Below are positions 1 to 64,000 of a DNA stretch of 64,000 nucleotides, one piece after another (within the stretch, counting starts at the first letter, position 1; each line of letters opens with the position of its first letter). Under the pieces are notes generated by a model, which was not told the origin of the DNA, ran no database searches, and saw only the letters and a list, made by a program, of their open reading frames with translations. The translations under genes and the position numbers were made by a program. The DNA comes from Planctomycetales bacterium 10988 (GTDB taxonomy: Bacteria; Planctomycetota; Planctomycetia; Pirellulales; Pb10988). The DNA lies in assembly GCA_009664345.1 (NCBI GenBank), contig CP043547.1, forward strand, positions 4,306,709-4,370,708, written 5' to 3'.

Positions 1-615
1 TATCGATCACATCCAGAGCGACTTGATCCCACTATCACGACGGACCAAATCTTCCCCCTCTTTATTGCGAATGAAATGCCGATCGGAATCGCCGGGCTGA
101 TCGTGGCGGGGGTCTTTTCGGCAGCCCAATCAACGGTCTCAACAAGTATGAACTCGACGGCAACGACGATCGTGACCGACTTTCTCCGGCCATTTGAAAT
201 GGCGAAAAGCGAACGGTGGTATCTGCGAGCGGCTCAAGGAATCACGTTCGCGATGGGCGTCCTCGGCACGCTCCTTGGCTTGATCTTCGTCGATCCAGCC
301 ATCAAATCGCTTTTTGATACCTTTATTAAAGTCATCGGTCTCTTCATGGGGGTTCTCGGCGGGCTATTCGTTTTGGGAGTCATGACCCAGCGGGCGAATG
401 CCTTCGGGGCGATGATCGGGGCACTCGTCGGAGCCGCGTCGATGTTCGTACTTTGGAAATTTACAGCTATCAACGGTTATTTGTATACGGCGTGCGGAAT
501 CACGACCTGCTTTCTGGCGGGGTACTTCGCAAGTTTTCTCGCCCCGCAGACTCAACAAAACCTGGACGGCCTGACCCTCTATACCCTTTCGAATGCGGCA
601 AAATCAAACGACTAG
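1..615 (+). CDS. Sodium:solute symporter (SSS family), 3' end only
   Basis: The reading frame is already open at base 1, so the gene begins outside the window and only the last ~204 residues are present. These include the segment [14 protein letters not shown], which resembles the conserved serine/threonine-rich TM8 region of SSS transporters, where the second sodium site lies. Three or four hydrophobic helices follow, up to the stop at 613-615. The family imports sugars, sialic acid, amino acids or carboxylates with sodium across the inner membrane. The substrate cannot be told from this fragment. A sialate-type substrate is possible in view of the distant neuB-like gene, but that is speculation. 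Confidence 0.85.
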
Positions 616-909
616 GCCGATTATTCCAGCCTTTACCCCTTCCTATCTCACCCCGCCTCCTCAGAAAATCTCCGGCAAAGTAAACCATTTTTTCTTCTCA
701 ACCGTAGAAGTATTGGGCTTTTGTGTTTCATGCACCAAACGGTTCGAGTTACAAAACTTGCCCTGCGACGCATTGACGAAATAATCTGACAGGCTTTTCT
801 CACTAGATTTCTAGTCAAAACTTTGTAGATAGAAGGTAGGCACCCCGCCCTTGGTGTTTCTTCTGCGGGTCTTTTTCCTACACGAATATCTCCTTACGAG
901 GACAATCGA
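616..909. other. Intergenic region before the GTPase operon
   Basis: No convincing gene is present. A CCCGC/GCGGG pair around 845-880 with a long loop and a following T-run could be a weak terminator for the symporter, but the pairing is poor. A GAGG element at about 898-901 precedes the ATG at 910. Confidence 0.4.
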
Positions 910-3003
910 ATGTTTTTTATCACGGGCAAGGTCATTCGCATGGCGTTGTTTCTAGTGTGTTTGATCGCGACGTTGGCGTGGCTGGTGGCTGGCTTGCCTT
1001 TAACGGATGCGGTGGTGGATAACCGTCCGCCTTCGGCAACGACCGAGTTGAACGAAATTACCGAAGAACTGATGCGAGAGGACCCGGAAGCCGCCGCGAC
1101 GATCACACGACTTCGCGAGAACCGGGAAGTTCGCGAGTTGGCTCTAGCGAGTGCAGTCCATGAATCGAAGACAAGAGGAGGGCTGCCGGCGGTACGAAGC
1201 CTCTTGAAAGAATCGACTCCTTTGCAGCCACTACCCGGAGAAATACGCTTGGCGATGCTGGCAACCGATCCGCAAAAACTTCCTTCGGCAGCGTATCGCG
1301 ACCGCTTTTTGTCGGCTCATGGCACGGCGGTCCAAGTTTTGCAAACAAGTGGCAACCCTGCTCATACCCAGGCGTATCTCGATCAGCTCGAACTCCTGGC
1401 CCACAGCGATGATCGATGGCAGTCGGTTTACGATGATTCGTTCTCGCTGGTGGTGGCCGAGGTGGTCGACGACCCGAGCCTTTGGGATTATTATCTGCAA
1501 GAGAAAGAGGAGGGCTGGATCGAAGAGGCCCTCACTCAGGCCGTCGTTATGGCCGAAGGCGACCCGAATCCCGATTCCCAAGAGGAGATCATTGCCGATT
1601 TTCTGCAGGTCGCCCAAGAGTACCACCCTTATTTCAAACAGGCTCTCATGGAACACGGATTCGATGGGAACCTCTTTTTTCTCTTCAATCAATACGGCAA
1701 TGTGATCGAAATTGCCATCACCAAACATGCCTTGCCAATCGATGAAGTGCTGGAGGTGATCTTCGCCAATACCGATTATTTCGAGGAAAAACAGGCGGAA
1801 CAGAGTGAAACCGAACTGGCGGCGACCCTGGCTTATCTCCGCAATCACAAGCCGTCCGTCTGGCAAGAGGCCCGTTACTCCGCTTTGACACTACGACTGC
1901 ATGACGAGGTTCCCCAGTATGCCGAAGAGATTTTCATTCAGTATCCGCAAGAGGACCTCGCCGCATTTCTCTACGCAGGCTACGAAGACGAGATCGTGAA
2001 TGCCGCAACGGCGGTAGCCAAGTTTGGGGACCTTGCCGTTTATATTTTGACCCAATATCAAGATGCACCGGAGTTTCATGAGGCCCTGGGAAGAGAAGAG
2101 ATCGGTCCGCGGCTGATCCCTTACGTTGCCCGGTTTAACGATCGAGGTCTCGACCGCCTTGAGGAAAACAAAGCGTGGCTGGATAAGTATTTCACCAAGG
2201 ACGGCACCCCGAAGGAAGAAGAATGGTGGACGCAAATCCCCGGCGGGGCAGCCGCGAAAGTGGCCAAGAACTGGAGTCAGGGACATCCGAGTGAATGGTC
2301 GGAAATTGGCTGGGCAACGCTGGATGTCGCCGATGCCGCCTTGTTGGTCGCCAGCTTCGGAAGTTCCGGTGCCGTGACCACCTCGGTGAAACAAGGGGCG
2401 AAAACAGCCGTACAAAAGGTTGCCAAAAGCCAGGTCAAACAGCAGGTCATTCGAGCAGGACGAACCAACGCCGCTAAGGCAGTCCAAGGCAGCTCTCGAC
2501 TGGCCGCGAGGCAAACCCAAAAAACACTTTTGAGGAAAGTCGCCGAACGCGGCATCCGCATGACCACCGCGATCAAGGACCCGATTAGCAAAACGTGGCG
2601 GTTCGCTCTCGCCACCGGAAGGTTAGCCCGAACTGCCGTCGAGCGTGTTTATCTTGCTGCGAGAAATCTCAACCGGGCTTGGAAGAGTGTCCCTCGTGCC
2701 AGACGCGTGATCGTCTATCGCTCTCTTCTCGCGGTGGGGCTATTCATTACCCTGACCCAACGGACCATTCCCGCCCTGGCGGAAATCGGGGAAGCCGCCG
2801 GAAAATTTGTTAGGGAACTCATTGACGAAACAAAGACCAGCTTGGCGGAAGGCCTTAACCGCGCCATCGATGAACTCCTTGGCTATAAGGTAAGTGACCT
2901 GCAATTGATCCTGCCTTGGGTCGTCTATTTCGGAGTTCTCCTGTTACTTGCATGGTTCACTTGGATTACGCGGCCACGCTTGGGGAGGTTGAAATATGCC
3001 TAA
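910..3003 (+). CDS. Unknown large membrane protein, first gene of a GTPase operon
   Basis: The protein has 697 residues and was not recognised. A hydrophobic N-terminal helix (about residues 10-30) could be a signal anchor. A long, acidic, mostly alpha-helical region follows (about 40-430), with repeated helix-turn-helix character. Next comes a weakly hydrophobic Gly/Ala/Ser-rich stretch (about 470-500: DVADAALLVASFGSSGAV) followed by a very basic Lys/Arg-rich region (about 500-590). Two C-terminal transmembrane helices lie at about 600-622 and 665-690. The stop overlaps the start of the next gene by 8 bases, so the two are almost certainly made together. The hydrophobic-then-basic layout recalls membrane-perturbing effectors, but no toxin family was identified. 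ATG 910 is preceded by GAGGAC. Confidence 0.75.
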   Translation: MFFITGKVIRMALFLVCLIATLAWLVAGLPLTDAVVDNRPPSATTELNEITEELMREDPEAAATITRLRENREVRELALASAVHESKTRGGLPAVRSLLKESTPLQPLPGEIRLAMLATDPQKLPSAAYRDRFLSAHGTAVQVLQTSGNPAHTQAYLDQLELLAHSDDRWQSVYDDSFSLVVAEVVDDPSLWDYYLQEKEEGWIEEALTQAVVMAEGDPNPDSQEEIIADFLQVAQEYHPYFKQALMEHGFDGNLFFLFNQYGNVIEIAITKHALPIDEVLEVIFANTDYFEEKQAEQSETELAATLAYLRNHKPSVWQEARYSALTLRLHDEVPQYAEEIFIQYPQEDLAAFLYAGYEDEIVNAATAVAKFGDLAVYILTQYQDAPEFHEALGREEIGPRLIPYVARFNDRGLDRLEENKAWLDKYFTKDGTPKEEEWWTQIPGGAAAKVAKNWSQGHPSEWSEIGWATLDVADAALLVASFGSSGAVTTSVKQGAKTAVQKVAKSQVKQQVIRAGRTNAAKAVQGSSRLAARQTQKTLLRKVAERGIRMTTAIKDPISKTWRFALATGRLARTAVERVYLAARNLNRAWKSVPRARRVIVYRSLLAVGLFITLTQRTIPALAEIGEAAGKFVRELIDETKTSLAEGLNRAIDELLGYKVSDLQLILPWVVYFGVLLLLAWFTWITRPRLGRLKYA

Positions 3004-4909
3004 AACAAAGGAAGCCACAAAGCAACCCACTGCGGGAAAAGAGCCAATCCGTGTTTGTTTGCTCGGTTCGGAAGGTTCCGGCAAGACCTGTTTTCTCGCA
3101 GGCCTAGCGATTTTGGGCGAACCCAACCGACCTTCGAACATGACCGTTTCGCCTGCGGATACGACAACGGCCAATTATATGGACGAACTGGCGACGACCC
3201 TTCGCCGTCAGGAATGGCCACCCCCGACAAACCTGACCAATGTGCTCAAGCTCCGCATTTGCATCGAGCAAAGCCTTATCGATATCGTCATCGTCGACTA
3301 CCCTGGCGAAGATTTTCGGCGAGAGTTACGCAAGCTGACCTACGATCAGATCGAAACCCTCTATGAACAATATTCAAAGGCGGATGCGATTTTGCTCCTC
3401 TTCGATCCGCATCATGACCTGCCCAGCGATGCTCCGAATCGTGAATTGCAAATTGAACGGCAAGAGGCTCACTTGAAAGCGATTGCCAATATCTGGGCGG
3501 AGCGAAGCCAGAATAAAGTCGAAGAAAACCCGAGAAAAACCGACGTCGCGATCATCCTGACCAAGAGTGACACGGTCGACTCCTTGGGAAACTCAGCACA
3601 GGCTCGCCGGTACTTTCGCAAGCATGCTCCTTTTCTCGATCAAAAAATTCGGACGCAAGCGGACGAAGTTGGTTACTTTCCCGTCACTGCCGTCGGCCAT
3701 GCCGAGGAAGAAGAGTGGCCCGATGGAGTTCGTTCCATTCCGAGTCGTGACCTCGAACCTGCCGGATACGATCCGCTTTTCCAGTGGATTCGCAAGCGAC
3801 ATAGCCAGACATGGAAGAAGGTGAAGCGTGTCCTGTTGGGAACGGCTTTGCTTGCGGGAATGCTGGCCGCCGCTGCTGGAATTTACTCTTATTATCAGCA
3901 CGAACGCTCCCAAAACGCCCTGGCGATCTTAAACAATCCCGAGCAATCAACGCTCGATAAGCTGGAGAGTACCGCCGAGGAAGAGGGGCAAGCGGTTGTT
4001 CGTCAACGCAAGGAGTTGCTGCAAGAGGAACTGAGTCGCTTGCAGGAACAGCTGGATGCCGCCGATGAGGAGAACCGCCTCGCGACGGTGATGCAAGAAC
4101 TTGAACAATACCGACAGGCTCGCCCCGGCATCCTCGAAGACGAAGTCGAACAGCTCCTTCGATCCGCCGAGGAAAAGCAACAAGCGATGCTTTATCAAAA
4201 AGTAAAAACCGCTTTTGACTATGAACCACAAGGCTTTTTCTCCTTGGCCATGGACTTTTTGCAAGCCTATCCATCGAGCAGCCGTTGTGATGACGTTCGG
4301 GAAATGATCACTCTCTACGACTTATCGCAACAAGAGAATGCCCGGCAACGGATCAGGTCGATTGCCGTGCAATCGAGGACGGACCTCTCCACGAAGAGTC
4401 AGCGGATTCAAGGATTCCTGCAGGAGTTCGAAGACCGTTTGACCGCTGAAGAAAAACAAAAAATGCATCGAGCCGCTGAACTGGGCCGGCAATTTTCCGA
4501 ACGACGCGATTATACGGTGCGGCTGAAGCGGTCCGGGGGTTTCCGCGATCCCTATTCGCAAGGGGTCTGGCTTTATATCGGCGGGCAGTTGGTCAAGGAA
4601 TATAATTCGCCGGGAGCTTCGAGGAATGTCACTTGGAACGCGAATCGGTTGAACATTCAGTGGCAATCCGGCGATGCCGTGAAGATCGTCCTGCGAGACC
4701 GTTCCTACAACGATGAAAATGTTGCCTGGACTACCGATCGCGGGCCGCTGGCCTTAAAGATACTAAGCGAAAAGCAGTTTTTGAATAGTATCGACAAAGA
4801 TTGGACAAAGACTCTCGACGAGCCATTCATCCACTTCACGGTAGACGGAATCACTTCAGAGGACTGGGAAATTGCCGAAGCCTATCTCATGCCGGGAGAA
4901 GCCTGGTGA
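2996..4909 (+). CDS. Membrane-anchored P-loop GTPase with coiled coil
   Basis: Residues 24-31 form a Walker A/G1 loop (GSEGSGKT), 101-104 a G3-like DYPG, and 189-192 a G4-like TKSD, which together indicate a GTPase of the TRAFAC type. The N-terminal layout is reminiscent of the 'double-GTPase' (DO-GTPase) families known from GTPase-centred conflict systems; that assignment is inference. One transmembrane helix at about 279-300 is followed by a long Glu/Gln-rich coiled coil (about 300-500) and a beta-rich C-terminal domain (about 505-637). The GTPase domain would be cytoplasmic. GGGGAGG at 2982-2988 serves ATG 2996, inside the end of the previous gene, and the stop TGA overlaps the GTG start of the next gene. 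The three genes form one coupled operon. Confidence 0.8.
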   Translation: MPKTKEATKQPTAGKEPIRVCLLGSEGSGKTCFLAGLAILGEPNRPSNMTVSPADTTTANYMDELATTLRRQEWPPPTNLTNVLKLRICIEQSLIDIVIVDYPGEDFRRELRKLTYDQIETLYEQYSKADAILLLFDPHHDLPSDAPNRELQIERQEAHLKAIANIWAERSQNKVEENPRKTDVAIILTKSDTVDSLGNSAQARRYFRKHAPFLDQKIRTQADEVGYFPVTAVGHAEEEEWPDGVRSIPSRDLEPAGYDPLFQWIRKRHSQTWKKVKRVLLGTALLAGMLAAAAGIYSYYQHERSQNALAILNNPEQSTLDKLESTAEEEGQAVVRQRKELLQEELSRLQEQLDAADEENRLATVMQELEQYRQARPGILEDEVEQLLRSAEEKQQAMLYQKVKTAFDYEPQGFFSLAMDFLQAYPSSSRCDDVREMITLYDLSQQENARQRIRSIAVQSRTDLSTKSQRIQGFLQEFEDRLTAEEKQKMHRAAELGRQFSERRDYTVRLKRSGGFRDPYSQGVWLYIGGQLVKEYNSPGASRNVTWNANRLNIQWQSGDAVKIVLRDRSYNDENVAWTTDRGPLALKILSEKQFLNSIDKDWTKTLDEPFIHFTVDGITSEDWEIAEAYLMPGEAW

Positions 4910-5853
4910 AGCAAACAACCTTTCCTGCCGCCTACTATGGGAAGCTCCTAACCTCGGGCAGTAAAAACCAATACCAGTTTTTGGGTCACTCTTCCGACTT
5001 TCCTCAAAAAGCAATTTTTGAATTTGAACAGCTTGCTAAATCCTTCCAATGGAAGGGCGGTGGTGGGAATGAGCCGTATTCTGACTGCTTTGCACTTTGG
5101 CCACTTCCTTCCGGAGAAGTTCTCGTCGCACGCTTTCGCGACGTCGGACGCGATCAACTCGATCGACCGCATACCGTTCGGGTGGAAGCGGCTCTCGTTG
5201 CAAAGAAAGGCCTCTCTGACTGGCCGCAAGATTTAGGGAGGATGCTGCAAGCGAAAGCCTGGCCCACCCTCGATGAGCCTGAGTTTTCGCAATCACTTTC
5301 TCTAAGGCTTGATCAATCTCTTCCTCCCCTGAACGGGGAAATCACAAAGGTTCTCACAAAAGCCCCCATCAAACACCGGGTTTTGATCACAACTCACACC
5401 TTCTTCCAGGCCTCACAATTCGATTTGGTGCAGACTTTAACAAGCGGAGAGGCAAGCGGTGGTTCTTCCGCCCCGGTAAGTAACCCCCTCAAAAAGCCTG
5501 TCCCCGCAACTTCAGGATCTCTTGCTTCGCAGTTTCAGTTCCTGCCGTATCTTTTGGCAACGATCTTCGGAGTCGTGCTGGCACTTGCCGGGTTTTGGAT
5601 CGGCCGTTTCTTCCCGTATGCGGACCATGAGTTAGAAATACAGCAGCTTCAAAATTCGCTGGAAGCAGAGGAAAAAGCTCAACAGAAACTTCTTGCAGAA
5701 AAGCAAAAACTACTTTTGGAATTGAAGCAGCAGAGTTCCTCTCAACAAGAAAAAGAGGAAGTACAAGCCGATCTACGCGAAATGAAATTACAGATTGAGC
5801 AGTTGCTCCAACAGATTGAGCAGCTCTCTGAACGGTTTGAAGAGTCTCCCTAA
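4906..5853 (+). CDS. GTPase-associated membrane protein with coiled coil (GAP1-N-like, tentative)
   Basis: The start is taken as GTG 4906, which overlaps the preceding TGA (GTGA) and has GGGAGAAG upstream; this gives 315 residues. The N-terminal soluble domain (1-180) contains GHSSDFP, ALWPLPSGEVLVARF and DVGRDQLDRPHTVRVE. The general look is that of N-terminal domains of GTPase-associated protein 1 (GAP1-N) from the conflict systems described by Aravind and colleagues, but this is from memory and tentative. A proline/serine linker, one transmembrane helix (about 210-236) and a Gln/Glu/Lys coiled coil (about 240-315) follow, matching the TM-plus-coiled-coil design of the GTPase gene before it. 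Two copies of the A5-N4-T5 motif lie inside the gene (5006-5019 exact, 5705-5717 near). Confidence 0.7.
   Translation: MKQTTFPAAYYGKLLTSGSKNQYQFLGHSSDFPQKAIFEFEQLAKSFQWKGGGGNEPYSDCFALWPLPSGEVLVARFRDVGRDQLDRPHTVRVEAALVAKKGLSDWPQDLGRMLQAKAWPTLDEPEFSQSLSLRLDQSLPPLNGEITKVLTKAPIKHRVLITTHTFFQASQFDLVQTLTSGEASGGSSAPVSNPLKKPVPATSGSLASQFQFLPYLLATIFGVVLALAGFWIGRFFPYADHELEIQQLQNSLEAEEKAQQKLLAEKQKLLLELKQQSSSQQEKEEVQADLREMKLQIEQLLQQIEQLSERFEESP
5006..5019. repeat. A5-N4-T5 motif (centre GCAA), in coding sequence
   Basis: AAAAAGCAATTTTT, encoding QKAIF within the GAP1-like gene. It is one of 14 exact copies in the window, but its centre departs from the usual NNAC. Confidence 0.5.
5705..5717. repeat. A5-N4-T4 near copy of the motif (centre CTAC)
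   Basis: AAAAACTACTTTT within the coiled-coil end of the GAP1-like gene. It lies in Lys-rich sequence, where A-runs are expected, so it is weaker evidence. Confidence 0.35.
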
Positions 5854-5953
5854 GCGAGAAATCTGAAAGTCTAGGAATTTCTCTCCGAAGACGCTATGGT
5901 TGTAAGATGCGGATTGAAGTCAACAGCCCTCTCTCAATCATCGCGAGGACGAA

Positions 5954-7150
5954 ATGCCAAAAACTACTTTTTATAACGATTCCCGACTTCGCGATTGTAC
6001 TGTCACAATTGCCGTCCTTTCCTTGCAACTTTGCTTCTTTCAGCACAACCTGCAGGCGGGAACGCCGGTTGATCCTCTGGCCGAGGTCCTTGAACGGGCA
6101 GCAGAAGACGGGACGATTATTGCCGCCCAGTATTCGTTGGGGACGAATCTAGAAGAATCGTTTGCCTCCGCCTGGGGCCACCTCGCGCCGGATCAAGAAC
6201 TTCCCGCCGATGAAAAAACGCTCTTCTGCATCGGCTCTTGCTCAAAACCGCTGGCTTCGATTTGCATTCTTTCCCTGGTAAAAGAGCAAAAGCTTGACCT
6301 TGATCGCCCGATCACGGAGTGGGATGCCCGGTTTGCAAAGCTGGCAACTCGCCGCGGCCAAGAGGTGTCGAAGGCCCCGACGATCCGCGAATTGCTGGCC
6401 CATCGCAGTGGAATCTACTCACAAAAAGGGGGGCGATTAACGGACCCGCAACGACGAGCCATCCGCGATTTTCGGCTAAGTTTAGAGGAATCCGTCGATC
6501 TGATTGCACAGCAACCGCTCATTGCTATTCCTGGAAAAATGTATGCTTACAGTGGTGCGGGGTATTGCGTGCTAGGCCGCATTGCGGAGAAAGCGACGAG
6601 CCAATCTTTCGAAGAGCTCCTTCATCGACAGCTAACCGATCCCCTCGGTATGGAGCGAACGACTTATTTTCCTCAGGAAACAGAGCAAAATATCGCCACG
6701 CCGGGGATGCGAACACCGCAGGGCATTGCCCCTAACGAGACCGCTCCGCATCGTTTGGGGAAAGCCCTTCGCCTCCCTCTCATCGGTGGAAGTATCTACT
6801 CGACCGCTTCCGAGCTAGGCCTCGTCGCGCGGATGATACTCAATAAGGGCAAGGCGAATGGAAAGACCGTGCTGCCACCGGAATCGCTTCAAGATCTGAA
6901 AAAACCGCAGTACGACGAGCAGAACTATGGCTTAGGCTGGGTGCTGGTTCGACGCGATGGGCAAACTTACATCATGCACCATAACGGGGCGTTGAATGGG
7001 TATCGGGCCTTTTTTCAAATCAACTTTGCCAAGAATCAATACGTTGCGGTCCTCTGGACCTTGGCGGATGAATCGAGCGATGCCTCCCGACGCTTGGCCA
7101 CGGAAATTCAACGCGGTGCCTTCAATACATTCCAATCGAAAGCTGAGTAA
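5954..7150 (+). CDS. Secreted serine hydrolase (class C beta-lactamase / DD-peptidase-like)
   Basis: 398 residues. A hydrophobic segment near residues 15-32, ending before LQAG, looks like a signal peptide, so the product should act in the periplasm. The SxxK motif is SCSK in CIGSCSKPLAS, with the serine as predicted nucleophile. The second motif is YSG (YAYSGAGY; many relatives have YSN), and HNG near the C-terminus replaces KTG. This set fits the penicillin-binding-protein-like hydrolases (PF00144), which include peptidases, esterases and beta-lactamases; the substrate cannot be predicted. GAGGAC precedes ATG 5954. An exact motif copy (5959-5972) overlaps codons 2-7 and encodes PKTTFY, so either the repeat or the start region arose around the other. 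Confidence 0.85.
   Translation: MPKTTFYNDSRLRDCTVTIAVLSLQLCFFQHNLQAGTPVDPLAEVLERAAEDGTIIAAQYSLGTNLEESFASAWGHLAPDQELPADEKTLFCIGSCSKPLASICILSLVKEQKLDLDRPITEWDARFAKLATRRGQEVSKAPTIRELLAHRSGIYSQKGGRLTDPQRRAIRDFRLSLEESVDLIAQQPLIAIPGKMYAYSGAGYCVLGRIAEKATSQSFEELLHRQLTDPLGMERTTYFPQETEQNIATPGMRTPQGIAPNETAPHRLGKALRLPLIGGSIYSTASELGLVARMILNKGKANGKTVLPPESLQDLKKPQYDEQNYGLGWVLVRRDGQTYIMHHNGALNGYRAFFQINFAKNQYVAVLWTLADESSDASRRLATEIQRGAFNTFQSKAE
5959..5972. repeat. A5-N4-T5 motif (centre CTAC) at a gene start
   Basis: AAAAACTACTTTTT begins 5 bases after the first base of the ATG of the serine hydrolase gene and encodes residues 2-7, before the signal peptide's hydrophobic core. Confidence 0.7.
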
Positions 7151-7155
7151 CGGGG

Positions 7156-7893
7156 CTATCTTCGTTTCTTACTCAGGCGAGGGCTAAGAATGAAAATCAT
7201 CACAACCACAAAGGAAAGCAGCGTGATCGGTGGAAGATACCCGTGCCAGGTCTTTGGCTTCAGCCAACCGGCATAGCCCATGAAGGCGACATGTGCCCCC
7301 GCCAGCAGGAGCATCGTTCGCCCAGCCCCAGGGAGTAGGCTGGTCGAAGCGGCTGCCTTCGCTTTCTTCTTTTCTTGGAGTGTCGCCACAAAGAGCCAAC
7401 AGAGGAGAAGAAAAGAAAGAGTACCGCAGAGCATGGAAGTTTCTGCCTGCCAATTCATCATTCCCGAGGAATGAAAGAACTTACCGAAATAAGCCGGGGT
7501 GAGGAGCGAAAGCGAAATAATCACATGCAACAGAATGAGATTCATCCCCGCCATTCCCCAGTCGCGTCGTCGCCTCGGGTCCGCCTCGCAACGAGACCAG
7601 CCGAGGAGAATCACTCCGGCAAACGAGGCCCCTTTGTTGAAGATAAAGAGAGGAATTTGCTCCGGGCTGACCTCCCCAAATACATTGTAGCGAAAAATGG
7701 CGTAGACCATGCAAGCCAAGAAAACGGCGGTAGGAAACAAGTGGCGGGACAAAGGCTTCTCCAAATTACTGACACCTGCCTCCTTCGTAAATGGTCCATC
7801 ATCGCAAACCAAGGCCGGCATCCAGCATTTCGCAACGCAAAGTTGAGCAGGTTTATTTCGCTTAAAAATTATTTGAAACGTGCAGTATATCAC
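7156..7893 (-). CDS. Polytopic membrane protein of unknown function
   Basis: Up to 245 residues from a GTG start at 7893; an ATG at 7821 would give a protein 24 residues shorter, and neither has a clear Shine-Dalgarno sequence. Six hydrophobic helices are visible. Histidines lie in or next to helices (LLHVIIS, GAHVAFMG, HGYLPP), which is reminiscent of haem-ligating membrane proteins such as the ferric-reductase-like fold; that is a hint and not an assignment. The last residues are basic (SPRLSKKRR), as expected for a cytoplasmic end. It converges on the serine hydrolase gene with only 5 bases between the stops. Confidence 0.65.
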   Translation of the reverse strand: MIYCTFQIIFKRNKPAQLCVAKCWMPALVCDDGPFTKEAGVSNLEKPLSRHLFPTAVFLACMVYAIFRYNVFGEVSPEQIPLFIFNKGASFAGVILLGWSRCEADPRRRRDWGMAGMNLILLHVIISLSLLTPAYFGKFFHSSGMMNWQAETSMLCGTLSFLLLCWLFVATLQEKKKAKAAASTSLLPGAGRTMLLLAGAHVAFMGYAGWLKPKTWHGYLPPITLLSFVVVMIFILSPRLSKKRR

Positions 7894-8068
7894 AAGAAAT
7901 TGCCCTGCCTACACGTTTCAAAACAAGTCCTCTTTTTCCTCGATGATCAAGAAGAAAAAACTTTCCTTCCCGCCCCCGGCTGCATACGATTGCAAATATG
8001 GAATCATCATTCCAAAAATACTTTCTTCTTACAAAAGTTCTCTTTTATATATAAGGAGGGAAGTGACC

Positions 8069-9097
8069 ATGTCGACTTCTCCTTTTTCTACAGGGCCGCG
8101 GGGCTGGCAACCACTGTCGGATGAAGCCTCTTCCAAAGAGCAAACCAATCGACCCAAAGCCACCCCGCCCGAGGACGCCGAGTTGCTCGATGCTTATTCG
8201 CAGGCGGTAATTCGGGTGGTGCAGGAAGTTTCCCCAGCGGTGATGGGCATTCATGGGCCGCGAAATCAATCGCAAGGCGGGGCGGGATCGGGCTTTTTCA
8301 TCACGTCAGACGGGTACGCTTTGACCAATAGCCATGTAGTGAACCGTCGAAAACAGCTGACCGCGACGACCTTCGATGGGGATCGGCTCGATGCGGAATT
8401 GATTGGAGACGACCCCGCCACCGACTTGGCGGTCGTGAAAGTGAACGCCGGCGACTTGCCTTTTATCGAACTCGACGCTTCCGAAAACCTGCAAGTCGGC
8501 CAGCTCGTTGTCGCGATCGGCGATCCGCTCGGCTTTCAAGGAACCGTCTCCACGGGCATTGTCAGCTCGGTCGGTCGGGCGATGCGGGGGCAAGATGGCT
8601 GCTTGATCGAAAATGTGATTCAGCATACTTCTCCTTTAAATCCCGGCAATTCCGGCGGACCGCTCGTCGATTCCCGCTCTCGGGTGGTGGGAATCAATAC
8701 GGCGATCATCGCCATGGCCCAAGGGATCGGCTTTGCGGTCCCGGCCAGTACCGCCGCCCGCGTGGTGTCAGAATTGATCGCCCATGGAAAAGTGCTGCGT
8801 CCGCGATTGGGGGTGGTGGCGGAAGTCATCCCCTTCCCGCCGGGCCTCGCTCGATCGTTGGATTTGTTGAATGATCAAGCGGTTCGCGTGGTCGGAATTG
8901 AGCAAGGAAGTGGAGTGGATCGGGCCGGCATTCAAGAAGGCGATCTCATCGTGGAAGCCAATGGCCGAATCGTCAGTTCCATCGACGACCTTCACCGCTT
9001 GCTGACCTTGTTCCCCCTGGGCACGTGGCTTCAATTGACGCTTGTGCGGGGCGAGCAAAAGCTGAACCGCGAATTTCTCCTGGAAAGGCCATCGTAG
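8069..9097 (+). CDS. HtrA/Deg-type serine protease with one PDZ domain
   Basis: ATG 8069 was chosen because a strong AAGGAGG lies at 8053-8059; the frame also stays open for 63 codons upstream. The product has 342 residues. The trypsin-like triad can be read as His in TNSHVVN, Asp in PATDLAVV and Ser in GNSGGP. A single PDZ domain fills the last ~90 residues (LRPRLGVVAEV to the end, including GVDRAGIQEGDLIVEANG). HtrA proteins normally work in the periplasm in protein quality control, but this N-terminus is polar, with no signal peptide or membrane helix, so the enzyme may be cytosolic or leave by another route. An upstream start would not obviously add a clean signal peptide. Confidence 0.9.
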   Translation: MSTSPFSTGPRGWQPLSDEASSKEQTNRPKATPPEDAELLDAYSQAVIRVVQEVSPAVMGIHGPRNQSQGGAGSGFFITSDGYALTNSHVVNRRKQLTATTFDGDRLDAELIGDDPATDLAVVKVNAGDLPFIELDASENLQVGQLVVAIGDPLGFQGTVSTGIVSSVGRAMRGQDGCLIENVIQHTSPLNPGNSGGPLVDSRSRVVGINTAIIAMAQGIGFAVPASTAARVVSELIAHGKVLRPRLGVVAEVIPFPPGLARSLDLLNDQAVRVVGIEQGSGVDRAGIQEGDLIVEANGRIVSSIDDLHRLLTLFPLGTWLQLTLVRGEQKLNREFLLERPS

Positions 9098-9226
9098 CGG
9101 AATGGCCTCTTTGAGCGAAGGAGGTTTGAATCCATCGGCAAGACCGATATACTAAAGGATTGCCAAAGGGCGAATGAATCCGCAAAATTGGCGATCTTTT
9201 AATTTCCGAACCTCCATCGTGCCAGG

Positions 9227-10111
9227 ATGCGAATGTCCGCGACGCCTAGTGATTGTTTATCGAAATGGGTCTCTCAATCGGTTCCGGCCGATGCCTTTGC
9301 TTGGTTGGAAGAACAACGGGCCGCGACCGCTGCCGGAGAGACGAAACCGTTCTACTTAGCTTTTGGCTTGACGGCGAGAAAGCTGGGAAAGGCCGATCTA
9401 TCGCTCTCCACTGCCGACCTCGAAGAGGCCGACACAGCCCGATCGGGTTGGAATCCGGCCAATTGGTCCATCGATCAGGCCGCCCGAACGCTGTTGGTTC
9501 TGGCCTTGCCCATCGAGGACTTTGCCCATTATTTAAAAACCTTGGACCGGCTCTTCGCTGCCGCCGAGGTAGGCGAACTCGTCGCTCTCTACCAAGCCCT
9601 GCCGCTCTTGCCTTCCCCGCTGGCTCATCAAAACCGGGCCGCCGAAGGCATTCGCACGAATATGAAATCGGTCTTCTGTGCGGTCGCCCATCACAATCCT
9701 TATCCTTCCGAGCAACTCGACGAAAACGCCTGGAATCAGATGATTTTGAAGTGTCTGTTCGTTGGGGTAAAGCTCGATCCGGTCATCGGTTTGGATCAAA
9801 GGGCGAATGCCAACTTGGCCTCGATGCTGTTGGACTATGCCCATGAACGTTGGGCCGCGAACCGCGACATCAGCCCGGAACTATGGCGAATGATTGGCCC
9901 CTACGCCGCCGAAACTCAAAACGGCAAAGCGATGGAAGACCTCAATAAATTACTCAAGGAAGGCCGCGAACTAGAACAACAGGCCGCCATCCTTGCCTTA
10001 CGAAGTTGTCAAGCGGACGAAGCCCAAGCGATCTTGCAAGGTCATCCCAAGTGGGCCTCCGCCGCGGAAGCGAAAGCCTTCACTTGGTCCAGCATCGCCG
10101 CAGCTTCCTGA
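9227..10111 (+). CDS. eboA: EboA domain protein
   Basis: 294 residues, or 292 if ATG 9233 is used. The motifs recalled as typical of EboA are present: a run of conserved leucines before LPIEDF, LYQALPLLPSP, RTNMKSVFCAVAH, NPYP, AWNQMILKCLFVG, GLDQRANANLASMLLDYAHERWAA and PELWR (the longer ones quoted in part). EboA belongs to the ebo gene set known from cyanobacteria, algae and other bacteria. In cyanobacteria the set is linked to moving a scytonemin precursor to the periplasm; its biochemical role is unresolved. The next gene is the TatD-type partner eboB. The other ebo genes (prenyltransferase, dehydroquinate-synthase-like, TIM-barrel, phosphodiesterase) do not follow here. Confidence 0.85.
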   Translation: MRMSATPSDCLSKWVSQSVPADAFAWLEEQRAATAAGETKPFYLAFGLTARKLGKADLSLSTADLEEADTARSGWNPANWSIDQAARTLLVLALPIEDFAHYLKTLDRLFAAAEVGELVALYQALPLLPSPLAHQNRAAEGIRTNMKSVFCAVAHHNPYPSEQLDENAWNQMILKCLFVGVKLDPVIGLDQRANANLASMLLDYAHERWAANRDISPELWRMIGPYAAETQNGKAMEDLNKLLKEGRELEQQAAILALRSCQADEAQAILQGHPKWASAAEAKAFTWSSIAAAS

Positions 10112-10135
10112 AAACAAAATATTAAACCAAAACAC

Positions 10136-10149
10136 AAAAAGTACTTTTT
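10136..10149. repeat. A5-GTAC-T5 perfect palindrome between eboA and eboB
   Basis: AAAAAGTACTTTTT is the fully symmetric form of the window-wide motif. It lies 25 bases after the eboA stop and 41 bases before the eboB ATG. Confidence 0.75.
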
Positions 10150-10190
10150 GGAATACCAAACCTATCCCCACCCTTCCACGGAGAACTCCC

Positions 10191-11099
10191 ATGCATATTA
10201 TCGATCCTCATACTCACATGAGTGCCCGAACGACGGATGATTACGAAGCGATGGCGGCGGCCGGAGTAGTGGCGGTGATCGAACCTGCCTTTTGGCTGGG
10301 ACAGCCGCGAACCAGCGTCGGGACGTTTCAGGATTATTATGCGAGCCTGGTCGGGTGGGAACGCTTTCGTGCCGCCCAATTCGGCATTCGTCATTACTGC
10401 ACGATCGGCCTTAATAGTAAGGAAGCGAACAACGAACCGCTGGCCGAAGAGGTCCTGGAAATCTTGCCGCTCTTTCTGGCTAAAGAAGGCGTCGTCGCGG
10501 TTGGGGAAATCGGTTTCGACGACATGACCGCCACCGAAGAAAAAATGTTCCGTGCTCAACTGGAGCTGGCCAAAGAGGTCGAACTCCCGGTGATGGTTCA
10601 TACGCCGCACCGTAATAAAAAGCAGGGAACCCTGCGAAGTATGGAAATTTGCGAAGAACACGGCCTCCCGCCGCACATGGTCGTCATCGATCATAATAAT
10701 GAAGAGACCGTGCAGTCGGTGCTTGATCGCGGCTTTTGGGCGGCCTTCACCATTTATCCCAAGACGAAGATGGGGAACGAACGGATGGTCGAAGTCGTTC
10801 GCAATTTCGGTTCGGAACGAATTATCGTCGATTCGTCGGCGGACTGGGGGGTTTCCGATCCGCTTGCTGTGCCGAAGACCGCCCGGCTGATGCTCGAACG
10901 CGGCATCGCTCAGGAAGACGTCGAACTCACCTGCTATCAAAACGCCTTGTCGGCCTATGGGCAAAGTGGGCAGTTTAACGAATCCGACTGGCTCAATCCC
11001 GCCGCCATCGATCAGCGAAATCTCTTCGAAGGCAATAGCGTCCTCCGCGGCCAAACGCCCCGCGTCGATGAGCCGAACGAATCGGAAATCATCACGTAA
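10191..11099 (+). CDS. eboB: TatD-family metal-dependent hydrolase, EboB type
   Basis: 302 residues from ATG 10191, preceded by GGAGAA at about 10180-10185. The N-terminus has the amidohydrolase metal motif HxH (DPHTHMS). Further candidate ligands are the Glu in GEIGFDD, His in MVHTPHR, His in VVIDHNNEE and Asp in IIVDSSADWG, all in TatD order along a TIM barrel. The long strands and the ADWGVSDPL segment match EboB-type proteins rather than DNase TatD. It probably forms one operon with eboA (79 bases between them). No signal peptide is present, so it should act in the cytoplasm; the substrate is unknown. Confidence 0.85.
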   Translation: MHIIDPHTHMSARTTDDYEAMAAAGVVAVIEPAFWLGQPRTSVGTFQDYYASLVGWERFRAAQFGIRHYCTIGLNSKEANNEPLAEEVLEILPLFLAKEGVVAVGEIGFDDMTATEEKMFRAQLELAKEVELPVMVHTPHRNKKQGTLRSMEICEEHGLPPHMVVIDHNNEETVQSVLDRGFWAAFTIYPKTKMGNERMVEVVRNFGSERIIVDSSADWGVSDPLAVPKTARLMLERGIAQEDVELTCYQNALSAYGQSGQFNESDWLNPAAIDQRNLFEGNSVLRGQTPRVDEPNESEIIT

Positions 11100-11368
11100 A
11101 GAACGACACGCGTTTCGCACTATATATAGAGTCTCAACATCACCCAAGGAAATGCCTTCCCTCGCGGAGCATTTCCTTGTTGCTTGCGCGAGGGAGAACT
11201 GGCCTAGACGTAACGGGCGAGTTGTGGCACATTGTCTCTTCATTCAGCAACGCTTCAAGTAGCACATCTCCCGTTGGTCGAGTTCGATGGCAAGAGGCCA
11301 TTCGCTCGATCACCGTCTATTGCCGTTTTCAACCGCAATTCCAACTCTTTTCTTGGATTGAGCTCGTG

Positions 11369-12460
11369 ATGGAACGTGATCTCTTATCCTCGACGACTCC
11401 GAAAACGCCGCTTGCCCAGTGGCACCTGGGGCGAGAGGTCGTCTTACGGGAAGCGAAGGCACTTTACAATTTGGCCGAGTCGTGGCCGCAGGAATTTTCG
11501 CAAGCCATCGAATTGCTCCTCCGCTGCGGAGGCCCACAGGCACCGGGCTGCGTCTTGGTCACCGGGATGGGAAAGGCTGGCCTCGTCGGACAAAAACTCG
11601 TCGCCACGTTGGCCTCGACCGGAACCCGCAGTCACTTCCTTCATCCTGGCGAAGCCTTCCATGGGGACTTGGGCCGCATTGGTTCGAAGGATGTCGTGCT
11701 GGCCCTTTCGCATAGCGGGGAAACCGAAGAACTCGTCCGCATTCTCCCGACGCTCAAGCGTTGGCAAACGCCGCTGATTGCCATCACCGCCAAGGAATCC
11801 AGCACCCTCGGACAAGCAGCGAATGTCGTTATTCCCCTGGGAAAACTTGAAGAAGCCTGCCCTCTGGGACTCGCACCCAGCACCAGCACCACGGTGATGC
11901 TGGCGGTCGGCGATGCGTTGGCCCTCGTGGCAAGCCGTTGTCTGGCCTTCACGCCGGAGGACTTTGCCGAGTTCCATCCCGGCGGAAGTCTGGGTCGAAA
12001 GCTTAGTCATGTCGAAGAGCAAATGCGACCGATTCATGCTTGCCGCACAGCCGAAGAACGGTTCACGGTTCGGGAAATGCTGGTGCAAGTCAGCCGCCCT
12101 GGTCGACGAAGTGGGGCAGTCATTATTCTCAACGACACCGGAAAACTAGCGGGAATCTTAACCGATAGCGATCTCGCTCGACTTCTAGAAAGTCGTCCTG
12201 ATGAAGCCCTCGACCTTACTTTGCAAGAGGTGATGACCTCGCAGCCGATCATCATTACGACAGGGCAACCGTTACGCCACGCTTTGCAGATCTTTGCGGA
12301 ACGTAAAATCAGCGAACTACCCGTGCTTGATGAAGAAGGTCGACCGCTGGGCGTTTTGGATGTGACCGACCTTGTTGGACTCATTCCACAAGAGCAACAG
12401 CAGGCCGATTCACCAAGCACTCCGCTGACGATTTCGCTGGAACATCGCAAGTCAGCCTAA
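11369..12460 (+). CDS. kdsD: D-arabinose-5-phosphate isomerase (KpsF/GutQ family)
   Basis: 363 residues from ATG 11369; the Shine-Dalgarno sequence is weak and the frame stays open upstream, so the start is the least certain part. An N-terminal SIS domain contains VTGMGKAG, HPGEAFHGDLG and ALSHSGETEE and ends with the family signature EFHPGGSLGRKL. Two CBS domains follow (about residues 225-345). The enzyme converts ribulose 5-phosphate to arabinose 5-phosphate, the first step to Kdo for lipopolysaccharide. kdsC and an LPS-transport-like gene follow on the same strand, which supports a Kdo role over a catabolic one. Confidence 0.92.
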   Translation: MERDLLSSTTPKTPLAQWHLGREVVLREAKALYNLAESWPQEFSQAIELLLRCGGPQAPGCVLVTGMGKAGLVGQKLVATLASTGTRSHFLHPGEAFHGDLGRIGSKDVVLALSHSGETEELVRILPTLKRWQTPLIAITAKESSTLGQAANVVIPLGKLEEACPLGLAPSTSTTVMLAVGDALALVASRCLAFTPEDFAEFHPGGSLGRKLSHVEEQMRPIHACRTAEERFTVREMLVQVSRPGRRSGAVIILNDTGKLAGILTDSDLARLLESRPDEALDLTLQEVMTSQPIIITTGQPLRHALQIFAERKISELPVLDEEGRPLGVLDVTDLVGLIPQEQQQADSPSTPLTISLEHRKSA

Positions 12461-12479
12461 GCAAATCACATTCAACTCC

Positions 12480-12527
12480 AAAACCACTTTTAGTATTCTT
12501 CTCGACAAACTCCTAAAAAGTAGTTTT
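12480..12527. repeat. Pair of A/T palindromic motifs between kdsD and kdsC
   Basis: AAAACCACTTTT at 12480-12491 and AAAAAGTAGTTTT at 12515-12527 (reverse complement AAAACTACTTTTT). Their starts are 35 bases apart and they point in opposite directions with respect to the NNAC centre. Together they fill much of the 99-base gap. Confidence 0.6.
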
Positions 12528-12559
12528 CACTTCATCTCACTCTTCTTTCGGAAGTCGTT

Positions 12560-13090
12560 ATGTTCCCTGCGGATCGCTGCCAATCACTCCAATTATTGTT
12601 GCTCGATGTCGATGGCATCTTGACCGATGGGTCCGTCTTGCTCGATTCGCAAGGGGGAGAGATCAAACGATTTCATGTTCGAGATGGCTCCGCGATCAAG
12701 TGGTGGCGAAAATGGCTCGGCCCGGTTGGCATCGTTTCGGGACGCAGTAGCCCGGCGGTTGAGCAACGGGGCAAGGAACTCGGCATTGAACATATCTATC
12801 AAGGGATTCCGCAAAAGTGGCTGGTGGTAGAAAAACTCCTGGAAAAGCTGCAACTAACGCCCGATTCGGTCTGTTATTTAGGCGATGACTTGCCGGACGT
12901 GCCGGTCTTGCGTCGTGTCGGCTTGGCGATCACGGTTGCCGATGCTCCGCAAGAAGTTCGAGACTCTGCCCATTGGGTGACCTCACGGCCAGGTGGAAAA
13001 GCGGCAGTGCGGGAGGCGATCGAGGCCATCCTCAAGGCCCGTGGTGATTGGGACTCGGTCTTGGCAGCGGTCGAAGGGCCGGATGTGTAA
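12560..13090 (+). CDS. kdsC: 3-deoxy-D-manno-octulosonate 8-phosphate phosphatase
   Basis: 176 residues, the usual length for this HAD phosphatase. Motif I is DVDGILTDG, with the first Asp as nucleophile; motif II is in VSGR; Lys of QKWLVV and the acidic motif GDDLPD complete the active site. Absence of a large cap domain is typical of the C0-type tetrameric KdsC. It removes phosphate from Kdo-8-phosphate in the cytoplasm. Directly after kdsD and before an LptC/OstA-like gene. Confidence 0.92.
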   Translation: MFPADRCQSLQLLLLDVDGILTDGSVLLDSQGGEIKRFHVRDGSAIKWWRKWLGPVGIVSGRSSPAVEQRGKELGIEHIYQGIPQKWLVVEKLLEKLQLTPDSVCYLGDDLPDVPVLRRVGLAITVADAPQEVRDSAHWVTSRPGGKAAVREAIEAILKARGDWDSVLAAVEGPDV

Positions 13091-13127
13091 TCGTGTTATT
13101 CCGAGAGAAATCGCAAGGAGGCCCACG

Positions 13128-16100
13128 ATGAAAACAAGTCTCTACTATAGTCTGCTCAGCTTCCCCATGGTTGCGGTCACGTACGGGGCCTACTTTTTGC
13201 TGGTCGTGCCTTGGATCGAACCGCCGGAACCTTCCCTACGACGGGCCGAGAATTCTACGGACCTTACCGATGCCGTACCGGTCGAGGTCTTTCAGCAATC
13301 ACAAAATAAAATGTTGCAGCCGTTTTTCGGTCCCAACGAATGGGAAGTCACCAATCGGGCGAAGATTTTCCAGTCCTCACAAGGCTTTCTGATTCTACAA
13401 AATTACAAGCCGCTCCCTGATGGGACGATGCGGATTTGGCCTTGTTCTTTGGTTTATCTGCCGAATGCGGAAGAGGAACAAGACCCGAATGCCCCCGCCG
13501 AAGCGATCGTATTGCAGGCACCCGAAGGCGCGATCTTGCAATTTGATGAACCGATCGATTTGCAAAAAGGAGAGGTCGGCAAGCCACAAGGCGGGCAGTT
13601 GATTGGCCCGGTCACGATTCGGCAAGATTCCGCCGATGATGAAAAAGACCTGGCGATCAGCACTTGGAATTTGGAGTTGGAAGGCTCGCACATCCGCACC
13701 GAGAAAGAAGTGCAGTTCCGCCTAGGACCGCATCGTGGCCAAGGAGTGGGGCTAGAGATTGAGCTTGTGCCCGGCGAAGAAGGGGATGCGACTTCGTTCG
13801 AAGGGCTGCGGACGTTGCAGCTTCATCGCGAAGTGGTCATGCACTTCACCTTGCCGGATGATGTCCTCAAGAACAAGGCCGGTGGAAAAGGAACGCAGCC
13901 GCTCCAGGCCGGGCCTATTCCACAGATACGCCCGAGCATGGAGGTTCAATCCGAGGGTCCGTTCCGTTTTGATATGGAAAAACAGCTTGCGACTTTCGAG
14001 GAAAAAGTGGTCATTTATCGCCATTTTCCCTATGGCACAAGCGATTGGATGATCTGTCAGGACTTGGAAATTTTCTTTCAACCGAAACCCGAAGAGGAAG
14101 ATTCCGCAACGCCGATCGAAGCCACGACGCCTGCCGAGAAGAAGGCGCTCCCTGCGTTGGAACTGAAAAAGTTGATCGCGCGAGGCTATCCGGTAAAGAT
14201 GGTCTCCGAGCAAGAAGATACCGAAGTTGTTTGCGAAGTCTTCGAATGGGATGAGCAAACCCGCTGGCTCCGGCTGACGGCCAATTCGACCCCGGTCGGG
14301 AATCCGCAGTTGTCGATGCGGCCGGATAAGGCCCTCTCGCAAATTAGTGTGCGGCAAAAAGGCCAACGCATTCAAGCGGTTGAATTGCACGTCCAACTCG
14401 ATGAAGAGGGCGAACTGCTACGGGCCGATGCCTTGGGACCAGGGTATTTGCAAGCCCGGGACGAGAAGCGAAACATGGAAGCCCATTGGCAAAGGCTGCT
14501 GGAATTTCGCCCCAATGGGAATCTGCGAAAGTTCTCTTTGATCGGCAAAGCGAGGGTGATTTCTGAACAATCAGGCCGAATCCATGCCGAAGTCATTCGC
14601 GCTTGGATGGAGCCGGAACCAAAGTCAGAAGCGGAAAAACCAGCGAAGAAGGAGCCTTTTCCCAATCAACCTACGGGAAAAAGCTCCCTCGCGATGAAAA
14701 TACAGCATATCGAAGCGGAGCGGCAGGTCGATATTTCCTCCCCGACTCTGCAAGGAACCATGGACTGGCTCGAAGTCAGCTTCGTCCATCTCGATCCGCG
14801 TCAACCCGGCGTGCCCTTACAAACTCCTCCACGGTCGGCATCGCTGGAAGCCTCTAGCAAAAAGCACTTTTTAACTTCGTCGATATCTCTACCAAATAAA
14901 AAAGCACTTTTTGATAATTCTCAGACAGTTAAACCGTCAACAGAACGAACGATCACTCCTTACTTTTCTACCTTTGCGGACGCACCGCAACTAGCACAAA
15001 TATTGCCTATAGGAATGATTCGCCATTCAGCTCATTATGCGCCTTTTCAACTTGGAAATCTGGGGGATGGGGATCGCCAATTCGTCATTCATGCCCGCAC
15101 GGTTCAGGCAAAGGTCCATCTCTATGGTAAAGAAGCCGCCTTGGCCGAAGCGGTTGCCGAAGCCCCTGCCAATGGCGAAGTGCATATCTTTGAGCAACAA
15201 GACCCGACTGCGACCGTGCGGCCGATGGAACTGTTTGGGACGCGATTACAAGTTTGGGCCGATCCGCCGGAAGCGGCCATCGCCCATCTAGTCGGACAAC
15301 CAGCTCGCATTGAATCCGAGGAATTAACGCTTCATGGTAGCGAAATCGAATTGGATCGTGGCAAAAATACGCTTTGGTCAAACGGCCGGGGGCTCTTGGC
15401 CATTCCCCTCAACAAAGACCTTGAAGGCAACCCCACCGAGAACACTAGCCCCCTTGTTGTCCACTATGCAGGCGGAATGTCATTCAATGGACAATTGGCG
15501 AAGTTCGAAAATCGCGTTGAGGCCCGGCATCAACAACATGCCCTCTTCACCGATGTCATGGAAGTGAGTATCGATCGGTTTGTGCGCTTTTCCGAGTTGG
15601 GTCGCGAAGGAGCAAGCCGTCCTCAGCCGGAGGTGCAACAAGTCCGCTGCCTCGGTCCGTTCCGTGTCGAAGGGCAAACGATCAAGCAAGGACGACTTGT
15701 TTCCGAAGAGAAGATGGAAGCGAGCGATTTAGTCATGAGTCCGCAAAGCGGTGGCCTTGAGGCTCAAGGGCCAGGTTGGATTGAACGTTTTCAACGCGGC
15801 TCCGCCGGAGCGAAGATGTTCCAAACTTCCCCCATTCAGCAGACTTCCAACGAAACCGATCGCGGCAAACTATCCTATCTTTATGTGCATTTTCAAAAAG
15901 ACCTCGCCGGGAATCATCAGCAACGGCAGATGACCTTTCATGGCCCGGTTGAAACCATCTACGGCCCGACCGCCGGTTGGAGTGATCGCCTGACGCCGGA
16001 ACAACTTGGGCCTCGCGGGGTTTGGATGCGGTGTAGCGAACTCGTTTTGCGACAAATGGGGCCAGAGTCCGAACGCTGGAACGAGATGGAAGCCGCCGGC

Positions 16101-16337
16101 AATGTCGAGATCGAAGGGCAGGACTTCCGCGCGGATGCGGCACGCCTGTCTTATACGGAAGCGAAAGAGCTGGTGATCCTCGCCGGCGATGCCACGAACA
16201 ATGCCCATATCTGGCGGGCACCGGGCCAGGCTGGCTTGACGGGGGATCTGAACGCCCGCAAAATTTTGTATTGGCGGCAAAAGGGAGAACTTAAACTCGA
16301 AGATGGGCAAAGCATGTCCGCCCAAGGAAGACGATAA
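13128..16337 (+). CDS. Very large LptC/OstA-like membrane-anchored protein
   Basis: ATG 13128 is chosen for the AAGGAGG at 13115-13121; the product has 1069 residues. One N-terminal transmembrane helix (about residues 5-28) is followed by a long periplasmic region rich in beta strands. The late part (NVEIEGQDFRADAARLSY, KELVILAGDA, ARKILYWRQKGEL) reads like the OstA/LptA beta-jellyroll repeat that binds and transports lipopolysaccharide. LptC is normally about 190 residues, so this is about five times longer and probably holds several jellyroll repeats. Position after kdsD-kdsC supports an LPS-transport role. A low-conservation Ser/Lys linker (residues about 575-600) carries two motif copies, encoding SKKHFLTS and KKALFDNS. 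Confidence 0.75.
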   Translation: MKTSLYYSLLSFPMVAVTYGAYFLLVVPWIEPPEPSLRRAENSTDLTDAVPVEVFQQSQNKMLQPFFGPNEWEVTNRAKIFQSSQGFLILQNYKPLPDGTMRIWPCSLVYLPNAEEEQDPNAPAEAIVLQAPEGAILQFDEPIDLQKGEVGKPQGGQLIGPVTIRQDSADDEKDLAISTWNLELEGSHIRTEKEVQFRLGPHRGQGVGLEIELVPGEEGDATSFEGLRTLQLHREVVMHFTLPDDVLKNKAGGKGTQPLQAGPIPQIRPSMEVQSEGPFRFDMEKQLATFEEKVVIYRHFPYGTSDWMICQDLEIFFQPKPEEEDSATPIEATTPAEKKALPALELKKLIARGYPVKMVSEQEDTEVVCEVFEWDEQTRWLRLTANSTPVGNPQLSMRPDKALSQISVRQKGQRIQAVELHVQLDEEGELLRADALGPGYLQARDEKRNMEAHWQRLLEFRPNGNLRKFSLIGKARVISEQSGRIHAEVIRAWMEPEPKSEAEKPAKKEPFPNQPTGKSSLAMKIQHIEAERQVDISSPTLQGTMDWLEVSFVHLDPRQPGVPLQTPPRSASLEASSKKHFLTSSISLPNKKALFDNSQTVKPSTERTITPYFSTFADAPQLAQILPIGMIRHSAHYAPFQLGNLGDGDRQFVIHARTVQAKVHLYGKEAALAEAVAEAPANGEVHIFEQQDPTATVRPMELFGTRLQVWADPPEAAIAHLVGQPARIESEELTLHGSEIELDRGKNTLWSNGRGLLAIPLNKDLEGNPTENTSPLVVHYAGGMSFNGQLAKFENRVEARHQQHALFTDVMEVSIDRFVRFSELGREGASRPQPEVQQVRCLGPFRVEGQTIKQGRLVSEEKMEASDLVMSPQSGGLEAQGPGWIERFQRGSAGAKMFQTSPIQQTSNETDRGKLSYLYVHFQKDLAGNHQQRQMTFHGPVETIYGPTAGWSDRLTPEQLGPRGVWMRCSELVLRQMGPESERWNEMEAAGNVEIEGQDFRADAARLSYTEAKELVILAGDATNNAHIWRAPGQAGLTGDLNARKILYWRQKGELKLEDGQSMSAQGRR
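14859..14912. repeat. Pair of exact A5-GCAC-T5 motifs inside the LptC-like gene
   Basis: AAAAAGCACTTTTT at 14859-14872 and again at 14899-14912. Same orientation, starts 40 bases apart, in a linker of the encoded protein. The frame stays open through both. Confidence 0.8.
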
Positions 16338-16343
16338 CGCCCC

Positions 16344-17486
16344 ATGCGACAACGCCAGTCAAAGCACACAACTTTCAAAAACCACTTTTTCCATTCATCA
16401 CGTTGGCTCGTTCTTCTGCTGACGTGCTCGGTCTGTCTTGGATGTTTCGATTCTCGCGAAGAGGCCCGTCTTGCGGTCGAAGCTGGAAAGCAAGAACTTC
16501 CCAACAACCCGCAAAAGGCATTGATTCATTTCAATCGAGCGATCCTTCACGACTCACGGTATGCCGAAGCCTTTGCCGCTCGGGCAGCCGTTTTTCAGCA
16601 ATTACAACAGCCGGAGTTCGCCCTCTCCGATTGGCGGGAGGCCGTTCGCCAGAAACCGGATTCCGCCGAGTACCGCTATGGCTTGGCGTGGCAGTATTCA
16701 TATCTCGATCAACCTCGTGAAGCTGAGCAAGCCCTTCAAGTCGAGACTTTACCAGACGAACTCTCCGCGGAATGGCTTGGATTGCAAGGTCGCATTCAAC
16801 GCCAACTCGGCAGCTTGAAAGATGCCGTAACCTTGCTGAATGCGAGTCTTCAGTATAATAAGGAGCGGGCGGAAACATGGCTCGAACTCGGAAGATGTCA
16901 GCTACTTCAAAGGGATTCTCCGGCAGCGCGAGACTTCTTCACTGAAGCGATTCGCTGGGCCAACACGAAGGAAGAACCTTTACTTTTCGCCGCACATCTC
17001 GCCCTCGCTCAAGTCTTGATGAACGAAAAAAAGTGGGAAGAGGCGGAACGCGAGCTGACACTCGCTCAGAAATTCAATCCGCTCGATGTGGAAATGCTCC
17101 GGCGATGGGCTGAAACGAAGTTCGCCCGAGGGGACTTTGATGCCGCGTTGCAATATTGGCAACAAGTCTTTTCGCTTCGAGCTCCGACCGCGGCGGATTG
17201 GTACGGCCTAGCCGAAGTGCATCGTGGCAAAAGTCAAACCGAGGAAGCCGCCCGGGCCATTCAGCAAGCGATCACGCTCAACCCTGAAGAGGCAAAATAT
17301 TATCTCTTCCGAGGACGGCTCGCCTTGCAACAACAAGCTTGGCAGCAGGCAATTTTGGATTTTTCCCAGGCGATCGAGCTAGGAATGAACTCCGCGGAAG
17401 TTTATTTCGATCGCGGAACCGCCTGGGAAGCCTTGGGAGAAACGGAACAAGCCCAGCAAGATTTCGCTCAAGCGGCCAATCCTTAG
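16344..17486 (+). CDS. TPR-repeat lipoprotein
   Basis: 380 residues. A basic start is followed by a hydrophobic stretch and the lipobox CLGC (residues about 31-34), so the mature protein should be lipid-anchored on the periplasmic side. The rest consists of about eight to nine tetratricopeptide repeats (for example AYAEAF-type helices, AETWLELGRCQLLQ, AEVYFDRGTAWEALGETEQA), which serve as protein-binding scaffolds. It starts 6 bases after the LptC-like gene and is probably cotranscribed. The exact motif copy at 16378-16391 encodes FKNHFFH just before the signal-peptide core. Confidence 0.85.
   Translation: MRQRQSKHTTFKNHFFHSSRWLVLLLTCSVCLGCFDSREEARLAVEAGKQELPNNPQKALIHFNRAILHDSRYAEAFAARAAVFQQLQQPEFALSDWREAVRQKPDSAEYRYGLAWQYSYLDQPREAEQALQVETLPDELSAEWLGLQGRIQRQLGSLKDAVTLLNASLQYNKERAETWLELGRCQLLQRDSPAARDFFTEAIRWANTKEEPLLFAAHLALAQVLMNEKKWEEAERELTLAQKFNPLDVEMLRRWAETKFARGDFDAALQYWQQVFSLRAPTAADWYGLAEVHRGKSQTEEAARAIQQAITLNPEEAKYYLFRGRLALQQQAWQQAILDFSQAIELGMNSAEVYFDRGTAWEALGETEQAQQDFAQAANP
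16378..16391. repeat. A5-CCAC-T5 motif at a lipoprotein gene start
   Basis: AAAAACCACTTTTT, 34 bases after the ATG of the TPR lipoprotein gene, in the part encoding the region before the signal peptide's hydrophobic core. Confidence 0.7.
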
Positions 17487-17720
17487 AAACAGTAAATTCC
17501 CCCACATTTCAAAGAAAACAAGTTCTCCCTTGGCCGGGATTATTTGCCGTCTCTTTCTACTTTTCAAAAAGATGGGTATGCTTGAAAGCTCCGCTTATGT
17601 TATAAATAAGTTAAATTCATATCGAACTTTTGTGTTTTTTTGATGAACGATGGCTTTGCCTTGTTTTGTCAAACCGAAACACCTCGATAAGTCCCCTATA
17701 TTAAGGAGAGGAGTTCTTCC

Positions 17721-19934
17721 TTGGACGCTTCCAAGAGTAATACCCCGCTGCATGTTTCAACTTCGCAAAGCTTTCTTCCTGAACATTTTATCAATCGGGA
17801 ATTGAGTTGGTTGGAGTTCAATGCGCGGGTGTTGGAGGAAGCGAAGGACAGCTCCAATCCGCTGCTGGAACGGGTCAAGTTTTTGGCGATCACCAGCAGC
17901 AATCTAGACGAATTTTTTATGGTCCGTATCGCCGGGTTGCGAGAACAGACCTTCGGTGACGGGGCTCCGCAAGATCATGCCCCCGATGGGATGGGCTGCC
18001 GCGAGCAAATGAGTGAGGTCGCTCGCCGTACGCAAGCTCAAGTTGCTGAGCAATATGCCTGTTGGAATGAGGTTCTCAAGCCTTGTTTGGCGGAAGAGGG
18101 AATTCAAATCCTTCGGCCCGATCAGCTGAATTCTTCCCAGACCGAATGGTTGGAAAGTTATTTCCAAGAGCGAATTTTCCCGGTGCTGACCCCGATGGCG
18201 ATCGATCCGAGCCATCCCAGCCCGCTTTTCCACAACCGCAATTTGTATTTGGCCACGATCCTCGAACGGGAAGCTGGCGGCATCGGCCCGAGAAGACTGT
18301 TTGCCGTGGTGCAATTGCCTTCGGTTTTGCCTCGGCTCATTCAAGTTAAACCGCCCCAGCATCACTTCGTTCTCTTGGAAGAAGTGATCGCCTCGAAATT
18401 ACAGTTGCTTTTTGGCTCTTGCCGGGTTGTTTCTTGGACGACCTTCCGCATCACCCGCGACAGTGACTTGGAGGTGTTGGAGCAAGAAGCGGATGACCTG
18501 TTGCAGCTGATTGAAGATCGCCTGAAAGCCCGACGCCGGGGAGATGCGGTGCGGCTGGAGGTCAACGCCGGGGCAAGTGATGAAATTGTCCGGCAGATTG
18601 TGGAAAGCGAAGGACTTCACGATGATTCGAAATATCAAGAAGTGTATCGCGTGCCGGGCATGGTCGATCTGACGGCCCTTTGGCAAGTGGTGAAACTACC
18701 GGGCTTCCACCATCTCCGCGAAGTCCCTTTCAGCCCGCGATCGCTCCGCGAGATGACCAATCGGGCCAGCGGCAATCTTTTCGATATTATGCGGAAGCGG
18801 GATTTGTTGCTGCATCACCCGTTTGATTCCTTCGATCCGGTGGTGGAGTTTATCCAGCGAGCGGCCGATGACCCGCAAGTTCTCGCCATCAAGCAAACCC
18901 TTTATCGCACGGGCGGGGCCGATTCGCCGATCGTGCGTGCGTTGATCGAAGCTGCCGAAAATGGCAAACACGTCACCGCTTTGGTCGAACTAAAAGCCCG
19001 CTTTGATGAAGAAACCAACGTCGGCTGGGCCCGCGAAATGGAACGGGCCGGCGTGCATGTGATCTTTGGATTCTTGGACCTGAAAACCCACTGCAAAGTC
19101 GCCTTGGTGGTGCGGAAAGAGAAGGAAGGTCTGCGGCGGTATGTGCATTTAAGCACGGGAAATTACAACCCGATCACCGCCCGACTTTATACGGATATGG
19201 GGCTTTTCACTTCCGATCCGAAGTTCGGCGAAGACGCCAGTGCCCTCTTTAATCTCTTGACCGGCTACTCGGATGGGCATCCTTGGCAGCGGCTGACGCC
19301 AGCTCCGATGAATCTTCATCAGCAGACCATTGACTTGATTGAAGAACAGACCAGCCGGGCACAACGGGGCAAAACGGCTTGGATTTTTGCCAAGATCAAT
19401 TCCTTGGTGGATCATAAAGTGATCGAGGCCCTGTATCGAGCCAGTCAAGCCGGGGTAAAAATCGACTTGGTAATCCGCGGCGTTTGCTGCTTGCGACCAG
19501 GGCTGCCGGGCATTTCGGACAATATTCATGTTCGTAGCGTGGTCGATCGCTATTTGGAACATACGCGATTTTTCATTTTCGGACCGGAGGCGGAGGCCAA
19601 AATCTTCCTTTCCAGCGCGGACTGGATGCCTCGTAACTTTTTCCGACGTGTGGAAGTGATGTTCCCGATTCTCGATCCTGACATCAAACAACGTATTCTT
19701 CAACAGATTGTGCCAATTTATATGCGGGACAATGTGAAGGCCCGCTTGCTGGAATCCGACGGCACCCACTGCCGGGCGACCTGCCAAGAAGAGGAAACGC
19801 CCCATCGTTCGCAAAAAGAATTGATGGAAATGGTCCAACCGATCGCGGAGGAAGAAGCCCCGGAGCCTGAACGGCGTGCCGCCCGCGCCATCCTCTTCGC
19901 CCAACGCAAACAACGCCGCAACGCCAGCGCTTAG
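17721..19934 (+). CDS. ppk1: Polyphosphate kinase 1
   Basis: 737 residues from a TTG start at 17721, chosen because AAGGAGAGGAG lies 7 bases upstream; the usual N-terminus FINRELSWLEFNARVLEEA follows at the expected place. NLDEFFMVRIAGL belongs to the N domain. KTHCKVALVVRKE and YVHLSTGNYN are the conserved histidine motifs of the PLD-like catalytic half, with the His of the first the likely phospho-acceptor. The enzyme makes polyphosphate from ATP reversibly. The C-terminal ~40 residues are polar and Arg-rich and look variable. AT-rich DNA at 17590-17700 probably holds its promoter. Confidence 0.95.
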   Translation: MDASKSNTPLHVSTSQSFLPEHFINRELSWLEFNARVLEEAKDSSNPLLERVKFLAITSSNLDEFFMVRIAGLREQTFGDGAPQDHAPDGMGCREQMSEVARRTQAQVAEQYACWNEVLKPCLAEEGIQILRPDQLNSSQTEWLESYFQERIFPVLTPMAIDPSHPSPLFHNRNLYLATILEREAGGIGPRRLFAVVQLPSVLPRLIQVKPPQHHFVLLEEVIASKLQLLFGSCRVVSWTTFRITRDSDLEVLEQEADDLLQLIEDRLKARRRGDAVRLEVNAGASDEIVRQIVESEGLHDDSKYQEVYRVPGMVDLTALWQVVKLPGFHHLREVPFSPRSLREMTNRASGNLFDIMRKRDLLLHHPFDSFDPVVEFIQRAADDPQVLAIKQTLYRTGGADSPIVRALIEAAENGKHVTALVELKARFDEETNVGWAREMERAGVHVIFGFLDLKTHCKVALVVRKEKEGLRRYVHLSTGNYNPITARLYTDMGLFTSDPKFGEDASALFNLLTGYSDGHPWQRLTPAPMNLHQQTIDLIEEQTSRAQRGKTAWIFAKINSLVDHKVIEALYRASQAGVKIDLVIRGVCCLRPGLPGISDNIHVRSVVDRYLEHTRFFIFGPEAEAKIFLSSADWMPRNFFRRVEVMFPILDPDIKQRILQQIVPIYMRDNVKARLLESDGTHCRATCQEEETPHRSQKELMEMVQPIAEEEAPEPERRAARAILFAQRKQRRNASA

Positions 19935-20100
19935 GCCGGTCAGTTTGGCGACGAAGTGTCTACTATCTCAGTTTGCTACGTCGAATTGCATGAATCCGAT
20001 GTTCATCCTTCGCCATCCTTCAAAGCACGATAAACACGGGCTATTACCGTTGATCGCCGATACGGTCGAAGGCCGGGCCAATTTGGGCAAAGCTTGTTTA

Positions 20101-20340
20101 CTAAATGCCAAAGTGACTCAAAGTGCCGGTCGGGCGCTGAGAGAATAAGCGAAATGCGATAACGAAAGACCGATCGCAAGACCCATACTTGGGTGGATCA
20201 ACATGCGCTGCTTCCGGCATTTCATCACTCCAGACCAAAGCATCCGACATGATCTCGTAATCAAAGCTCAAATCCGACCGATAGGATAGACCGTTGAGAA
20301 CCGGGGCGATGGTCGCCAACGCTTGTTCTTCCTCATTCAT
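20101..20340 (-). CDS. Small hypothetical protein
   Basis: 79 residues starting at MNEEEQALATIAPVL, with ATG at 20340 and GGAAGGAAG on the coding strand about 9 bases upstream. The amino-acid make-up is balanced and the coding strand carries GC-rich third positions like its neighbours. No family is recognised. It converges on ppk1 and is divergent from the hybrid kinase gene. Confidence 0.5.
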   Translation of the reverse strand: MNEEEQALATIAPVLNGLSYRSDLSFDYEIMSDALVWSDEMPEAAHVDPPKYGSCDRSFVIAFRLFSQRPTGTLSHFGI

Positions 20341-20598
20341 CCAAAAACTTCCTTCCCGCCAAAAACCACAACGCTGCCTTTTTCTTGATCTTATCGCGGC
20401 TGCCAACCGTTGTAGTGATGCAACGAAACAATTCTTTTCCATCATTTCTGTGTCTAATGACTTCTAGCGGGAATCTCGTTACATTGACAGAACGGGGAAA
20501 TCGTAGGTTCTTGCGTCTGTCCACTTCCTCAACTACTGAATATCCAGGGAGTTGCGTAGGCGTCCCCTTTACTTTTGGGTTGGAACGGAGCATAGCAG

Positions 20599-23500
20599 AT
20601 GCGATTTGGGATCGGGGCCAAAGTCGGCATTTTCACTCTCTGGCTATTGGCGATTGTGCTGATTGCCTCCCTTCTTTTGTATGTGGAATCGCGGAAGGTC
20701 TTAGTCGAGCACGAGATGGTCGACCTGAAAGATGAGACCTTGCTGAAGGGGCGGGAATTCGTTGAGCAAATCTTGCGGCTGCGGGAAGATGCGTTATTGC
20801 TGGCGGATATTAACGAAATGGACGACCTGCTTGCCAGGGCTTCGGAAGTAGACGCCGATGACCCTCGCCTTCGTGCCTTGCGGCGGGAGATCGTCAACGA
20901 ACTGAAGCTCCTTTTGCAAGATCGCAACGATCCCGTTTCACAGAATAAGGAGGAAGCATTTGTCTATCCTTCCAAAGAAGATTCGCAAATTGCCAAAGCC
21001 GAATATCTCAGCGTTCGGCTGATTGATCATCGAGCTGGGCGGGAAATTCTTCGTGTCCGCTGGGACTCTCAATCCAAGCTTTTGGAAGATGTTCCCGCCG
21101 ACGAACTCGCGAAAAATGACGATACGGCCCCGTTTCCCGGTTGGGATGAATTGATTGATCATCAGATCTATGTCTCCGCGGTAGAGGGTGAACCAACGGT
21201 CCAATGGGAAAAAGAGCAACAGGGCCGTGAGGTGCATTTGGTGCATATCGGCGTTCCGATCTTTGGAGCCTCCAGCTCGACGGAAACGCCCCTTGCGGAA
21301 GAAAATGGTCAAGAAGAAACGACCGAACCGGCTGATCCCGAGGAAGAGCCTTGGGGCCTGTTGATGATCACCGCCGATCTGGGCCCGGCCTTGCAATGGA
21401 TCGCCCGAGCGCCGCGGCACTTCGTTTATGTTTCGAATGAAGCAGGTCGCTTACTGTTCACCGCGGATGCCTCGCAACGCTTTATGAACGAGTCCGCCCA
21501 AGACACCCCGGCACCTGAATACATCTGGCAAGTCCCGGAATTGGCGGACCTCGGCTTGAAGAAATATTTTGAGCCAGACACCGAGGATGCTCGGCGAAAG
21601 CGGCCTCCCTCCCACGGGATCACGTATAAGTCAGAGAACGAATTGTTTAGCCTCCGATCGGATGAAACAAAGATTGCGACCAATCCAGAGGAATATCTCT
21701 TCAAAGTTCCTCTCACAAATTGGAGTGAATTAGACACGACGCAGGGGAAAATCAAAAATATTCAAACGCGGCGTGCCCTGCGAGAGCGGCTCCGCGAGAT
21801 GATGGAGGAATATCCTCAGATTCGTACTTCGCGCGAGATTCGCCCCGATATGAGCCACGCCTACATGCGGGGGCCGGACTTGGAATTGCTTGCCTCGTTG
21901 CAAAAGGAATTGGCCGAGAACCCGAGCTTCCGCGAACTCTTTGCCGGGGATTGGCGAAGGATTGATTGTAAGACCTTGGCCGTTCACTTCGTTCAGCTTC
22001 CCTATGAACCGGACGGCGATCATTTTTTTGGCCTCGCCATCGGAGCCAGTTACGAAGAACTGGAGTCGGATATCCAGTCGACCCTCTACCCGGTGATTCA
22101 ATACGCAGGCATGGTTTTGGGCTTGGCGACGTTCGTCGTCCTGCTCTATGCCCTGCGACTGACCAACCGACTCCGTGAGATCACCGAAGCCACACAGGGC
22201 TTTGCGGAAGGCAAGGAAACCCGCAAGCTGCCGGTCCGCGCACGCGATGAAATCGGACGGCTGGCACGCTCTTTCGAACATATGGTCGGGCAAGTCCGCC
22301 TGCGAAGTCAGGCACTCGCGGAAAATGAAATGCGGTTACGTTCCATCCTCGATACCGCCGCGGAAGGGATCATTACGATCAGCTCCGATGGGAATCTAGA
22401 ATCAGCCAATCCGGCAGCCGAGCGAATTTTCGGAGTTCCCCGGGGAGAGCTGACGAAATACAAAATCAGCCAGTTGATGATTCTTTCTCAAGCCATTCCT
22501 GCCGAAGAAGAAACGGAACTTGCCAACCTCGCTGAAGTGGAGTCGGGCGGCTCTTCGGAGATTCGTGGGGCGATGACGGGGACGCAAAGACTTCAACTTG
22601 GCCTGATGGACCTCGTGGGGCGAACCCATGAACTTGTCGGAAAACGGCCCAGCGGCGAAGAGTTCCCGATGGAGCTTTCCGTCAGTATCGTGCAGATCGG
22701 CAGCCGTCAACTTCTCACCGCCATCGTGCGTGACGTGACACAGCGGAAACTTCAAGAAGAACGAATCAACCAACTCAACGCTGACCTCGAACGCCGCGTG
22801 AAGGAGCGAACCGCCGAACTTCGCAAAGCCAATGGTGAATTGGTCCTCGCCCGCGATGCCGCCTTGGAAGCGAGTCGGGCCAAAGATATTTTCCTGACGA
22901 ACATGAGCCACGAACTGCGAACGCCGCTTTCCTCGATCATCGGCTTTAGCGAAATGCTGCAAGAAGAGGCCGAGGAACTCGACCAAGAAGACTTCGTCCC
23001 CGATCTGAAAAACATCCACTCCGCCGGCAAGCACCTGCTCGCGTTAATCAACGACATTCTCGATTGGGCCAAGATTGAAGCAGGCCGCATGAGCCTGCAA
23101 CCGACGGAATTCGAGATCGCCCCCATGGTGCAACTGCTTGTCGAGATGGTGAATCCCCTCGTCAAAAAGAACAACAATCGCCTGGAAATCGATTGTCCCG
23201 CGGACATCGGCTCGATGATTTCCGACCAGACCCGCGTCAATCAAGTCCTCCTCAATCTGTTGAGCAATGCCAGCAAATTCACCGAAGACGGGGTGATTCG
23301 CTTGGGGATCAGTCGCGAAGTACGTCCGGTCGAGGTTCTCGAAGATTCGCACGGTTCAACCTCGACGATGATGCGAAAAGAAATTATCTTCACCGTTTCG
23401 GACACCGGCAACGGCATGAGTCTGGAACAACAAAAACAGCTCTTCCAGCGATTTTCCTTGATGAGTAATCGCAAGCATGGCGGGGCCGGCCTCGGCCTGG

Positions 23501-24495
23501 CGATCAGCCGCCGACTAAGTCAGATGATGGGTGGGGATATTTCCGTCAGTAGTGAATTGGGCAAAGGTTCCTCCTTCACGGTCCGGATTCCCGTTAAGCC
23601 GAACGCAGCCGAAGACAAAAGGAATAAACCGAAGGAAGCGAGCCAAATCGCCACCCGCAAGCCTGCCGCTCCCGTCAAGCAACTTTCCGATTTGGGCTTG
23701 AAGCCGGAAGAGGCAACGGTCCTCGTTATCGATGATGACCCGGCGGTTCGCGAATTGATGCAACGCTTTCTTTCAAAAACCGGTTTTCACATTCTCGTCG
23801 CTTCGAGCGGGGAAGAAGGTCTGCGATTGGCCAAACATCACCACCCGCAAGTCATCACCCTCGACGCGGTCATGCCGGGAATTGATGGCTGGGGGGTACT
23901 CGCTGCCCTTAAAGCCGATGAAGAAACCTCCGACATTCCTATTATTATGGTCACGATGGTCGATGATAAAACCCGCGGCTTCGCCCTCGGGGCGGTCGAT
24001 TTTGTCGGCAAGCCCATCGATTGGAAACGCCTGGAAGACCTCCTCAAACGGCATGCGGAAACACGCTCGCTCAGCCCCGAGGAATCGACCGTCCTGGTTG
24101 TCGAAGATGATGCCAACAGTCGCGAAGTGATCACACGCCGGCTTTCCAAGGCTGGTTGGCAGGTCGTTCAGGCGGCCAATGGGCGTCAAGGTCTGGCCGC
24201 TTTGGAACAAGTCAAACCTTCGCTGGTCTTGCTCGATTTGATCATGCCGGAACTCGATGGGTTTGAATTTGTCGAGCGACTGCGAACCCAGCCCGAGCTG
24301 GCCGCTGTCCCCATTGTGGTGGTGACCTCGATGGACTTGACCAAAGAAGAACGCGAGCGGCTCAATGGTTCGGTCGAACAGATTTTGCAGAAAGGAGCCT
24401 ATCACCGCGATGACCTTTTGCAAGAAATCGACCGCCGCGTGCGAGAATATTTAGGACAAACCGAATCGACGGACGCCCCTCCCACCGACGCATAA
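20599..24495 (+). CDS. Hybrid sensor histidine kinase with two receiver domains
   Basis: 1298 residues. Transmembrane helix about 10-30, a very long periplasmic sensor region (about 35-490) of unrecognised type, second helix about 495-517, HAMP about 517-570, PAS about 580-700, then a coiled-coil linker. HisKA follows with MSHELRTPLSS (phospho-accepting His near 771) and the ATPase domain with NQVLLNLLSNASKF, DTGNGMS and GGAGLGLAIS. Two receivers follow: VLVIDDDPAV with TLDAVMPGIDGW (about 1040-1155) and VLVVEDDANS with LLDLIMPELDGF (about 1163-1280). It probably passes phosphate inside the protein and on to the small receiver encoded next. Confidence 0.93.
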   Translation: MRFGIGAKVGIFTLWLLAIVLIASLLLYVESRKVLVEHEMVDLKDETLLKGREFVEQILRLREDALLLADINEMDDLLARASEVDADDPRLRALRREIVNELKLLLQDRNDPVSQNKEEAFVYPSKEDSQIAKAEYLSVRLIDHRAGREILRVRWDSQSKLLEDVPADELAKNDDTAPFPGWDELIDHQIYVSAVEGEPTVQWEKEQQGREVHLVHIGVPIFGASSSTETPLAEENGQEETTEPADPEEEPWGLLMITADLGPALQWIARAPRHFVYVSNEAGRLLFTADASQRFMNESAQDTPAPEYIWQVPELADLGLKKYFEPDTEDARRKRPPSHGITYKSENELFSLRSDETKIATNPEEYLFKVPLTNWSELDTTQGKIKNIQTRRALRERLREMMEEYPQIRTSREIRPDMSHAYMRGPDLELLASLQKELAENPSFRELFAGDWRRIDCKTLAVHFVQLPYEPDGDHFFGLAIGASYEELESDIQSTLYPVIQYAGMVLGLATFVVLLYALRLTNRLREITEATQGFAEGKETRKLPVRARDEIGRLARSFEHMVGQVRLRSQALAENEMRLRSILDTAAEGIITISSDGNLESANPAAERIFGVPRGELTKYKISQLMILSQAIPAEEETELANLAEVESGGSSEIRGAMTGTQRLQLGLMDLVGRTHELVGKRPSGEEFPMELSVSIVQIGSRQLLTAIVRDVTQRKLQEERINQLNADLERRVKERTAELRKANGELVLARDAALEASRAKDIFLTNMSHELRTPLSSIIGFSEMLQEEAEELDQEDFVPDLKNIHSAGKHLLALINDILDWAKIEAGRMSLQPTEFEIAPMVQLLVEMVNPLVKKNNNRLEIDCPADIGSMISDQTRVNQVLLNLLSNASKFTEDGVIRLGISREVRPVEVLEDSHGSTSTMMRKEIIFTVSDTGNGMSLEQQKQLFQRFSLMSNRKHGGAGLGLAISRRLSQMMGGDISVSSELGKGSSFTVRIPVKPNAAEDKRNKPKEASQIATRKPAAPVKQLSDLGLKPEEATVLVIDDDPAVRELMQRFLSKTGFHILVASSGEEGLRLAKHHHPQVITLDAVMPGIDGWGVLAALKADEETSDIPIIMVTMVDDKTRGFALGAVDFVGKPIDWKRLEDLLKRHAETRSLSPEESTVLVVEDDANSREVITRRLSKAGWQVVQAANGRQGLAALEQVKPSLVLLDLIMPELDGFEFVERLRTQPELAAVPIVVVTSMDLTKEERERLNGSVEQILQKGAYHRDDLLQEIDRRVREYLGQTESTDAPPTDA

Positions 24496-24555
24496 TCGCA
24501 TTTTTTTCAGACAGAAACGCTTTCTCTGCTCCCCTTCAGGAAAGGACCCAATCAG

Positions 24556-24942
24556 GTGGCGAAGGTTCTCATTGTAGAAGATAATGAAATGAATCTAAAT
24601 CTAATAACTCGGCGGCTGACCAAGCGGGGGTTTGAAATTCATGCCGCCATGACCGAGCAAGAAGCCCTCGATCAGGCCAAGACCGTGAAACCTGATTTGA
24701 TCTTGATGGACTTGCGGCTTGAGGAGAAAGGCGGACTGAAAGATGGCCGCGACGTCACTCGAAAAATCAAGGCCGATCCAGAAACGCAAGCTATCCCCGT
24801 CATTGCACTGACGGCGGAAGCCACCGCCACCGAACGCGAAACCGCTCTCGAAGCAGGTTGCGATGATTATCATAGCAAGCCGATCGATCTTTCCCGGCTG
24901 CTGGAGCAAATGAATGCCTTGCTCCCGGGCGAATCGTCTTAG
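24556..24942 (+). CDS. Single-domain response regulator
   Basis: 128 residues from GTG 24556, preceded by AGGAAAGGA. Contains only a receiver domain: acidic pocket VEDNEMN, phospho-acceptor Asp in LILMDLRLEE, Thr/Ser switch in ALTAEAT and Lys in YHSKPID. Without an output domain it acts as a shuttle or allosteric partner, like DivK or CheY proteins. It sits between a hybrid kinase and a HisKA/receiver/cyclase protein, so it may relay between them. Confidence 0.93.
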   Translation: MAKVLIVEDNEMNLNLITRRLTKRGFEIHAAMTEQEALDQAKTVKPDLILMDLRLEEKGGLKDGRDVTRKIKADPETQAIPVIALTAEATATERETALEAGCDDYHSKPIDLSRLLEQMNALLPGESS

Positions 24943-24959
24943 CCTTGAATAATCTTCCT

Positions 24960-24972
24960 AAAACTACTTTTT
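24960..24972. repeat. A4-CTAC-T5 motif between response-regulator and cyclase genes
   Basis: AAAACTACTTTTT, 17 bases after the receiver gene stop and 39 bases before the next ATG. It is one base short of the exact form. Confidence 0.6.
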
Positions 24973-25011
24973 GCTTTTGTCCATAGCCACTTGAAAGGAT
25001 GCACTTCCCTG

Positions 25012-26685
25012 ATGGACCCCCGTTCACCCTTTTCTTCCCCTTCTCCGGAAGAACCATCGACCTCGCCACCGGCCTCTCCGGCGAACTCGGGTGATACTGC
25101 GTCCACACCATCGGCAAGTGCTCCTTCGCAAGAAAACCACCTTGCTCGGCAGGCCCTCATCGCTCATCTGCGACACGAGTTGACCACGCCGATCAACGCG
25201 ATCATCGAGTATAGTGAGATTCTCTTGCAAGATGCCAAATCGCAAGAAGCCGCGGAGTTCATCGAGGATTTGGAACGGGTGCATCAAGCTGGGGAAAACC
25301 TCAACCAGCTCGTGCGGCAAATTTTGCAACGGTCCGAATCGGAAGAATATCCCCTCGACGAATCCGTTCGTCGCACCCTCAAGCATGACTTGCGAACGCC
25401 GCTCAATCATATTCTCGGCTATAGCGAAATGTTGATCGAAGATGCCGAGGAAAACGGCTGGGAAGAGTGGCTGGGTGATCTTCAGCGAATCCACGAATCC
25501 GGCCGGCAGATGCTCAATCGCCTTGATGAGATTCTCAACTTCGGCTCCGCGGAACCCCAGAAAAGTCCCAAGTCCAGCGACCCCGACTTGGCCGAATCTC
25601 TCCTTTCCTTGGATTTTGCGGAGGAATTCAAACAACCACTGCCGCAGGGCGAAGCGGGGAAAATTCTCATCGTTGATGATAACCCCACGAATCGCGACTT
25701 GGCTCAACGCCGTTTGGAAAGCCAGGGGCATTCGGTCAGCGTGGCGGAGAACGGGCAAACCGCTCTGGAAATCCTTCGCATTCAGCCTTTCGACGTCGTC
25801 TTGCTCGATGTGATGATGCCGATTCTCAACGGCTTCGAAGTCCTGCGGCAGATGAAAGCGGACGAGAATCTGCGACATATCCCGGTGATCATGATCTCCG
25901 CCTTCGACGAAATGGACAGTGTCGTTCAATGTATTTTAATGGGTGCCGAGGACTACCTCACGAAGCCTTTCAATCCTACCTTGCTAAAAGCGAGGATCGA
26001 TGCCAGCCTGGAAAAGAAGCGACTCCGCGATCGGGAGCAGCTTTATCTCCAGCAAATTGAATGGGAACGGAAGCGTTCGAACGAACTGCTCAAGGTGATT
26101 CTGCCGGATGAAATTGTCGAAGAACTCAAGGCCCGCGACGCGGTGCAACCTCGTCGGCTAGAGCAAGTCGCGGTCCTCTTCGCGGATATCGTCGGCTTCA
26201 CGAACTACTGCGACAAACATCCCCCCGAGCAGGTCGTTGCCGACTTACAGCAGTTGATCGTCCTTTGGGAAGAGATCGCTCTCGAACATGAAGTGGAAAA
26301 AATCAAAACCATCGGCGATGCCTTCATGGCCGCCTGCGGTCTTCTCAAACCGATGGAAAACCCCGTAGAAAACTGTGTTCGCTGCGGTCAAGATATGATT
26401 CGTGCCGCTCGTTCCCTGCCAACGGCCTGGCGAGTTCGCGTGGGGATTCATTGTGGGCCGGTCGTCGCTGGAGTCCTCGGACGTAAAAAGTACCTTTATG
26501 ATCTATGGGGAGACACCGTCAACACCGCTTCCCGAATGGAAAGCCACGGCTCCCCCGGAGCGGTCACTCTCAGCGGGGAGGCCTTTGCCTCGATCTCCTC
26601 TTTTGCCGAAGGCGTCTCCATCGGCAGTGTGCGGGTCAAAGGGAAAGGCGACATGCAGCTAGTGCGATTCAAGAAGTTTCTCTAA
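25012..26685 (+). CDS. HisKA-HisKA-receiver-adenylate cyclase fusion
   Basis: 557 residues; ATG 25012 has AAAGGA upstream. Two HisKA-like helical hairpins are seen (RHELTTPINAI near residue 52 and KHDLRTPLNHI near 123), each with a candidate His, but no ATPase domain. A receiver follows (ILIVDDNPTN, LLDVMMPILNGF, about 217-330), then a class III nucleotide cyclase (about 386-555). The cyclase has both metal aspartates (FADIVGF, IGDAFMA), the adenine-selecting Lys (EKIKTIGD) and Asp (LYDLWGD), and the Asn-Arg pair (NTASRME), so cAMP is the predicted product. The HisKA parts probably accept or return phosphate from a partner kinase to control the cyclase. Confidence 0.9.
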   Translation: MDPRSPFSSPSPEEPSTSPPASPANSGDTASTPSASAPSQENHLARQALIAHLRHELTTPINAIIEYSEILLQDAKSQEAAEFIEDLERVHQAGENLNQLVRQILQRSESEEYPLDESVRRTLKHDLRTPLNHILGYSEMLIEDAEENGWEEWLGDLQRIHESGRQMLNRLDEILNFGSAEPQKSPKSSDPDLAESLLSLDFAEEFKQPLPQGEAGKILIVDDNPTNRDLAQRRLESQGHSVSVAENGQTALEILRIQPFDVVLLDVMMPILNGFEVLRQMKADENLRHIPVIMISAFDEMDSVVQCILMGAEDYLTKPFNPTLLKARIDASLEKKRLRDREQLYLQQIEWERKRSNELLKVILPDEIVEELKARDAVQPRRLEQVAVLFADIVGFTNYCDKHPPEQVVADLQQLIVLWEEIALEHEVEKIKTIGDAFMAACGLLKPMENPVENCVRCGQDMIRAARSLPTAWRVRVGIHCGPVVAGVLGRKKYLYDLWGDTVNTASRMESHGSPGAVTLSGEAFASISSFAEGVSIGSVRVKGKGDMQLVRFKKFL

Positions 26686-26709
26686 AGCTGGCTGCGATTT
26701 TCAAGGCGA

Positions 26710-27558
26710 CTAACCCTTTGAGGAAAGCAGCTTCTTCATCGCTGTAAGTGCCTCCAGTGCCGGAAGCGGAAGTTCAATCCCATCCGCCGCTCGCCGATTC
26801 GGGATCGAACACTCTCGAAGATTAATGCGAATCAACCGAAAAGGGAGTCGTTCGCACAAACTCCGCACGGTAGGAACCGCCGTCCCCGCCCCACATTCGA
26901 TGATCACACATCCTCCGGGATCGAGCGAACGCAACCACGTTTCATAACGTTCCCATTGGGCCTCGGTCCGCTCGCCATTCCACTCCCAATCACCAAACAT
27001 CAAGACATTGGGCCGAGCCGGCTGCCCCGTTTGAGGACAACAAGGCAAAGGAGGGACCGCCCGCAAGGTAGCTTCGTCCAACGAAATGTCTTCGTCTTCC
27101 GCAGGCCAAATAGGACTGGCCGTATCGCCGACACGCTGGAGATGCCGAATCGAACCGTGGCATTCAACGATTCTTTCCGATGCAAAACCCGCTTTTTGGA
27201 AGTGGCCGTCAATATTACTGGTGAAGACAAAGTAACCTTCGGGACAGGACTCGGCCCATCTCAACAGATGGATAAACCCGTCGTGCGGCTCAACGCTCCG
27301 ATATAAATTTCGTCGATGCCCATAAAATCCCCACGCTTGTTCCGGGTCAGTGTCAAACCACTGGGGGTTCGCCAGATCGTAAAAGGAAAGATTTCGCTCT
27401 CGGAAAACCGGGTAAGCCTTCCAAAAACCTTCGGGGCCTCGGAAGTCCGGCAACCCGGAATCCACCCCCATTCCCGCACCGGAGGCGATCAAGAGAGACC
27501 GCGCTTCGTTGATCCAGCCCGCCGCCTTTTCGATCTGCTTTGCATCATTGTCCATCAT
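26710..27558 (-). CDS. Sir2-family NAD-dependent protein deacylase (sirtuin)
   Basis: 282 residues. The NAD-binding signature GAGMGVDSGLPDFRG, the TSNIDGHF segment (family usually TQNID) and ECHGS with the catalytic His are all present. A Rossmann end region (PNVLMFGD, CVIIECGAGTAVPTV) follows. The zinc module looks incomplete: a Cys pair is visible only in PPLPCCPQTG, and the first CxxC expected after ECHGS is replaced by RHLQRVGD. The protein may therefore lack structural zinc. It is convergent with the cyclase gene (24 bases between stops). The preferred substrate is unknown. Confidence 0.85.
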   Translation of the reverse strand: MMDNDAKQIEKAAGWINEARSLLIASGAGMGVDSGLPDFRGPEGFWKAYPVFRERNLSFYDLANPQWFDTDPEQAWGFYGHRRNLYRSVEPHDGFIHLLRWAESCPEGYFVFTSNIDGHFQKAGFASERIVECHGSIRHLQRVGDTASPIWPAEDEDISLDEATLRAVPPLPCCPQTGQPARPNVLMFGDWEWNGERTEAQWERYETWLRSLDPGGCVIIECGAGTAVPTVRSLCERLPFRLIRINLRECSIPNRRAADGIELPLPALEALTAMKKLLSSKG

Positions 27559-27604
27559 GACCGTCGTTCAATAGTGAGAAAAAGAGTGCCTCTTCTCAAC
27601 TCTA

Positions 27605-29584
27605 TCATTGGAAAGAACGTTCGGTAAGGGACTGAGCACGCATGACTGCCGCGGAGGAGTGGCGATGTGTGAGCGGAAGTTGCCAGAGTTCGTAGCGTCT
27701 CAGCACCCCATCGGCGTCGCGAACTTCCGAAGTTTGGAGGGGGATGATCTTCTCGTCTTCGGAAAGGTCTCCTTGCTGATGGACCAGGTCCGAGAGCGTC
27801 GAATCGTAAACAATCCCGCCGGGTGTCAACGACGAGGCCAACAACACGTGGGTAAATCCTTCTTCTTGCAGATAGGTACCCAACGATTTCCCCGGTGGAA
27901 TCCGCTGTGGATAACCCGTCCGTTGTCGGAAGACGCTTTCGCGGACCAAGGCGGAATCAAAGTAAAAGGCACGAAGTTCTTGGCTGAGAATGCGACTTTC
28001 TGGCGACAAAATGAGATTGGCGACCTGAGCAATGTAAAAGGTCGGCTCGTGACGCATGAGGTATTCTTGGCGACTTTCAGTGCCGATGGCAACCTCCCAA
28101 TGCGGCAAAGAACGCCGGGCGGCAATCGCCGAACTGAAGCATCCCATTCCGAGAAAGACCACCGCTATCGCAACTTTTCCCCAACGAGGCCCCCGAGAAA
28201 TCTCGGCCAAGACCCAAGCGACCGCCAGTGCCAGCAACGGCAGGATCGGTAAAAAGAAGCGGAGATTCTGCCTCAAGAAAAAGCAGAGAACCGCATAACC
28301 CGAGGCGATCATCAACAACCAGCCCAGCCCCCGCAACCGGCGAACGAAGAGCAAGCCCGGCATAAAAGCAAGAAAAAGAAATCCCCATTGATGACTCCTG
28401 CCACCAAATTTTTCCGGGGACATCGTCAATTCCCATGGAGCAGAAAACCAGAGCAACGGATTCGTCCCAAGGGGTCGCTTGGTCGCTGGCATCGGATCAG
28501 GAGCATCGGCGTCGGTGTTTGCCCCCGCCATTGAGAAAACGGAATCCGCGTAAGGATAAACGGGATTGCCACGGTGCCACGCCGCGCGAACGTACCACAT
28601 TCCGCTGACGCTGAGGGCAATGATCAAGACCCAACCCACCTGCATTCGCCAAAGCTGCCAACCCTGACGATGCCGCCACGCATAGATTCCCCAGATCAAA
28701 ATCAAAACAACGACTAGCAACAGGGCGTTATACTTGATGCTCAATGCCCCTCCGGCCGCCAGCCCCAATAAGGTCTTCCAGCCATCATGTTCAGATCGCC
28801 AAAGTAAGCCGCACCAAGCCGCCAGCATCAACACACCCATCACTGCCACCCCCAGATCGTTCAAAGGAGCGGTCATTTGATTGTGAACGCCTGGAACCAA
28901 CAGCACGACGGCCCCGGCGATCCAACCCCAAGGACGCCCGATCAGCGGAGAGGCAAGAACTGCCGTCGCGGCAGCAAACAGCACCCCGAGACTCCAATGC
29001 ACCAAGCCAGCACAGACCGGCCCATCAAGGGCCAACGCCCAGAGATACCAGATGCTGACCAGCAAGGGAAACGTGCTACGTTCACTGTCGGGCAAATGAA
29101 TCAGCGAGCCAGATTCCAAAAACACTTTTGGCAACTGAAGATGATAACAGAGAGCATCGCCAGCAGTCGGAGGGGCAAGAGCCGAGATGAAAGAGCAACC
29201 CAGGGCGATCACCGCCAGCACCCCCAGCAAGGCACTCAACCACCACGGGGGCGCGGCAAGATACCGCCAACTCTCCACTTGTGCCAAAGGCCGAGGCTCC
29301 AACAAGAGCCATTCCGGCGGCTGGGGTCTCATCCACTCAAGCAATGTCCCATACCCACCGAGAATCGTCGCGAAAAGGATGAACCAGTAGGAAAGCCAAC
29401 CCAGTAGCCCCAGAAGACTAAAAAGCAATCCATAGCCCAGCGCACCCAGCATCAGACTCCAAACCGCGACTTCGAGCGGTTCCCGCATCGGGGGGAGTAT
29501 CCCACGGAGCAGCGGTCTTCCCAGGCCATAACAGGCCATGAGGAGCGCCGCCCAAGTCAAAATGGTCCAGAGATTCAAAAGCAA
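27605..29584 (-). CDS. GT-C type membrane glycosyltransferase (GT39/ArnT-like)
   Basis: 659 residues from a TTG start with TTGGAGAA upstream. About 11-13 transmembrane helices occupy the first ~480 residues. The first large loop holds TAGDALCYHLQLPKVFLESG, an acidic loop motif in the place where ArnT/PMT enzymes carry their catalytic Asp; these enzymes use polyprenyl-phosphate sugars as donors on the periplasmic side. A soluble C-terminal domain of about 170 residues follows. It is the last gene of the minus-strand glycan cluster. A near motif copy (29118-29129) encodes PKVFLES inside that same loop. Confidence 0.75.
   Translation of the reverse strand: MLLNLWTILTWAALLMACYGLGRPLLRGILPPMREPLEVAVWSLMLGALGYGLLFSLLGLLGWLSYWFILFATILGGYGTLLEWMRPQPPEWLLLEPRPLAQVESWRYLAAPPWWLSALLGVLAVIALGCSFISALAPPTAGDALCYHLQLPKVFLESGSLIHLPDSERSTFPLLVSIWYLWALALDGPVCAGLVHWSLGVLFAAATAVLASPLIGRPWGWIAGAVVLLVPGVHNQMTAPLNDLGVAVMGVLMLAAWCGLLWRSEHDGWKTLLGLAAGGALSIKYNALLLVVVLILIWGIYAWRHRQGWQLWRMQVGWVLIIALSVSGMWYVRAAWHRGNPVYPYADSVFSMAGANTDADAPDPMPATKRPLGTNPLLWFSAPWELTMSPEKFGGRSHQWGFLFLAFMPGLLFVRRLRGLGWLLMIASGYAVLCFFLRQNLRFFLPILPLLALAVAWVLAEISRGPRWGKVAIAVVFLGMGCFSSAIAARRSLPHWEVAIGTESRQEYLMRHEPTFYIAQVANLILSPESRILSQELRAFYFDSALVRESVFRQRTGYPQRIPPGKSLGTYLQEEGFTHVLLASSLTPGGIVYDSTLSDLVHQQGDLSEDEKIIPLQTSEVRDADGVLRRYELWQLPLTHRHSSAAVMRAQSLTERSFQ
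29118..29129. repeat. A4-ACAC-T4 near motif in the GT-C gene
   Basis: AAAAACACTTTT inside coding sequence; reverse complement AAAAGTGTTTTT. Short arms, so weaker than the exact copies. Confidence 0.4.
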
Positions 29585-29623
29585 GAAAATTCTCCAACGT
29601 CACGCAATGTCAAACTATATCCT

Positions 29624-29676
29624 AAAAGCACTTTTAGAAATGTATGTCTCACCTAAGCACTTAAAAACTACTTTTT
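29624..29676. repeat. Pair of A/T palindromic motifs between GT-C gene and small membrane protein gene
   Basis: AAAAGCACTTTT at 29624-29635 and AAAAACTACTTTTT (exact) at 29663-29676, starts 39 bases apart, same orientation. They fill the 103-base gap. Confidence 0.75.
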
Positions 29677-29687
29677 AATTTGAGGTT

Positions 29688-29930
29688 TTATGCAAACAAC
29701 TTCACCAAGAGATCGGCGAGCGTTTGCCCCAGCATTATCCAAGTGTACCAACCGCTGACAAAAAACATCCAACCCAGCAGCAAGCCGACCTTCCAGCGTG
29801 GCAGACCCTCTCCACCCGTTGCGGTAGAATCCAACCCCAGCAACCACGCTTTTGTCTGCCGACGCGCACGACGAACGGGGAGGGGTGTCGTATCGACTTC
29901 GGAGGTAGGAGGTGAAACCGGAGCAACCAT
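29688..29930 (-). CDS. Small single-span membrane protein
   Basis: 80 residues from ATG 29930, with GGAAG on the coding strand about 9 bases upstream. A basic, proline-rich N-terminal half is followed by one transmembrane helix (about residues 48-70: VGLLLGWMFFVSGWYTWIM) and a short amphipathic tail. It sits 14 bases after the GT9 gene in the same direction, so it is probably part of the operon. No family recognised. Confidence 0.55.
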   Translation of the reverse strand: MVAPVSPPTSEVDTTPLPVRRARRQTKAWLLGLDSTATGGEGLPRWKVGLLLGWMFFVSGWYTWIMLGQTLADLLVKLFA

Positions 29931-29944
29931 GACTATTCTTCCGC

Positions 29945-31399
29945 TTACGCAGCCTTCGAATTCAGAGGGGAATCAATCAATGTCGGCGATGAAGAGAGCG
30001 AGGACTTTGAGAATTCGGGCAGAACCCGCCGAATGGCTTCCCAAACTTGAGAAACTGTCAATGCTCTCATGCAAGGATGATCGGCTTGCGAACAGGTCGC
30101 CCGATGACAGGGCGAACAGGCCGTCATCACTTGCAAAGACTGAACCGAGGTCCCCCACGGTTGCCATTGTTTTTTCCGATTGGTCCCACTGAACAGAACG
30201 ATCGCCGGTGTCCCCACGGCCGCCGCGAGGTGGACCGGACCGGAATCCGCCCCGATGACAACATCCGCCAGCGCGAGCAACGCCGTTAATTCTCCCAGGC
30301 CACATTCCCCACACCAATTCGCGTAGCGGGTAGAATATTGAGGCCCCATGATCAATGCCGCGTGACGTCGCTCTGCTTGTGTTCCGATCAATACAACACG
30401 AGCGAGAGGGTTCTCGCCAAGCTTCCGAACCAACTGACGCCAATGTGAAAACGGCCATCGCTTCGCAGCGGTTCCAGCACCGATATGCAAAACAACCAGC
30501 GGCGAGGTCGATGGGTCCTGATTAGGAAGAACGTCGAGCGTGCGGAGTCGCTGTGCGACCGATGTAAAAAACACATTTTGGGGTTTCAACCGAGGTCGGC
30601 ATGCCGGGACCAATTGCTCTTCTCGATTCCCTAACACCCGCAAGAGTGCCGCACGAGAAGCGACCTCGTGCCGAGCAGGCACAAATGTCGGGCTGTCCGT
30701 CAGCAAAAAACCGCCTCCACCGCAGTTCCAACCTAGTCGCCGTTGTGCCCCCATCAGCCACATAAAAAACGCATGCGGCAATTCCCCCCGGACATCGATC
30801 GCCAGATGATATCGTTCCTTCCGCAGGGAACAGGCCCAGCCAATCAGATCCCAAACCCACCATCGTTTCGCTTTTTTCGGGGAAAAACGCGTTGATTGAC
30901 AGCAATAAACCTGATTGACGACCGGAGACAATTGGAAAAGCTCAGCGTTGGCTTGACTTGCCAAGACATCGATTCGCGCCCGAGGAAACTGTTTCTGCAA
31001 AATCTTCAAGAACCCAAGGCTCAAAACCGCATCCCCCAAATGATCGAGTTGGATCACCAGAATGGAACGAGGTTTCGCCCACGAAACCGGCTGATTTTTC
31101 GGCATCCAAGGCATGGCCTGCACGATCGATCGCAGGAACCACCCACCATAATCAATCGTTCCCATCACGACATGCCATCTCGCCCGCACATAACGGTAAT
31201 GCCTTGGCAACGGAATAGGCCGTGGGGAGCAAGGGGCAGCCCGCTGAACGGGGAAGGGGATCTTGAGAAACAATGCTTTCGCGAGCTTGGTCCAACCGAC
31301 AACCATAATGCGGAATGACTCCCCCCAGACACGACCGAGGGCAAGCAAGGGGGATAAAATCAAAAAGCGCTTTTGATATTGATTAAAGCACGGAAACAT
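29945..31399 (-). CDS. Glycosyltransferase family 9 (ADP-heptose:LPS heptosyltransferase-like)
   Basis: The GT9 fold starts near residue 110 with RSILVIQLDHLGDAVLSLG and ends with GADSGPVHLAAAVGTPAIVLFSG, the classic nucleotide-sugar signature; HIGAGTAAKRWP is the usual mid-protein motif. The family moves heptose or related sugars onto lipopolysaccharide core. ATG 31399 overlaps the end of the upstream gene by 17 bases and has GAGGGAGG just before it, but the spacing is tight. ATG 31306, with GGGGAG, is an alternative that would put the motif copy at 31362-31374 outside the gene. The ~110-residue N-terminal extension is unusual. Confidence 0.88.
   Translation of the reverse strand: MFPCFNQYQKRFLILSPLLALGRVWGESFRIMVVGWTKLAKALFLKIPFPVQRAAPCSPRPIPLPRHYRYVRARWHVVMGTIDYGGWFLRSIVQAMPWMPKNQPVSWAKPRSILVIQLDHLGDAVLSLGFLKILQKQFPRARIDVLASQANAELFQLSPVVNQVYCCQSTRFSPKKAKRWWVWDLIGWACSLRKERYHLAIDVRGELPHAFFMWLMGAQRRLGWNCGGGGFLLTDSPTFVPARHEVASRAALLRVLGNREEQLVPACRPRLKPQNVFFTSVAQRLRTLDVLPNQDPSTSPLVVLHIGAGTAAKRWPFSHWRQLVRKLGENPLARVVLIGTQAERRHAALIMGPQYSTRYANWCGECGLGELTALLALADVVIGADSGPVHLAAAVGTPAIVLFSGTNRKKQWQPWGTSVQSLQVMTACSPCHRATCSQADHPCMRALTVSQVWEAIRRVLPEFSKSSLSSSPTLIDSPLNSKAA
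31362..31374. repeat. A5-GCGC-T4 motif with extended symmetry near the GT9 start
   Basis: AAAAAGCGCTTTT; the symmetry extends outward to TCAAAA...TTTTGA. It lies in the first codons of the GT9 gene, or just upstream of it if ATG 31306 is the start. Confidence 0.55.
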
Positions 31400-32561
31400 A
31401 GGCCTCCCTCGTCAATCGGGCTACCGTTGACCAATCGTATTGTTGTTGCACCATGCTTGCCAGCAAAGAATTTCGAGGCTCTTTCAGGGCCTGTAAAACG
31501 GCTTCGCGAATCGCGGTTGGCTGATGAGGCGGCACGTACTTGGCGAAGTCCCCAAAGTACTCATGCGTGCAACCGCCTTGCGGTAGGACCAGTGGAACCC
31601 CGGACATCCCCGCTTCCAAGGCCACCAACCCCGGTGTTTCAAACCAACTACACAGCGCCAAACATCCGCAATTTGCGTAAATGCTTTCTAGGCGAGGGTC
31701 CTCATGATCGCATCGAGGGAGAAAGGTCACCTCAGGTCCGGCGATCTCGCGGCAGGCTCGATAGTAAGCTTCCTGGCCTGGCACCGGATCACCCAAGACG
31801 ACGATGGGAACCTCCGTCCCTTGCATCGCCCGCAAAAAAGTCCATTGATTCTTGCGTGGCTCGATCCTTCCGGCATAAAGCACGAATGGGCCAAGCTCCT
31901 CCAACTCCGGCCAACTTGATGAAGGCCGAGCGAAGCGACTGTCGGCTCCGTTAGGTACTAAATGGATTTTTTCCGAGGGAATCCCAAATAAACGAACAAG
32001 TTGCTCACCCTCGGCATGCGAGTTGGGCAAGATTTTATCGACGGAATGATACAGTTCTCTTCGCCAAGAAGGCAACCACGGAGCAAGCTGCCGCGTCGCG
32101 AACTTCGCACTGTTCCAGCTACGTTTCCATAGTGGATCGGGTTCTCGCCAGCAGTTTGCCGCATCAAACCAAGCGATAGAGGACAAGACCACCGGAACGC
32201 GGTGAGAACGGGCGGCCTGGACAATCGAGAGATGCTCCGGCTCACTGCCAAACAAATGGAGGCAGTGAATCTCCTCCCAATTCATCTCCCAAGGTCGCCA
32301 GTAGCGAGCATCGACCTTATAGGAACCAAGGGCTTGCCGCGTCTTCTGCATCTGCACTTCCCCGCCCCCCGGTGCAGCCGAGGCACGTAGCGACCCTGCG
32401 AATGCTACCTGAAGTGTCTTCGGTAGTCGCGAGAGATAAGCCTTCCCTCGTGCTCCCGGCAAAGGAGGAGGTTGTAATTGATCTAAGTCAGATTGTTCGA
32501 CACCCAAAGTACGTCCCATCGAAAGATTGTTTTGCACCCTATCTTCGTTCAATTCGATCAA
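31383..32561 (-). CDS. Glycosyltransferase family 4
   Basis: 392 residues from TTG 32561, chosen for AAAGGAG 7 bases upstream; the sequence GGAGTTCTTCCTTG is also found at the ppk1 start. The GT-B C-terminal half has LVPNGAD, LYAGRIEPRKNQ and the EX7E motif ETPGLVALEAG, the donor-phosphate/sugar site of GT4 enzymes. The acceptor is probably a surface glycan or LPS intermediate, given the cluster. It overlaps the next gene downstream. Confidence 0.88.
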   Translation of the reverse strand: MIELNEDRVQNNLSMGRTLGVEQSDLDQLQPPPLPGARGKAYLSRLPKTLQVAFAGSLRASAAPGGGEVQMQKTRQALGSYKVDARYWRPWEMNWEEIHCLHLFGSEPEHLSIVQAARSHRVPVVLSSIAWFDAANCWREPDPLWKRSWNSAKFATRQLAPWLPSWRRELYHSVDKILPNSHAEGEQLVRLFGIPSEKIHLVPNGADSRFARPSSSWPELEELGPFVLYAGRIEPRKNQWTFLRAMQGTEVPIVVLGDPVPGQEAYYRACREIAGPEVTFLPRCDHEDPRLESIYANCGCLALCSWFETPGLVALEAGMSGVPLVLPQGGCTHEYFGDFAKYVPPHQPTAIREAVLQALKEPRNSLLASMVQQQYDWSTVARLTREAYVSVL

Positions 32562-32705
32562 GGAAGAACTCCTTTTTTTCCAGTCATGACAGGCTCTCGC
32601 AAGTTGTTCTGCTCAGCCGGTCGATTCTCTTTCCCCGGACTGACTTGAAGACCGAAGAGACAAACGCCGAGAAGTCACAGCGTTCTGAAAGTGCAAGATG
32701 ATTTC

Positions 32706-32719
32706 AAAAAACGTTTTTT
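32706..32719. repeat. A6-CG-T6 perfect palindrome
   Basis: AAAAAACGTTTTTT in the 169-base gap between the deacetylase-like and GT4 genes. It fits A5-N4-T5 but with centre ACGT, so it may be a divergent copy or chance. Confidence 0.5.
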
Positions 32720-32730
32720 AAATGTTTTCC

Positions 32731-34197
32731 CTATCCCTGCAACCGACGTATCATCCATTTTGTCCAACCTCTCCAGCTTGGGTCGGAAATCTCTTCCGCC
32801 GGAGTTACCTTCTCCCAATCAATTTGCTGACGAAATCGCTCCTTGAGAGATTCGCGTCGATCGATCCGGGTAGGGCTGGGATAGCGTAAAACGTGCCGCT
32901 TTTGAAACGCCAAGCTGGCCGGATTGAACTGGACGACCGGTTCATCGAGCGGAAATAACGCGACCAAATCTCCCCGGCAATATTCGATTCCGACCCGATA
33001 GGGGGCCGTCTGCGAATCGACAAAGAGCGTGTACTGCGAACCGCGGCGATGGAGTTGTAGTTGAATCGCCCCGCGTCGTTGCCACCAATTCGCATACTCT
33101 CTCAGCGTTGTTTTCCAAAGCGCTGCACAGGACTGCACGGTTTCGAGGATCGCATCCAAGATTTCCGGAGCGGCTCCCAATCGACCGGTGGGATGACCAT
33201 ACAGCAAGATTGGCTCCGCCGCCGAATACTTCTGCCGAATCAAGCTGACGAAATAATCCGTCGCCAGGGCAACCGCTTCACTCTGCGTCACTCTCCCTGG
33301 CAGTGATGCCTGGGATCGTTCGGCGGCTTCCAAGAACAAACCTAAACAAACCGGATGGACCGGCAGTTGCAGAACTTGACTATTCTGAGGAAAAAAGGGC
33401 AATTCATCGTAAGCGAGCGAAAACTCGCTACTGTATTCAAGCCCAAGCTCCTCCAATGCCTCCCGCAGCCCGGCGTTATATTTTCCATGAGGAGCTACGA
33501 AGCCTTTCGACTCGATGCCGGCCTCTTCAAGCACATCCAAGCCGCGGCGGATGTTCGCCAGGTTCTCGTCGGCCAGCCGATAAGTATGGTGCCAATAGCC
33601 GTGTCCACCGGTATCCAAATCCTGAAAGCGGGCAAGAATGGCCGGATGCGGCTCGTAAGCAGAACCACAAATAAAGTGACTGAACCACTCCGGCGATCGC
33701 TCGACTCGCTTGAAGGTCTGCTCAAAATCCTCGGGATGATATTCATCGTAGTCGATGCGAAAATTGAACACACTTCGATAAGGGAAAGGAAAGGCAGCGA
33801 TCCGCAGCCAAACTCCACCGGCTTGCTCAACCTGCCGACGCAGCTGCCCCAGCAATTTTCGACGGACTTGCCGATGGGCTACCCGGGCGATTTGCTCCTG
33901 CAATTCCAACATCCCCACACGCCATAGATGCGGTGAAGACTGCTCTTCCAGCAGCGAACCGAAGGGATCATAGGCCTCTTTGGTCAACTCGGCGATGTTG
34001 ATTGCCTGCTGACCTTCGTGCAAATTGGGCTTGCCTTTGCGGCGTGAATCCCAAAGCACAATCTGCCCTTGAGTCTCCGTAGCGGATTGCTTCAGCCAAG
34101 GAATACCTTCCTGCGTCAAGATTCGCTCTAACCCACCTGAGACCCCATCGAGGATCAGCGGAAGTAGTGGAAGATGCGGATCGGGCTTCCTGCCCAT
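32731..34197 (-). CDS. Polysaccharide deacetylase-like protein (NodB homology / CE4)
   Basis: 488 residues. The barrel-type motifs are readable: an acidic metal motif FRIDYDEYHP, a His motif GGHGYWHHTY, the GFVAPHGKYN strand, and LLYGHPTGR near the end of the domain (about residues 140-380). CE4 enzymes remove N- or O-acetyl groups from glycans with a divalent metal. An N-terminal ~130-residue region and a C-terminal beta-rich region of ~110 residues are not recognised. No signal peptide, so it may act on cytoplasmic precursors or be inactive. ATG 34197 has GAGG upstream. Confidence 0.78.
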   Translation of the reverse strand: MGRKPDPHLPLLPLILDGVSGGLERILTQEGIPWLKQSATETQGQIVLWDSRRKGKPNLHEGQQAINIAELTKEAYDPFGSLLEEQSSPHLWRVGMLELQEQIARVAHRQVRRKLLGQLRRQVEQAGGVWLRIAAFPFPYRSVFNFRIDYDEYHPEDFEQTFKRVERSPEWFSHFICGSAYEPHPAILARFQDLDTGGHGYWHHTYRLADENLANIRRGLDVLEEAGIESKGFVAPHGKYNAGLREALEELGLEYSSEFSLAYDELPFFPQNSQVLQLPVHPVCLGLFLEAAERSQASLPGRVTQSEAVALATDYFVSLIRQKYSAAEPILLYGHPTGRLGAAPEILDAILETVQSCAALWKTTLREYANWWQRRGAIQLQLHRRGSQYTLFVDSQTAPYRVGIEYCRGDLVALFPLDEPVVQFNPASLAFQKRHVLRYPSPTRIDRRESLKERFRQQIDWEKVTPAEEISDPSWRGWTKWMIRRLQG

Positions 34198-34283
34198 AGT
34201 TTTCGCCTCACAAAAACGAATCGTCTGAGTCTAAGAGTCTATCTTCGTTGATGAACAAAAAGCCGAGTGGCTTCAGCAATCTT

Positions 34284-34320
34284 AAAAATACTTTTTACAT
34301 TCAATCCAAAAAGCACTTTT
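34284..34320. repeat. Pair of A/T palindromic motifs upstream of the deacetylase-like gene
   Basis: AAAAATACTTTTT at 34284-34296 and AAAAAGCACTTTT at 34308-34320, starts 24 bases apart. They lie in the gap between the GT2 gene end and the deacetylase-like gene start. Confidence 0.65.
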
Positions 34321-35068
34321 AAGAACCTTGCGAAAGCCTCCGATGCTTTCGTATCAATTCCCATTCCGACCAACCACTCAACATACAAAAGGCCCAACCA
34401 ATCGGGCCGTCTCGCCAACCTTGCTTCCAGATCAAACGTCGAAAGATCTCTCTGCAGGCAGCGTAGAGTCCACTTCCCCAAATGGCTTGTTTCCCGGCAT
34501 CGCATCGCGATTTCGCTTCCAACGCGGTATAACGATGAACTTTTTCACAAAAGGCATCGAGCGTCGGCAGCGTGTAATGCGTCAAGGTCGTCGCTAAATG
34601 CCCGACCTCGCCATCGACTCGCAACACTTCATGCACGGAGCCTTCCCAGCAAGCATGATCTTTGCGAAAGAGTCGAATGGGCCGATCATCTTGAGTCCCC
34701 CCGAAAGCCATCGGATGACCGAAAATGTGGCTTTTGATCCGAATACGAAAGGCGGTAAGGTTCGTCGTTTCCATGTGCCGACGTATCTCAGCCGGCATCC
34801 CCGTCGAAGGTCGTTCGTCTGCATCAATCGAAAGAATCCATTCCCCACGAGCCAAATCACAAGCGGCGTTTCGCTGGTCGGCAAAGGTATCAAACGGTCG
34901 AACCTGGGCGACGGCTCGATATTCTTTCGCGATGGCAACCGTGTCGTCGGTCGATCCACTGTCCAACACGATCACCTCATCGGCCCAAGCCAACAGCGGC
35001 AGCAACTCGCGTAAGTGAGCCGCTTCATTCCGAGTGATCAAAACTACCGATAGCTGAGGCCGTGTCAT
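34319..35068 (-). CDS. Glycosyltransferase family 2 (KdtX/WaaE-like LPS glucosyltransferase)
   Basis: Start set at ATG 35068, which overlaps the stop of the upstream gene (ATGA); an earlier frame extension has no support. 249 residues. The GT-A fold is shown by SVVLITRNEAAHL, VLDSGSTDDT, DQRNAACDLARGEWILSIDADE (quoted parts; the DAD is the metal site) and CWEGSVHEVL. The layout matches beta-1,4-glucosyltransferases of LPS core synthesis. The stop lies at the edge of the paired motif at 34284-34320. Last gene of the coupled series 34319-41109. Confidence 0.88.
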   Translation of the reverse strand: MTRPQLSVVLITRNEAAHLRELLPLLAWADEVIVLDSGSTDDTVAIAKEYRAVAQVRPFDTFADQRNAACDLARGEWILSIDADERPSTGMPAEIRRHMETTNLTAFRIRIKSHIFGHPMAFGGTQDDRPIRLFRKDHACWEGSVHEVLRVDGEVGHLATTLTHYTLPTLDAFCEKVHRYTALEAKSRCDAGKQAIWGSGLYAACREIFRRLIWKQGWRDGPIGWAFCMLSGWSEWELIRKHRRLSQGS

Positions 35069-35859
35069 TCCCCCTGTCCCTCTCTCCAAGCCAACAGGCC
35101 CACGCGGGCGGCGGCTCGCAGCTGATAGTATCCGGCGAAGCAGGCAAGCTCCAACCATATTCCAAACGGTTGCCAATACCCGACGAGCATCGCCGCCAGC
35201 AACGCATGAAGGCGAACGTCCGCATTGGCTGGCACATGATAAGCGGCTTTCAAACAATCTGCCAAGGTCAGTGCGGACGACTTTTCGGGATTTCTTTGAT
35301 CATGCTGACGAAACTTCGCGGCAGATGAAATTTGTTTTGCTAATAACGATTCCTGCTGCAACCCGTGGACAAGGAAGTATTTCCCGCTGAAAAACGCCGC
35401 CAGCAGATACCAAATCGTGGCATCGTGCGTGAGGGTTTGGTAAACGTAGGCAAGTGCGGCATGCAGGCCAAGGTCGAGAACCTCGTCAAGCTGGGCATCG
35501 AGCCAAGCCCCGAAAGTCGAACATCGTTGTTGGACGCGGGCCAGCAATCCATCAAGTCGATCACATTCCCACGCAAGCAATAAACAACCCGCCGCCGGGA
35601 ACAACTGCGTCGGCCAAACGAGCATGATGACCGCACTGAGTGCCGCAAAGCACGCTCCCAGACAAGTGATTTGCAGAGGATGCACCGAGGAACCGGCTAG
35701 CATACGAGCAAGCCAAGCCGCCGTCGGCCGGATGTACCAACGCGAGATCGGGTATTTTCGTCCCCGCTCTTTTTCCTCTTGTTGCCATTTTGCCAAGTCC
35801 CCCCAGCCAGCGTTTCCGAGGCTCGTCGATGCAAAGCTTTCTTGAGTTGCGGCCTTCAT
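35065..35859 (-). CDS. CDP-alcohol phosphotransferase family membrane protein (I)
   Basis: 264 residues with about six hydrophobic helices. The complete active-site pattern D-x2-DG-x2-AR-x8-G-x3-D-x3-D is present as DRLDGLLARVQQ followed by GAWLDAQLD, so the enzyme should be active. The family moves a phospho-alcohol from a CDP-alcohol to an acceptor alcohol, as in phospholipid synthesis. Here it lies between two glycosyltransferase genes, with 4-base overlaps on both sides, which suggests modification of a glycan or its lipid carrier rather than bulk phospholipid synthesis. A second, divergent family member is two genes upstream. Confidence 0.85.
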   Translation of the reverse strand: MKAATQESFASTSLGNAGWGDLAKWQQEEKERGRKYPISRWYIRPTAAWLARMLAGSSVHPLQITCLGACFAALSAVIMLVWPTQLFPAAGCLLLAWECDRLDGLLARVQQRCSTFGAWLDAQLDEVLDLGLHAALAYVYQTLTHDATIWYLLAAFFSGKYFLVHGLQQESLLAKQISSAAKFRQHDQRNPEKSSALTLADCLKAAYHVPANADVRLHALLAAMLVGYWQPFGIWLELACFAGYYQLRAAARVGLLAWREGQGE

Positions 35860-36962
35860 CCTTGTCCTTCCACACCAACAAGCGGAGAGAGTTCCTGGGG
35901 TGAAGATTCTTGCACAAGGTCACCCGGCGACGAGTTCGAAGATGGGTTCGCAAGGCAACGCGGAGAGAATCTCGCAAAGAATTTTTTTTCTCGCTGGGAT
36001 GATTGCCGAGGGAGCGAGATGTCTGCCTTGACCGTGAAATATCGATGGCAGGCTTCCAGGAAGGCACCCGTGAATAGCCACCGTTCCCCGTGTGGCTTCC
36101 ACCAACAGGTTCCAACTTCTCGTAAAATTCTTAGGGAAATACCAAACAACTGCCGCAGCCGATGGGCAGGATCACGCAGCCGCAGCCATTGAAACAGCAG
36201 TGTATTTCGATAGGCCAACCGCAAGCAGCCGGTCTCTCCATACGCCAGCGAGAAGGTCGCGGCCCCCCAATGATAGGCGATTGCATCAGGCACATAACAG
36301 AGCCGATCCCCCGCCAAATAGGCCCGATAGCAGAAGTCGAGGTCCTCGATTCTTCCCGGCAGAAAGATCGCGTCGAATCCGCCAAGCTCCACGAAGCGTC
36401 GACGGTCCACCGCGAACACCGATCCGGCAACCGCCGTTTCATCGGGAAGTCCGCTGACTTTTTCATAACCGGGAAACCAACTTGTCGCCTGCACCAAACC
36501 CGATCGCCAACGAACGGCGGTCTTCAATCCTTCATAAACCGGGGCATTTTCCACATTATCGGTCATCAAGAAACATCGTGGAGCCGTGAGAGTACAGCGG
36601 CCAAGAACTTCCGATGTTGAAGAATCGCCCTTGTTGCTCTCCGGCAAAAGAGGCCGAATAAGATGCTTCAAGCAATTGGGAGAGAGTTGAACATCGTTAT
36701 TCAAAAGCACCGCGACGTCTGCATTGCTCTTTGCCAAGACTGGATTGAAGGAACAAAGCCCGCGATTTGGCTGGGGAATAACCGTCACTTCCGGGTGGTG
36801 CTGGGCGAGCCACGCTACAGATTGATCGGTCGAGTCATTATCGATTACCGTCACGCGGCATGGCCAAGGAACTCGCTTCGCAGCCGCCAAGATCGAGGGC
36901 AAACACCGAGGCAGTAACGCTTGACCATTATAATTGAGGATGAATACCTCGATGGTGATCAT
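35856..36962 (-). CDS. Glycosyltransferase family 2 (rhamnosyltransferase-like)
   Basis: 368 residues from ATG 36962, chosen for the ATGA overlap with the upstream stop and AGGAG 8-9 bases before it. GT-A motifs: FILNYNGQALLPRCL, VIDNDSTDQS, PNRGL, VLLNNDV (metal site DxD variant NND) and LPGRIEDLDFCYRAYLAGD (quoted in part), where the ED motif resembles the catalytic base region. It is sandwiched between the two CDP-alcohol phosphotransferase genes. Confidence 0.88.
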   Translation of the reverse strand: MITIEVFILNYNGQALLPRCLPSILAAAKRVPWPCRVTVIDNDSTDQSVAWLAQHHPEVTVIPQPNRGLCSFNPVLAKSNADVAVLLNNDVQLSPNCLKHLIRPLLPESNKGDSSTSEVLGRCTLTAPRCFLMTDNVENAPVYEGLKTAVRWRSGLVQATSWFPGYEKVSGLPDETAVAGSVFAVDRRRFVELGGFDAIFLPGRIEDLDFCYRAYLAGDRLCYVPDAIAYHWGAATFSLAYGETGCLRLAYRNTLLFQWLRLRDPAHRLRQLFGISLRILREVGTCWWKPHGERWLFTGAFLEACHRYFTVKADISLPRQSSQREKKFFARFSPRCLANPSSNSSPGDLVQESSPQELSPLVGVEGQG

Positions 36963-37957
36963 CGGCAAGTCTCCTCATGTCGGGCTATGTGAGCATTCAA
37001 AAAGTGTTTTTTATTAGATTCAAAGGGTTGATACCAGGCCGCGAATTCGGTCTCGACTTTGCATTGCTGCAACGACCGCCGCATCAGATACCCGGCGACG
37101 AGCGGCGTCCAGGTCGCCATGAATGCCACATAACTCATGGCCCCCAGCCCTCCTTTTCCGAAGTCTTTCGTTAGCCACCACCAACCCGCGATCACCGTCA
37201 GGACGTTCATCATGATATGTGTTTCGCAAAGCTTTCTGCCCAGCCATTTCCCTCGTCCGACCCAAGTCGCCGGCTGCATTGCAGGTCGCAAGCGGTGGCG
37301 ATTTCCTCCGCCTTGCACCAAAAGTTTCCCTTCGATTCGCTTTAGCCGCAGTAAAAAAGCCTTGTAGCGAACATCCTCCAAGAAACCAATCGCCAGCAAA
37401 CCGCCGCTCCACGTCACTCCGGCAAGCAACCAAAGCGGGGAAGGCCATTGTTGAAACAACCCATATCCAATGCCCAACGGCAACGCGAAGTTCACGAGGT
37501 GATGCATCCAATAATCAAAGGCGACTCCATCGAGCGAAGAGGTTTGATGGTAGCGGGCAAGCTGTCCATCGACGTGATCCAGCAGGTACCACAGTTGCAG
37601 GAGTGCCGCCCCCCACAGCCAGCCGCTCTCTCCTCCCACCGCGAATGCGAATGCCGAGGACCATCCACAGACCAACGCGACGCAGGTCATTTGATGGGCC
37701 GTCACCCCAAGCGGAATCAGGCAGGCCGTTAGATAAAGCCCGACCGGCCGAGCGATGCGGCGAGCCATCCAACTCCCGTGGGTGCGATGCCCCGGCTTTT
37801 GACAACGGGCTTCGAACTGCCGCCACTGTCGTTGACGAAGTCGCCACCTTCGCTGAAACCGCGCAGCGACGGTCGTTCTACTCAACGAACTTTTCAAACA
37901 AGGGCGAGCGGTCGGCACCTTCAAACCTTTCTTTTCTGGGAAATGGATGGCATTCAA
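36959..37957 (-). CDS. CDP-alcohol phosphotransferase family membrane protein (II), altered last Asp
   Basis: 332 residues from a TTG at 37957, three bases after the previous stop; no in-frame ATG exists before residue 64. A basic N-terminal ~60 residues precedes the membrane part. The active-site pattern reads D-HV-DG-QL-AR, eight residues, G, then DYWMHH: the final Asp, thought to be the catalytic base in the family, is His here. All the CDP- and metal-binding aspartates before it are kept. The protein may use His as base, may have a different reaction, or may be inactive. Translationally coupled with the following GT2 gene. Confidence 0.82.
   Translation of the reverse strand: MNAIHFPEKKGLKVPTARPCLKSSLSRTTVAARFQRRWRLRQRQWRQFEARCQKPGHRTHGSWMARRIARPVGLYLTACLIPLGVTAHQMTCVALVCGWSSAFAFAVGGESGWLWGAALLQLWYLLDHVDGQLARYHQTSSLDGVAFDYWMHHLVNFALPLGIGYGLFQQWPSPLWLLAGVTWSGGLLAIGFLEDVRYKAFLLRLKRIEGKLLVQGGGNRHRLRPAMQPATWVGRGKWLGRKLCETHIMMNVLTVIAGWWWLTKDFGKGGLGAMSYVAFMATWTPLVAGYLMRRSLQQCKVETEFAAWYQPFESNKKHFLNAHIARHEETCR
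36999..37012. repeat. A5-GTGT-T5 motif inside the second CDP-alcohol phosphotransferase gene
   Basis: AAAAAGTGTTTTTT; reverse complement AAAAAACACTTTTT. It lies in the last ~15 codons of the minus-strand gene, encoding KKHFLNAH. Confidence 0.65.
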
Positions 37958-37959
37958 AG

Positions 37960-39957
37960 CTATCCAGCCATCGTGACCGCGCGACGGCGGCTCGACGGAG
38001 TTGCTGCCTGCCGCTTTGAAGTTCGGGCAAAGAGCTGGCGATTCTGAATCTGGGCCAAGGCTTCGAGCACTCGCTGACTGGCCTCTTTCCCGGTTTCATG
38101 GAAGATGGCGGTCCGCCCCTCCGCAACCGAGCCTGGTGGCGATGCCTGCCATGCTTGCCAGAGAGCGGCCAATTCTTCCCCGTTGCGAGCCGATCCCAAT
38201 AACCGCCAAGATTCCGCCGGCAAAACTTCCCCGGCACCACTCGGCAAGAGCTGGACCACCGGCCATCCCAGCCACGCCGCTTCCATTCCGGCAGAGGAGG
38301 CACAGCTCAACACAAGCTCGGTTTTGGTCAGAAGCGTCTCTAAAGCCACATGCTGAACGACCCTCACTTTGCCCTCTTGAATGGCTGCGAATTGCTGCCA
38401 AAAGCGATGATCCTCACAGCGAGGATGTCGCTTGATGAGCAGCTCGGCGTCAGGCTCTCCGGCGAAGACTTGCAAGATTTCTTCAATCAACCGCTGATAA
38501 CTCTTCCGCGTTAGATGCAGCATGGCCGAGTCCGCCCGAGCCGATTGTGGAACTTTCGTAGCTAAGAGCAGAATTCGATGACGACGCTCTTTGCCCGGCA
38601 TTTCCTTCGTCGAGGAAAATGCTTTCTTCAAAAAGCACTTTTTACTATTTTGCTCATCTTGATGCGGTGCTCCAGTGAGAAGCAATCGTGAGGCCGGGAT
38701 TCCCCAGCGAACGAACTGCTCTTGGGAGGCACTTCCCCAGCAACAAGTCGCATCCGCCAGCATCGGAACAAATCCCATCGCGACGCAGGGGACACCATGC
38801 TGCACGACGACACTTTTGGCCCCAAGTCGCTTTGCCTCACTTAAGAGAATTCGTTTGAAAGGCGTGGCGTCTTCGTCAATGACAATCATATCAGGGCGGA
38901 AATTTTCTAAATGGCGCGACGTTGCATTCGCCCAAGAAGTAGCCTTCTCGCCAGATTCGAAAATCGCTTTTTGCAACCAAGCTTCGAGGATCGGGGTCAG
39001 ATCGATCCGCCGCCAATGGAGAGAATGTTCCTGAAGTTCAGCATCAATCCGGCTTGTCGTAGCAGGCTCATCACAGAGGAATTGCCGCACTCCACGAGGC
39101 CGCCACTTTCGCCAGACATTCAATGCCAACTTTTGCCAAAGCCACGCAACTTCCCCTTTTTGTTCCACCAGCGATTGACAAATGGGCTCTAGAAAACGTG
39201 GATTTCCACACAAGAGAACTCGTTGTGGAATCGCCTGAAACCGCAAAATCGGAGAAGGTTCTTGCTCGCTTGCACCGAAAGTATCACTCAACCAATCCAC
39301 CCCGTGATTGACGGAAGTGCAGACCTTTCGCAGGCCCTCGCGGGTTGCCTGATTCAAGCCCGCCGCGGTTGGCTCGGAACCCGATTCCGCGATCAACTCA
39401 CATTGTTGCGGTTCCATCTGCCAGCGGATGTCGAGAGAAAAGCCATCGCGAGCACGGGCCTGCTTCAACAATTGGGCAAGGTCCGCATCCCGTTTCGGGC
39501 AAAGAATCGCCACCAACCGATCTTGTGAAGTACAATCCCAAATGCCATCCAAAAAGACCAACACCCTCAATAATCGAAGGCAATAGTAACGTAATTTCAG
39601 GGCATAAACGAAACCGGCCCGCTGCCAAAGAGGCGATCCCTGCGAGGCACTCTTGGCCGCATCCGCCGCCCGATCCGCCAGTTGGCATGCTTTCCGATCG
39701 AGCCAACCAAACTGACCATCGATTGTTTCATCAAGCGACCACCGCCAAGGCTGCTGCCATGTCTCGGGCCAATCCCCTTCGAGCAGCACGCTGGGATAAG
39801 GGGGAAGCGATTCCTGAGAGAGACCTTCGTTTCGCGCGAAAAGATAATAAGTCGTCACGAAATGCCCTCCTGGCAAGTTCGTCAAGGGATGTGATCGATC
39901 GAGAGAAGTGATTCGTAGTCCATTGCCGAGGCCGCTTTCCAGCATCAGCCCTGGCAT
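37960..39957 (-). CDS. GT-B fold surface-polysaccharide transferase-like protein
   Basis: 665 residues. The C-terminal ~330 residues look like the capsule-type GT-B proteins (KpsC/KpsS or polysialyltransferase style): VVVQHGVP, CCWGSASQEQFVRWGIP, LLLTGAPHQD, LLIKRHPRCED and SCASSAGMEAAWLGWPVVQL (the last at the nucleotide-sugar site). The N-terminal ~250 residues are a separate, unrecognised region. Probably transfers a sugar such as a nonulosonate or Kdo to a surface glycan, given the neuB-like gene directly upstream (12 bases between them). One exact motif copy (38630-38643, encoding SKKCFLKK) and a near one (38960-38972) lie within the gene. Confidence 0.7.
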   Translation of the reverse strand: MPGLMLESGLGNGLRITSLDRSHPLTNLPGGHFVTTYYLFARNEGLSQESLPPYPSVLLEGDWPETWQQPWRWSLDETIDGQFGWLDRKACQLADRAADAAKSASQGSPLWQRAGFVYALKLRYYCLRLLRVLVFLDGIWDCTSQDRLVAILCPKRDADLAQLLKQARARDGFSLDIRWQMEPQQCELIAESGSEPTAAGLNQATREGLRKVCTSVNHGVDWLSDTFGASEQEPSPILRFQAIPQRVLLCGNPRFLEPICQSLVEQKGEVAWLWQKLALNVWRKWRPRGVRQFLCDEPATTSRIDAELQEHSLHWRRIDLTPILEAWLQKAIFESGEKATSWANATSRHLENFRPDMIVIDEDATPFKRILLSEAKRLGAKSVVVQHGVPCVAMGFVPMLADATCCWGSASQEQFVRWGIPASRLLLTGAPHQDEQNSKKCFLKKAFSSTKEMPGKERRHRILLLATKVPQSARADSAMLHLTRKSYQRLIEEILQVFAGEPDAELLIKRHPRCEDHRFWQQFAAIQEGKVRVVQHVALETLLTKTELVLSCASSAGMEAAWLGWPVVQLLPSGAGEVLPAESWRLLGSARNGEELAALWQAWQASPPGSVAEGRTAIFHETGKEASQRVLEALAQIQNRQLFARTSKRQAATPSSRRRAVTMAG
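38630..38643. repeat. A5-GCAC-T5 motif inside the GT-B gene
   Basis: AAAAAGCACTTTTT; on the coding strand it encodes KKCFL in a charged loop between the HQDE segment and the next strand. Confidence 0.75.
38960..38972. repeat. A4-TCGC-T5 near motif inside the GT-B gene
   Basis: AAAATCGCTTTTT; encodes QKAIFES, nearly the same peptide as the copy at 5006-5019. Weak match in its centre. Confidence 0.35.
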
Positions 39958-39969
39958 TCGGTAGACAGC

Positions 39970-41109
39970 TCAGGTGCGAACCTTTGCTGGCCTCGCTCGC
40001 TGCTCCGTCAGCGTTTCCTGCTCGGGGTCGTGCAAGTCTTCTTCCCGCAGCATCTCCCCGGCTTGCACTGATTTATTGAGCCTTCGCCCTAACACACGCT
40101 GTCGCTCTTGCCAGGGAATTCCATCGCCAGGGCATTTCAGCGTCAGCATTGCTTCTTGAATCGAAGTCCCCTTGGGCAACGATTGTTTTACTGTCAGGCT
40201 GCGGCCGAGCTTCTCGCGGAAGGGGGTCGTGCGTGGCGAGACCGGCTTATCGGCCCGGCCTAAGGCCCTTTCCACTTGCCGCACTTGTTCGACTAACTGC
40301 CGAAATTCCTCCGGCTCCAGCGAACACTGATGATCGCTACCCTTGGCGGTTCGGTCGAAGGTTAAATGTTTTTCAATAACGCAGGCCCCCATCGCCACCG
40401 CGACCGGAGCGAGCAAACTCCCCGGCGAGTGATCGGAAAAGCCGACCGGCACCCCATACCGTTGTCGCAACGTCTGCATACTTCGCAGATGCACTTCGTC
40501 CCAAGGCGTTGGATACTGCGAGGTACATTGCATCAACAGCAACGGCACCCCCGCTTCCTGAAACACCCTGACGCCGACGTCCAATTCTTCCCAAGAAGAC
40601 ATCCCCGTGGAGAGCAAAACCGGACGATCCCGCCGACAAAGGGCCTTCAGCAAAGGAAGATTATCCGCATCCCGCGAAGCGACCTTGAACGCATCGACCT
40701 CAAACTCATCAAGCAGCGAAATGCTCGGCGGATCGCAAGCGGTTCCCAAATAAAGGAGGCCATGCTCGCGAATTCGTCTTGCCATTTGCCGATGAGCCTC
40801 CGCAGAAAGCTCCAAGGCCCGCCGATGCTCCCCGTAAGTTGCACCAAACGAATGTGGTCCGGAATAGGGCCGATCACGCAGATGCGTCGCCAATTCCCAA
40901 TCCAGGTCTCGCTTCGTTATCTTGACGGCATCGACACCAGCCCACTTCGCCGCGTCAATCAGTTCCATCGCAAGGCCAAGGTCCCCGTTATGATTCTGAC
41001 CGATCTCCGCGACGATCAAAGCCGGACAGTTCTCCACGTTCGATCGCCCATTTTCTTCTGGAGCAACTTGATAAACATGAGAACCTAGAGAGACCGGCAA
41101 AGACGACAT
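39970..41109 (-). CDS. neuB: N-acetylneuraminate/nonulosonate synthase (NeuB family)
   Basis: 379 residues. TIM-barrel synthase domain with LIVAEIGQNHNGDLGLA, DAVKITKRDL, SFGATYGEHRRALELS, FKVASRDADN, LSTGMSSWEEL, GFSDHSPG and IEKHLTFDRTAKGSDH (quoted in parts), then a C-terminal SAF/antifreeze-like domain (about 300-370). The family joins phosphoenolpyruvate to an N-acetyl sugar to make sialic or related nonulosonic acids. The usual VKFQ is VKIT here, with the Lys retained. No CMP-sialate synthase (neuA) or epimerase (neuC) gene is visible in the window. ATG 41109 has AAAGGA upstream; first gene of the coupled series. Confidence 0.9.
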   Translation of the reverse strand: MSSLPVSLGSHVYQVAPEENGRSNVENCPALIVAEIGQNHNGDLGLAMELIDAAKWAGVDAVKITKRDLDWELATHLRDRPYSGPHSFGATYGEHRRALELSAEAHRQMARRIREHGLLYLGTACDPPSISLLDEFEVDAFKVASRDADNLPLLKALCRRDRPVLLSTGMSSWEELDVGVRVFQEAGVPLLLMQCTSQYPTPWDEVHLRSMQTLRQRYGVPVGFSDHSPGSLLAPVAVAMGACVIEKHLTFDRTAKGSDHQCSLEPEEFRQLVEQVRQVERALGRADKPVSPRTTPFREKLGRSLTVKQSLPKGTSIQEAMLTLKCPGDGIPWQERQRVLGRRLNKSVQAGEMLREEDLHDPEQETLTEQRARPAKVRT

Positions 41110-41254
41110 GAAACGAGAATCCTTTTCAACGATGAACCCTTCGGTTCTCTTAGCTGGAACATACAGAGTCGGGAGTCTACAAGGGACCTGCGGTTTTCGT
41201 CAAGAGAGACCTGAACCTTCCGAATGCCTGACGGGGCATCCTGATCGGAGAAGC

Positions 41255-41539
41255 TCAACTTTCGATGACTGCTTCCAGGAGGGAAATCGCGACAACCTGC
41301 CGCAAAGGAACAAACACTTTCCGGCGATTGGGGCGAATGCCATGCTCACGGCAATCGAGAGTATACTTCTCGCGGGTGCTGGCCGTGTCTCGCAAATCGT
41401 GCAAATCGGCATCTTCCAGCAAAAAACTATCTCCACGCATTTCAATGAAACGCCCTAACACGACAAAAGGAGCATCCAGATCAAGGACAATCTCGTGCCC
41501 GATATATTCTTGATAAGTCGGCAGTGGTCGATCAATCAT
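41255..41539 (-). CDS. Small conserved-looking hypothetical protein
   Basis: 94 residues from ATG 41539, with AAGGAG at a good distance upstream. The sequence alternates hydrophobic and charged residues (EIVLDLDAPFVVLGRFIEMR, SFLLEDADLHDLRDT, KVFVPLRQVVAISLL, quoted in parts), which suggests a small beta-barrel such as an SH3/Sm-like fold. No catalytic motif. It lies alone between neuB and the aldolase-like gene, on the same strand. Confidence 0.65.
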   Translation of the reverse strand: MIDRPLPTYQEYIGHEIVLDLDAPFVVLGRFIEMRGDSFLLEDADLHDLRDTASTREKYTLDCREHGIRPNRRKVFVPLRQVVAISLLEAVIES

Positions 41540-41745
41540 CAGAACACTCCTTGACAGTGTTCATCCTTTGGTTCAACGCGAATGGGGCTTGCCTGCTACT
41601 GAAAAGCCCGCGTCTCTCTCAAATCCAAAGGCGAGAGTAATCAAGCAAATCGCAATCCCCTATCATAACGGATAGGAATCAAGCCTGTCCATGAGCTTGA
41701 TAGGGAATGAAAGGAGAAGAGAGGAAAGCTGGAGAAGAAAGGACC

Positions 41746-42558
41746 TCAGCGACTAAGCTTTGCCACGGCTTCGATAAATTGTCGGTCAAGCTCAAGTAAC
41801 TCCGCCCGCGAAAGCGAGGAGACTTGATCAAGAGAATCCCATAAGTGTCGTAATGCCTGTGGGAAGTCTTGCTTAGAGATAGAATGATTTAAAAAACTTC
41901 GCGAGATGAGCGTTCGTGTGGCTCCAAGCAGGCAAAGCTGGGAATAAAAGAAAGCGGGAGGAATGGGCACCGAAGAATCTCCAGGGTAACCCACTCCAGC
42001 GATTCCAAAAGGAATGTTTTTGGAACGTAACAACTCAAAAGCTTCATCGAGATGGTGGTTTGTTAACACTTGAAAATGAAAAGGAAGCTTCAGAGCAAGC
42101 CGCAAGTCATTCAATCCAAAATGAACTTCATCAACACCCTCTAGCTGAATCAATTCTGATAAAAGAGAAACACTCTCAGGTGTCTCAATTAACAGCACAA
42201 CGCGGGCACGATTCTTTACATAGGATAAAAATTTTTCTACTTCCGAAACTGTGTGAAAGTAAGGAAGCATCAGCCAATTCACACCCGCTTGAATGAACGA
42301 TTCAATCTCCTGCTGACTTTCAGCATGAATCGGGTTCACCCTCGCGAAAGATTCCGCCTTTGTTAACACACGCTGAATGCGAATAAAATCTTCTAATGTA
42401 TGGTCTGAAAAACGGTTCTCCTTTCGTGCTTGACGGTTCTCTTTTCCAAGCACCTCAAGATCAACCCCGATCCGTCCAATCCCCCCTAGGTCCGCCTGTT
42501 TCGCCAACAGGGGATCTTTTGTAAATAAAGTAAATACAAAAGTAGAGGAAGGATTCAA
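41746..42558 (-). CDS. HpcH/HpaI-type aldolase (class II, citrate-lyase-beta-like)
   Basis: 270 residues from TTG 42558, chosen because AGGAGG lies 12 bases upstream; a TTG at 42585 would add nine residues but then contain that Shine-Dalgarno sequence. Barrel motifs of the HpcH/HpaI family: FARVNPIHAE, GVNWLMLPYF, VVLLIETPES and EVHFGLNDL. The family cleaves or makes C-C bonds with pyruvate or acetyl-CoA type partners and a metal. The usual loop Arg/Glu/Asp set is partly different, so activity is uncertain. It follows two similar glycosyltransferase genes and may make or trim an unusual sugar. More AT-rich than the genes before 41 kb. Confidence 0.75.
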   Translation of the reverse strand: MNPSSTFVFTLFTKDPLLAKQADLGGIGRIGVDLEVLGKENRQARKENRFSDHTLEDFIRIQRVLTKAESFARVNPIHAESQQEIESFIQAGVNWLMLPYFHTVSEVEKFLSYVKNRARVVLLIETPESVSLLSELIQLEGVDEVHFGLNDLRLALKLPFHFQVLTNHHLDEAFELLRSKNIPFGIAGVGYPGDSSVPIPPAFFYSQLCLLGATRTLISRSFLNHSISKQDFPQALRHLWDSLDQVSSLSRAELLELDRQFIEAVAKLSR

Positions 42559-42611
42559 GGAAATTTTTTCCCTCCTAAGGAACAATAGTGATTTTAGGTA
42601 AAATAAAAAGT

Positions 42612-43391
42612 TTACGCGGCCTCGCGAAAACCTGAAACCGCAGAAGAATGGTAAGGCACAATGACTGCTTGTCGAGCAAAATTATCAAACTCTTTGATTT
42701 GCTTGTCTCGATCCCACGTATACTGGATTCCCCAATTTTGTTGAAAGTCTTTCGAACGTAAGCCCGAGCATAATTCCGCATGACGCTCAATCACATATTC
42801 TTTACTTAAATATTTAAAGTGTAAATTCAACACTTCGGATTGCTTTGGATAAACAATATTTCCTGTAGGTTGGGCAGAATGGCGACCTTCGGCATAATTA
42901 ATTTCATCCACTTCATTTGGATTGAAGATGGCGATCTTATCCATATAAGAATAAGGAACCCCTGTGTTAATCATATCGCAAAGTCGAGATTGGGTAGTTC
43001 TCGCCTCCGGAAATTCCTCGTTGACCATTTGATAACCAACACTGGGAATCACTGTGATTCCATCCTCGTTCGCCTGTTCTAAATAGCCAAGGAGATCGGG
43101 ATGATAATGATGTTCGTCTACATTACAAACGATGACCCAGTCTGCTTTTCCACGGCTTTCCTTCCAACAATGATGAAAAAGTTCTCGCATCGATTCTATA
43201 AAAGAATCCGGGCGGTTTCGCATTAAAGGACAAACTTCAACTTGAGGATACTGTGATAAATAGGCAACGGAAACATCCGTGGAATGATCATCAAATAAAA
43301 CAAATTGATCAACATAGGGAAGATAGTGCCGCATAAAATAGGGCAGCATTCGGATATCATTCCAACAATTCGCGTAGAGATGGATTCTCAT
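42612..43391 (-). CDS. Glycosyltransferase family 2-like protein (copy A of a pair)
   Basis: 259 residues; ATG 43391 has GAGGGA 8 bases upstream, better than the TTG at 43406. Motifs: IHLYANCWNDIRMLPYFMRHY, FVLFDDHSTD, WVIVCNVDEHHYHPDL (quoted in parts; the DEH is the metal-site equivalent). This is the short GT-A type found as Glyco_tranf_2_4. About half the residues appear identical to the neighbour at 43613, so the two arose by duplication. Confidence 0.82.
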   Translation of the reverse strand: MRIHLYANCWNDIRMLPYFMRHYLPYVDQFVLFDDHSTDVSVAYLSQYPQVEVCPLMRNRPDSFIESMRELFHHCWKESRGKADWVIVCNVDEHHYHPDLLGYLEQANEDGITVIPSVGYQMVNEEFPEARTTQSRLCDMINTGVPYSYMDKIAIFNPNEVDEINYAEGRHSAQPTGNIVYPKQSEVLNLHFKYLSKEYVIERHAELCSGLRSKDFQQNWGIQYTWDRDKQIKEFDNFARQAVIVPYHSSAVSGFREAA

Positions 43392-43612
43392 CGGTTTGTC
43401 CCTCAAATGAACAAAGATGAAAGGAAGGAAAAGTTCAATGGGGAGGATAACAAAGAAGAATAATAGCGTCTAGTTTAGATTTTAAACCTAAAGGCGGCTA
43501 TTTAACGAACTCGTTCTTGAAAAGTAGTAGTAAGGGGTTCGTTTTCAAATCCTTAATAGCACCTCTGGATAAATCGAAGACCGACGAAATGACGATTCTA
43601 CCCAAAGCAAGA

Positions 43613-44395
43613 TTAACCCGCTTGCTTCAACTGCCAAGGATTTACACAAGGTTCTGAGATCGGCACTTGAGTCGCTTTAAAAGCGATCTTATAAAAATCT
43701 TGCCGCTGTTTATTTTCTTCGTGTAGATAGTGAACTCCCCATCCATTTTCAATATCAAGCTGTCTTAATTCACCCTTCAACTCTCGATAACGCTGAAGCG
43801 TATATAGCAACCCCAAATGTTTATAGTGTAGATTAAGTACTTCATCCTGATCGGGACGGAAGATGCTTCCCACTGGATCGGCCGTGTGCCTTCCTACGGA
43901 ATAATTAATCTCTTCCACTGCATCAGGATTGAAAATCCCAACTTTATCCATTCCCCAAAAAGGTAAGCCAATTTGTAAAATTTCACAAAGACGATTTTTG
44001 TAAACTTTGGGGCTTGGAAAAAAATCGGATATCATTTGATAACCTTTTGTTTGAATAAAAGTTATCTCTTCTTTCTGACACTTTTTTAGATAGTTTAATA
44101 AGTAGGGATGATAGAGATGTTCGTCGATATCCACGATGATCACCCAGTCCGCTTCGCCACGACTTTCTTTCCAACATTCACACATGATTAATCGCAATGT
44201 TTCGTTGAGTGAATAGTCGGCTTTTTCTCGGGTGCGGATCTCAACCTGGGGAAACTGTTGCAAATATTCAATCGATCCATCATCTGAACTGTCATCAAAG
44301 ATGACATACTTATCAACATAAGGTAGATAATGCCGCATAAAGTAAGGCAACATTCGGATTTCATTCCAGCAAGTTGTATAGAGATGGATCTTCAT
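43613..44395 (-). CDS. Glycosyltransferase family 2-like protein (copy B of a pair)
   Basis: 260 residues from ATG 44395, with AAGGA upstream; a GTG one codon earlier is possible. Same motifs as copy A: IHLYTTCWNEIRMLPYFMRHY, VIFDDSSDDGS, WVIIVDIDEHLYHP (quoted in parts). The middle and C-terminal parts diverge, so the acceptors probably differ. It is the first gene of the minus-strand glycan cluster. Confidence 0.82.
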   Translation of the reverse strand: MKIHLYTTCWNEIRMLPYFMRHYLPYVDKYVIFDDSSDDGSIEYLQQFPQVEIRTREKADYSLNETLRLIMCECWKESRGEADWVIIVDIDEHLYHPYLLNYLKKCQKEEITFIQTKGYQMISDFFPSPKVYKNRLCEILQIGLPFWGMDKVGIFNPDAVEEINYSVGRHTADPVGSIFRPDQDEVLNLHYKHLGLLYTLQRYRELKGELRQLDIENGWGVHYLHEENKQRQDFYKIAFKATQVPISEPCVNPWQLKQAG

Positions 44396-44765
44396 CACTG
44401 AGATTTCCTTCGTGCTATCCTTACGTAATCACTTTACAGGCCACACAATCCGTAGATTCTTCCTCCTCATCGACCATTTCGCACTTCTAGGTACAATGAA
44501 CTTGGTTAATGAATCCGATTACAAAAATTTTTTTGGTTTTTCTGCCTAATAACCAAACCTTGCTTCATTGATCGTCTAAAATCTTTCCCCACTTTCCCAC
44601 CGATCGCATCACCTCTTGTCGACACTCGGTCGCTTTCGATAAAATAAGGGAATCTTTATTTGTACTGATCCATCCTAAGCTAGCCTTTTAGAGTTCATGG
44701 ACAAAAGTTGCTCGAATGGATTTTGACAACTGGCCCTCAGCCTTTTCTTACCCCTGGCGATGTGA
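44396..44765. other. Divergent intergenic region before the MFS gene
   Basis: 370 bases between divergently transcribed genes, AT-rich in the middle (44515-44600 with T- and A-runs). It must carry promoters both ways, but no clear -35/-10 pair or operator was identified and no small gene was seen. Confidence 0.4.
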
Positions 44766-46052
44766 ATGACCTCTGAATCTCCTTCCTCCCTGAACAGTCC
44801 TGCCGTTTCTCACCTCTCTCGGAAGATGGCACTACTCGTTATTTTCCTGACGGTCTTTATCGACCTGATCGGGTTTGGGATGGTCTTGCCATTGCTGCCG
44901 CTTTATGCCGAGCAGTTCGGTACGGATGAATCGGGCTTAGTCCTCGGACTGCTGATGAGTTCCTTTTCGGCCATGCAATTTCTCTTTGCGCCCTGGTGGG
45001 GAAGGCTGTCCGATCGCATTGGCCGCCGACCTGTATTGATGATCGGTTTGGCAGGTTCGGTAATTTTCTATGGGCTTTTTGGGATCGCCACGGTCTGGGG
45101 AAGTTTACCTCTTTTATTTATTTCCCGCATCGGTGCCGGCATGGCGGGGGCAACGATCTCGACGGCTCAGGCTTATATTTCCGATGTCACTTCAAACGAA
45201 CAGCGGACACGCGGGATGGCGTTGATCGGGGCGGCCTTTGGTTTGGGCTTTACCCTTGGTCCCATGTTTGCCTATTTTGCCTTGTGGGGAAAAGCCGATC
45301 AGCCGGGAGCAGGTCCGGGATATGTGGCGTCGGGACTTTCCCTGGTCGCCTTAGTCTTGGCCTATTTTTACTTGCCCGAATCCCGACAATTGCGTCCCGC
45401 CGGGAAGACCTCGCAGCGAGAATCCGTTGCGAAAGGCCTGCGGATCTCATTGGCAATCCCTTCGGTGGCTCTGTTGATCTTGGTTACTTTTTTCGGAGTG
45501 CTCGCCTTTGCAGGTTTTGAATCCACCCTTTCTCTATTACTACATCTCTCGCGGGAAAATAATCTGCAAGAAACTTGCCTTATTTTTGCCTTCATTGGCT
45601 TGGTGGGAACGATTAGCCAAGGGGTTCTGGTGCGGACGCTTGCCCGCTTTGTCCCGGATTCGTTGCTTGCCATCGGCGGAACGCTTTGCCAGGCCCTCAG
45701 CTTTTTTATGCTTTCTCAATCGGGACCGGGCAGTCCGCCAGCCTTCCTTTTTGCAGGTCTCACGCTTTTGGCCGTCGGCTTTTCCTTCTTCAATACTTCC
45801 ATGAATGCCCTGATTTCTCGGCGGAGTGATCCCAATCGCCAAGGGATTGTGCTTGGCTTTTTGCAAAGCTCGACCGCACTCGCCCGCATCCTTGGCCCGA
45901 TCTTGGGACTTTTGATTTTCAAACAGCTCTCCCCAACCACTCCGATGTTGGCCAGCGGCCTCTTAATGATCTTTGTCTTTTTTTTGGTGCTGCTCGCCCT
46001 CAGGCAGGGGGAAGATTTTGTGCCCTTCGTCCAGGAAAAAGCCTCCTCTTAG
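44766..46052 (+). CDS. MFS transporter, TetA/multidrug-exporter type
   Basis: 428 residues with 12 predicted membrane helices. DLIGFGMVLPLLPLYAEQFG in helix 1 and the loop 2-3 motif GRLSDRIGRRPVL (motif A) identify a drug:H+ antiporter (DHA1, TetA-like). Motif C-like sequence GAAFGLGFTLGPMF lies in helix 5. It probably expels a drug or metabolite. A 9-base inverted repeat (CATTTGTTT 46057-46065 and AAACAAATG 46086-46094) follows the stop and could be a weak transcription end. Confidence 0.92.
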   Translation: MTSESPSSLNSPAVSHLSRKMALLVIFLTVFIDLIGFGMVLPLLPLYAEQFGTDESGLVLGLLMSSFSAMQFLFAPWWGRLSDRIGRRPVLMIGLAGSVIFYGLFGIATVWGSLPLLFISRIGAGMAGATISTAQAYISDVTSNEQRTRGMALIGAAFGLGFTLGPMFAYFALWGKADQPGAGPGYVASGLSLVALVLAYFYLPESRQLRPAGKTSQRESVAKGLRISLAIPSVALLILVTFFGVLAFAGFESTLSLLLHLSRENNLQETCLIFAFIGLVGTISQGVLVRTLARFVPDSLLAIGGTLCQALSFFMLSQSGPGSPPAFLFAGLTLLAVGFSFFNTSMNALISRRSDPNRQGIVLGFLQSSTALARILGPILGLLIFKQLSPTTPMLASGLLMIFVFFLVLLALRQGEDFVPFVQEKASS

Positions 46053-46223
46053 GGAACATTTGTTTGCCTTAAACGCCGCGAATCTAAACAAATGAATCCT
46101 ATAACACATCAAATTATGTAAATATCTTTCCTTTTTGCTTGCCATCAACAGGGGATAAAAGGTAAAGTGTTCCTACGAATTTCTTGAACCTGACCTTTTC
46201 TCCCCTTGAAGACGAGAAGTGCA

Positions 46224-48911
46224 ATGCGGCTTCCCTATTGCTTTCTTTCGTTCCCCTATTCCGTTTCGTTCCATCGACGTTCCGGAGTTCTTTGGCTACT
46301 GCTGCTAGGCATGTTAAGTGGCCTGCCGCTGAGCCAAGCCGAGCGAATTTCGGAAGAACAAAAGCCGAAGCTGACGGTCGCCCCTTCTGCCGAAAGCCTG
46401 GAGACAGCTCCCGACGATGCGGTGGATGTCCAGCTTTACGAGGGAATTCCCGCCGAAAGGAATTGGAAATTCTCCCCTTCGAAAGCAGCCCGCCGTTACC
46501 AAATCCCGCAATTTGCCATCAAGGACCTCCCGAAGAAATACGATGCCAACGGGATGATCGTCGAGCGAACGCCTCCTTTTTTACTGGAAGCCCGCAGCCG
46601 CGTCGATCTGCCGCCGGGAAAATATGAGCTGGTCATCCGCTCGCTGAACTCTTCTCGTTTTTATATGGACGACGAGCTGCTCAGCGAAACGCCGTTTATG
46701 AATCTCAACTCGAGTGCCCACAATCCTCACCATGAGGTCGGCAAGTTCGACCCCGATTTTCTTTCTCGCCCGGCGGCCCATTTCGAAGAGCGGGTCACGA
46801 TCGAAATCAAAAACCAAAAACCGGTTTTTACTTTATACATGATCGTCGGGAATAAAGGACGTCGGGCGGAAGTCGGCGAACTCATGGTCGCCATCGCTCC
46901 GTTGGGGAAAAACTTCCGCTTTCTCAGCCCAACCGAATCGCAACCCTTCACCGATGGGGCCTGGGTAAAGATTATCGAGCAAGAGCGAAAGTTGCGGCTT
47001 ACGCTCGATCAACGTGCCAGAAAGCACCGCACTCGCAAAGACACCGAGTATTGGCAAGCCCGTCATCAGGCAATCCGGGAGTGGCTGCAATCGCAACCCT
47101 CCGTGAAAGTCCCCGCAGCCACGGCAGGACTTCCGGCCAACAATGCCATCGATCATTTTCTAAATGCAACAATCAAAAGTGAAGAAGTTCAGCCGACCCA
47201 AACGCTGGATGACTTGGCCTTCTTGCGAAAGCTCGCCCTCGATACAATCGGCCTCGTTCCGTCCGAGGCGGAGATCAAGCGATTTCTGCAAGACCCACCG
47301 GCGAAGCGGCGAAACTTGGCCATCGAACGCTACCTCAAACATCCCGGCTGGGCCGATCATTGGGTGGGATATTGGCAAGATGTGCTGGCAGAGAACCCCG
47401 GCATGCTCAAGCCGACGCTGAACAACACCGGCCCGTTTCGCCATTTTCTTTATGAATCGTTCCTCGACCGCAAGCCGTTCGATCGATTCGTTACCGAACT
47501 GATCATGATGGAGGGTAGCCCCTACTACGGCGGTTCTGCCGGATTTGGCCTGGCAACGGAAAACGATGTCCCGATGGCGGCGAAGGCCCACGTCCTCGGC
47601 ACGGCGTTCTTGGCGGTGGAAATGAAATGTGCCCGCTGTCACGATGCCCCTTATCATGATGTGAAGCAGGCAGACCTGTTTAGCTTGGCGGCTTTGCTCA
47701 AACGAGGCCCGCAACCCGTTCCGGCCAGTAGCAGCATTCCGGCCGACACCCTTTCCAACCGGGATATGATCGTCCAAGTCACCTTGCAACCCGGTTCAAA
47801 AGTCCAGCCGAATTGGCCTTTCGAGCAATTCATCCAGCCGGAAAGTTCTGAAGAGATCAGCTCCGAGCTTTCCTTGCAGAACCTCGATAACCCAGAAGAT
47901 ACCCGACAACAACTTGCATTGATGTTGACTTCGCCGCTGAATCAACGGTTCTCCCAAGTGATCGTCAATCGCGTGTGGCACCGTTATTTTGGCCGAGGAA
48001 TCGTCGAGCCGATCGCCGACTGGGAGCTAAGCGAGCCTTCGCATCCGGAACTGCTTGACTACCTTGTGCGGGAATTTCAGATGAGTGGTTACGATTTGGA
48101 ACACCTTGCCCGACTCGTCTTTCAGTCGGAAGCCTATCAGCGGCAAGCCTCCAGCGATAGCAAGCTGACCGCTACCTTCGCTGCTCCGACTCGTCGCACG
48201 ATGCAGGCCGAACAGTTGCTCGATTCTCTCTTTACAGCTGTCGGCAAAACCTTCGACACCGAAGAATTAAACCTCGACCAAGATGGCCGACAAAAAACCG
48301 AACTTTTCCTCGACCTGGGAACGCCACGTCGGGCCTGGGGACTGGTCGCGACGAGCAACGACCGTGATCGCCCTTCCCTCTCCTTGCCGAAGGCTCAATC
48401 TTTGGTCGATCTGTTGCAAGCGTACGGCTGGCGGCAATCGCGGCCTGACCCAATCACCGTTCGCGAAACGAATCCGACCCCGCTGCAACCGATGGCTTTG
48501 GCTTATGGAGCGGCCCCGAATCGTGTCCTCGATCTCTCCGATCAGGCGGAAATCACCGATCTTTGCCTAGAAGAACAACCTTTGGAACAGCTGGTCGATC
48601 GTATTTTCCAGCGTTTCCTCACGCGACCGGCGACCGAGGAAGAACGCTCGCTCTTCTGCGATTTGCTCGAAGAAGGCTACGAAGATCGCATTCATTCCTC
48701 GGCAAAAGCGCATCCGGTGAAGCTCTTCCGTAGCGGCACCACCTGGGCCACACACTTCGACGAGAAGGCAACGCAGGAAGTTGCCGACTATGAAGATCGA
48801 GTCTTGCAAGGCGATCCACCGACCGCTCGCTTGAATGCCGATTGGCGTGCCCGCGTCGAAGACATGCTCTGGGTGCTCAGCAATACTCCGGAATTTTTAT
48901 TCCTTCCCTAA
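46224..48911 (+). CDS. DUF1549/DUF1553 (PSD1-type) protein with haem motif
   Basis: 895 residues from ATG 46224 (a TTG six codons upstream is possible). A signal peptide-like N-terminus ends near SQAERISE. DUF1549 follows (LALDTIGLVPSEAEIKRFL, about 340-520), with a CxxCH motif in KCARCHDAPYHD that suggests covalent haem c, then DUF1553 (SQVIVNRVWHRYFGRG, ADWELSEPSHPELLDYLV, quoted in part). Such proteins are hallmark planctomycete/Verrucomicrobia proteins, encoded next to DUF1501 genes and suspected to act in polysaccharide use or redox steps at the cell surface. The N-terminal ~300 residues are a variable sugar-binding-like region. The DUF1501 gene follows 69 bases on. Confidence 0.9.
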   Translation: MRLPYCFLSFPYSVSFHRRSGVLWLLLLGMLSGLPLSQAERISEEQKPKLTVAPSAESLETAPDDAVDVQLYEGIPAERNWKFSPSKAARRYQIPQFAIKDLPKKYDANGMIVERTPPFLLEARSRVDLPPGKYELVIRSLNSSRFYMDDELLSETPFMNLNSSAHNPHHEVGKFDPDFLSRPAAHFEERVTIEIKNQKPVFTLYMIVGNKGRRAEVGELMVAIAPLGKNFRFLSPTESQPFTDGAWVKIIEQERKLRLTLDQRARKHRTRKDTEYWQARHQAIREWLQSQPSVKVPAATAGLPANNAIDHFLNATIKSEEVQPTQTLDDLAFLRKLALDTIGLVPSEAEIKRFLQDPPAKRRNLAIERYLKHPGWADHWVGYWQDVLAENPGMLKPTLNNTGPFRHFLYESFLDRKPFDRFVTELIMMEGSPYYGGSAGFGLATENDVPMAAKAHVLGTAFLAVEMKCARCHDAPYHDVKQADLFSLAALLKRGPQPVPASSSIPADTLSNRDMIVQVTLQPGSKVQPNWPFEQFIQPESSEEISSELSLQNLDNPEDTRQQLALMLTSPLNQRFSQVIVNRVWHRYFGRGIVEPIADWELSEPSHPELLDYLVREFQMSGYDLEHLARLVFQSEAYQRQASSDSKLTATFAAPTRRTMQAEQLLDSLFTAVGKTFDTEELNLDQDGRQKTELFLDLGTPRRAWGLVATSNDRDRPSLSLPKAQSLVDLLQAYGWRQSRPDPITVRETNPTPLQPMALAYGAAPNRVLDLSDQAEITDLCLEEQPLEQLVDRIFQRFLTRPATEEERSLFCDLLEEGYEDRIHSSAKAHPVKLFRSGTTWATHFDEKATQEVADYEDRVLQGDPPTARLNADWRARVEDMLWVLSNTPEFLFLP

Positions 48912-48944
48912 CACCGCAAGTTATTGAACAGCGAAGAACATACA

Positions 48945-48958
48945 AAAAACACTTTTTG
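48945..48958. repeat. A6-CAC-T5 motif between the PSD1 and DUF1501 genes
   Basis: AAAAAACACTTTTT, exact A5-N4-T5. It lies 33 bases after the PSD1 stop and 22 bases before the DUF1501 ATG. A near copy with a five-base centre lies at 49066-49079. Confidence 0.7.
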
Positions 48959-48980
48959 ATAATAAATAGTAGGGAACACC

Positions 48981-50294
48981 ATGCATCGACCTACACGCCG
49001 CCACTTTTTGCACTCGGCCTCGGCTGCCGCACTCGCCGCCCCGCTGGGGCTTTCCGCCAACATGCAAAATCCACTTTTTGCAAAGGAAGCGGCCTCGCAA
49101 GTAGCTTTGGGCAAAGCGGAACACTGTATCTTCCTTTGGCTGGGAGGCGGGGTCTCGCAGATCGACACTTGGGACCCCAAACGCGTTACGAAAGACGGCC
49201 TCAAAGACCCCGGCAGTGCCTACCCTGCGATCGAAACGGCGATCCAAGGCGAAAAGATTTGTGAACATCTCTCGCGAACCGCTCCGCTTCTCGACCGCGC
49301 GGCGATCTTGCGAACCGTCCATCATAACGCGAAAGATGAACATACCGCGGCCACCAATCAAATGCATACTGGCCGTCCGGTGAGCGGCACGATTACTTAT
49401 CCCTCGCTCGGCTCGGTCGTCTCGCACCTGCGAGGTTCCGCTGGCGAAGGCGTTCCGAATTATGTCCTAATGGCCTATCCCGCCCCTTCGCGAGGACCGG
49501 GTTTTCTCGGGGCAAAAGATGGTTTCGTCTATCTAACCGAAACCGAATCCGGCCCGAAGTCGCTGACTCGACCGCAGCGCGTCTCCGACTTGCAACAAGC
49601 CCGACGCTTGGAAATGCTCCATCAAATGAGCAAATCGTATCAGCAACGCCACCCTGCTGATCGCCAAATTGAAAACTATTTAGAAGCGAGTCGCCAAGGT
49701 TTTCGGCTCGCTGGCCCGGAGTTCATGCAGGCGTTTCAACTCGATCGCGAGCCGGCAAGCTTGCGGGAGTCGTATGGAGATGAGTTCGGCCAACGCTGCC
49801 TGATGGCCCGCCGTCTGGTTGAACGCGGCGTGCGATTCGTCGAAGTGACGTTCAATCTCAACTTCGTCAACGGCACCGGGTGGGATACACACCGCGAAGG
49901 TCATCACAATCAGCATCTCTTGATTCAAAGCTTTGATCAGGCATTCTCGACTTTGATTCAAGACCTGGAAGAGAAGCAGATTCTCGATAAAACGTTGATC
50001 GTGATGTCCAGCGAATTTGGCCGCCCTGCTTCTTTCGACAATGCTGGCGGTCGGGGCCATCAAGCTCAGGCCTTCAGTGTCGTGCTTGCCGGAGGGGGCC
50101 TGCGAACCGGGCAGGTCATCGGCCAAACCGATGAACTCTCAAGAAACATCGTCTCGCGTCCCGTGAGTGTGCCCGATCTCTTCTCCACGATTTACGCCAC
50201 TTTGGGCATTCCTCCAGAAGAAGAACTTTACGACGTCGAACGCCCCGTCCCCGTCACCGACCGCGGCCACCCTATCGCGGAACTCTTAGGATAA
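48981..50294 (+). CDS. DUF1501 protein exported by the Tat pathway
   Basis: 437 residues. The twin-arginine signal is RRHFLHSASAAALAAP (residues 6-21), so the protein leaves folded. The body resembles the alkaline-phosphatase/sulfatase fold of DUF1501: FLWLGGGVSQIDTWDPK, LRTVHHNAKDEH, NQMHTGR, GWDTHREGHHNQH and MSSEFGRPASFDNAGGRGHQ (quoted in parts) supply the likely metal ligands. It is the standard partner of the DUF1549/DUF1553 gene upstream. A near motif copy encodes QNPLFAKE just behind the signal peptide. Confidence 0.92.
   Translation: MHRPTRRHFLHSASAAALAAPLGLSANMQNPLFAKEAASQVALGKAEHCIFLWLGGGVSQIDTWDPKRVTKDGLKDPGSAYPAIETAIQGEKICEHLSRTAPLLDRAAILRTVHHNAKDEHTAATNQMHTGRPVSGTITYPSLGSVVSHLRGSAGEGVPNYVLMAYPAPSRGPGFLGAKDGFVYLTETESGPKSLTRPQRVSDLQQARRLEMLHQMSKSYQQRHPADRQIENYLEASRQGFRLAGPEFMQAFQLDREPASLRESYGDEFGQRCLMARRLVERGVRFVEVTFNLNFVNGTGWDTHREGHHNQHLLIQSFDQAFSTLIQDLEEKQILDKTLIVMSSEFGRPASFDNAGGRGHQAQAFSVVLAGGGLRTGQVIGQTDELSRNIVSRPVSVPDLFSTIYATLGIPPEEELYDVERPVPVTDRGHPIAELLG
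49066..49079. repeat. A4-TCCAC-T5 variant motif in the DUF1501 gene
   Basis: AAAATCCACTTTTT with a five-base centre, flanked by TGC on the left and GCA on the right, so the dyad symmetry is longer than usual. It is placed right after the Tat signal peptide code. Confidence 0.45.
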
Positions 50295-50312
50295 TAAGGT
50301 AAGACAATTCTT

Positions 50313-50326
50313 AAAAAGCACTTTTT
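50313..50326. repeat. A5-GCAC-T5 motif between DUF1501 and rnhA genes
   Basis: AAAAAGCACTTTTT in the 42-base gap between two convergent stops. Symmetric and able to form a short A/T stem, but without the GC stem of a Rho-independent terminator. Confidence 0.75.
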
Positions 50327-50336
50327 GAATTGAGCG

Positions 50337-50825
50337 TTATAAATACTGTTGATAAGCGGCGACGGCGAGTTCATCGCAGCGTTCGTTCTCTTCGTGACCT
50401 TGGTGCCCGGCGACCCAAACGATGTTGACTTGGTGCGGAACCAACGCGGCATCGAGGCGACGCCAAAGTTCTTCGTTTTTCACGGAAGTCCAACTTTTTC
50501 CCTTGCGACGCCGCCAATTGTTCTTCTTCCAATTCGGCATCCACTGCTCAATTCCTTGCCCGACATACTTGCTATCGCTGACAAGCTCCACTTTGCAAGG
50601 TCGCTTGAGTGCCTCTAGCCCGCAAATCGCGGCCATGAGTTCCATCTGATTGTTCGTCGTCTCCGGTTGCCCCCCGGAAGCTTCGGTCACTTTGCCACTT
50701 TGCGGATGCTTCAAAATGTAGGCCCAGCCGCCCGGCCCTGGATTGCCGCTACAGGCCCCATCGGTGAAGAGGCGGACAAAAGGGAGTTCGGTCTGATCGG
50801 GTTGTTCCGAAGTGGGGGAAGCCAT
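50337..50825 (-). CDS. rnhA: Ribonuclease HI
   Basis: 162 residues. Active-site acids are read from [17 protein letters not shown] (Asp), NNQMELMA (Glu), [11 protein letters not shown] (Asp) and NERCDELA (Asp), with the His of [13 protein letters not shown] as flexible-loop histidine. The basic handle region [18 protein letters not shown] (quoted in part) matches E. coli-type RNase HI. It degrades RNA in RNA:DNA hybrids. It stands alone, convergent with the DUF1501 gene. Confidence 0.96.
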
Positions 50826-50909
50826 CGCGGTTGCAGTCTTTCACAGGAGGAGAAGGGACACAATCCAAAAAGTAGATTTGGCAAGTTGCCGGAAAGAAAA
50901 GTTTCTTCG

Positions 50910-52661
50910 TTACGAATCGGAGGCAGGGCGAACCACCGAGGGTTGATTGTTGGGCCGGTAATCGAACGGCAGCCGATGGGCCTTCGCCATTTCCAAGAGG
51001 GCATCCGTATCGTGCGGGCGAACGGGTTGCTCGGTCAATCGCATCGGCAGGCGGACCGTGAAGACAGACCCTTTGCCCAGTTCACTTCGCAACGAAATAC
51101 TCCCGCCGAGCAATTTGCAAAGCTCTTTCACAATCGAAAGCCCCAGGCCGGTGCCGGAATATTCCCGCGTCATCGCATCGCCTCCGGGCAGGACCGTATT
51201 CCCTTGACGGAACTTTTCGAAGATCACCTCTTGGTCCTCGTCGGCGATTCCGACCCCGGTATCCGCGACAATCACCTCGATTTGATCCTCGCGATAACTC
51301 CGAGCAACGACCTCGATGCGGCCCCCTTCCGGCGTAAACTTAATCGCATTCGACAGCAAGTTCGCCAAGATTTGTTGCAACTTCGCCTGATCTTGCCGCA
51401 GTTCAGGCAGTCCCGGTTCGATCTTTTCGACCAAGTCGATATTCTTTTTCTCGGTCAAAGGCCGTGCCAAATCGCATTGGGCGGAAATCAAAAGCTCGAT
51501 GCGAATATCGGTCAGCCGCAGCTCCATCTTGCCACTTTCGACCTTCGCCAGATCAAGAATGTCGTTGATCATGTCGAGCAGCAACTTGCCCGACTTGCGG
51601 ATATTATTGACATACCGCTTCTGCCGATCGTCGAGCGAATCGATCCCGGTCAGGACTTCGCTGAAGCCCAAAATGCTATTGAGCGGCGTACGTAGCTCAT
51701 GGCTCATGGTGGCCAAGAAGTCGCTCTTCAAACTATTCATTTCATACAGAGTAAGGTTCGCCTGGGCGAGTTGGTCAAGCTTCGCATCGAGGTCGGCATT
51801 GACTTGACGAAGCTCTTCCTGGACGGCAACCAGGTGCTGAAGCATCCGGTTGAAAGCCCGCCCGAGTTCCTCGAACTCATCGCCGGTGAGAATCTCCGCC
51901 CGCAGTTTGATATTGCCGCGACTAATCTCATCGCTGACTTCCTTCAAGTGGCGAAGCGGCTTGGCAATCACATACCGCACAATGATATAAGCGGCCAACA
52001 TCGCCAAGGCCACCGTCACGATGGCGGTCGAAATGAGGATCGCCCGGTTCCAATTCAGCTTCCGCTGCGTCGGGGCATCGGGGATAATCACCTTGGCTAC
52101 CGACATCAATTGCTGCGGCTCCCACGTCTGCCCCGGCGGCGATTGGTGGCAATAGGTACATTTCTCTTTTAACTGAATCGCTTGGAAATAATGGTACTCT
52201 TGCTTTTCAGGAATCCACCGCTGCTTCGGTTCGTTATTGGGATTCCGCTTGAAATCCTCCAACACTTCCCATTCGAATTCATCCTCCGGCTTGGCCCCGG
52301 TTTGCTCAGGGCTCGGTGAAAGAAACGTCCAGCGATAGTTCACATCCTGCATCTGCAGCTCCTTCGCCAGATCATTCGCCAAGCGGACATCATCGCCGGT
52401 TTTGCGAAATTTCTCCGGATCGAGCGTATTATCGTTCCATTCTTGCGGCGACGTATATTTCCAATGAAGCCGGAAAATAATCGTATCGACCAGCAAGCCA
52501 CCGGTATTCAAATTCGACTCATAGACCAGCTTCTCCGTCTGTCGGCCATAAATATAGAAGCTCATCGTAATCAAAAGCAAAAGACAAGCACCGAACAGAA
52601 ATCGGAACTTTCGCTCTAGATTCGTCTCGCCAAGAACACGTTTGATCGATCGATAAGACAT
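50910..52661 (-). CDS. Sensor histidine kinase with c-type haem motif in its sensor domain
   Basis: 583 residues. Transmembrane helix about 21-38, periplasmic region 40-205 with CTYCH at 168-172, second helix about 207-232, HAMP about 230-285, coiled coil, HisKA (ATMSHELRTPLNSILGFSE, about 325-390) and ATPase domain (LANLLSNAIKFTPEGG, DTGVGIADED, GTGLGLSIV). No receiver or PAS domain. The sensor is of the Tll0287/DUF3365-like type, where CxxCH binds haem; a redox or gas signal is likely. A partner regulator gene is not adjacent; the next gene upstream is the divergent FHA-cyclase gene. Confidence 0.9.
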   Translation of the reverse strand: MSYRSIKRVLGETNLERKFRFLFGACLLLLITMSFYIYGRQTEKLVYESNLNTGGLLVDTIIFRLHWKYTSPQEWNDNTLDPEKFRKTGDDVRLANDLAKELQMQDVNYRWTFLSPSPEQTGAKPEDEFEWEVLEDFKRNPNNEPKQRWIPEKQEYHYFQAIQLKEKCTYCHQSPPGQTWEPQQLMSVAKVIIPDAPTQRKLNWNRAILISTAIVTVALAMLAAYIIVRYVIAKPLRHLKEVSDEISRGNIKLRAEILTGDEFEELGRAFNRMLQHLVAVQEELRQVNADLDAKLDQLAQANLTLYEMNSLKSDFLATMSHELRTPLNSILGFSEVLTGIDSLDDRQKRYVNNIRKSGKLLLDMINDILDLAKVESGKMELRLTDIRIELLISAQCDLARPLTEKKNIDLVEKIEPGLPELRQDQAKLQQILANLLSNAIKFTPEGGRIEVVARSYREDQIEVIVADTGVGIADEDQEVIFEKFRQGNTVLPGGDAMTREYSGTGLGLSIVKELCKLLGGSISLRSELGKGSVFTVRLPMRLTEQPVRPHDTDALLEMAKAHRLPFDYRPNNQPSVVRPASDS

Positions 52662-53073
52662 GAGCTAACTACAACGCGGGCAAAGGAAACCGGGGAACGG
52701 CTGTCCCCTCTCAATCGCAAAAAACAAAGGGCAGGCCAGAATCAAAACCAAACAAAATCCAACACTTACTGCCAATTTGCTCCCCTTAGTCTACCCGTTG
52801 TTGAATTTTTTTGCCAAGCCCATTCCTGGAAATGCCTTGAAGCAAGAAAATCATCTAGGAGGAGTCAAGCAGGTAAGTTACGATAATGACTAGGTTTTGC
52901 GGATCATCCCCCTGGCAGCGGGCATGATTTTTCGTGTCTCGGACAAAACCACCTTCCACCGCAAGAGCCAGTGGTTAAAACCATTCAGAAACAGGCAAAC
53001 ACCTGGAAAAGTTGACTCTCAATCTACTTTTGACCACAAACTCTAAGAATTCTCCAAGGGAAAGGGCAGGACG
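52662..53073. other. Divergent intergenic region between kinase and cyclase genes
   Basis: 412 bases without a credible gene. It should hold promoters for both the minus-strand kinase and the plus-strand FHA-cyclase gene. No operator or palindromic motif copy was recognised. Confidence 0.4.
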
Positions 53074-54897
53074 GTGAACGATTCCCCGTCTCGGGATAAA
53101 ATCTACTTGCAATATGCACTTGGCACCCGGCATTATGATTTGGCTTTTGAGCAAAGCCCTTTGACGCTTGGCCGGTCCTTGGATTGTGAAATCCCCATCG
53201 AACATCGAACCGTTTCGCGAAAACACGCCCGATTGGAATGGCGGGGAAATCGCTGGTGGCTCGTGGATATCGGAGGCAGAAACGGAACGCTTCTCAATCA
53301 CCACAAAGTGAAAGAGGCCCCGATGCCGGAAGTCGGCACGATCACCCTGGGGGCAATTACGATTAAAGCCTGGGTTCGTGCCGATAAAGAGACTACTGAA
53401 CCGGCTACTCCACCAAGTACGCCCCTTCCCGGCCAAAGCGATCCAAAATCCAACGAGCCATTGACCATCGCTTCGAGCATTCCCGCGGATCAATTAAAGT
53501 ATTTACTGCGTGGAAAAAAACACCCCACCGGCGAAGCAGCCCCGAGTTTAAAATCTCTGCTTCCCCCGGAAGACCCGCACGCGAAAGACTCCGCCACCCA
53601 CTTTGCTTGGGTGATGGAACTCTTTGATCAAGTTGCCACGGCCCTCCTATCATCGCCGGACTTACACGATTTATTAAAAAAGATATTGGAAGTCGTTTTC
53701 CATAACCTTCCAGTGCAACGTGGTGCGATTTGTTTTCAAGATGAAGAAGGCATCTATCAAGCACAGGAAGTGTTAACCGCAAAACATATCTCCGAAACTG
53801 GAATGCGGATCAGTCAGACCATTTGTAAAAAAGTTGCTGAATCGAAAGAGGCAATTTTGGTTTACGATGTGAAGTCTCATCAACAATTTTCAGCCGTCAC
53901 AAGTTTAGTTCAAGATCAAACCGCCTCGGTCATGGCCGCCCCTTTCTTTCATGAAGGAAAAGTCCACGGCATTGTTTATGTAGATACGCAAAATTCTTTT
54001 ACGCCCCTTCATGACAATCACTTGATGATCTTAACAACCTTGGCAACATTAGCTTCGGTGGGAGTCGCACAGGCGCAACTACGTGATCATATTCAACGTG
54101 AACAATCAATCCGTTCGCGACTTGAAAGATATAGTTCGCCAACGATTGTTGATCAAATTGTTGCCTATGAAGGAAAACATGAATTTGGTCACGCCCAAGC
54201 TCAAGATGTGTCAGTTCTCTTCAGTGATCTGTGTGGTTTTACAACCCTGGCAGAAAATTTAAAACCGGAAGATGTCGCCGATTTTCTTTGTTTAATTTTT
54301 GATCGTTTAACAAGAATTGTTTTTGAATATTCCGGCACCGTTGATAAATATATGGGCGATGCGTTAATGGCCATCTTTGGGGCACCACTCGAACAACCTC
54401 AACACCCGCTTTTAGCCGTTCAGGCCGCAATTCGGATGCGAGAAGAAATTGAAAAAATCAATCAAGAATTAAATATTTCCAATAAAATCGCCATGCGTAT
54501 CGGAATTAACTCAGGCCGTGCGGTCGTGGGAGATATTGGCTCCGCTCGCCGTCAAGATTATACAGTCATCGGAGATACGGTAAACATCGCCAGCCGGCTC
54601 GAATCTTCTGTTGCCAAACCGGGTCAAATTGCGATTGGACCTTCCACGTATAAAGCGGTGGAAGAATGGATGGTCTGTCAGAAACTGGATGCCATCAAAC
54701 TCAAAGGAAAGTCAAAGAAGATTCGACCCTATTTAGTTTTACATGCGAAAAGTGAAAGTGCCCTCCATCTCGAAGACTCTTCTCTGAGTGAAGAATCGCG
54801 AGAACTATCCGACACGGCGAGTCAATCTTGGGACTCTTTAAGAAAACAATTAGAGATCCCTTTAAATCCTGACACAACAAAGAAAGGCAATGAGTAA
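53074..54897 (+). CDS. FHA-GAF-adenylate/guanylate cyclase
   Basis: 607 residues from GTG 53074, preceded by AAGGGCAGGA. FHA domain (about 20-110: LTLGRSLDCEIPI, VSRKHARLEW, GGRNGTLLN) binds phosphothreonine; a GAF domain (about 185-345) follows; then a class III cyclase (about 375-560) with both metal aspartates (LFSDLCGFT, YMGDALMAIFG), Lys in TVDKYMGD, Asp and Thr in DYTVIGDTVN, and NIASRLE. The substrate pair Lys/(Asp-Thr) is usual for bacterial adenylate cyclases, so cAMP is the likely product. Codon use becomes clearly AT-richer from about 53,650, inside the GAF part. Confidence 0.9.
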   Translation: MNDSPSRDKIYLQYALGTRHYDLAFEQSPLTLGRSLDCEIPIEHRTVSRKHARLEWRGNRWWLVDIGGRNGTLLNHHKVKEAPMPEVGTITLGAITIKAWVRADKETTEPATPPSTPLPGQSDPKSNEPLTIASSIPADQLKYLLRGKKHPTGEAAPSLKSLLPPEDPHAKDSATHFAWVMELFDQVATALLSSPDLHDLLKKILEVVFHNLPVQRGAICFQDEEGIYQAQEVLTAKHISETGMRISQTICKKVAESKEAILVYDVKSHQQFSAVTSLVQDQTASVMAAPFFHEGKVHGIVYVDTQNSFTPLHDNHLMILTTLATLASVGVAQAQLRDHIQREQSIRSRLERYSSPTIVDQIVAYEGKHEFGHAQAQDVSVLFSDLCGFTTLAENLKPEDVADFLCLIFDRLTRIVFEYSGTVDKYMGDALMAIFGAPLEQPQHPLLAVQAAIRMREEIEKINQELNISNKIAMRIGINSGRAVVGDIGSARRQDYTVIGDTVNIASRLESSVAKPGQIAIGPSTYKAVEEWMVCQKLDAIKLKGKSKKIRPYLVLHAKSESALHLEDSSLSEESRELSDTASQSWDSLRKQLEIPLNPDTTKKGNE

Positions 54898-54939
54898 ACT
54901 CCTACTTCCTATTTACTACTGACCAAAGAGAAAGCCCCC

Positions 54940-56403
54940 ATGACCAAACAACTTTGCAATTTTCTACTATTAAATCTGACACTATCCTTTCTATTGATTT
55001 CAACAAGTTTGCCTCTCAATGCCGAGCAGCAACCGCCGAACATCGTATTGATTGTCGCGGATGATTTGGGCTATCAAGAACTTGGGAGTTACGGTCAAAA
55101 ATGGATTGAAACCCCGAACTTGGATCGTTTGGCAAAAGAAGGGATCAAGTTTACCCAATTCTATTCCGGAAGTCCGGTCTGCGCGCCATCGCGTTGTTGT
55201 CTAATGACAGGTAAACACTCAGGTCATGCTTATATTCGAAACAATAGTAATCCACCAGGGCGAGAAAGAAACGAAGAAGAAAGCATCTTCCCCGGACAAA
55301 ATCCTATCCCTGCCTCAGAAGTCACCATTGCGGAAATGCTCAAACCGCTAGGTTATGCGACCGCTGCCATTGGAAAATGGGGCCTCGGCCCAGAGTTCAC
55401 TTCAGGCGATCCTTTAAATCAAGGCTTTGATTTTTTCTATGGATTTAATTGTCAGGTTCATGCACACAATCACTATCCTAGATTTTTATGGAAGAATCAT
55501 GAAAAGGAATTCTTTCCCGGAAACGATCGAGTATTAACAGGAGATACTTTTTCCCAAGATCGTTTTAAAGAAGAGGCAATTCAATTTATTGAGGATCATC
55601 ATAAACAGCCATTCTTTTTATATTTACCTTTTGCCATTCCGCACCTTGCGATCCAAGCACCGCAATCCTCCATTGATCCATATTTAGAAAAAATTCCTGA
55701 AGAGGAATATAAACACAAAGGCTACATCGAACACCCAACCCCACGGGCAGGATATGCCGCAATGATTACTCACATGGATCGCGATATCGGCAGCATTCTT
55801 GAAACCCTTAAAAAACACAATTTAACTGACAACACGATTGTTTTCTTTACGTCGGACAATGGACCTACCTATAACCGGCTTGGTGGCTCGGATTCTGAAT
55901 TCTTTGAGTCCGCCGGACCACTTCGTGAATTCAAAGGAAGTGTTTATGAAGGTGGCATTCGCGTCCCCCTCATCGCATGGAGTCCGAAGAGAATGAAACC
56001 GGGACGAACGAGCAATCACCTTAGCGCTTTTTGGGATTTTCTCCCTACAATCGCGGAGTTAACAGGAGCCACCCCTCCTGAGCTAATTGATGGAATTTCC
56101 TTTGCCCCGACGTTACTTTCCCAAGGAAAACAAAAGTCACACGAATTTCTCTATTGGGAGTTCCCTGCCTATTCGGGGCAACAAGCACTGCGGATGGGGC
56201 ATTGGAAAGCGGTTCGACAAAATATGTTACGGGGAAAGAAAAAACTTCCACTTAAGCCAATTGAACTTTATCATTTAAAAACGGACATCGGCGAAGAGCA
56301 AAATGTCGCGGACCAGTTTCCTGCAATTGTTAAAAAAATGGAACAGGTCATGAAAGAACAACATACTCCCAGCGAACTGTTTCCCTTCCCCGTGATTGAT
56401 TAA
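54940..56403 (+). CDS. Secreted sulfatase (arylsulfatase family)
   Basis: 487 residues with a signal peptide (about 1-28, ending LNAEQQ). The formylglycine motif CAPSR in [18 protein letters not shown] is of the Cys type, which needs a separate FGly-generating enzyme. [12 protein letters not shown] gives the paired metal aspartates; [11 protein letters not shown] gives the second Asp-Asn pair; GKWGLG carries the conserved Lys. It removes sulfate esters from polysaccharides or small molecules in the periplasm or outside. Sequence is AT-rich compared with genes before 53 kb. It ends in a strong Rho-independent terminator. Confidence 0.94.
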
Positions 56404-56427
56404 ATCTTAGGTTTATATTAAATATTG

Positions 56428-56465
56428 AACAGGCCCGCTTGTCGAATAAGCGGGCCTGTTTGTTT
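56428..56465 (+). terminator. Rho-independent terminator behind the sulfatase gene
   Basis: A perfect 13-base inverted repeat, AACAGGCCCGCTT at 56428-56440 and AAGCGGGCCTGTT at 56448-56460, with a 7-base loop, then TGTTT. Because the next gene is on the minus strand, and the complement also has flanking A/T, it may stop transcription both ways. Confidence 0.85.
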
Positions 56466-56493
56466 AGATAGATCATTTCAGCAAAAAGAAACA

Positions 56494-57105
56494 TTAAAAA
56501 GCGTCACGAACATCGGCTTGGATCGTTAAATATTCTTTACTGGCTAGTTTCACATCTCCTTGGATTTTCTTCAATTTAGTCGCGAGCTGTGAGACAGCTT
56601 TCGGATCAATGGGCGTTTTTCCTGACAGTTTTTGAATTTCATTTTGAAAGTCGGAAACCCGTTTGATATTCATATTGACCGCGGCATCCAAATTCTTCTG
56701 CTTTACTAAAAGCTTTTTGGCCAAGGCGGGATCGCTGGAATGCTGGGCAAGACTATCCAGTGCCTTCACGGCGGAATCCATCTCTTCCACATTCTTCTTC
56801 AATTCCTTCATCGCCGCAATCAATTCAGGATTGGTGCCGCTGTTGAGTCCGCTTACATATTTACTGATATCAACCCCGGCCGTTTGTGCATAAACACGGA
56901 GCTTCGCAAGATTGGTAGGCTTTGGGTCTTTCTCCACAAGTTTCACCGCTTTATCAACCGTCTTGAAGGTGTTGATAATTTTCTTCATTCCGGTCTCATC
57001 TGGAAGGCTTCCATTCCGCTTCTTTTCATCCTTGATAATACGTTCCAAAAATTTGCTGTAAGCAACTTTCGTTTTCTTTTTAAATAGATCAAGAGGATTG
57101 GCCAT
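56494..57105 (-). CDS. Unknown Lys-rich helical protein
   Basis: 203 residues from ATG 57105, with GGAAAG upstream. Almost entirely helical with heptad-like spacing and many Lys/Asp/Glu residues (MDSAVKALDSLAQ, LATKLKKIQGDVKLASKE). No signal peptide or membrane helix, so a cytoplasmic coiled-coil or bundle protein. It lies 63 bases after a tiny gene of similar character, and both appear to be read from the region with the CRP-like sites. Not recognised; low-GC like its surroundings. Confidence 0.7.
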   Translation of the reverse strand: MANPLDLFKKKTKVAYSKFLERIIKDEKKRNGSLPDETGMKKIINTFKTVDKAVKLVEKDPKPTNLAKLRVYAQTAGVDISKYVSGLNSGTNPELIAAMKELKKNVEEMDSAVKALDSLAQHSSDPALAKKLLVKQKNLDAAVNMNIKRVSDFQNEIQKLSGKTPIDPKAVSQLATKLKKIQGDVKLASKEYLTIQADVRDAF

Positions 57106-57168
57106 TTTATTTCTTTCCGATTTGTTGGTTCTTGAGTTAAACTTTATTGATACGTTTATATACTTGCG

Positions 57169-57297
57169 TTAAGAATTCTTTTTAATTTCCTCGCCGATTT
57201 TTTTCGTTCCTTTTCTCATTTCTGATAGTTGTTTTTCCAACCCTTTGGTTTCTTTCAGCATTTGATCGAGGGCTTTCTTTTCTTTTTCACCGGCCAT
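57169..57297 (-). CDS. Tiny coiled-coil protein, 42 residues
   Basis: ATG 57297 with AAAGGAAAG 5-7 bases upstream and a stop at 57169-57171. The product begins MAGEKEKKALDQMLKETK and is a single amphipathic, strongly charged helix with heptad-like leucines, ending IGEEIKKNS. It shares the MA(N/G) start, Lys/Glu content and helical character with the 203-residue protein encoded 63 bases downstream, so the pair may interact. Too short to assign. Confidence 0.6.
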   Translation of the reverse strand: MAGEKEKKALDQMLKETKGLEKQLSEMRKGTKKIGEEIKKNS

Positions 57298-57511
57298 AGT
57301 TCTTTCCTTTTTTAAAATTTTGTTTTCAATAATCCGTACTTGGTCACTGAGATATATTCACTGCAATGACTGTTTCATTATTTCATTTGATGAAGCTCCT
57401 TTCCTGACAAACTTGTGTTGGGCGACTTGCCTAACGTTTGCAGGACCATTGCCTTCATCTTTCAACTTTTCCCCGATATTTTTCGGGATAAGGCTGCACT
57501 ATTTTTCGTTC

Positions 57512-57527
57512 TGTGAGATAGTTCACA
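57512..57527. promoter_or_regulatory. CRP/FNR-family-like operator 1
   Basis: TGTGAGATAGTTCACA is an exact TGTGA-N6-TCACA, the E. coli CRP consensus half-sites. It lies 215 bases upstream of the tiny coiled-coil gene and 107 bases inside the gap measured from the GT4 stop. Confidence 0.6.
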
Positions 57528-57553
57528 AAAGGTTTCTACCAATGGTCTTTCTT

Positions 57554-57569
57554 TGTGATGTAACTCACC
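57554..57569. promoter_or_regulatory. CRP/FNR-family-like operator 2
   Basis: TGTGATGTAACTCACC matches TGTGA-N6-TCACA with one change in the last base. Its start is 42 bases from site 1, four helical turns, so two dimers would sit on the same face of DNA. Confidence 0.55.
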
Positions 57570-57633
57570 AAAACAGCCAAGAATTTTTTTTCTAGAAAAG
57601 ATGATTCTTCGCAAGAAGTGTCAAAAAAATAGA

Positions 57634-58764
57634 TCACTGCTGCTGAAATGTTTGATAGATGTGAAGTAGCTTTGTGGCGGATAGTCGGCGATCAAATCGC
57701 TTTTCCGCTCGCTCTCGGGCGTATTGAGAAAGTTTCGCCCGCAAGGTGTTGTCATTAAGGAGTTGTGTGAGCCCCTGGGTGAGGGCTGAAACGTTTTGAG
57801 GCGGGACAATCAGACCTGCCGGGTCTTCGCCATCGTCTGCGGCCAGGATTTCCCTCGTCCCGCCGACATCGGTAGCAAGAATCGGTAAGCCACAGGCCGC
57901 GGACTCCAGAAGAACTCGGCCTAACGGCTCTTGGCGTGCCCCGTGAATCAGCACGTCGATTTCTGGATAAACCTTTGCCATTTCAAACCGATAGCCTAAA
58001 TAATGAACGCGATTCTGTTTTTCCCAAGAAGATAGAATCTGCTCAATTTTATTGACATAGGCTTTTGTTTCGGACTTTTGCGAGTAGCGTTCGCCTAGAT
58101 ATAGCAGGTGCCACTCAGGAAAATTTGCGGCAATGTGTGCAAACGCCTCGGCAACGAGGTCTTGACCTTTTCGCAATGAAAATTGACCGATGCAGGCAAT
58201 GAACTTTGACCCCGCTGGCAAATTCAACTCTTGCTGAAGTTCTCCGTTGGAAGGCTGAGGAAAAAATTTCTCTAGGTCTACCCCGTTATAAAGAACCTCG
58301 GAACGGGATGCGGAAAGGCCGTATTGCAAATGAAAGTTTCGCGTTGCCGCCGAGACACAAAGAATGCGATGGTTCTGGTTCACATCCCGCATCGCTTGTT
58401 TGGAAAGCTTATAAATATCGCGGATGTGCGTGATGCCGGGGACTTGCTCCGCCTCGATGACCGGGCCGAGGAGCCGACCCATCGAAAGGCTATTGGCATG
58501 AACAAGCTGAGGTGCTGCTTGGCGAATGATCTCCGCAAGTCGCGATCGAATCTCCGCCTGCGATTTGCGTTTCCCGCTCTCGTCGTAACATTCAAAAGGA
58601 AAAAAGGTACGACCTGTTTCGTTTAAATGATCCGGCAATGGCCCTTCCGGCGGGCAAGCGAAGACAGGTTCAATTCCAGCGGATTCCAGGGTAGGCAAGG
58701 TCGCCAGCATGGAATATTCACCGCCGTTGAGCGTTGGAAATTCACAGGCGATCAATACTCTCAT
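57634..58764 (-). CDS. Glycosyltransferase family 4
   Basis: 376 residues from ATG 58764. N-terminal LIACEFPTLNGGEYSML has the GGxE-type acceptor-side turn; VHANSLSMGRLLGP follows; the C-terminal half has VLYNGVDLEKF, ACIGQFSLRKGQDL and the EX7E-like QEPLGRVLLESAACGLPIL (quoted in part). It transfers a sugar from a nucleotide donor to a surface glycan or lipid. It stands with the NUDIX gene on the same strand, far from the main glycan cluster. Confidence 0.9.
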   Translation of the reverse strand: MRVLIACEFPTLNGGEYSMLATLPTLESAGIEPVFACPPEGPLPDHLNETGRTFFPFECYDESGKRKSQAEIRSRLAEIIRQAAPQLVHANSLSMGRLLGPVIEAEQVPGITHIRDIYKLSKQAMRDVNQNHRILCVSAATRNFHLQYGLSASRSEVLYNGVDLEKFFPQPSNGELQQELNLPAGSKFIACIGQFSLRKGQDLVAEAFAHIAANFPEWHLLYLGERYSQKSETKAYVNKIEQILSSWEKQNRVHYLGYRFEMAKVYPEIDVLIHGARQEPLGRVLLESAACGLPILATDVGGTREILAADDGEDPAGLIVPPQNVSALTQGLTQLLNDNTLRAKLSQYARERAEKRFDRRLSATKLLHIYQTFQQQ

Positions 58765-58826
58765 GCTTATCGCTTTCGAAGCAAGTTATTTATTGTATTG
58801 CACATTGAATAACTTGAGCAATCATT

Positions 58827-59441
58827 TTATTTCTTGAGCAGCGTCTCTTCCAAAGCTTTAAAGGCAATCTGCGACCAAGTTTCATAATGATCAAGCTCTT
58901 TACGAACTTTATCGACAGAATGAAAGCCGGCGTCTTGGAGGTCGGATTCGTTGGGTGAGAGCAACGGTTCTTCGAGTTTAAAAAGATGAACCATTCCAAG
59001 ATGAACTTGTCCAACCGGGGAAGAATCATCATTGATTAAACCGATTAAGGATTCACTATATTTTGAACTGATTGTGACTTCTTCTTCCAATTCGCGACGC
59101 ATTCCCTGTTCATAGAGATTGCCATTGTCGAAGGCGAGGTCCTCTTGAGAAATATGGCCTCCGATGCCGAGACTTTGTTTGGCATGTAGACGCGATTCCC
59201 CGCCTCCGGAACCTCTTTTATACCGGAAAAAAGAATCATTCCAATAAAACAAACAATAGGGGATAAGTTGTTTATAACTCGGATCCTCTTCGGCTTTGGC
59301 TCTTGGCATGAAGATCGGTTTGTGATGTTCAAAGAATAAATGTTGATAGCGATCGACCTGTGTGGAAAATCCTTGGAAGGAGCCACATTCATCCAGCCAC
59401 GCCCGAGGAATCACTAACACATGTTCTTCTGAAGTGCTCAT
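58827..59441 (-). CDS. NUDIX-family phosphohydrolase (COG4112 type)
   Basis: 204 residues from ATG 59441. The NUDIX box can be read as GGHISQED, then YEQGMRRELEEEV, with REL-EE as metal-binding helix, although the loop before it is longer than in MutT. LNDDSSPVGQVHLG (seen as INDDSSPVGQVHLG) and the N-terminal VIPRAWLDECGSFQGF are typical of a predicted phosphoesterase group. It would cleave a nucleoside-diphosphate-linked compound. Substrate unknown. Confidence 0.85.
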   Translation of the reverse strand: MSTSEEHVLVIPRAWLDECGSFQGFSTQVDRYQHLFFEHHKPIFMPRAKAEEDPSYKQLIPYCLFYWNDSFFRYKRGSGGGESRLHAKQSLGIGGHISQEDLAFDNGNLYEQGMRRELEEEVTISSKYSESLIGLINDDSSPVGQVHLGMVHLFKLEEPLLSPNESDLQDAGFHSVDKVRKELDHYETWSQIAFKALEETLLKK

Positions 59442-59578
59442 TCTTGCCCAACTTTATTTATAGCTATTCTGTTTAATATTATAATTTGCCATTCAAAAAG
59501 TCTTTCACTATAGAATAGCAGATAAGATTTTGAGAAAGCTCATCTTTATAGATTTTTAGTGATTCTATTCTTAAGCAT

Positions 59579-60637
59579 TTATAAAATGAGCATTGCGTCG
59601 CCGTAACTGAAGAAACGGTACTGCTGATCGATTGCTTCTTGGTAGGCTTTTTGGATTAACTCATCTCCTCCGAAAGAGCGAGTTAACACCAGGAGGGTTG
59701 ATTTAGGCAAGTGAAAGTTTGTCAACAAGCCGTCGATGGCGTTAAAGGTAAAAGGTGGGCGAATAAAGAGCTCCGTCCAACCGGCCCACGGGGCCAGTTC
59801 TCCATTCAACGCCGCGGTTTCCAATACCCGAACGCAAGTGGTGCCGATGGAAATTACCCTGCCGCCGCGTGCCTTACAGGCTTTAATTGTGGCAATGGTT
59901 TCCTCGCTGATTTGGCCCCACTCGCTGTGCATGCGGTGATCTTGAAGCCGCTCAACCGTGACGGGGCGGAACGTTCCCAGGCCGACATGCAAAGTCACAT
60001 GACATTGCGTAACCCCTTGTTCTTGCAGGTTTTGAAGCAATGGTTCTGTAAAATGAAGGCCCGCCGTCGGGGCAGCCACGGCACCGGGATGCTTGGCAAA
60101 GACGGTTTGATAGCGGGATCGATCCTCCGGCTCCATTTTCCCTTGACGGATATAGGGCGGAAGCGGAACCTGGCCGAATTGCTCCAGTAACTCAATGGCA
60201 CTGGCTTTGGCATGTTCCTTGATCGGCTTGACAATCCACTGGCCTTTGGCGGAACCACGTTCGTCAAGCTGAAGCGTTAAGGATTGGTCCTTCTCAAAGT
60301 TTTCAACGGTGACCGTTTCTCCCGACTGAAGTTTCCCGCGGGTGCGTGACAAAATGAGCCAGCGACGGTCGGAAAACTCCTGTAAAAAGAGCCCTTCCCA
60401 CTGCCCTCCGGTTTCGGTCCGCCTTCCGACAATACGAGCAGGGATCACTTTGGTATTGTTGAAAATCAGGCAATCTTCCGGCTCCAGCAACTGAGGAAGT
60501 TGTCGGATAGAGGTATGTTCAAGAGAGGCATTACGGCGATGAACGACCAGCAATCGAGCTTCTTCGCGCTCCGCGAGCGGATGCTGAGCAATCAATTCTG
60601 CGGGGAGTTCGTAGTCGTATTCCGATAGTTCGGACAT
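59579..60637 (-). CDS. queA: S-adenosylmethionine:tRNA ribosyltransferase-isomerase
   Basis: 352 residues when started at ATG 60637 (MSELSEYDYELPAELIAQHP), the normal N-terminus and length for QueA; a longer frame upstream is unsupported. Conserved parts: HPLAEREEARLLVV, FNNTKVIPARI, GAVAAPTAGLHFTEPLL and TNFHLPKSTLLVL. The enzyme makes epoxyqueuosine in tRNA from 7-aminomethyl-7-deazaguanine using SAM. No other queuosine genes are adjacent. Confidence 0.96.
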   Translation of the reverse strand: MSELSEYDYELPAELIAQHPLAEREEARLLVVHRRNASLEHTSIRQLPQLLEPEDCLIFNNTKVIPARIVGRRTETGGQWEGLFLQEFSDRRWLILSRTRGKLQSGETVTVENFEKDQSLTLQLDERGSAKGQWIVKPIKEHAKASAIELLEQFGQVPLPPYIRQGKMEPEDRSRYQTVFAKHPGAVAAPTAGLHFTEPLLQNLQEQGVTQCHVTLHVGLGTFRPVTVERLQDHRMHSEWGQISEETIATIKACKARGGRVISIGTTCVRVLETAALNGELAPWAGWTELFIRPPFTFNAIDGLLTNFHLPKSTLLVLTRSFGGDELIQKAYQEAIDQQYRFFSYGDAMLIL

Positions 60638-61801
60638 CCGGAAAGCCTTTGGAAGCGGCAAGAGAAGGCCTGCGACGATCTTCAACCGAGTTATGAAAAA
60701 GTAGAGCGTGAGGAAAATCCTTGGAGAAACACACTTTTCCAAGCGTTTTTCTGAACCATCAAGGACAAGCCACTCTCTGTTTGAACCGAATCACTAAACA
60801 GGGAGAACAAGGATTCAGACCATTTCTATCCTATTCATATCCATTTACCCCGTTTTTCCAAGCTCGCTTCCACCAACATTCCAGGCGAAAGCCACTCGAG
60901 AATGGTCAGCTTTAGCAATTCTTCATCAACTGCATTATCTGAGAATTGAGCTTAAAAGAAATAGGAACTCACCTGTCTGCGATAAATTCCAGCGAAATTC
61001 CGCTGAAAAAGCTTGCTTAAGCTTCCTAGAACTTGCTCAACTACCCGAAAACCATGAGAAGAAATCAGTTGCTACTATTTCCATGCTAGCACTGGTACAA
61101 AATGGTCCATTCTTCTTTTTCGTGAGAAACTTGAGAAAGTTCCTCTTGCTCCAAGTATAAGTAAACAAAGTATCTCGGTCATCCTCAATTGCTCCAAGTG
61201 ATTCAAACCAATTTGGAAAAGCTTGACGCAGATCGCAAGATAGTTACCTTTCGTAGAGCGTCTTCGCAGTAGAAGCTTTGACACATTTAGGGTAGATTTT
61301 TTTGTGGATTCTGGAGCACATCGGATAGGGCACGGCACGGATTGCCAGCAATCTTCAGGAAGAGATGCTTAACGTAACTCCCTCTGAAACAATCTCTTAC
61401 AGAGACTATCTACATTGCTTGCCTTCAACGCGGCAGCATGGCCGATGTGAACTTCTTTCGAAAACGTTGCGTGGAAGAACGTAAGAACGGATACCGCGTG
61501 GATGCGGATTGGGCCAGTCGGTCGATGGCAACCCGAGACGACCCATTTGTCCAACAGGCATGGAGGCCAATCCGTTCTTATGTTTTTCACTTTAGGCTTC
61601 ATCCCGTTCGGCGAGCGTACAAACCAACCAGCTCGCATCTTCCGCGAAGACCGCTCAACTTCAAGAAAAATTACAATCGCCCCGCAAGTTGAATATTTCT
61701 CTTCGATTCCTTCCTGAATGGATTGCCTCGATAGGGGTGGGATTTCTAAAATAGGAGTGCTTTCACTTTTTCCACGCCTATGATTAGAAGTTGCAAATCT
61801 G
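60638..61801. other. Long region without a recognisable gene
   Basis: About 1.16 kb. Reading frames at 61075-61338 (minus), 61369-61809 (minus) and 61438-61692 (plus) lack Shine-Dalgarno sequences, have odd compositions and match no family known to me. The stretch could be a decayed gene or decayed mobile element, but no terminal repeats, transposase motifs or rRNA/tRNA sequence were seen. Confidence 0.5.
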
Positions 61802-62056
61802 ATGGACAAAGCTCCTTGGCAACGGACCCCGCCTTCTCGCCCTGATTATCTGTTTCACCTCATTCGCCGGCCGGCCTATTGGCAACCCACTAGCCCTTCG
61901 GAAGCCCCGCCCTCGGAAAGTTGGGAGATCCTCTCGACCTCTTGGGTCGCCAGTTACGAAGAAGCCTATGAAGATTTGCAACGGACCAATCGCCTTTCGT
62001 TGGAACATCAACAAGATGCTTGGGCAGTCATTGAATGCCCCGGCAGCGCGATTTAA
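61802..62056 (+). CDS. Small hypothetical protein
   Basis: 84 residues from ATG 61802. Composition is normal for a soluble protein (Trp, Tyr and Glu spread evenly; IRRPAYWQP, SWVASYEEAYEDLQRT), and third positions are GC-rich, unlike the region before it. The Shine-Dalgarno sequence is weak. No family recognised. Confidence 0.5.
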   Translation: MDKAPWQRTPPSRPDYLFHLIRRPAYWQPTSPSEAPPSESWEILSTSWVASYEEAYEDLQRTNRLSLEHQQDAWAVIECPGSAI

Positions 62057-62426
62057 TCAAGCTTTCGTGTATCAAGACCGATTGAGATTCTAAGTAAGCC
62101 GATTTATTTCGATACAAAAATAAGTACGCCTCCTACCATTGCAGTGGCAAGCTTTGCCGATTAAGGTAACAAGAAGTCTGGAAGGCCATTCTTGACTTCG
62201 AATCGGTCATTCCTTGGGGAAAATGTGATTTTCGCGATTTTCCCCGCTTCCATACAGAGGATTCTTGCGAACTGTCTTCGGATGCTTTACAACCGGAACA
62301 AGTTACGCGATTTCCGTATTTTCTGTTGTTTTTGATGCTTGCCCCGTTTTTTCGCGAGGCCCCTTTGCTGAACCGCCAAGCAAAGCGAGCCGCGTTTTCT
62401 CATTGTCCCTGGCCCCTGGTACTCCC
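62057..62426. other. Upstream region of cysK
   Basis: 370 bases with no gene that I can support. In-frame codons continue upstream of the cysK ATG to 62265, but the encoded peptide does not look like CysK. It should include the cysK promoter; no operator was recognised. Confidence 0.45.
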
Positions 62427-63368
62427 ATGTCACACGGAAAAACCTTCGATGTCATTACGGAAACAATTGGCAATACACCGATGGTTCGACTGAATCGGCT
62501 GGTCCCTTCGGAACATGCGGAAGTTTTCGCGAAGTGCGAGTTCTTTCAACCGCTCAACAGCGTGAAGGACCGGATCGGCGTGGCAATGATCGAAGCGGCC
62601 GAACGTGACGGAATCATCACCCCAGACACCCACATCGTCGAGCCAACCAGCGGAAACACCGGAATTGCCTTGGCGTTTGTCTGTGCCGCCAAAGGTTATC
62701 AATTGACGCTCTCAATGCCGGAATCCATGTCGCTGGAACGCCGCACTCTCTTGCGGGCGATGGGTGCGAACCTCGTCCTGACGCCGGCCGGCGATGGCAT
62801 GACCGGAGCGATCGATGCGGCCCAGATGCTCGTTCAGCAAGAAGACAATGCTTGGATGCCGCAACAATTTGAAAACCCCGCTAACCCCGCCATCCATGAA
62901 AAAACAACCGGCCCAGAAATTTGGGAAGATACTGAGGGACAAATCGATGCCATCGTCGCCGGTGTCGGCACCGGAGGAACCATCACCGGAGTCGCCCGCT
63001 ATCTCAAGTCAATGAATCCCGACTTCAAAGCCTTTGCCGTAGAGCCGGCCAACAGCCCGGTCATCAGCGGAGGCAGCCCTGGCCGCCACACCATTCAAGG
63101 AATCGGGGCCGGCTTTGTGCCGAAGAACCTCGATACTTCTCTGATCGACGACGTGATCAAAGTCAGCGATGACGACGCCTTTCAATGGGCACGCCGCTTG
63201 GCAAAAGAAGAAGGCATCATGGCCGGCATCAGCAGCGGAGCCAATGCCTGGGCAGCCGCTCAACTCGCCGCCCGACCTGAATTCAAAGGAAAACGCATCG
63301 TTACCGTGATGTGCAGCCTCGGCGAACGCTACCTCTCCACGCCATTGTTTGAAGGGCTAACGGGGTAA
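62427..63368 (+). CDS. cysK: Cysteine synthase A (O-acetylserine sulfhydrylase)
   Basis: 313 residues from ATG 62427, the standard CysK length and N-terminus ([20 protein letters not shown], quoted in part). The PLP-binding Lys is in [10 protein letters not shown], the substrate loop is [11 protein letters not shown], and [16 protein letters not shown] binds the PLP phosphate. [10 protein letters not shown]-type sequence (MAGISSGAN) closes the site. It makes cysteine from O-acetylserine and sulfide in the cytoplasm. The cysteine may be linked in use to the sulfatase-derived sulfate, but that is speculation. Confidence 0.96.
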
Positions 63369-63410
63369 TAACACTGCCTGAAGAATTTCCTCAACACCAG
63401 GGGAATGAAC

Positions 63411-63441
63411 GGTGTTCGGTGTTCGGTGTTCGGTGTTCGGT
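63411..63441. repeat. Tandem GGTGTTC heptamer array (left arm of an inverted repeat)
   Basis: Four full GGTGTTC units plus GGT. Its inverted counterpart lies at 63581-63610, giving arms of at least 16 matching bases (GTGTTCGGTGTTCGGT) around a ~140-base core. Confidence 0.85.
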
Positions 63442-63455
63442 AGGAAGTCTATTCT

Positions 63456-63528
63456 AAAAAGTGATTTTTGCTTTTATGAAGAAGTCATCATCGCTCTGTT
63501 GCTTTGAATAATGCAAAAAGTAGTTTTT
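63456..63528. repeat. Pair of exact A/T palindromic motifs within the inverted-repeat element
   Basis: AAAAAGTGATTTTT at 63456-63469 and AAAAAGTAGTTTTT at 63515-63528, starts 59 bases apart. Both sit between the inverted GGTGTTC/GAACACC arms. Confidence 0.75.
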
Positions 63529-63580
63529 ATATTGTGATCGAATATTGATTTTCACCTGCTGGCAACGGTTCACTCCAAGT

Positions 63581-63610
63581 ACCGAACACTGAAAACCGAA
63601 CACCGAACAC
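63581..63610. repeat. Right arm of the inverted repeat (ACCGAACAC units)
   Basis: ACCGAACAC, a five-base interruption, then ACCGAACACCGAACAC. It is the reverse complement of the heptamer array at 63411-63441, apart from the interruption. Confidence 0.85.
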
Positions 63611-63651
63611 GACTCACTTCCCCGTCTCCCACGAAGCTCCGCCTCGGAACA

Positions 63652-64000
63652 TTACCCCGGAACCCAAACCTTCGCTCGTTGTTCAACTTTCTTGCCAATG
63701 CGGCGGGCTTTCATTCTTAAATACGGTGGAACATAAAGAGAGCGATGGCGAAAACTCCCCGGCGAAGCCTTCGCGTCGGCATGGGGCGGCTCGCTGAATT
63801 CTTCAATCACAAAGCCACTACGGCAAAGTTCGCCAAGAATCTCATCCAATCGATGCAAATATTCAAGCGTTCCCGGTTCGCGGTGAAGGCTATTTTCAAC
63901 CGCCGGCAACGGCCCTTCGCGAAAATACGGCTCGCTCAAAGTGTAACCGCCTTGCGGAGAAGGATCGACTTCCGCCTGCATGCTAACAGGTTGTTTATGC
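63652..64000 (-). CDS. Probable SAM-dependent methyltransferase, C-terminal part
   Basis: The frame has no stop up to the window edge, so this is the 3' part of a longer minus-strand gene (about 115 residues seen). The order YTLSEPYF, HSLxxxLGELCRSGFVIEEFSE (here LDEILGELCRSGFVIEEFSE) and a final SLYVPPYLRMKARRIG resembles the last ~100 residues of class I methyltransferases, where the motif GFxIxxFxE precedes a final YxPxFLxxxARK strand. The SAM site would be beyond the window. It converges on cysK across the repeat element. Confidence 0.6.
   Translation of the reverse strand, partial: HKQPVSMQAEVDPSPQGGYTLSEPYFREGPLPAVENSLHREPGTLEYLHRLDEILGELCRSGFVIEEFSEPPHADAKASPGSFRHRSLYVPPYLRMKARRIGKKVEQRAKVWVPG

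Follow-up and report, generated by a model that had tools for sequence, protein, structure and literature searches.

In actinobacteria, PIPS starts the synthesis of the PIM and LAM glycolipids, and GPI and PIM biosynthesis each bring a CDP-alcohol phosphotransferase (CDP-AP), a GT4 enzyme, a deacetylase-like protein, a flippase and a terminal membrane protein into one pathway. PMC4634129 describes eight "absolutely conserved" residues that are shared by class-I CDP-APs, names D4 among them as the probable base in catalysis, and separates six-helix enzymes, which use soluble acceptors, from lipid-acceptor types, which carry 3-4 extra helices. In the group 2 capsule anchor, as outlined in PMC10148158, KpsS and KpsC act on phosphatidylglycerol. 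The literature that was searched describes no CDP-AP in polysaccharide loci and no phosphodiester-containing envelope glycan or lipoglycan for planctomycetes; the CDP-alcohol phosphatidyltransferases of PMC12419801 concern archaeal phosphatidylserine. We present here an analysis of a 64,000-nucleotide stretch of DNA from Planctomycetales bacterium 10988 (the window), in which two CDP-APs, designated A and B, are encoded among glycan genes.

Gene content of the operon

The earlier note on this DNA had described six closely coupled genes of named families, and the coordinates, the gaps and overlaps, and the Pfam matches (PF03102 with SAF, a weak PF05159, PF01066 twice and PF00535 twice) all agree with that description. 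The order is neuB, GT-B, A, GT2a, B, GT2b, all on the minus strand (Table 1). Gaps of 12 bases (neuB/GT-B) and 2 bases (GT-B/A) are followed by overlaps of 10 bases between A and GT2a, reduced to 4 if GT2a starts at ATG 36962 rather than at TTG 36968, the former being a likely start, and of 4 bases for both GT2a/B and B/GT2b. The NeuB protein scores 302.2 bits against TIGR03569, under the cut-off of 399.65, and the GT-B protein 50.7 bits against TIGR04396, under the cut-off of 125. The match of the latter to PF05159, which we take to be the KpsC/KpsS family, is confined to residues 476-569. Past position 34319 the same gene order continues, in the window and in relatives, with DAC, GT4, GT9 and MEM, the last of which looks GT-C-like from a reading of its sequence alone. 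There are three PF01066 matches in the 6.65-Mb genome, and the one outside the operon is PgsA (TIGR00560 126.9 bits, cut-off 109.1). Since two of the three sit in the operon, their pairing there is more than chance.

Table 1. Predicted genes of the glycan cluster, with positions in the window
Feature	Coordinates	Strand	Basis
NeuB-family synthase with SAF domain	39970..41109	-	PF03102 248.5 bits, PF08666 30.7 bits
GT-B-type protein, 665 aa, surf_polysacc/Capsule_synth-like	37960..39957	-	PF05159 24.7 bits, cut-off 20
CDP-alcohol phosphotransferase A, His152 at D4	36959..37957	-	PF01066 27.6 bits, cut-off 22; TTG start
Family-2 glycosyltransferase GT2a	35856..36968	-	PF00535 46.1 bits
CDP-alcohol phosphotransferase B, full signature	35065..35859	-	PF01066 39.7 bits, cut-off 22
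Family-2 glycosyltransferase GT2b	34319..35068	-	PF00535 57.6 bits
Polysaccharide-deacetylase-like DAC (weak)	32731..34197	-	PF10096 21 bits, below cut-off 26; position kept in relatives
GT4 glycosyltransferase	31383..32561	-	PF00534 54 bits
GT9 (heptosyltransferase-type) glycosyltransferase	29945..31399	-	PF01075 119.4 bits
Membrane protein MEM, 659 aa	27605..29584	-	No Pfam or NCBIfam match

Fold and catalytic residues of the two CDP-APs

AlphaFold2 models of A (pLDDT 89.9) and B (pLDDT 83.1) each contain six core helices by our own count, and both proteins are predicted to be class-I CDP-APs. The model of A aligns with 4o6n_A (Z 17.9, rmsd 9.2 over 224 residues) and with 4mnd (Z 16.4, rmsd 2.8 over 192), and that of B with 4o6n_A (Z 17.9, rmsd 3.7 over 213). 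The Archaeoglobus fulgidus enzyme AF2299 (PDB 4o6m/4o6n) is nearest to both by profile (E values of 7.6e-22 for A and 6.8e-14 for B) as well as by structure, and has the six-helix fold in common with them. DIPP synthase is the next closest structure, and neither of these enzymes processes lipids. However, AF2299 possesses an N-terminal cytidylyltransferase-like domain and an aspartate at D4, whereas A has histidine there and, in a search for an N-terminal domain of the AF2299/IPCT-DIPPS type, PF01066 alone was found in A (332 aa) and B (264 aa), both of which have short N-termini. PIPS (PDB 5d92, 6h59, 6wm5) likewise has the fold in common with A and B, shares its signature with B and is the top NCBIfam name for B, but both proteins fall far under the family cut-offs. 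For the PI-phosphate and archaetidylinositol-phosphate synthase families, respectively, B scores 51.7 of the required 170 and 51.3 of 180, and A 28.2 of 170 and 36.1 of 180.

B contains the full signature D1xxD2GxxAR...GxxxD3xxxD4. Its D4 is aspartate in all 11 readable loci of 12, including L091, which encodes another CDP-AP, and D1-D4 are invariant in an alignment of 8 sequences. A departs from the signature at D4, a feature that is the most unusual of the operon and goes unmentioned in the earlier note. The window protein retains the metal ligands D1-D3, which are invariant across 45 aligned sequences, and His152 lies at the site that aligns with D4 of 4o6m. Of the 55 loci examined, 54 were readable at this position, with histidine in 49 and asparagine in the remaining 5. 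A reading at the level of the order gave histidine in 14/14 cases, mostly not independent of the 54-locus reading because several genomes and named loci are, by length, the same contigs (for example, L043 and G008 C69), and the reading at the level of the phylum covers the best-scoring 29 loci of the 92 genomes with a match. In a tree that has no true outgroup (the PgsA of L001 is absent from it), the sequences labelled D (28 tips, one of which, the second frame of L136, has Glu in the alignment) part from those labelled His/Asn (74 tips, one of them unread) at one branch with a support of 0.963. Judged by its sequence, A is a variant inside the PF01066 fold family that does not carry the standard catalytic set, and it belongs to a newly recognised clade whose members have His or Asn instead of the catalytic Asp D4, a residue otherwise described as absolutely conserved; the literature searched describes no D4-His variant of a CDP-AP. 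A histidine base is proposed for the eukaryotic enzymes CHPT1 and CEPT1 in PMC10182977 and PMC10156783. In those ten-helix proteins, however, His133 is an additional residue that adjoins D3, and D4 is kept, whereas in the six-helix A the histidine takes the place of D4.

Distribution of the cluster in relatives

A scan of genome contigs with a single protein as query returned no relatives, and its repetition with an alignment as query gave 55 loci, many of them on short contigs, so that missing neighbours there mean little. Among the relatives the cluster is most complete in L026, where a single run of 13 genes reads CTP3-NeuB-HAD-GTB-Wzx-A-GT2a-B-GT2b-DAC-GT4-GT9-MEM, of which CTP3, HAD and Wzx are missing from the window cluster. 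L027 and L028 hold the cluster from HAD or CTP3 through MEM, and the named contigs show the same gene order, often interrupted by contig ends. MEM was found in 25 of the 55. Twelve of the 55 loci have a match to B, and 11 of these twelve show the order A-GT2a-B, the exception being L091 with its other CDP-AP. A lies beside at least one other cluster family in 52/55 loci, the exceptions being L070 and L096, on short contigs, and L093, whose contig is not short. The window operon is part of a longer conserved planctomycetal glycan locus.

The association extends to the presence of the genes. Among 246 genomes of the order, A is present in 24 and B in 20, with 19 possessing both, five having A without B and one B without A; in 12 of the 19, A and B are close together on one contig. 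The corresponding Fisher p value of 8e-23 ignores kinship. These counts depend on limits set after the scores had been seen (more than 300 bits for A and more than 100 for B), with G050, in which A is cut by the contig end, included and G197 (49 and 65 bits) excluded; the raw tallies were 31/246 for A and 116/246 for B, the remainder being weak and probably other CDP-APs. The link between CDP-APs and glycan genes proposed in the earlier note is borne out, both by the presence of B in 19 of the 24 genomes with A and by the neighbourhood of A. The opposing arrangement, with CDP-AP genes apart from the glycan genes in relatives and in a phospholipid role, was looked for and is not what we found. 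We hold with considerable confidence that the CDP-APs serve the glycan.

Other parts of the locus are more variable. NeuB is encoded in 4 of the 55 named loci; at the level of the order it occurs in the window, L026, L032 (by length the same contig as L077), L033 and L034 (likewise the same as L058). It was rejected as a core member because most loci lack it. We class neuB as an accessory gene, and the nonulosonic acid of the earlier note is not a general part of the glycan. A Wzx-like protein is encoded in 31/55 related loci and not in the window cluster. In 36 named loci the contig extends 4 kb or more upstream of A; 24 of these have a Wzx match above 80 bits and the other 12 have none. Wzx-like and MurJ proteins are encoded elsewhere in the window genome, where the Wzx protein of L027 found no match in a search that had no positive control. 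As assembled, in-frame fusions join GT2a to B in L031 and L090 and Wzx to A in L028. Frequent gene fusion was rejected, since a frame test, applied to best matches only, left one case among the named loci, GT2a-B in L090.

In the records from Isosphaeraceae and other Planctomycetales, MEM-A is kept, and several of them also have Wzx and a methyltransferase gene upstream; in several Omnitrophota loci A is kept with GT2a, GT2b, GT4 and Wzx. Isosphaeraceae-type loci have A but no match to B, as do most of those from Omnitrophota, and the genomes G009 and G013 have A in one glycan locus and B in another. Relatives can have the locus divided in two, with the break between A and GT2a, so that A may belong functionally to the part with the flippase and B to the part with the glycosyltransferases.

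Donor, product and rival explanations

INO1 (PF07994) has no match in the window genome, in a search that was positive in 5/14 control genomes, and inositol lipid synthesis was rejected on this ground together with the low NCBIfam scores given above. The earlier note had proposed a search for a cytidylyltransferase that makes the CDP-alcohol. In PF01467, PF02348 and PF12804, the families scanned, no dedicated enzyme was recognised, whether for CDP-glycerol, choline, ethanolamine or ribitol. The PF01467 matches are NadD, CoaD, HldE and one unnamed protein; those to PF02348 are KdsB, an SpsF-like protein (our own label), a GlmU-like protein and IspD; and those named for PF12804 are MobA-like, two MocA-like, GMP-like, RfbA, GlgC and RfbF. 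RfbF, a glucose-1-phosphate cytidylyltransferase (TIGR02623 318.3 bits, cut-off 300.25) that would supply CDP-glucose, the two MocA-like proteins, the unnamed PF01467 protein and one unnamed PF12804 protein are possible makers of polar CDP donors. The cytidylyltransferase-like CTP3 is encoded in many Pirellulales-type clusters (16/55 loci). It was rejected as a maker of CDP-alcohol, since in the planctomycete sequences its ARxxSxRLPxK nucleotide-binding stretch is degenerate when compared with L091, L040 and KdsB. With neither INO1 nor a CDP-alcohol cytidylyltransferase recognised, CDP-diacylglycerol (CDP-DAG) is the likeliest and simplest donor, and we put the chance that A and B use it at about even. 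A glycolipid primer or anchor of the phosphatidyl type would be the likeliest product, the substrates being inferred.

The reading that we prefer, with a confidence only a little beyond even, is that this is a surface-glycan locus with two built-in class-I CDP-APs that transfer phosphatidyl groups from CDP-DAG, with histidine standing for D4 in A. At the cytosolic face, A and B would each move phosphatidyl onto a polar acceptor, which may be a sugar, a sugar phosphate or a polyol, yielding a dedicated phosphatidyl-type primer or anchor. In A the histidine would replace D4 as base or metal ligand, a role as base being an evenly balanced call. The GT-B, GT2, GT4 and GT9 enzymes would lengthen the primer, a Wzx-type flippase, encoded elsewhere or replaced here, would flip the glycolipid, and MEM, at the cluster end, would act on the outer side. 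The overall logic would resemble that of a GPI, PIM or capsule anchor. The likeness to GPI and PIM biosynthesis is an analogy, and no inositol route was recognised here. With the group 2 capsule the locus has in common a PF05159-type GT-B protein and the logic of a phospholipid-anchored glycan, but the PF05159 match is weak, many relatives have Wzx instead of an ABC exporter, and no ABC transporter domain of the KpsMT type was found in the main genes scanned between 26710 and 46052.

In a rather unlikely alternative, A and B take a polar phospho-alcohol, such as glycerol phosphate or hexose-1-phosphate, from a polar CDP donor and attach it to the glycan as a decoration or a bridge, so that a phosphodiester polymer resembling teichoic acid results. 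In AF2299, the structure nearest to both A and B, the donor pocket is polar and accommodates CDP-glycerol (PMC4634129), and the presence of RfbF in the genome and of CTP3 in relatives would fit such a donor. Against this, no TagD, choline/ethanolamine or ribitol-phosphate cytidylyltransferase is among the named proteins of the three families, and CTP3, with its altered stretch, is missing from the window operon. Of the two products envisaged in the earlier note, a polymer with phosphodiester-linked alcohols or an unusual lipid anchor, the anchor is favoured by the cytidylyltransferase results, while the likeness to a CDP-glycerol enzyme speaks for the other.

It is also conceivable, although improbable, that A is a pseudoenzyme that acts as dimer mate or scaffold for B or another CDP-AP, B alone making the phosphodiester. 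According to PMC4634129, D4N nearly abolishes the activity of MtPIPS, so that A, with His or Asn at D4 in 54/54 readable loci, could be catalytically dead, and the solved CDP-APs RsPIPS, AF2299 and DIPPS are homodimers. The invariance of D1-D3 would be unusual for a dead enzyme, however, the loci that carry A with no match to B leave it without this partner, and the histidine base proposed for CHPT1/CEPT1 offers a precedent for activity. Least probable is that A and B are ordinary phospholipid synthases (for example, of PI-phosphate or PS) located in a glycan operon by chance. Their top NCBIfam names are those of PI-phosphate and archaetidylinositol-phosphate synthases, but the scores are far too low, INO1 has no match, glycan genes of the cluster almost always lie beside A, and strong matches to A and B occur in too few genomes of the order for a general phospholipid step.

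We propose more tentatively, and at somewhat less than even confidence, that a clade of CDP-APs with histidine at D4 exists in Planctomycetota and Omnitrophota (with asparagine in one Omnitrophota branch) and, paired in Pirellulales with a canonical CDP-AP, builds a phosphodiester-anchored surface glycan. The locus suggests that planctomycetes possess an envelope glycan or lipoglycan with phosphodiester links, and a natural, glycan-linked clade of this kind, some carriers of which are cultured (Singulisphaera acidiphila, locus L065), would permit a direct test of the D4 mechanism.

Relatives with histidine at D4 also occur in other planctomycete classes, where the neighbours differ. One group of neighbours is found in 7 of 11 such loci, and the one member of it that was scanned is a carbamoyltransferase.

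A glycan operon with two CDP-alcohol phosphotransferases

The earlier note described six closely packed genes combining two CDP-alcohol phosphotransferases (CDP-APs A and B) with glycosyltransferases and NeuB, and the genes, their common strand, their tight packing and their families were all seen again. In order, successive genes are separated by 12 and 2 bases and then overlap by 10, 4 and 4 bases; the 10-base overlap shrinks to 4 if the ATG at 36962 is the start. Downstream, codirectional genes encode a weakly deacetylase-like protein (DAC), the glycosyltransferases GT4 and GT9, and a 659-residue membrane protein (MEM) that was without match in a family search. The operon lacks CTP3, HAD and Wzx genes; a Wzx-like protein and a MurJ protein are encoded elsewhere in this genome (6.65 Mb, one contig), in which A, B and PgsA are the three PF01066 matches. 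The DNA upstream of neuB has a GC content of about 41%, as compared with 55% in the operon, and is possibly a recent insertion.

Features of the operon and its upstream DNA (window positions)
Feature	Positions	Strand	Assignment
Six-gene run	41109 to 34319	minus	
Gene 1		minus	NeuB with SAF domain, family match
Gene 2 (GTB)		minus	665-aa GT-B-like protein; weak PF05159 and TIGR04396 matches
Gene 3 (A)	36959-37957	minus	CDP-AP, PF01066
Gene 4 (GT2a)		minus	PF00535
Gene 5 (B)	35065-35859	minus	CDP-AP, PF01066
Gene 6 (GT2b)		minus	PF00535
DNA upstream of neuB	41746-44398		HpcH/HpaI-like gene and two tandem Glyco_tranf_2_4 genes, 50% identical

This arrangement is kept in relatives. At E 0.001, A matched 10 and B matched 9 of the 39 genomes searched, our own included; one or two matches for each protein were weak. 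Locus L026 presents 13 genes in one run, CTP3-NeuB-HAD-GTB-Wzx-A-GT2a-B-GT2b-DAC-GT4-GT9-MEM, and such a run is present from HAD or CTP3 through MEM in L027 and L028. In genomes G009 (L032, L031) and G013 (L029, L030) a break between A and GT2a separates it into two loci, suggestive of a pair of modules that each have a CDP-AP of their own; in G004 and G022 (L033, L034) only the half ending with A was seen. Across 246 genomes of the order, with presence called by our own bit limits, A occurs in 24, B in 20 and both in 19; A is without B in G004, G022, G069, G125 and G188, and B without A in G030. Of the 19 genomes with both, 12 have the two matches on the same contig, no more than about 3.5 kb apart, and 7 have them on separate contigs.

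A profile scan of named genomes yielded 55 loci with A, which span Pirellulales and other planctomycetes, Isosphaeraceae-type organisms and Omnitrophota, the last including 'Candidatus Aadella'. Cultured members of the Isosphaeraceae-type group are Singulisphaera acidiphila (L065), Singulisphaera sp. (L071), Aquisphaera insulae (L074) and Paludisphaera soli (L080), all of the family Isosphaeraceae. Neighbours of A in the 55 loci are Wzx (31), MEM (25), GT2a (22), GT2b (19), GT4 (18), GTB (17), CTP3 (16), GT9 (13), B (12), HAD (12), deacetylase (8) and NeuB (4); at L070, L093 and L096 (3 of 55) none of the cluster families sought beside A was found. Of the 36 loci in which the sequence upstream of A extends for 4 kb or more, 24 have a Wzx match above 80 bits. 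The Isosphaeraceae-type unit is MEM-A, several with Wzx and a methyltransferase upstream, and in several Omnitrophota loci A precedes GT2a and GT2b. Judged by co-occurrence within the order and shared neighbourhood, the association of CDP-APs with glycan genes is strong across relatives. The broader picture drawn in the earlier note is supported in part. Its nonulosonate component does not generalize: NeuB, present in the window, L026, L032, L033 and L034, is accessory because it is found in few loci.

One of the 55 loci (L047) bears a Nealsonbacteria label and another (L093) a Gottesmanbacteria label. The L047 contig carries a Pirellulales-like A-GT2a-B-GT2b set, and its taxon label is probably a binning error.

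Replacement of the fourth aspartate in A

Both predicted structures are six-helix CDP-APs (by our own helix count; pLDDT 89.9 for A and 83.1 for B). The nearest solved protein is AF2299, both by profile (A, E 7.6e-22; B, E 6.8e-14) and by structure (A, Z 17.9, rmsd 9.2 over 224 residues; B, Z 17.9, rmsd 3.7 over 213 residues), followed structurally, for A and B, by DIPP synthase and PIP synthases.

What stands out most here is a clade in which D4, the last of the four signature aspartates, is replaced by histidine. B has a complete signature, with Asp at D4 in all 11 readable of 12 loci, one of the 11 being another CDP-AP. In A, aligned with AF2299, DIPPS and PIPS, the position is His152; it is His in 49 and Asn in 5 of the 54 readable loci (55 examined), all Asn being from Omnitrophota. 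The patterns that found these loci span D1-D2 and D3, not D4. When 392 genomes of the phylum were searched with a profile and no such patterns, 92 gave a match. In the 30 frames read from the alignment, which came from the best-scoring 29 loci beyond our own, D4 is His in 15, Asp in 13, Asn in 1 and Glu in 1. The preceding Gly of the motif has become Trp or Ala in 13 of the 15 His frames, and D3 is Glu in three. In a tree without a true outgroup, the D-labelled and the His/Asn-labelled sequences divide at one branch (support 0.963), a split that is compatible with one change. A literature search with few subscription papers in its scope found neither the cluster nor the D4 change described, which is weak evidence that they are undescribed.

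His-D4 CDP-APs with Gly replaced by Trp or Ala occur at L129-L150 (other Planctomycetota) and in regions L156-L166. A carbamoyltransferase-type group lies near them in 7 of 11 fetched loci.

Catalytic base, donor and product

According to PMC4634129, D1-D3 bind metal, D4 is the likely base, D4N in MtPIPS is almost inactive, and six-helix CDP-APs use soluble acceptors. For CHPT1/CEPT1, in which D4 is retained, a histidine base has been proposed (PMC10182977, PMC10156783). Because of these precedents a histidine base in A is chemically plausible, by analogy, although unproven.

Candidate donors were surveyed through the cytidylyltransferases of our genome. The PF01467 proteins are NadD, CoaD, HldE and one unnamed; the PF02348 proteins are KdsB, IspD, a GlmU-like protein and a protein at 1.28 Mb with the ARMGSSRLPGK stretch intact, presumably SpsF-like. 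Ten proteins match PF12804, of which seven were scanned (MobA-like, two MocA-like and GMP-like, these four below cut-off; RfbA, GlgC and RfbF), two were known via PF02348 (GlmU-like, KdsB) and one is unnamed. INO1, sought in the same genome, gave no match, and every bacterium is expected to make CDP-DAG; CDP-DAG would therefore be the simplest donor for A and B. The counterpoint is that they may handle a polar donor like that of AF2299, their kin, whose pocket holds CDP-glycerol. With CDP-DAG and a soluble acceptor, the reaction would give a phosphatidyl-type glycolipid, onto which the cluster glycosyltransferases could build, and such a glycolipid may be the cluster product. A Kdo linker is made on phosphatidylglycerol by KpsC/KpsS (PMC10148158), and VanZ-type proteins have been discussed with lipid-linked glycans (PMC12419801); the accessible portions of these two accounts do not describe the present locus.

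NeuB, CTP3 and a HAD phosphatase, co-located in L026, L032 and L033, could form a nonulosonate route. CTP3, although cytidylyltransferase-like (PF02348/PF12804), carries an N-terminal signature that is degenerate in these planctomycetes. Among the CTP3 genes of L044-L092 the nucleotide-binding signature is lost and the cluster position kept.

Fusions and unusual neighbours

As assembled, Wzx is fused to A in one genome (L028, 10559-12985) and GT2a to B in two (L031, 5228-7135; L090, 10969-12717). At L094 the gene directly before A (8328-9977) encodes a fusion of a pyruvate-kinase barrel with an APS-kinase domain; its gene family is present in 7 Omnitrophota loci, the L094 member being the one scanned. 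Locus L091 encodes a stand-alone APS kinase close to A.
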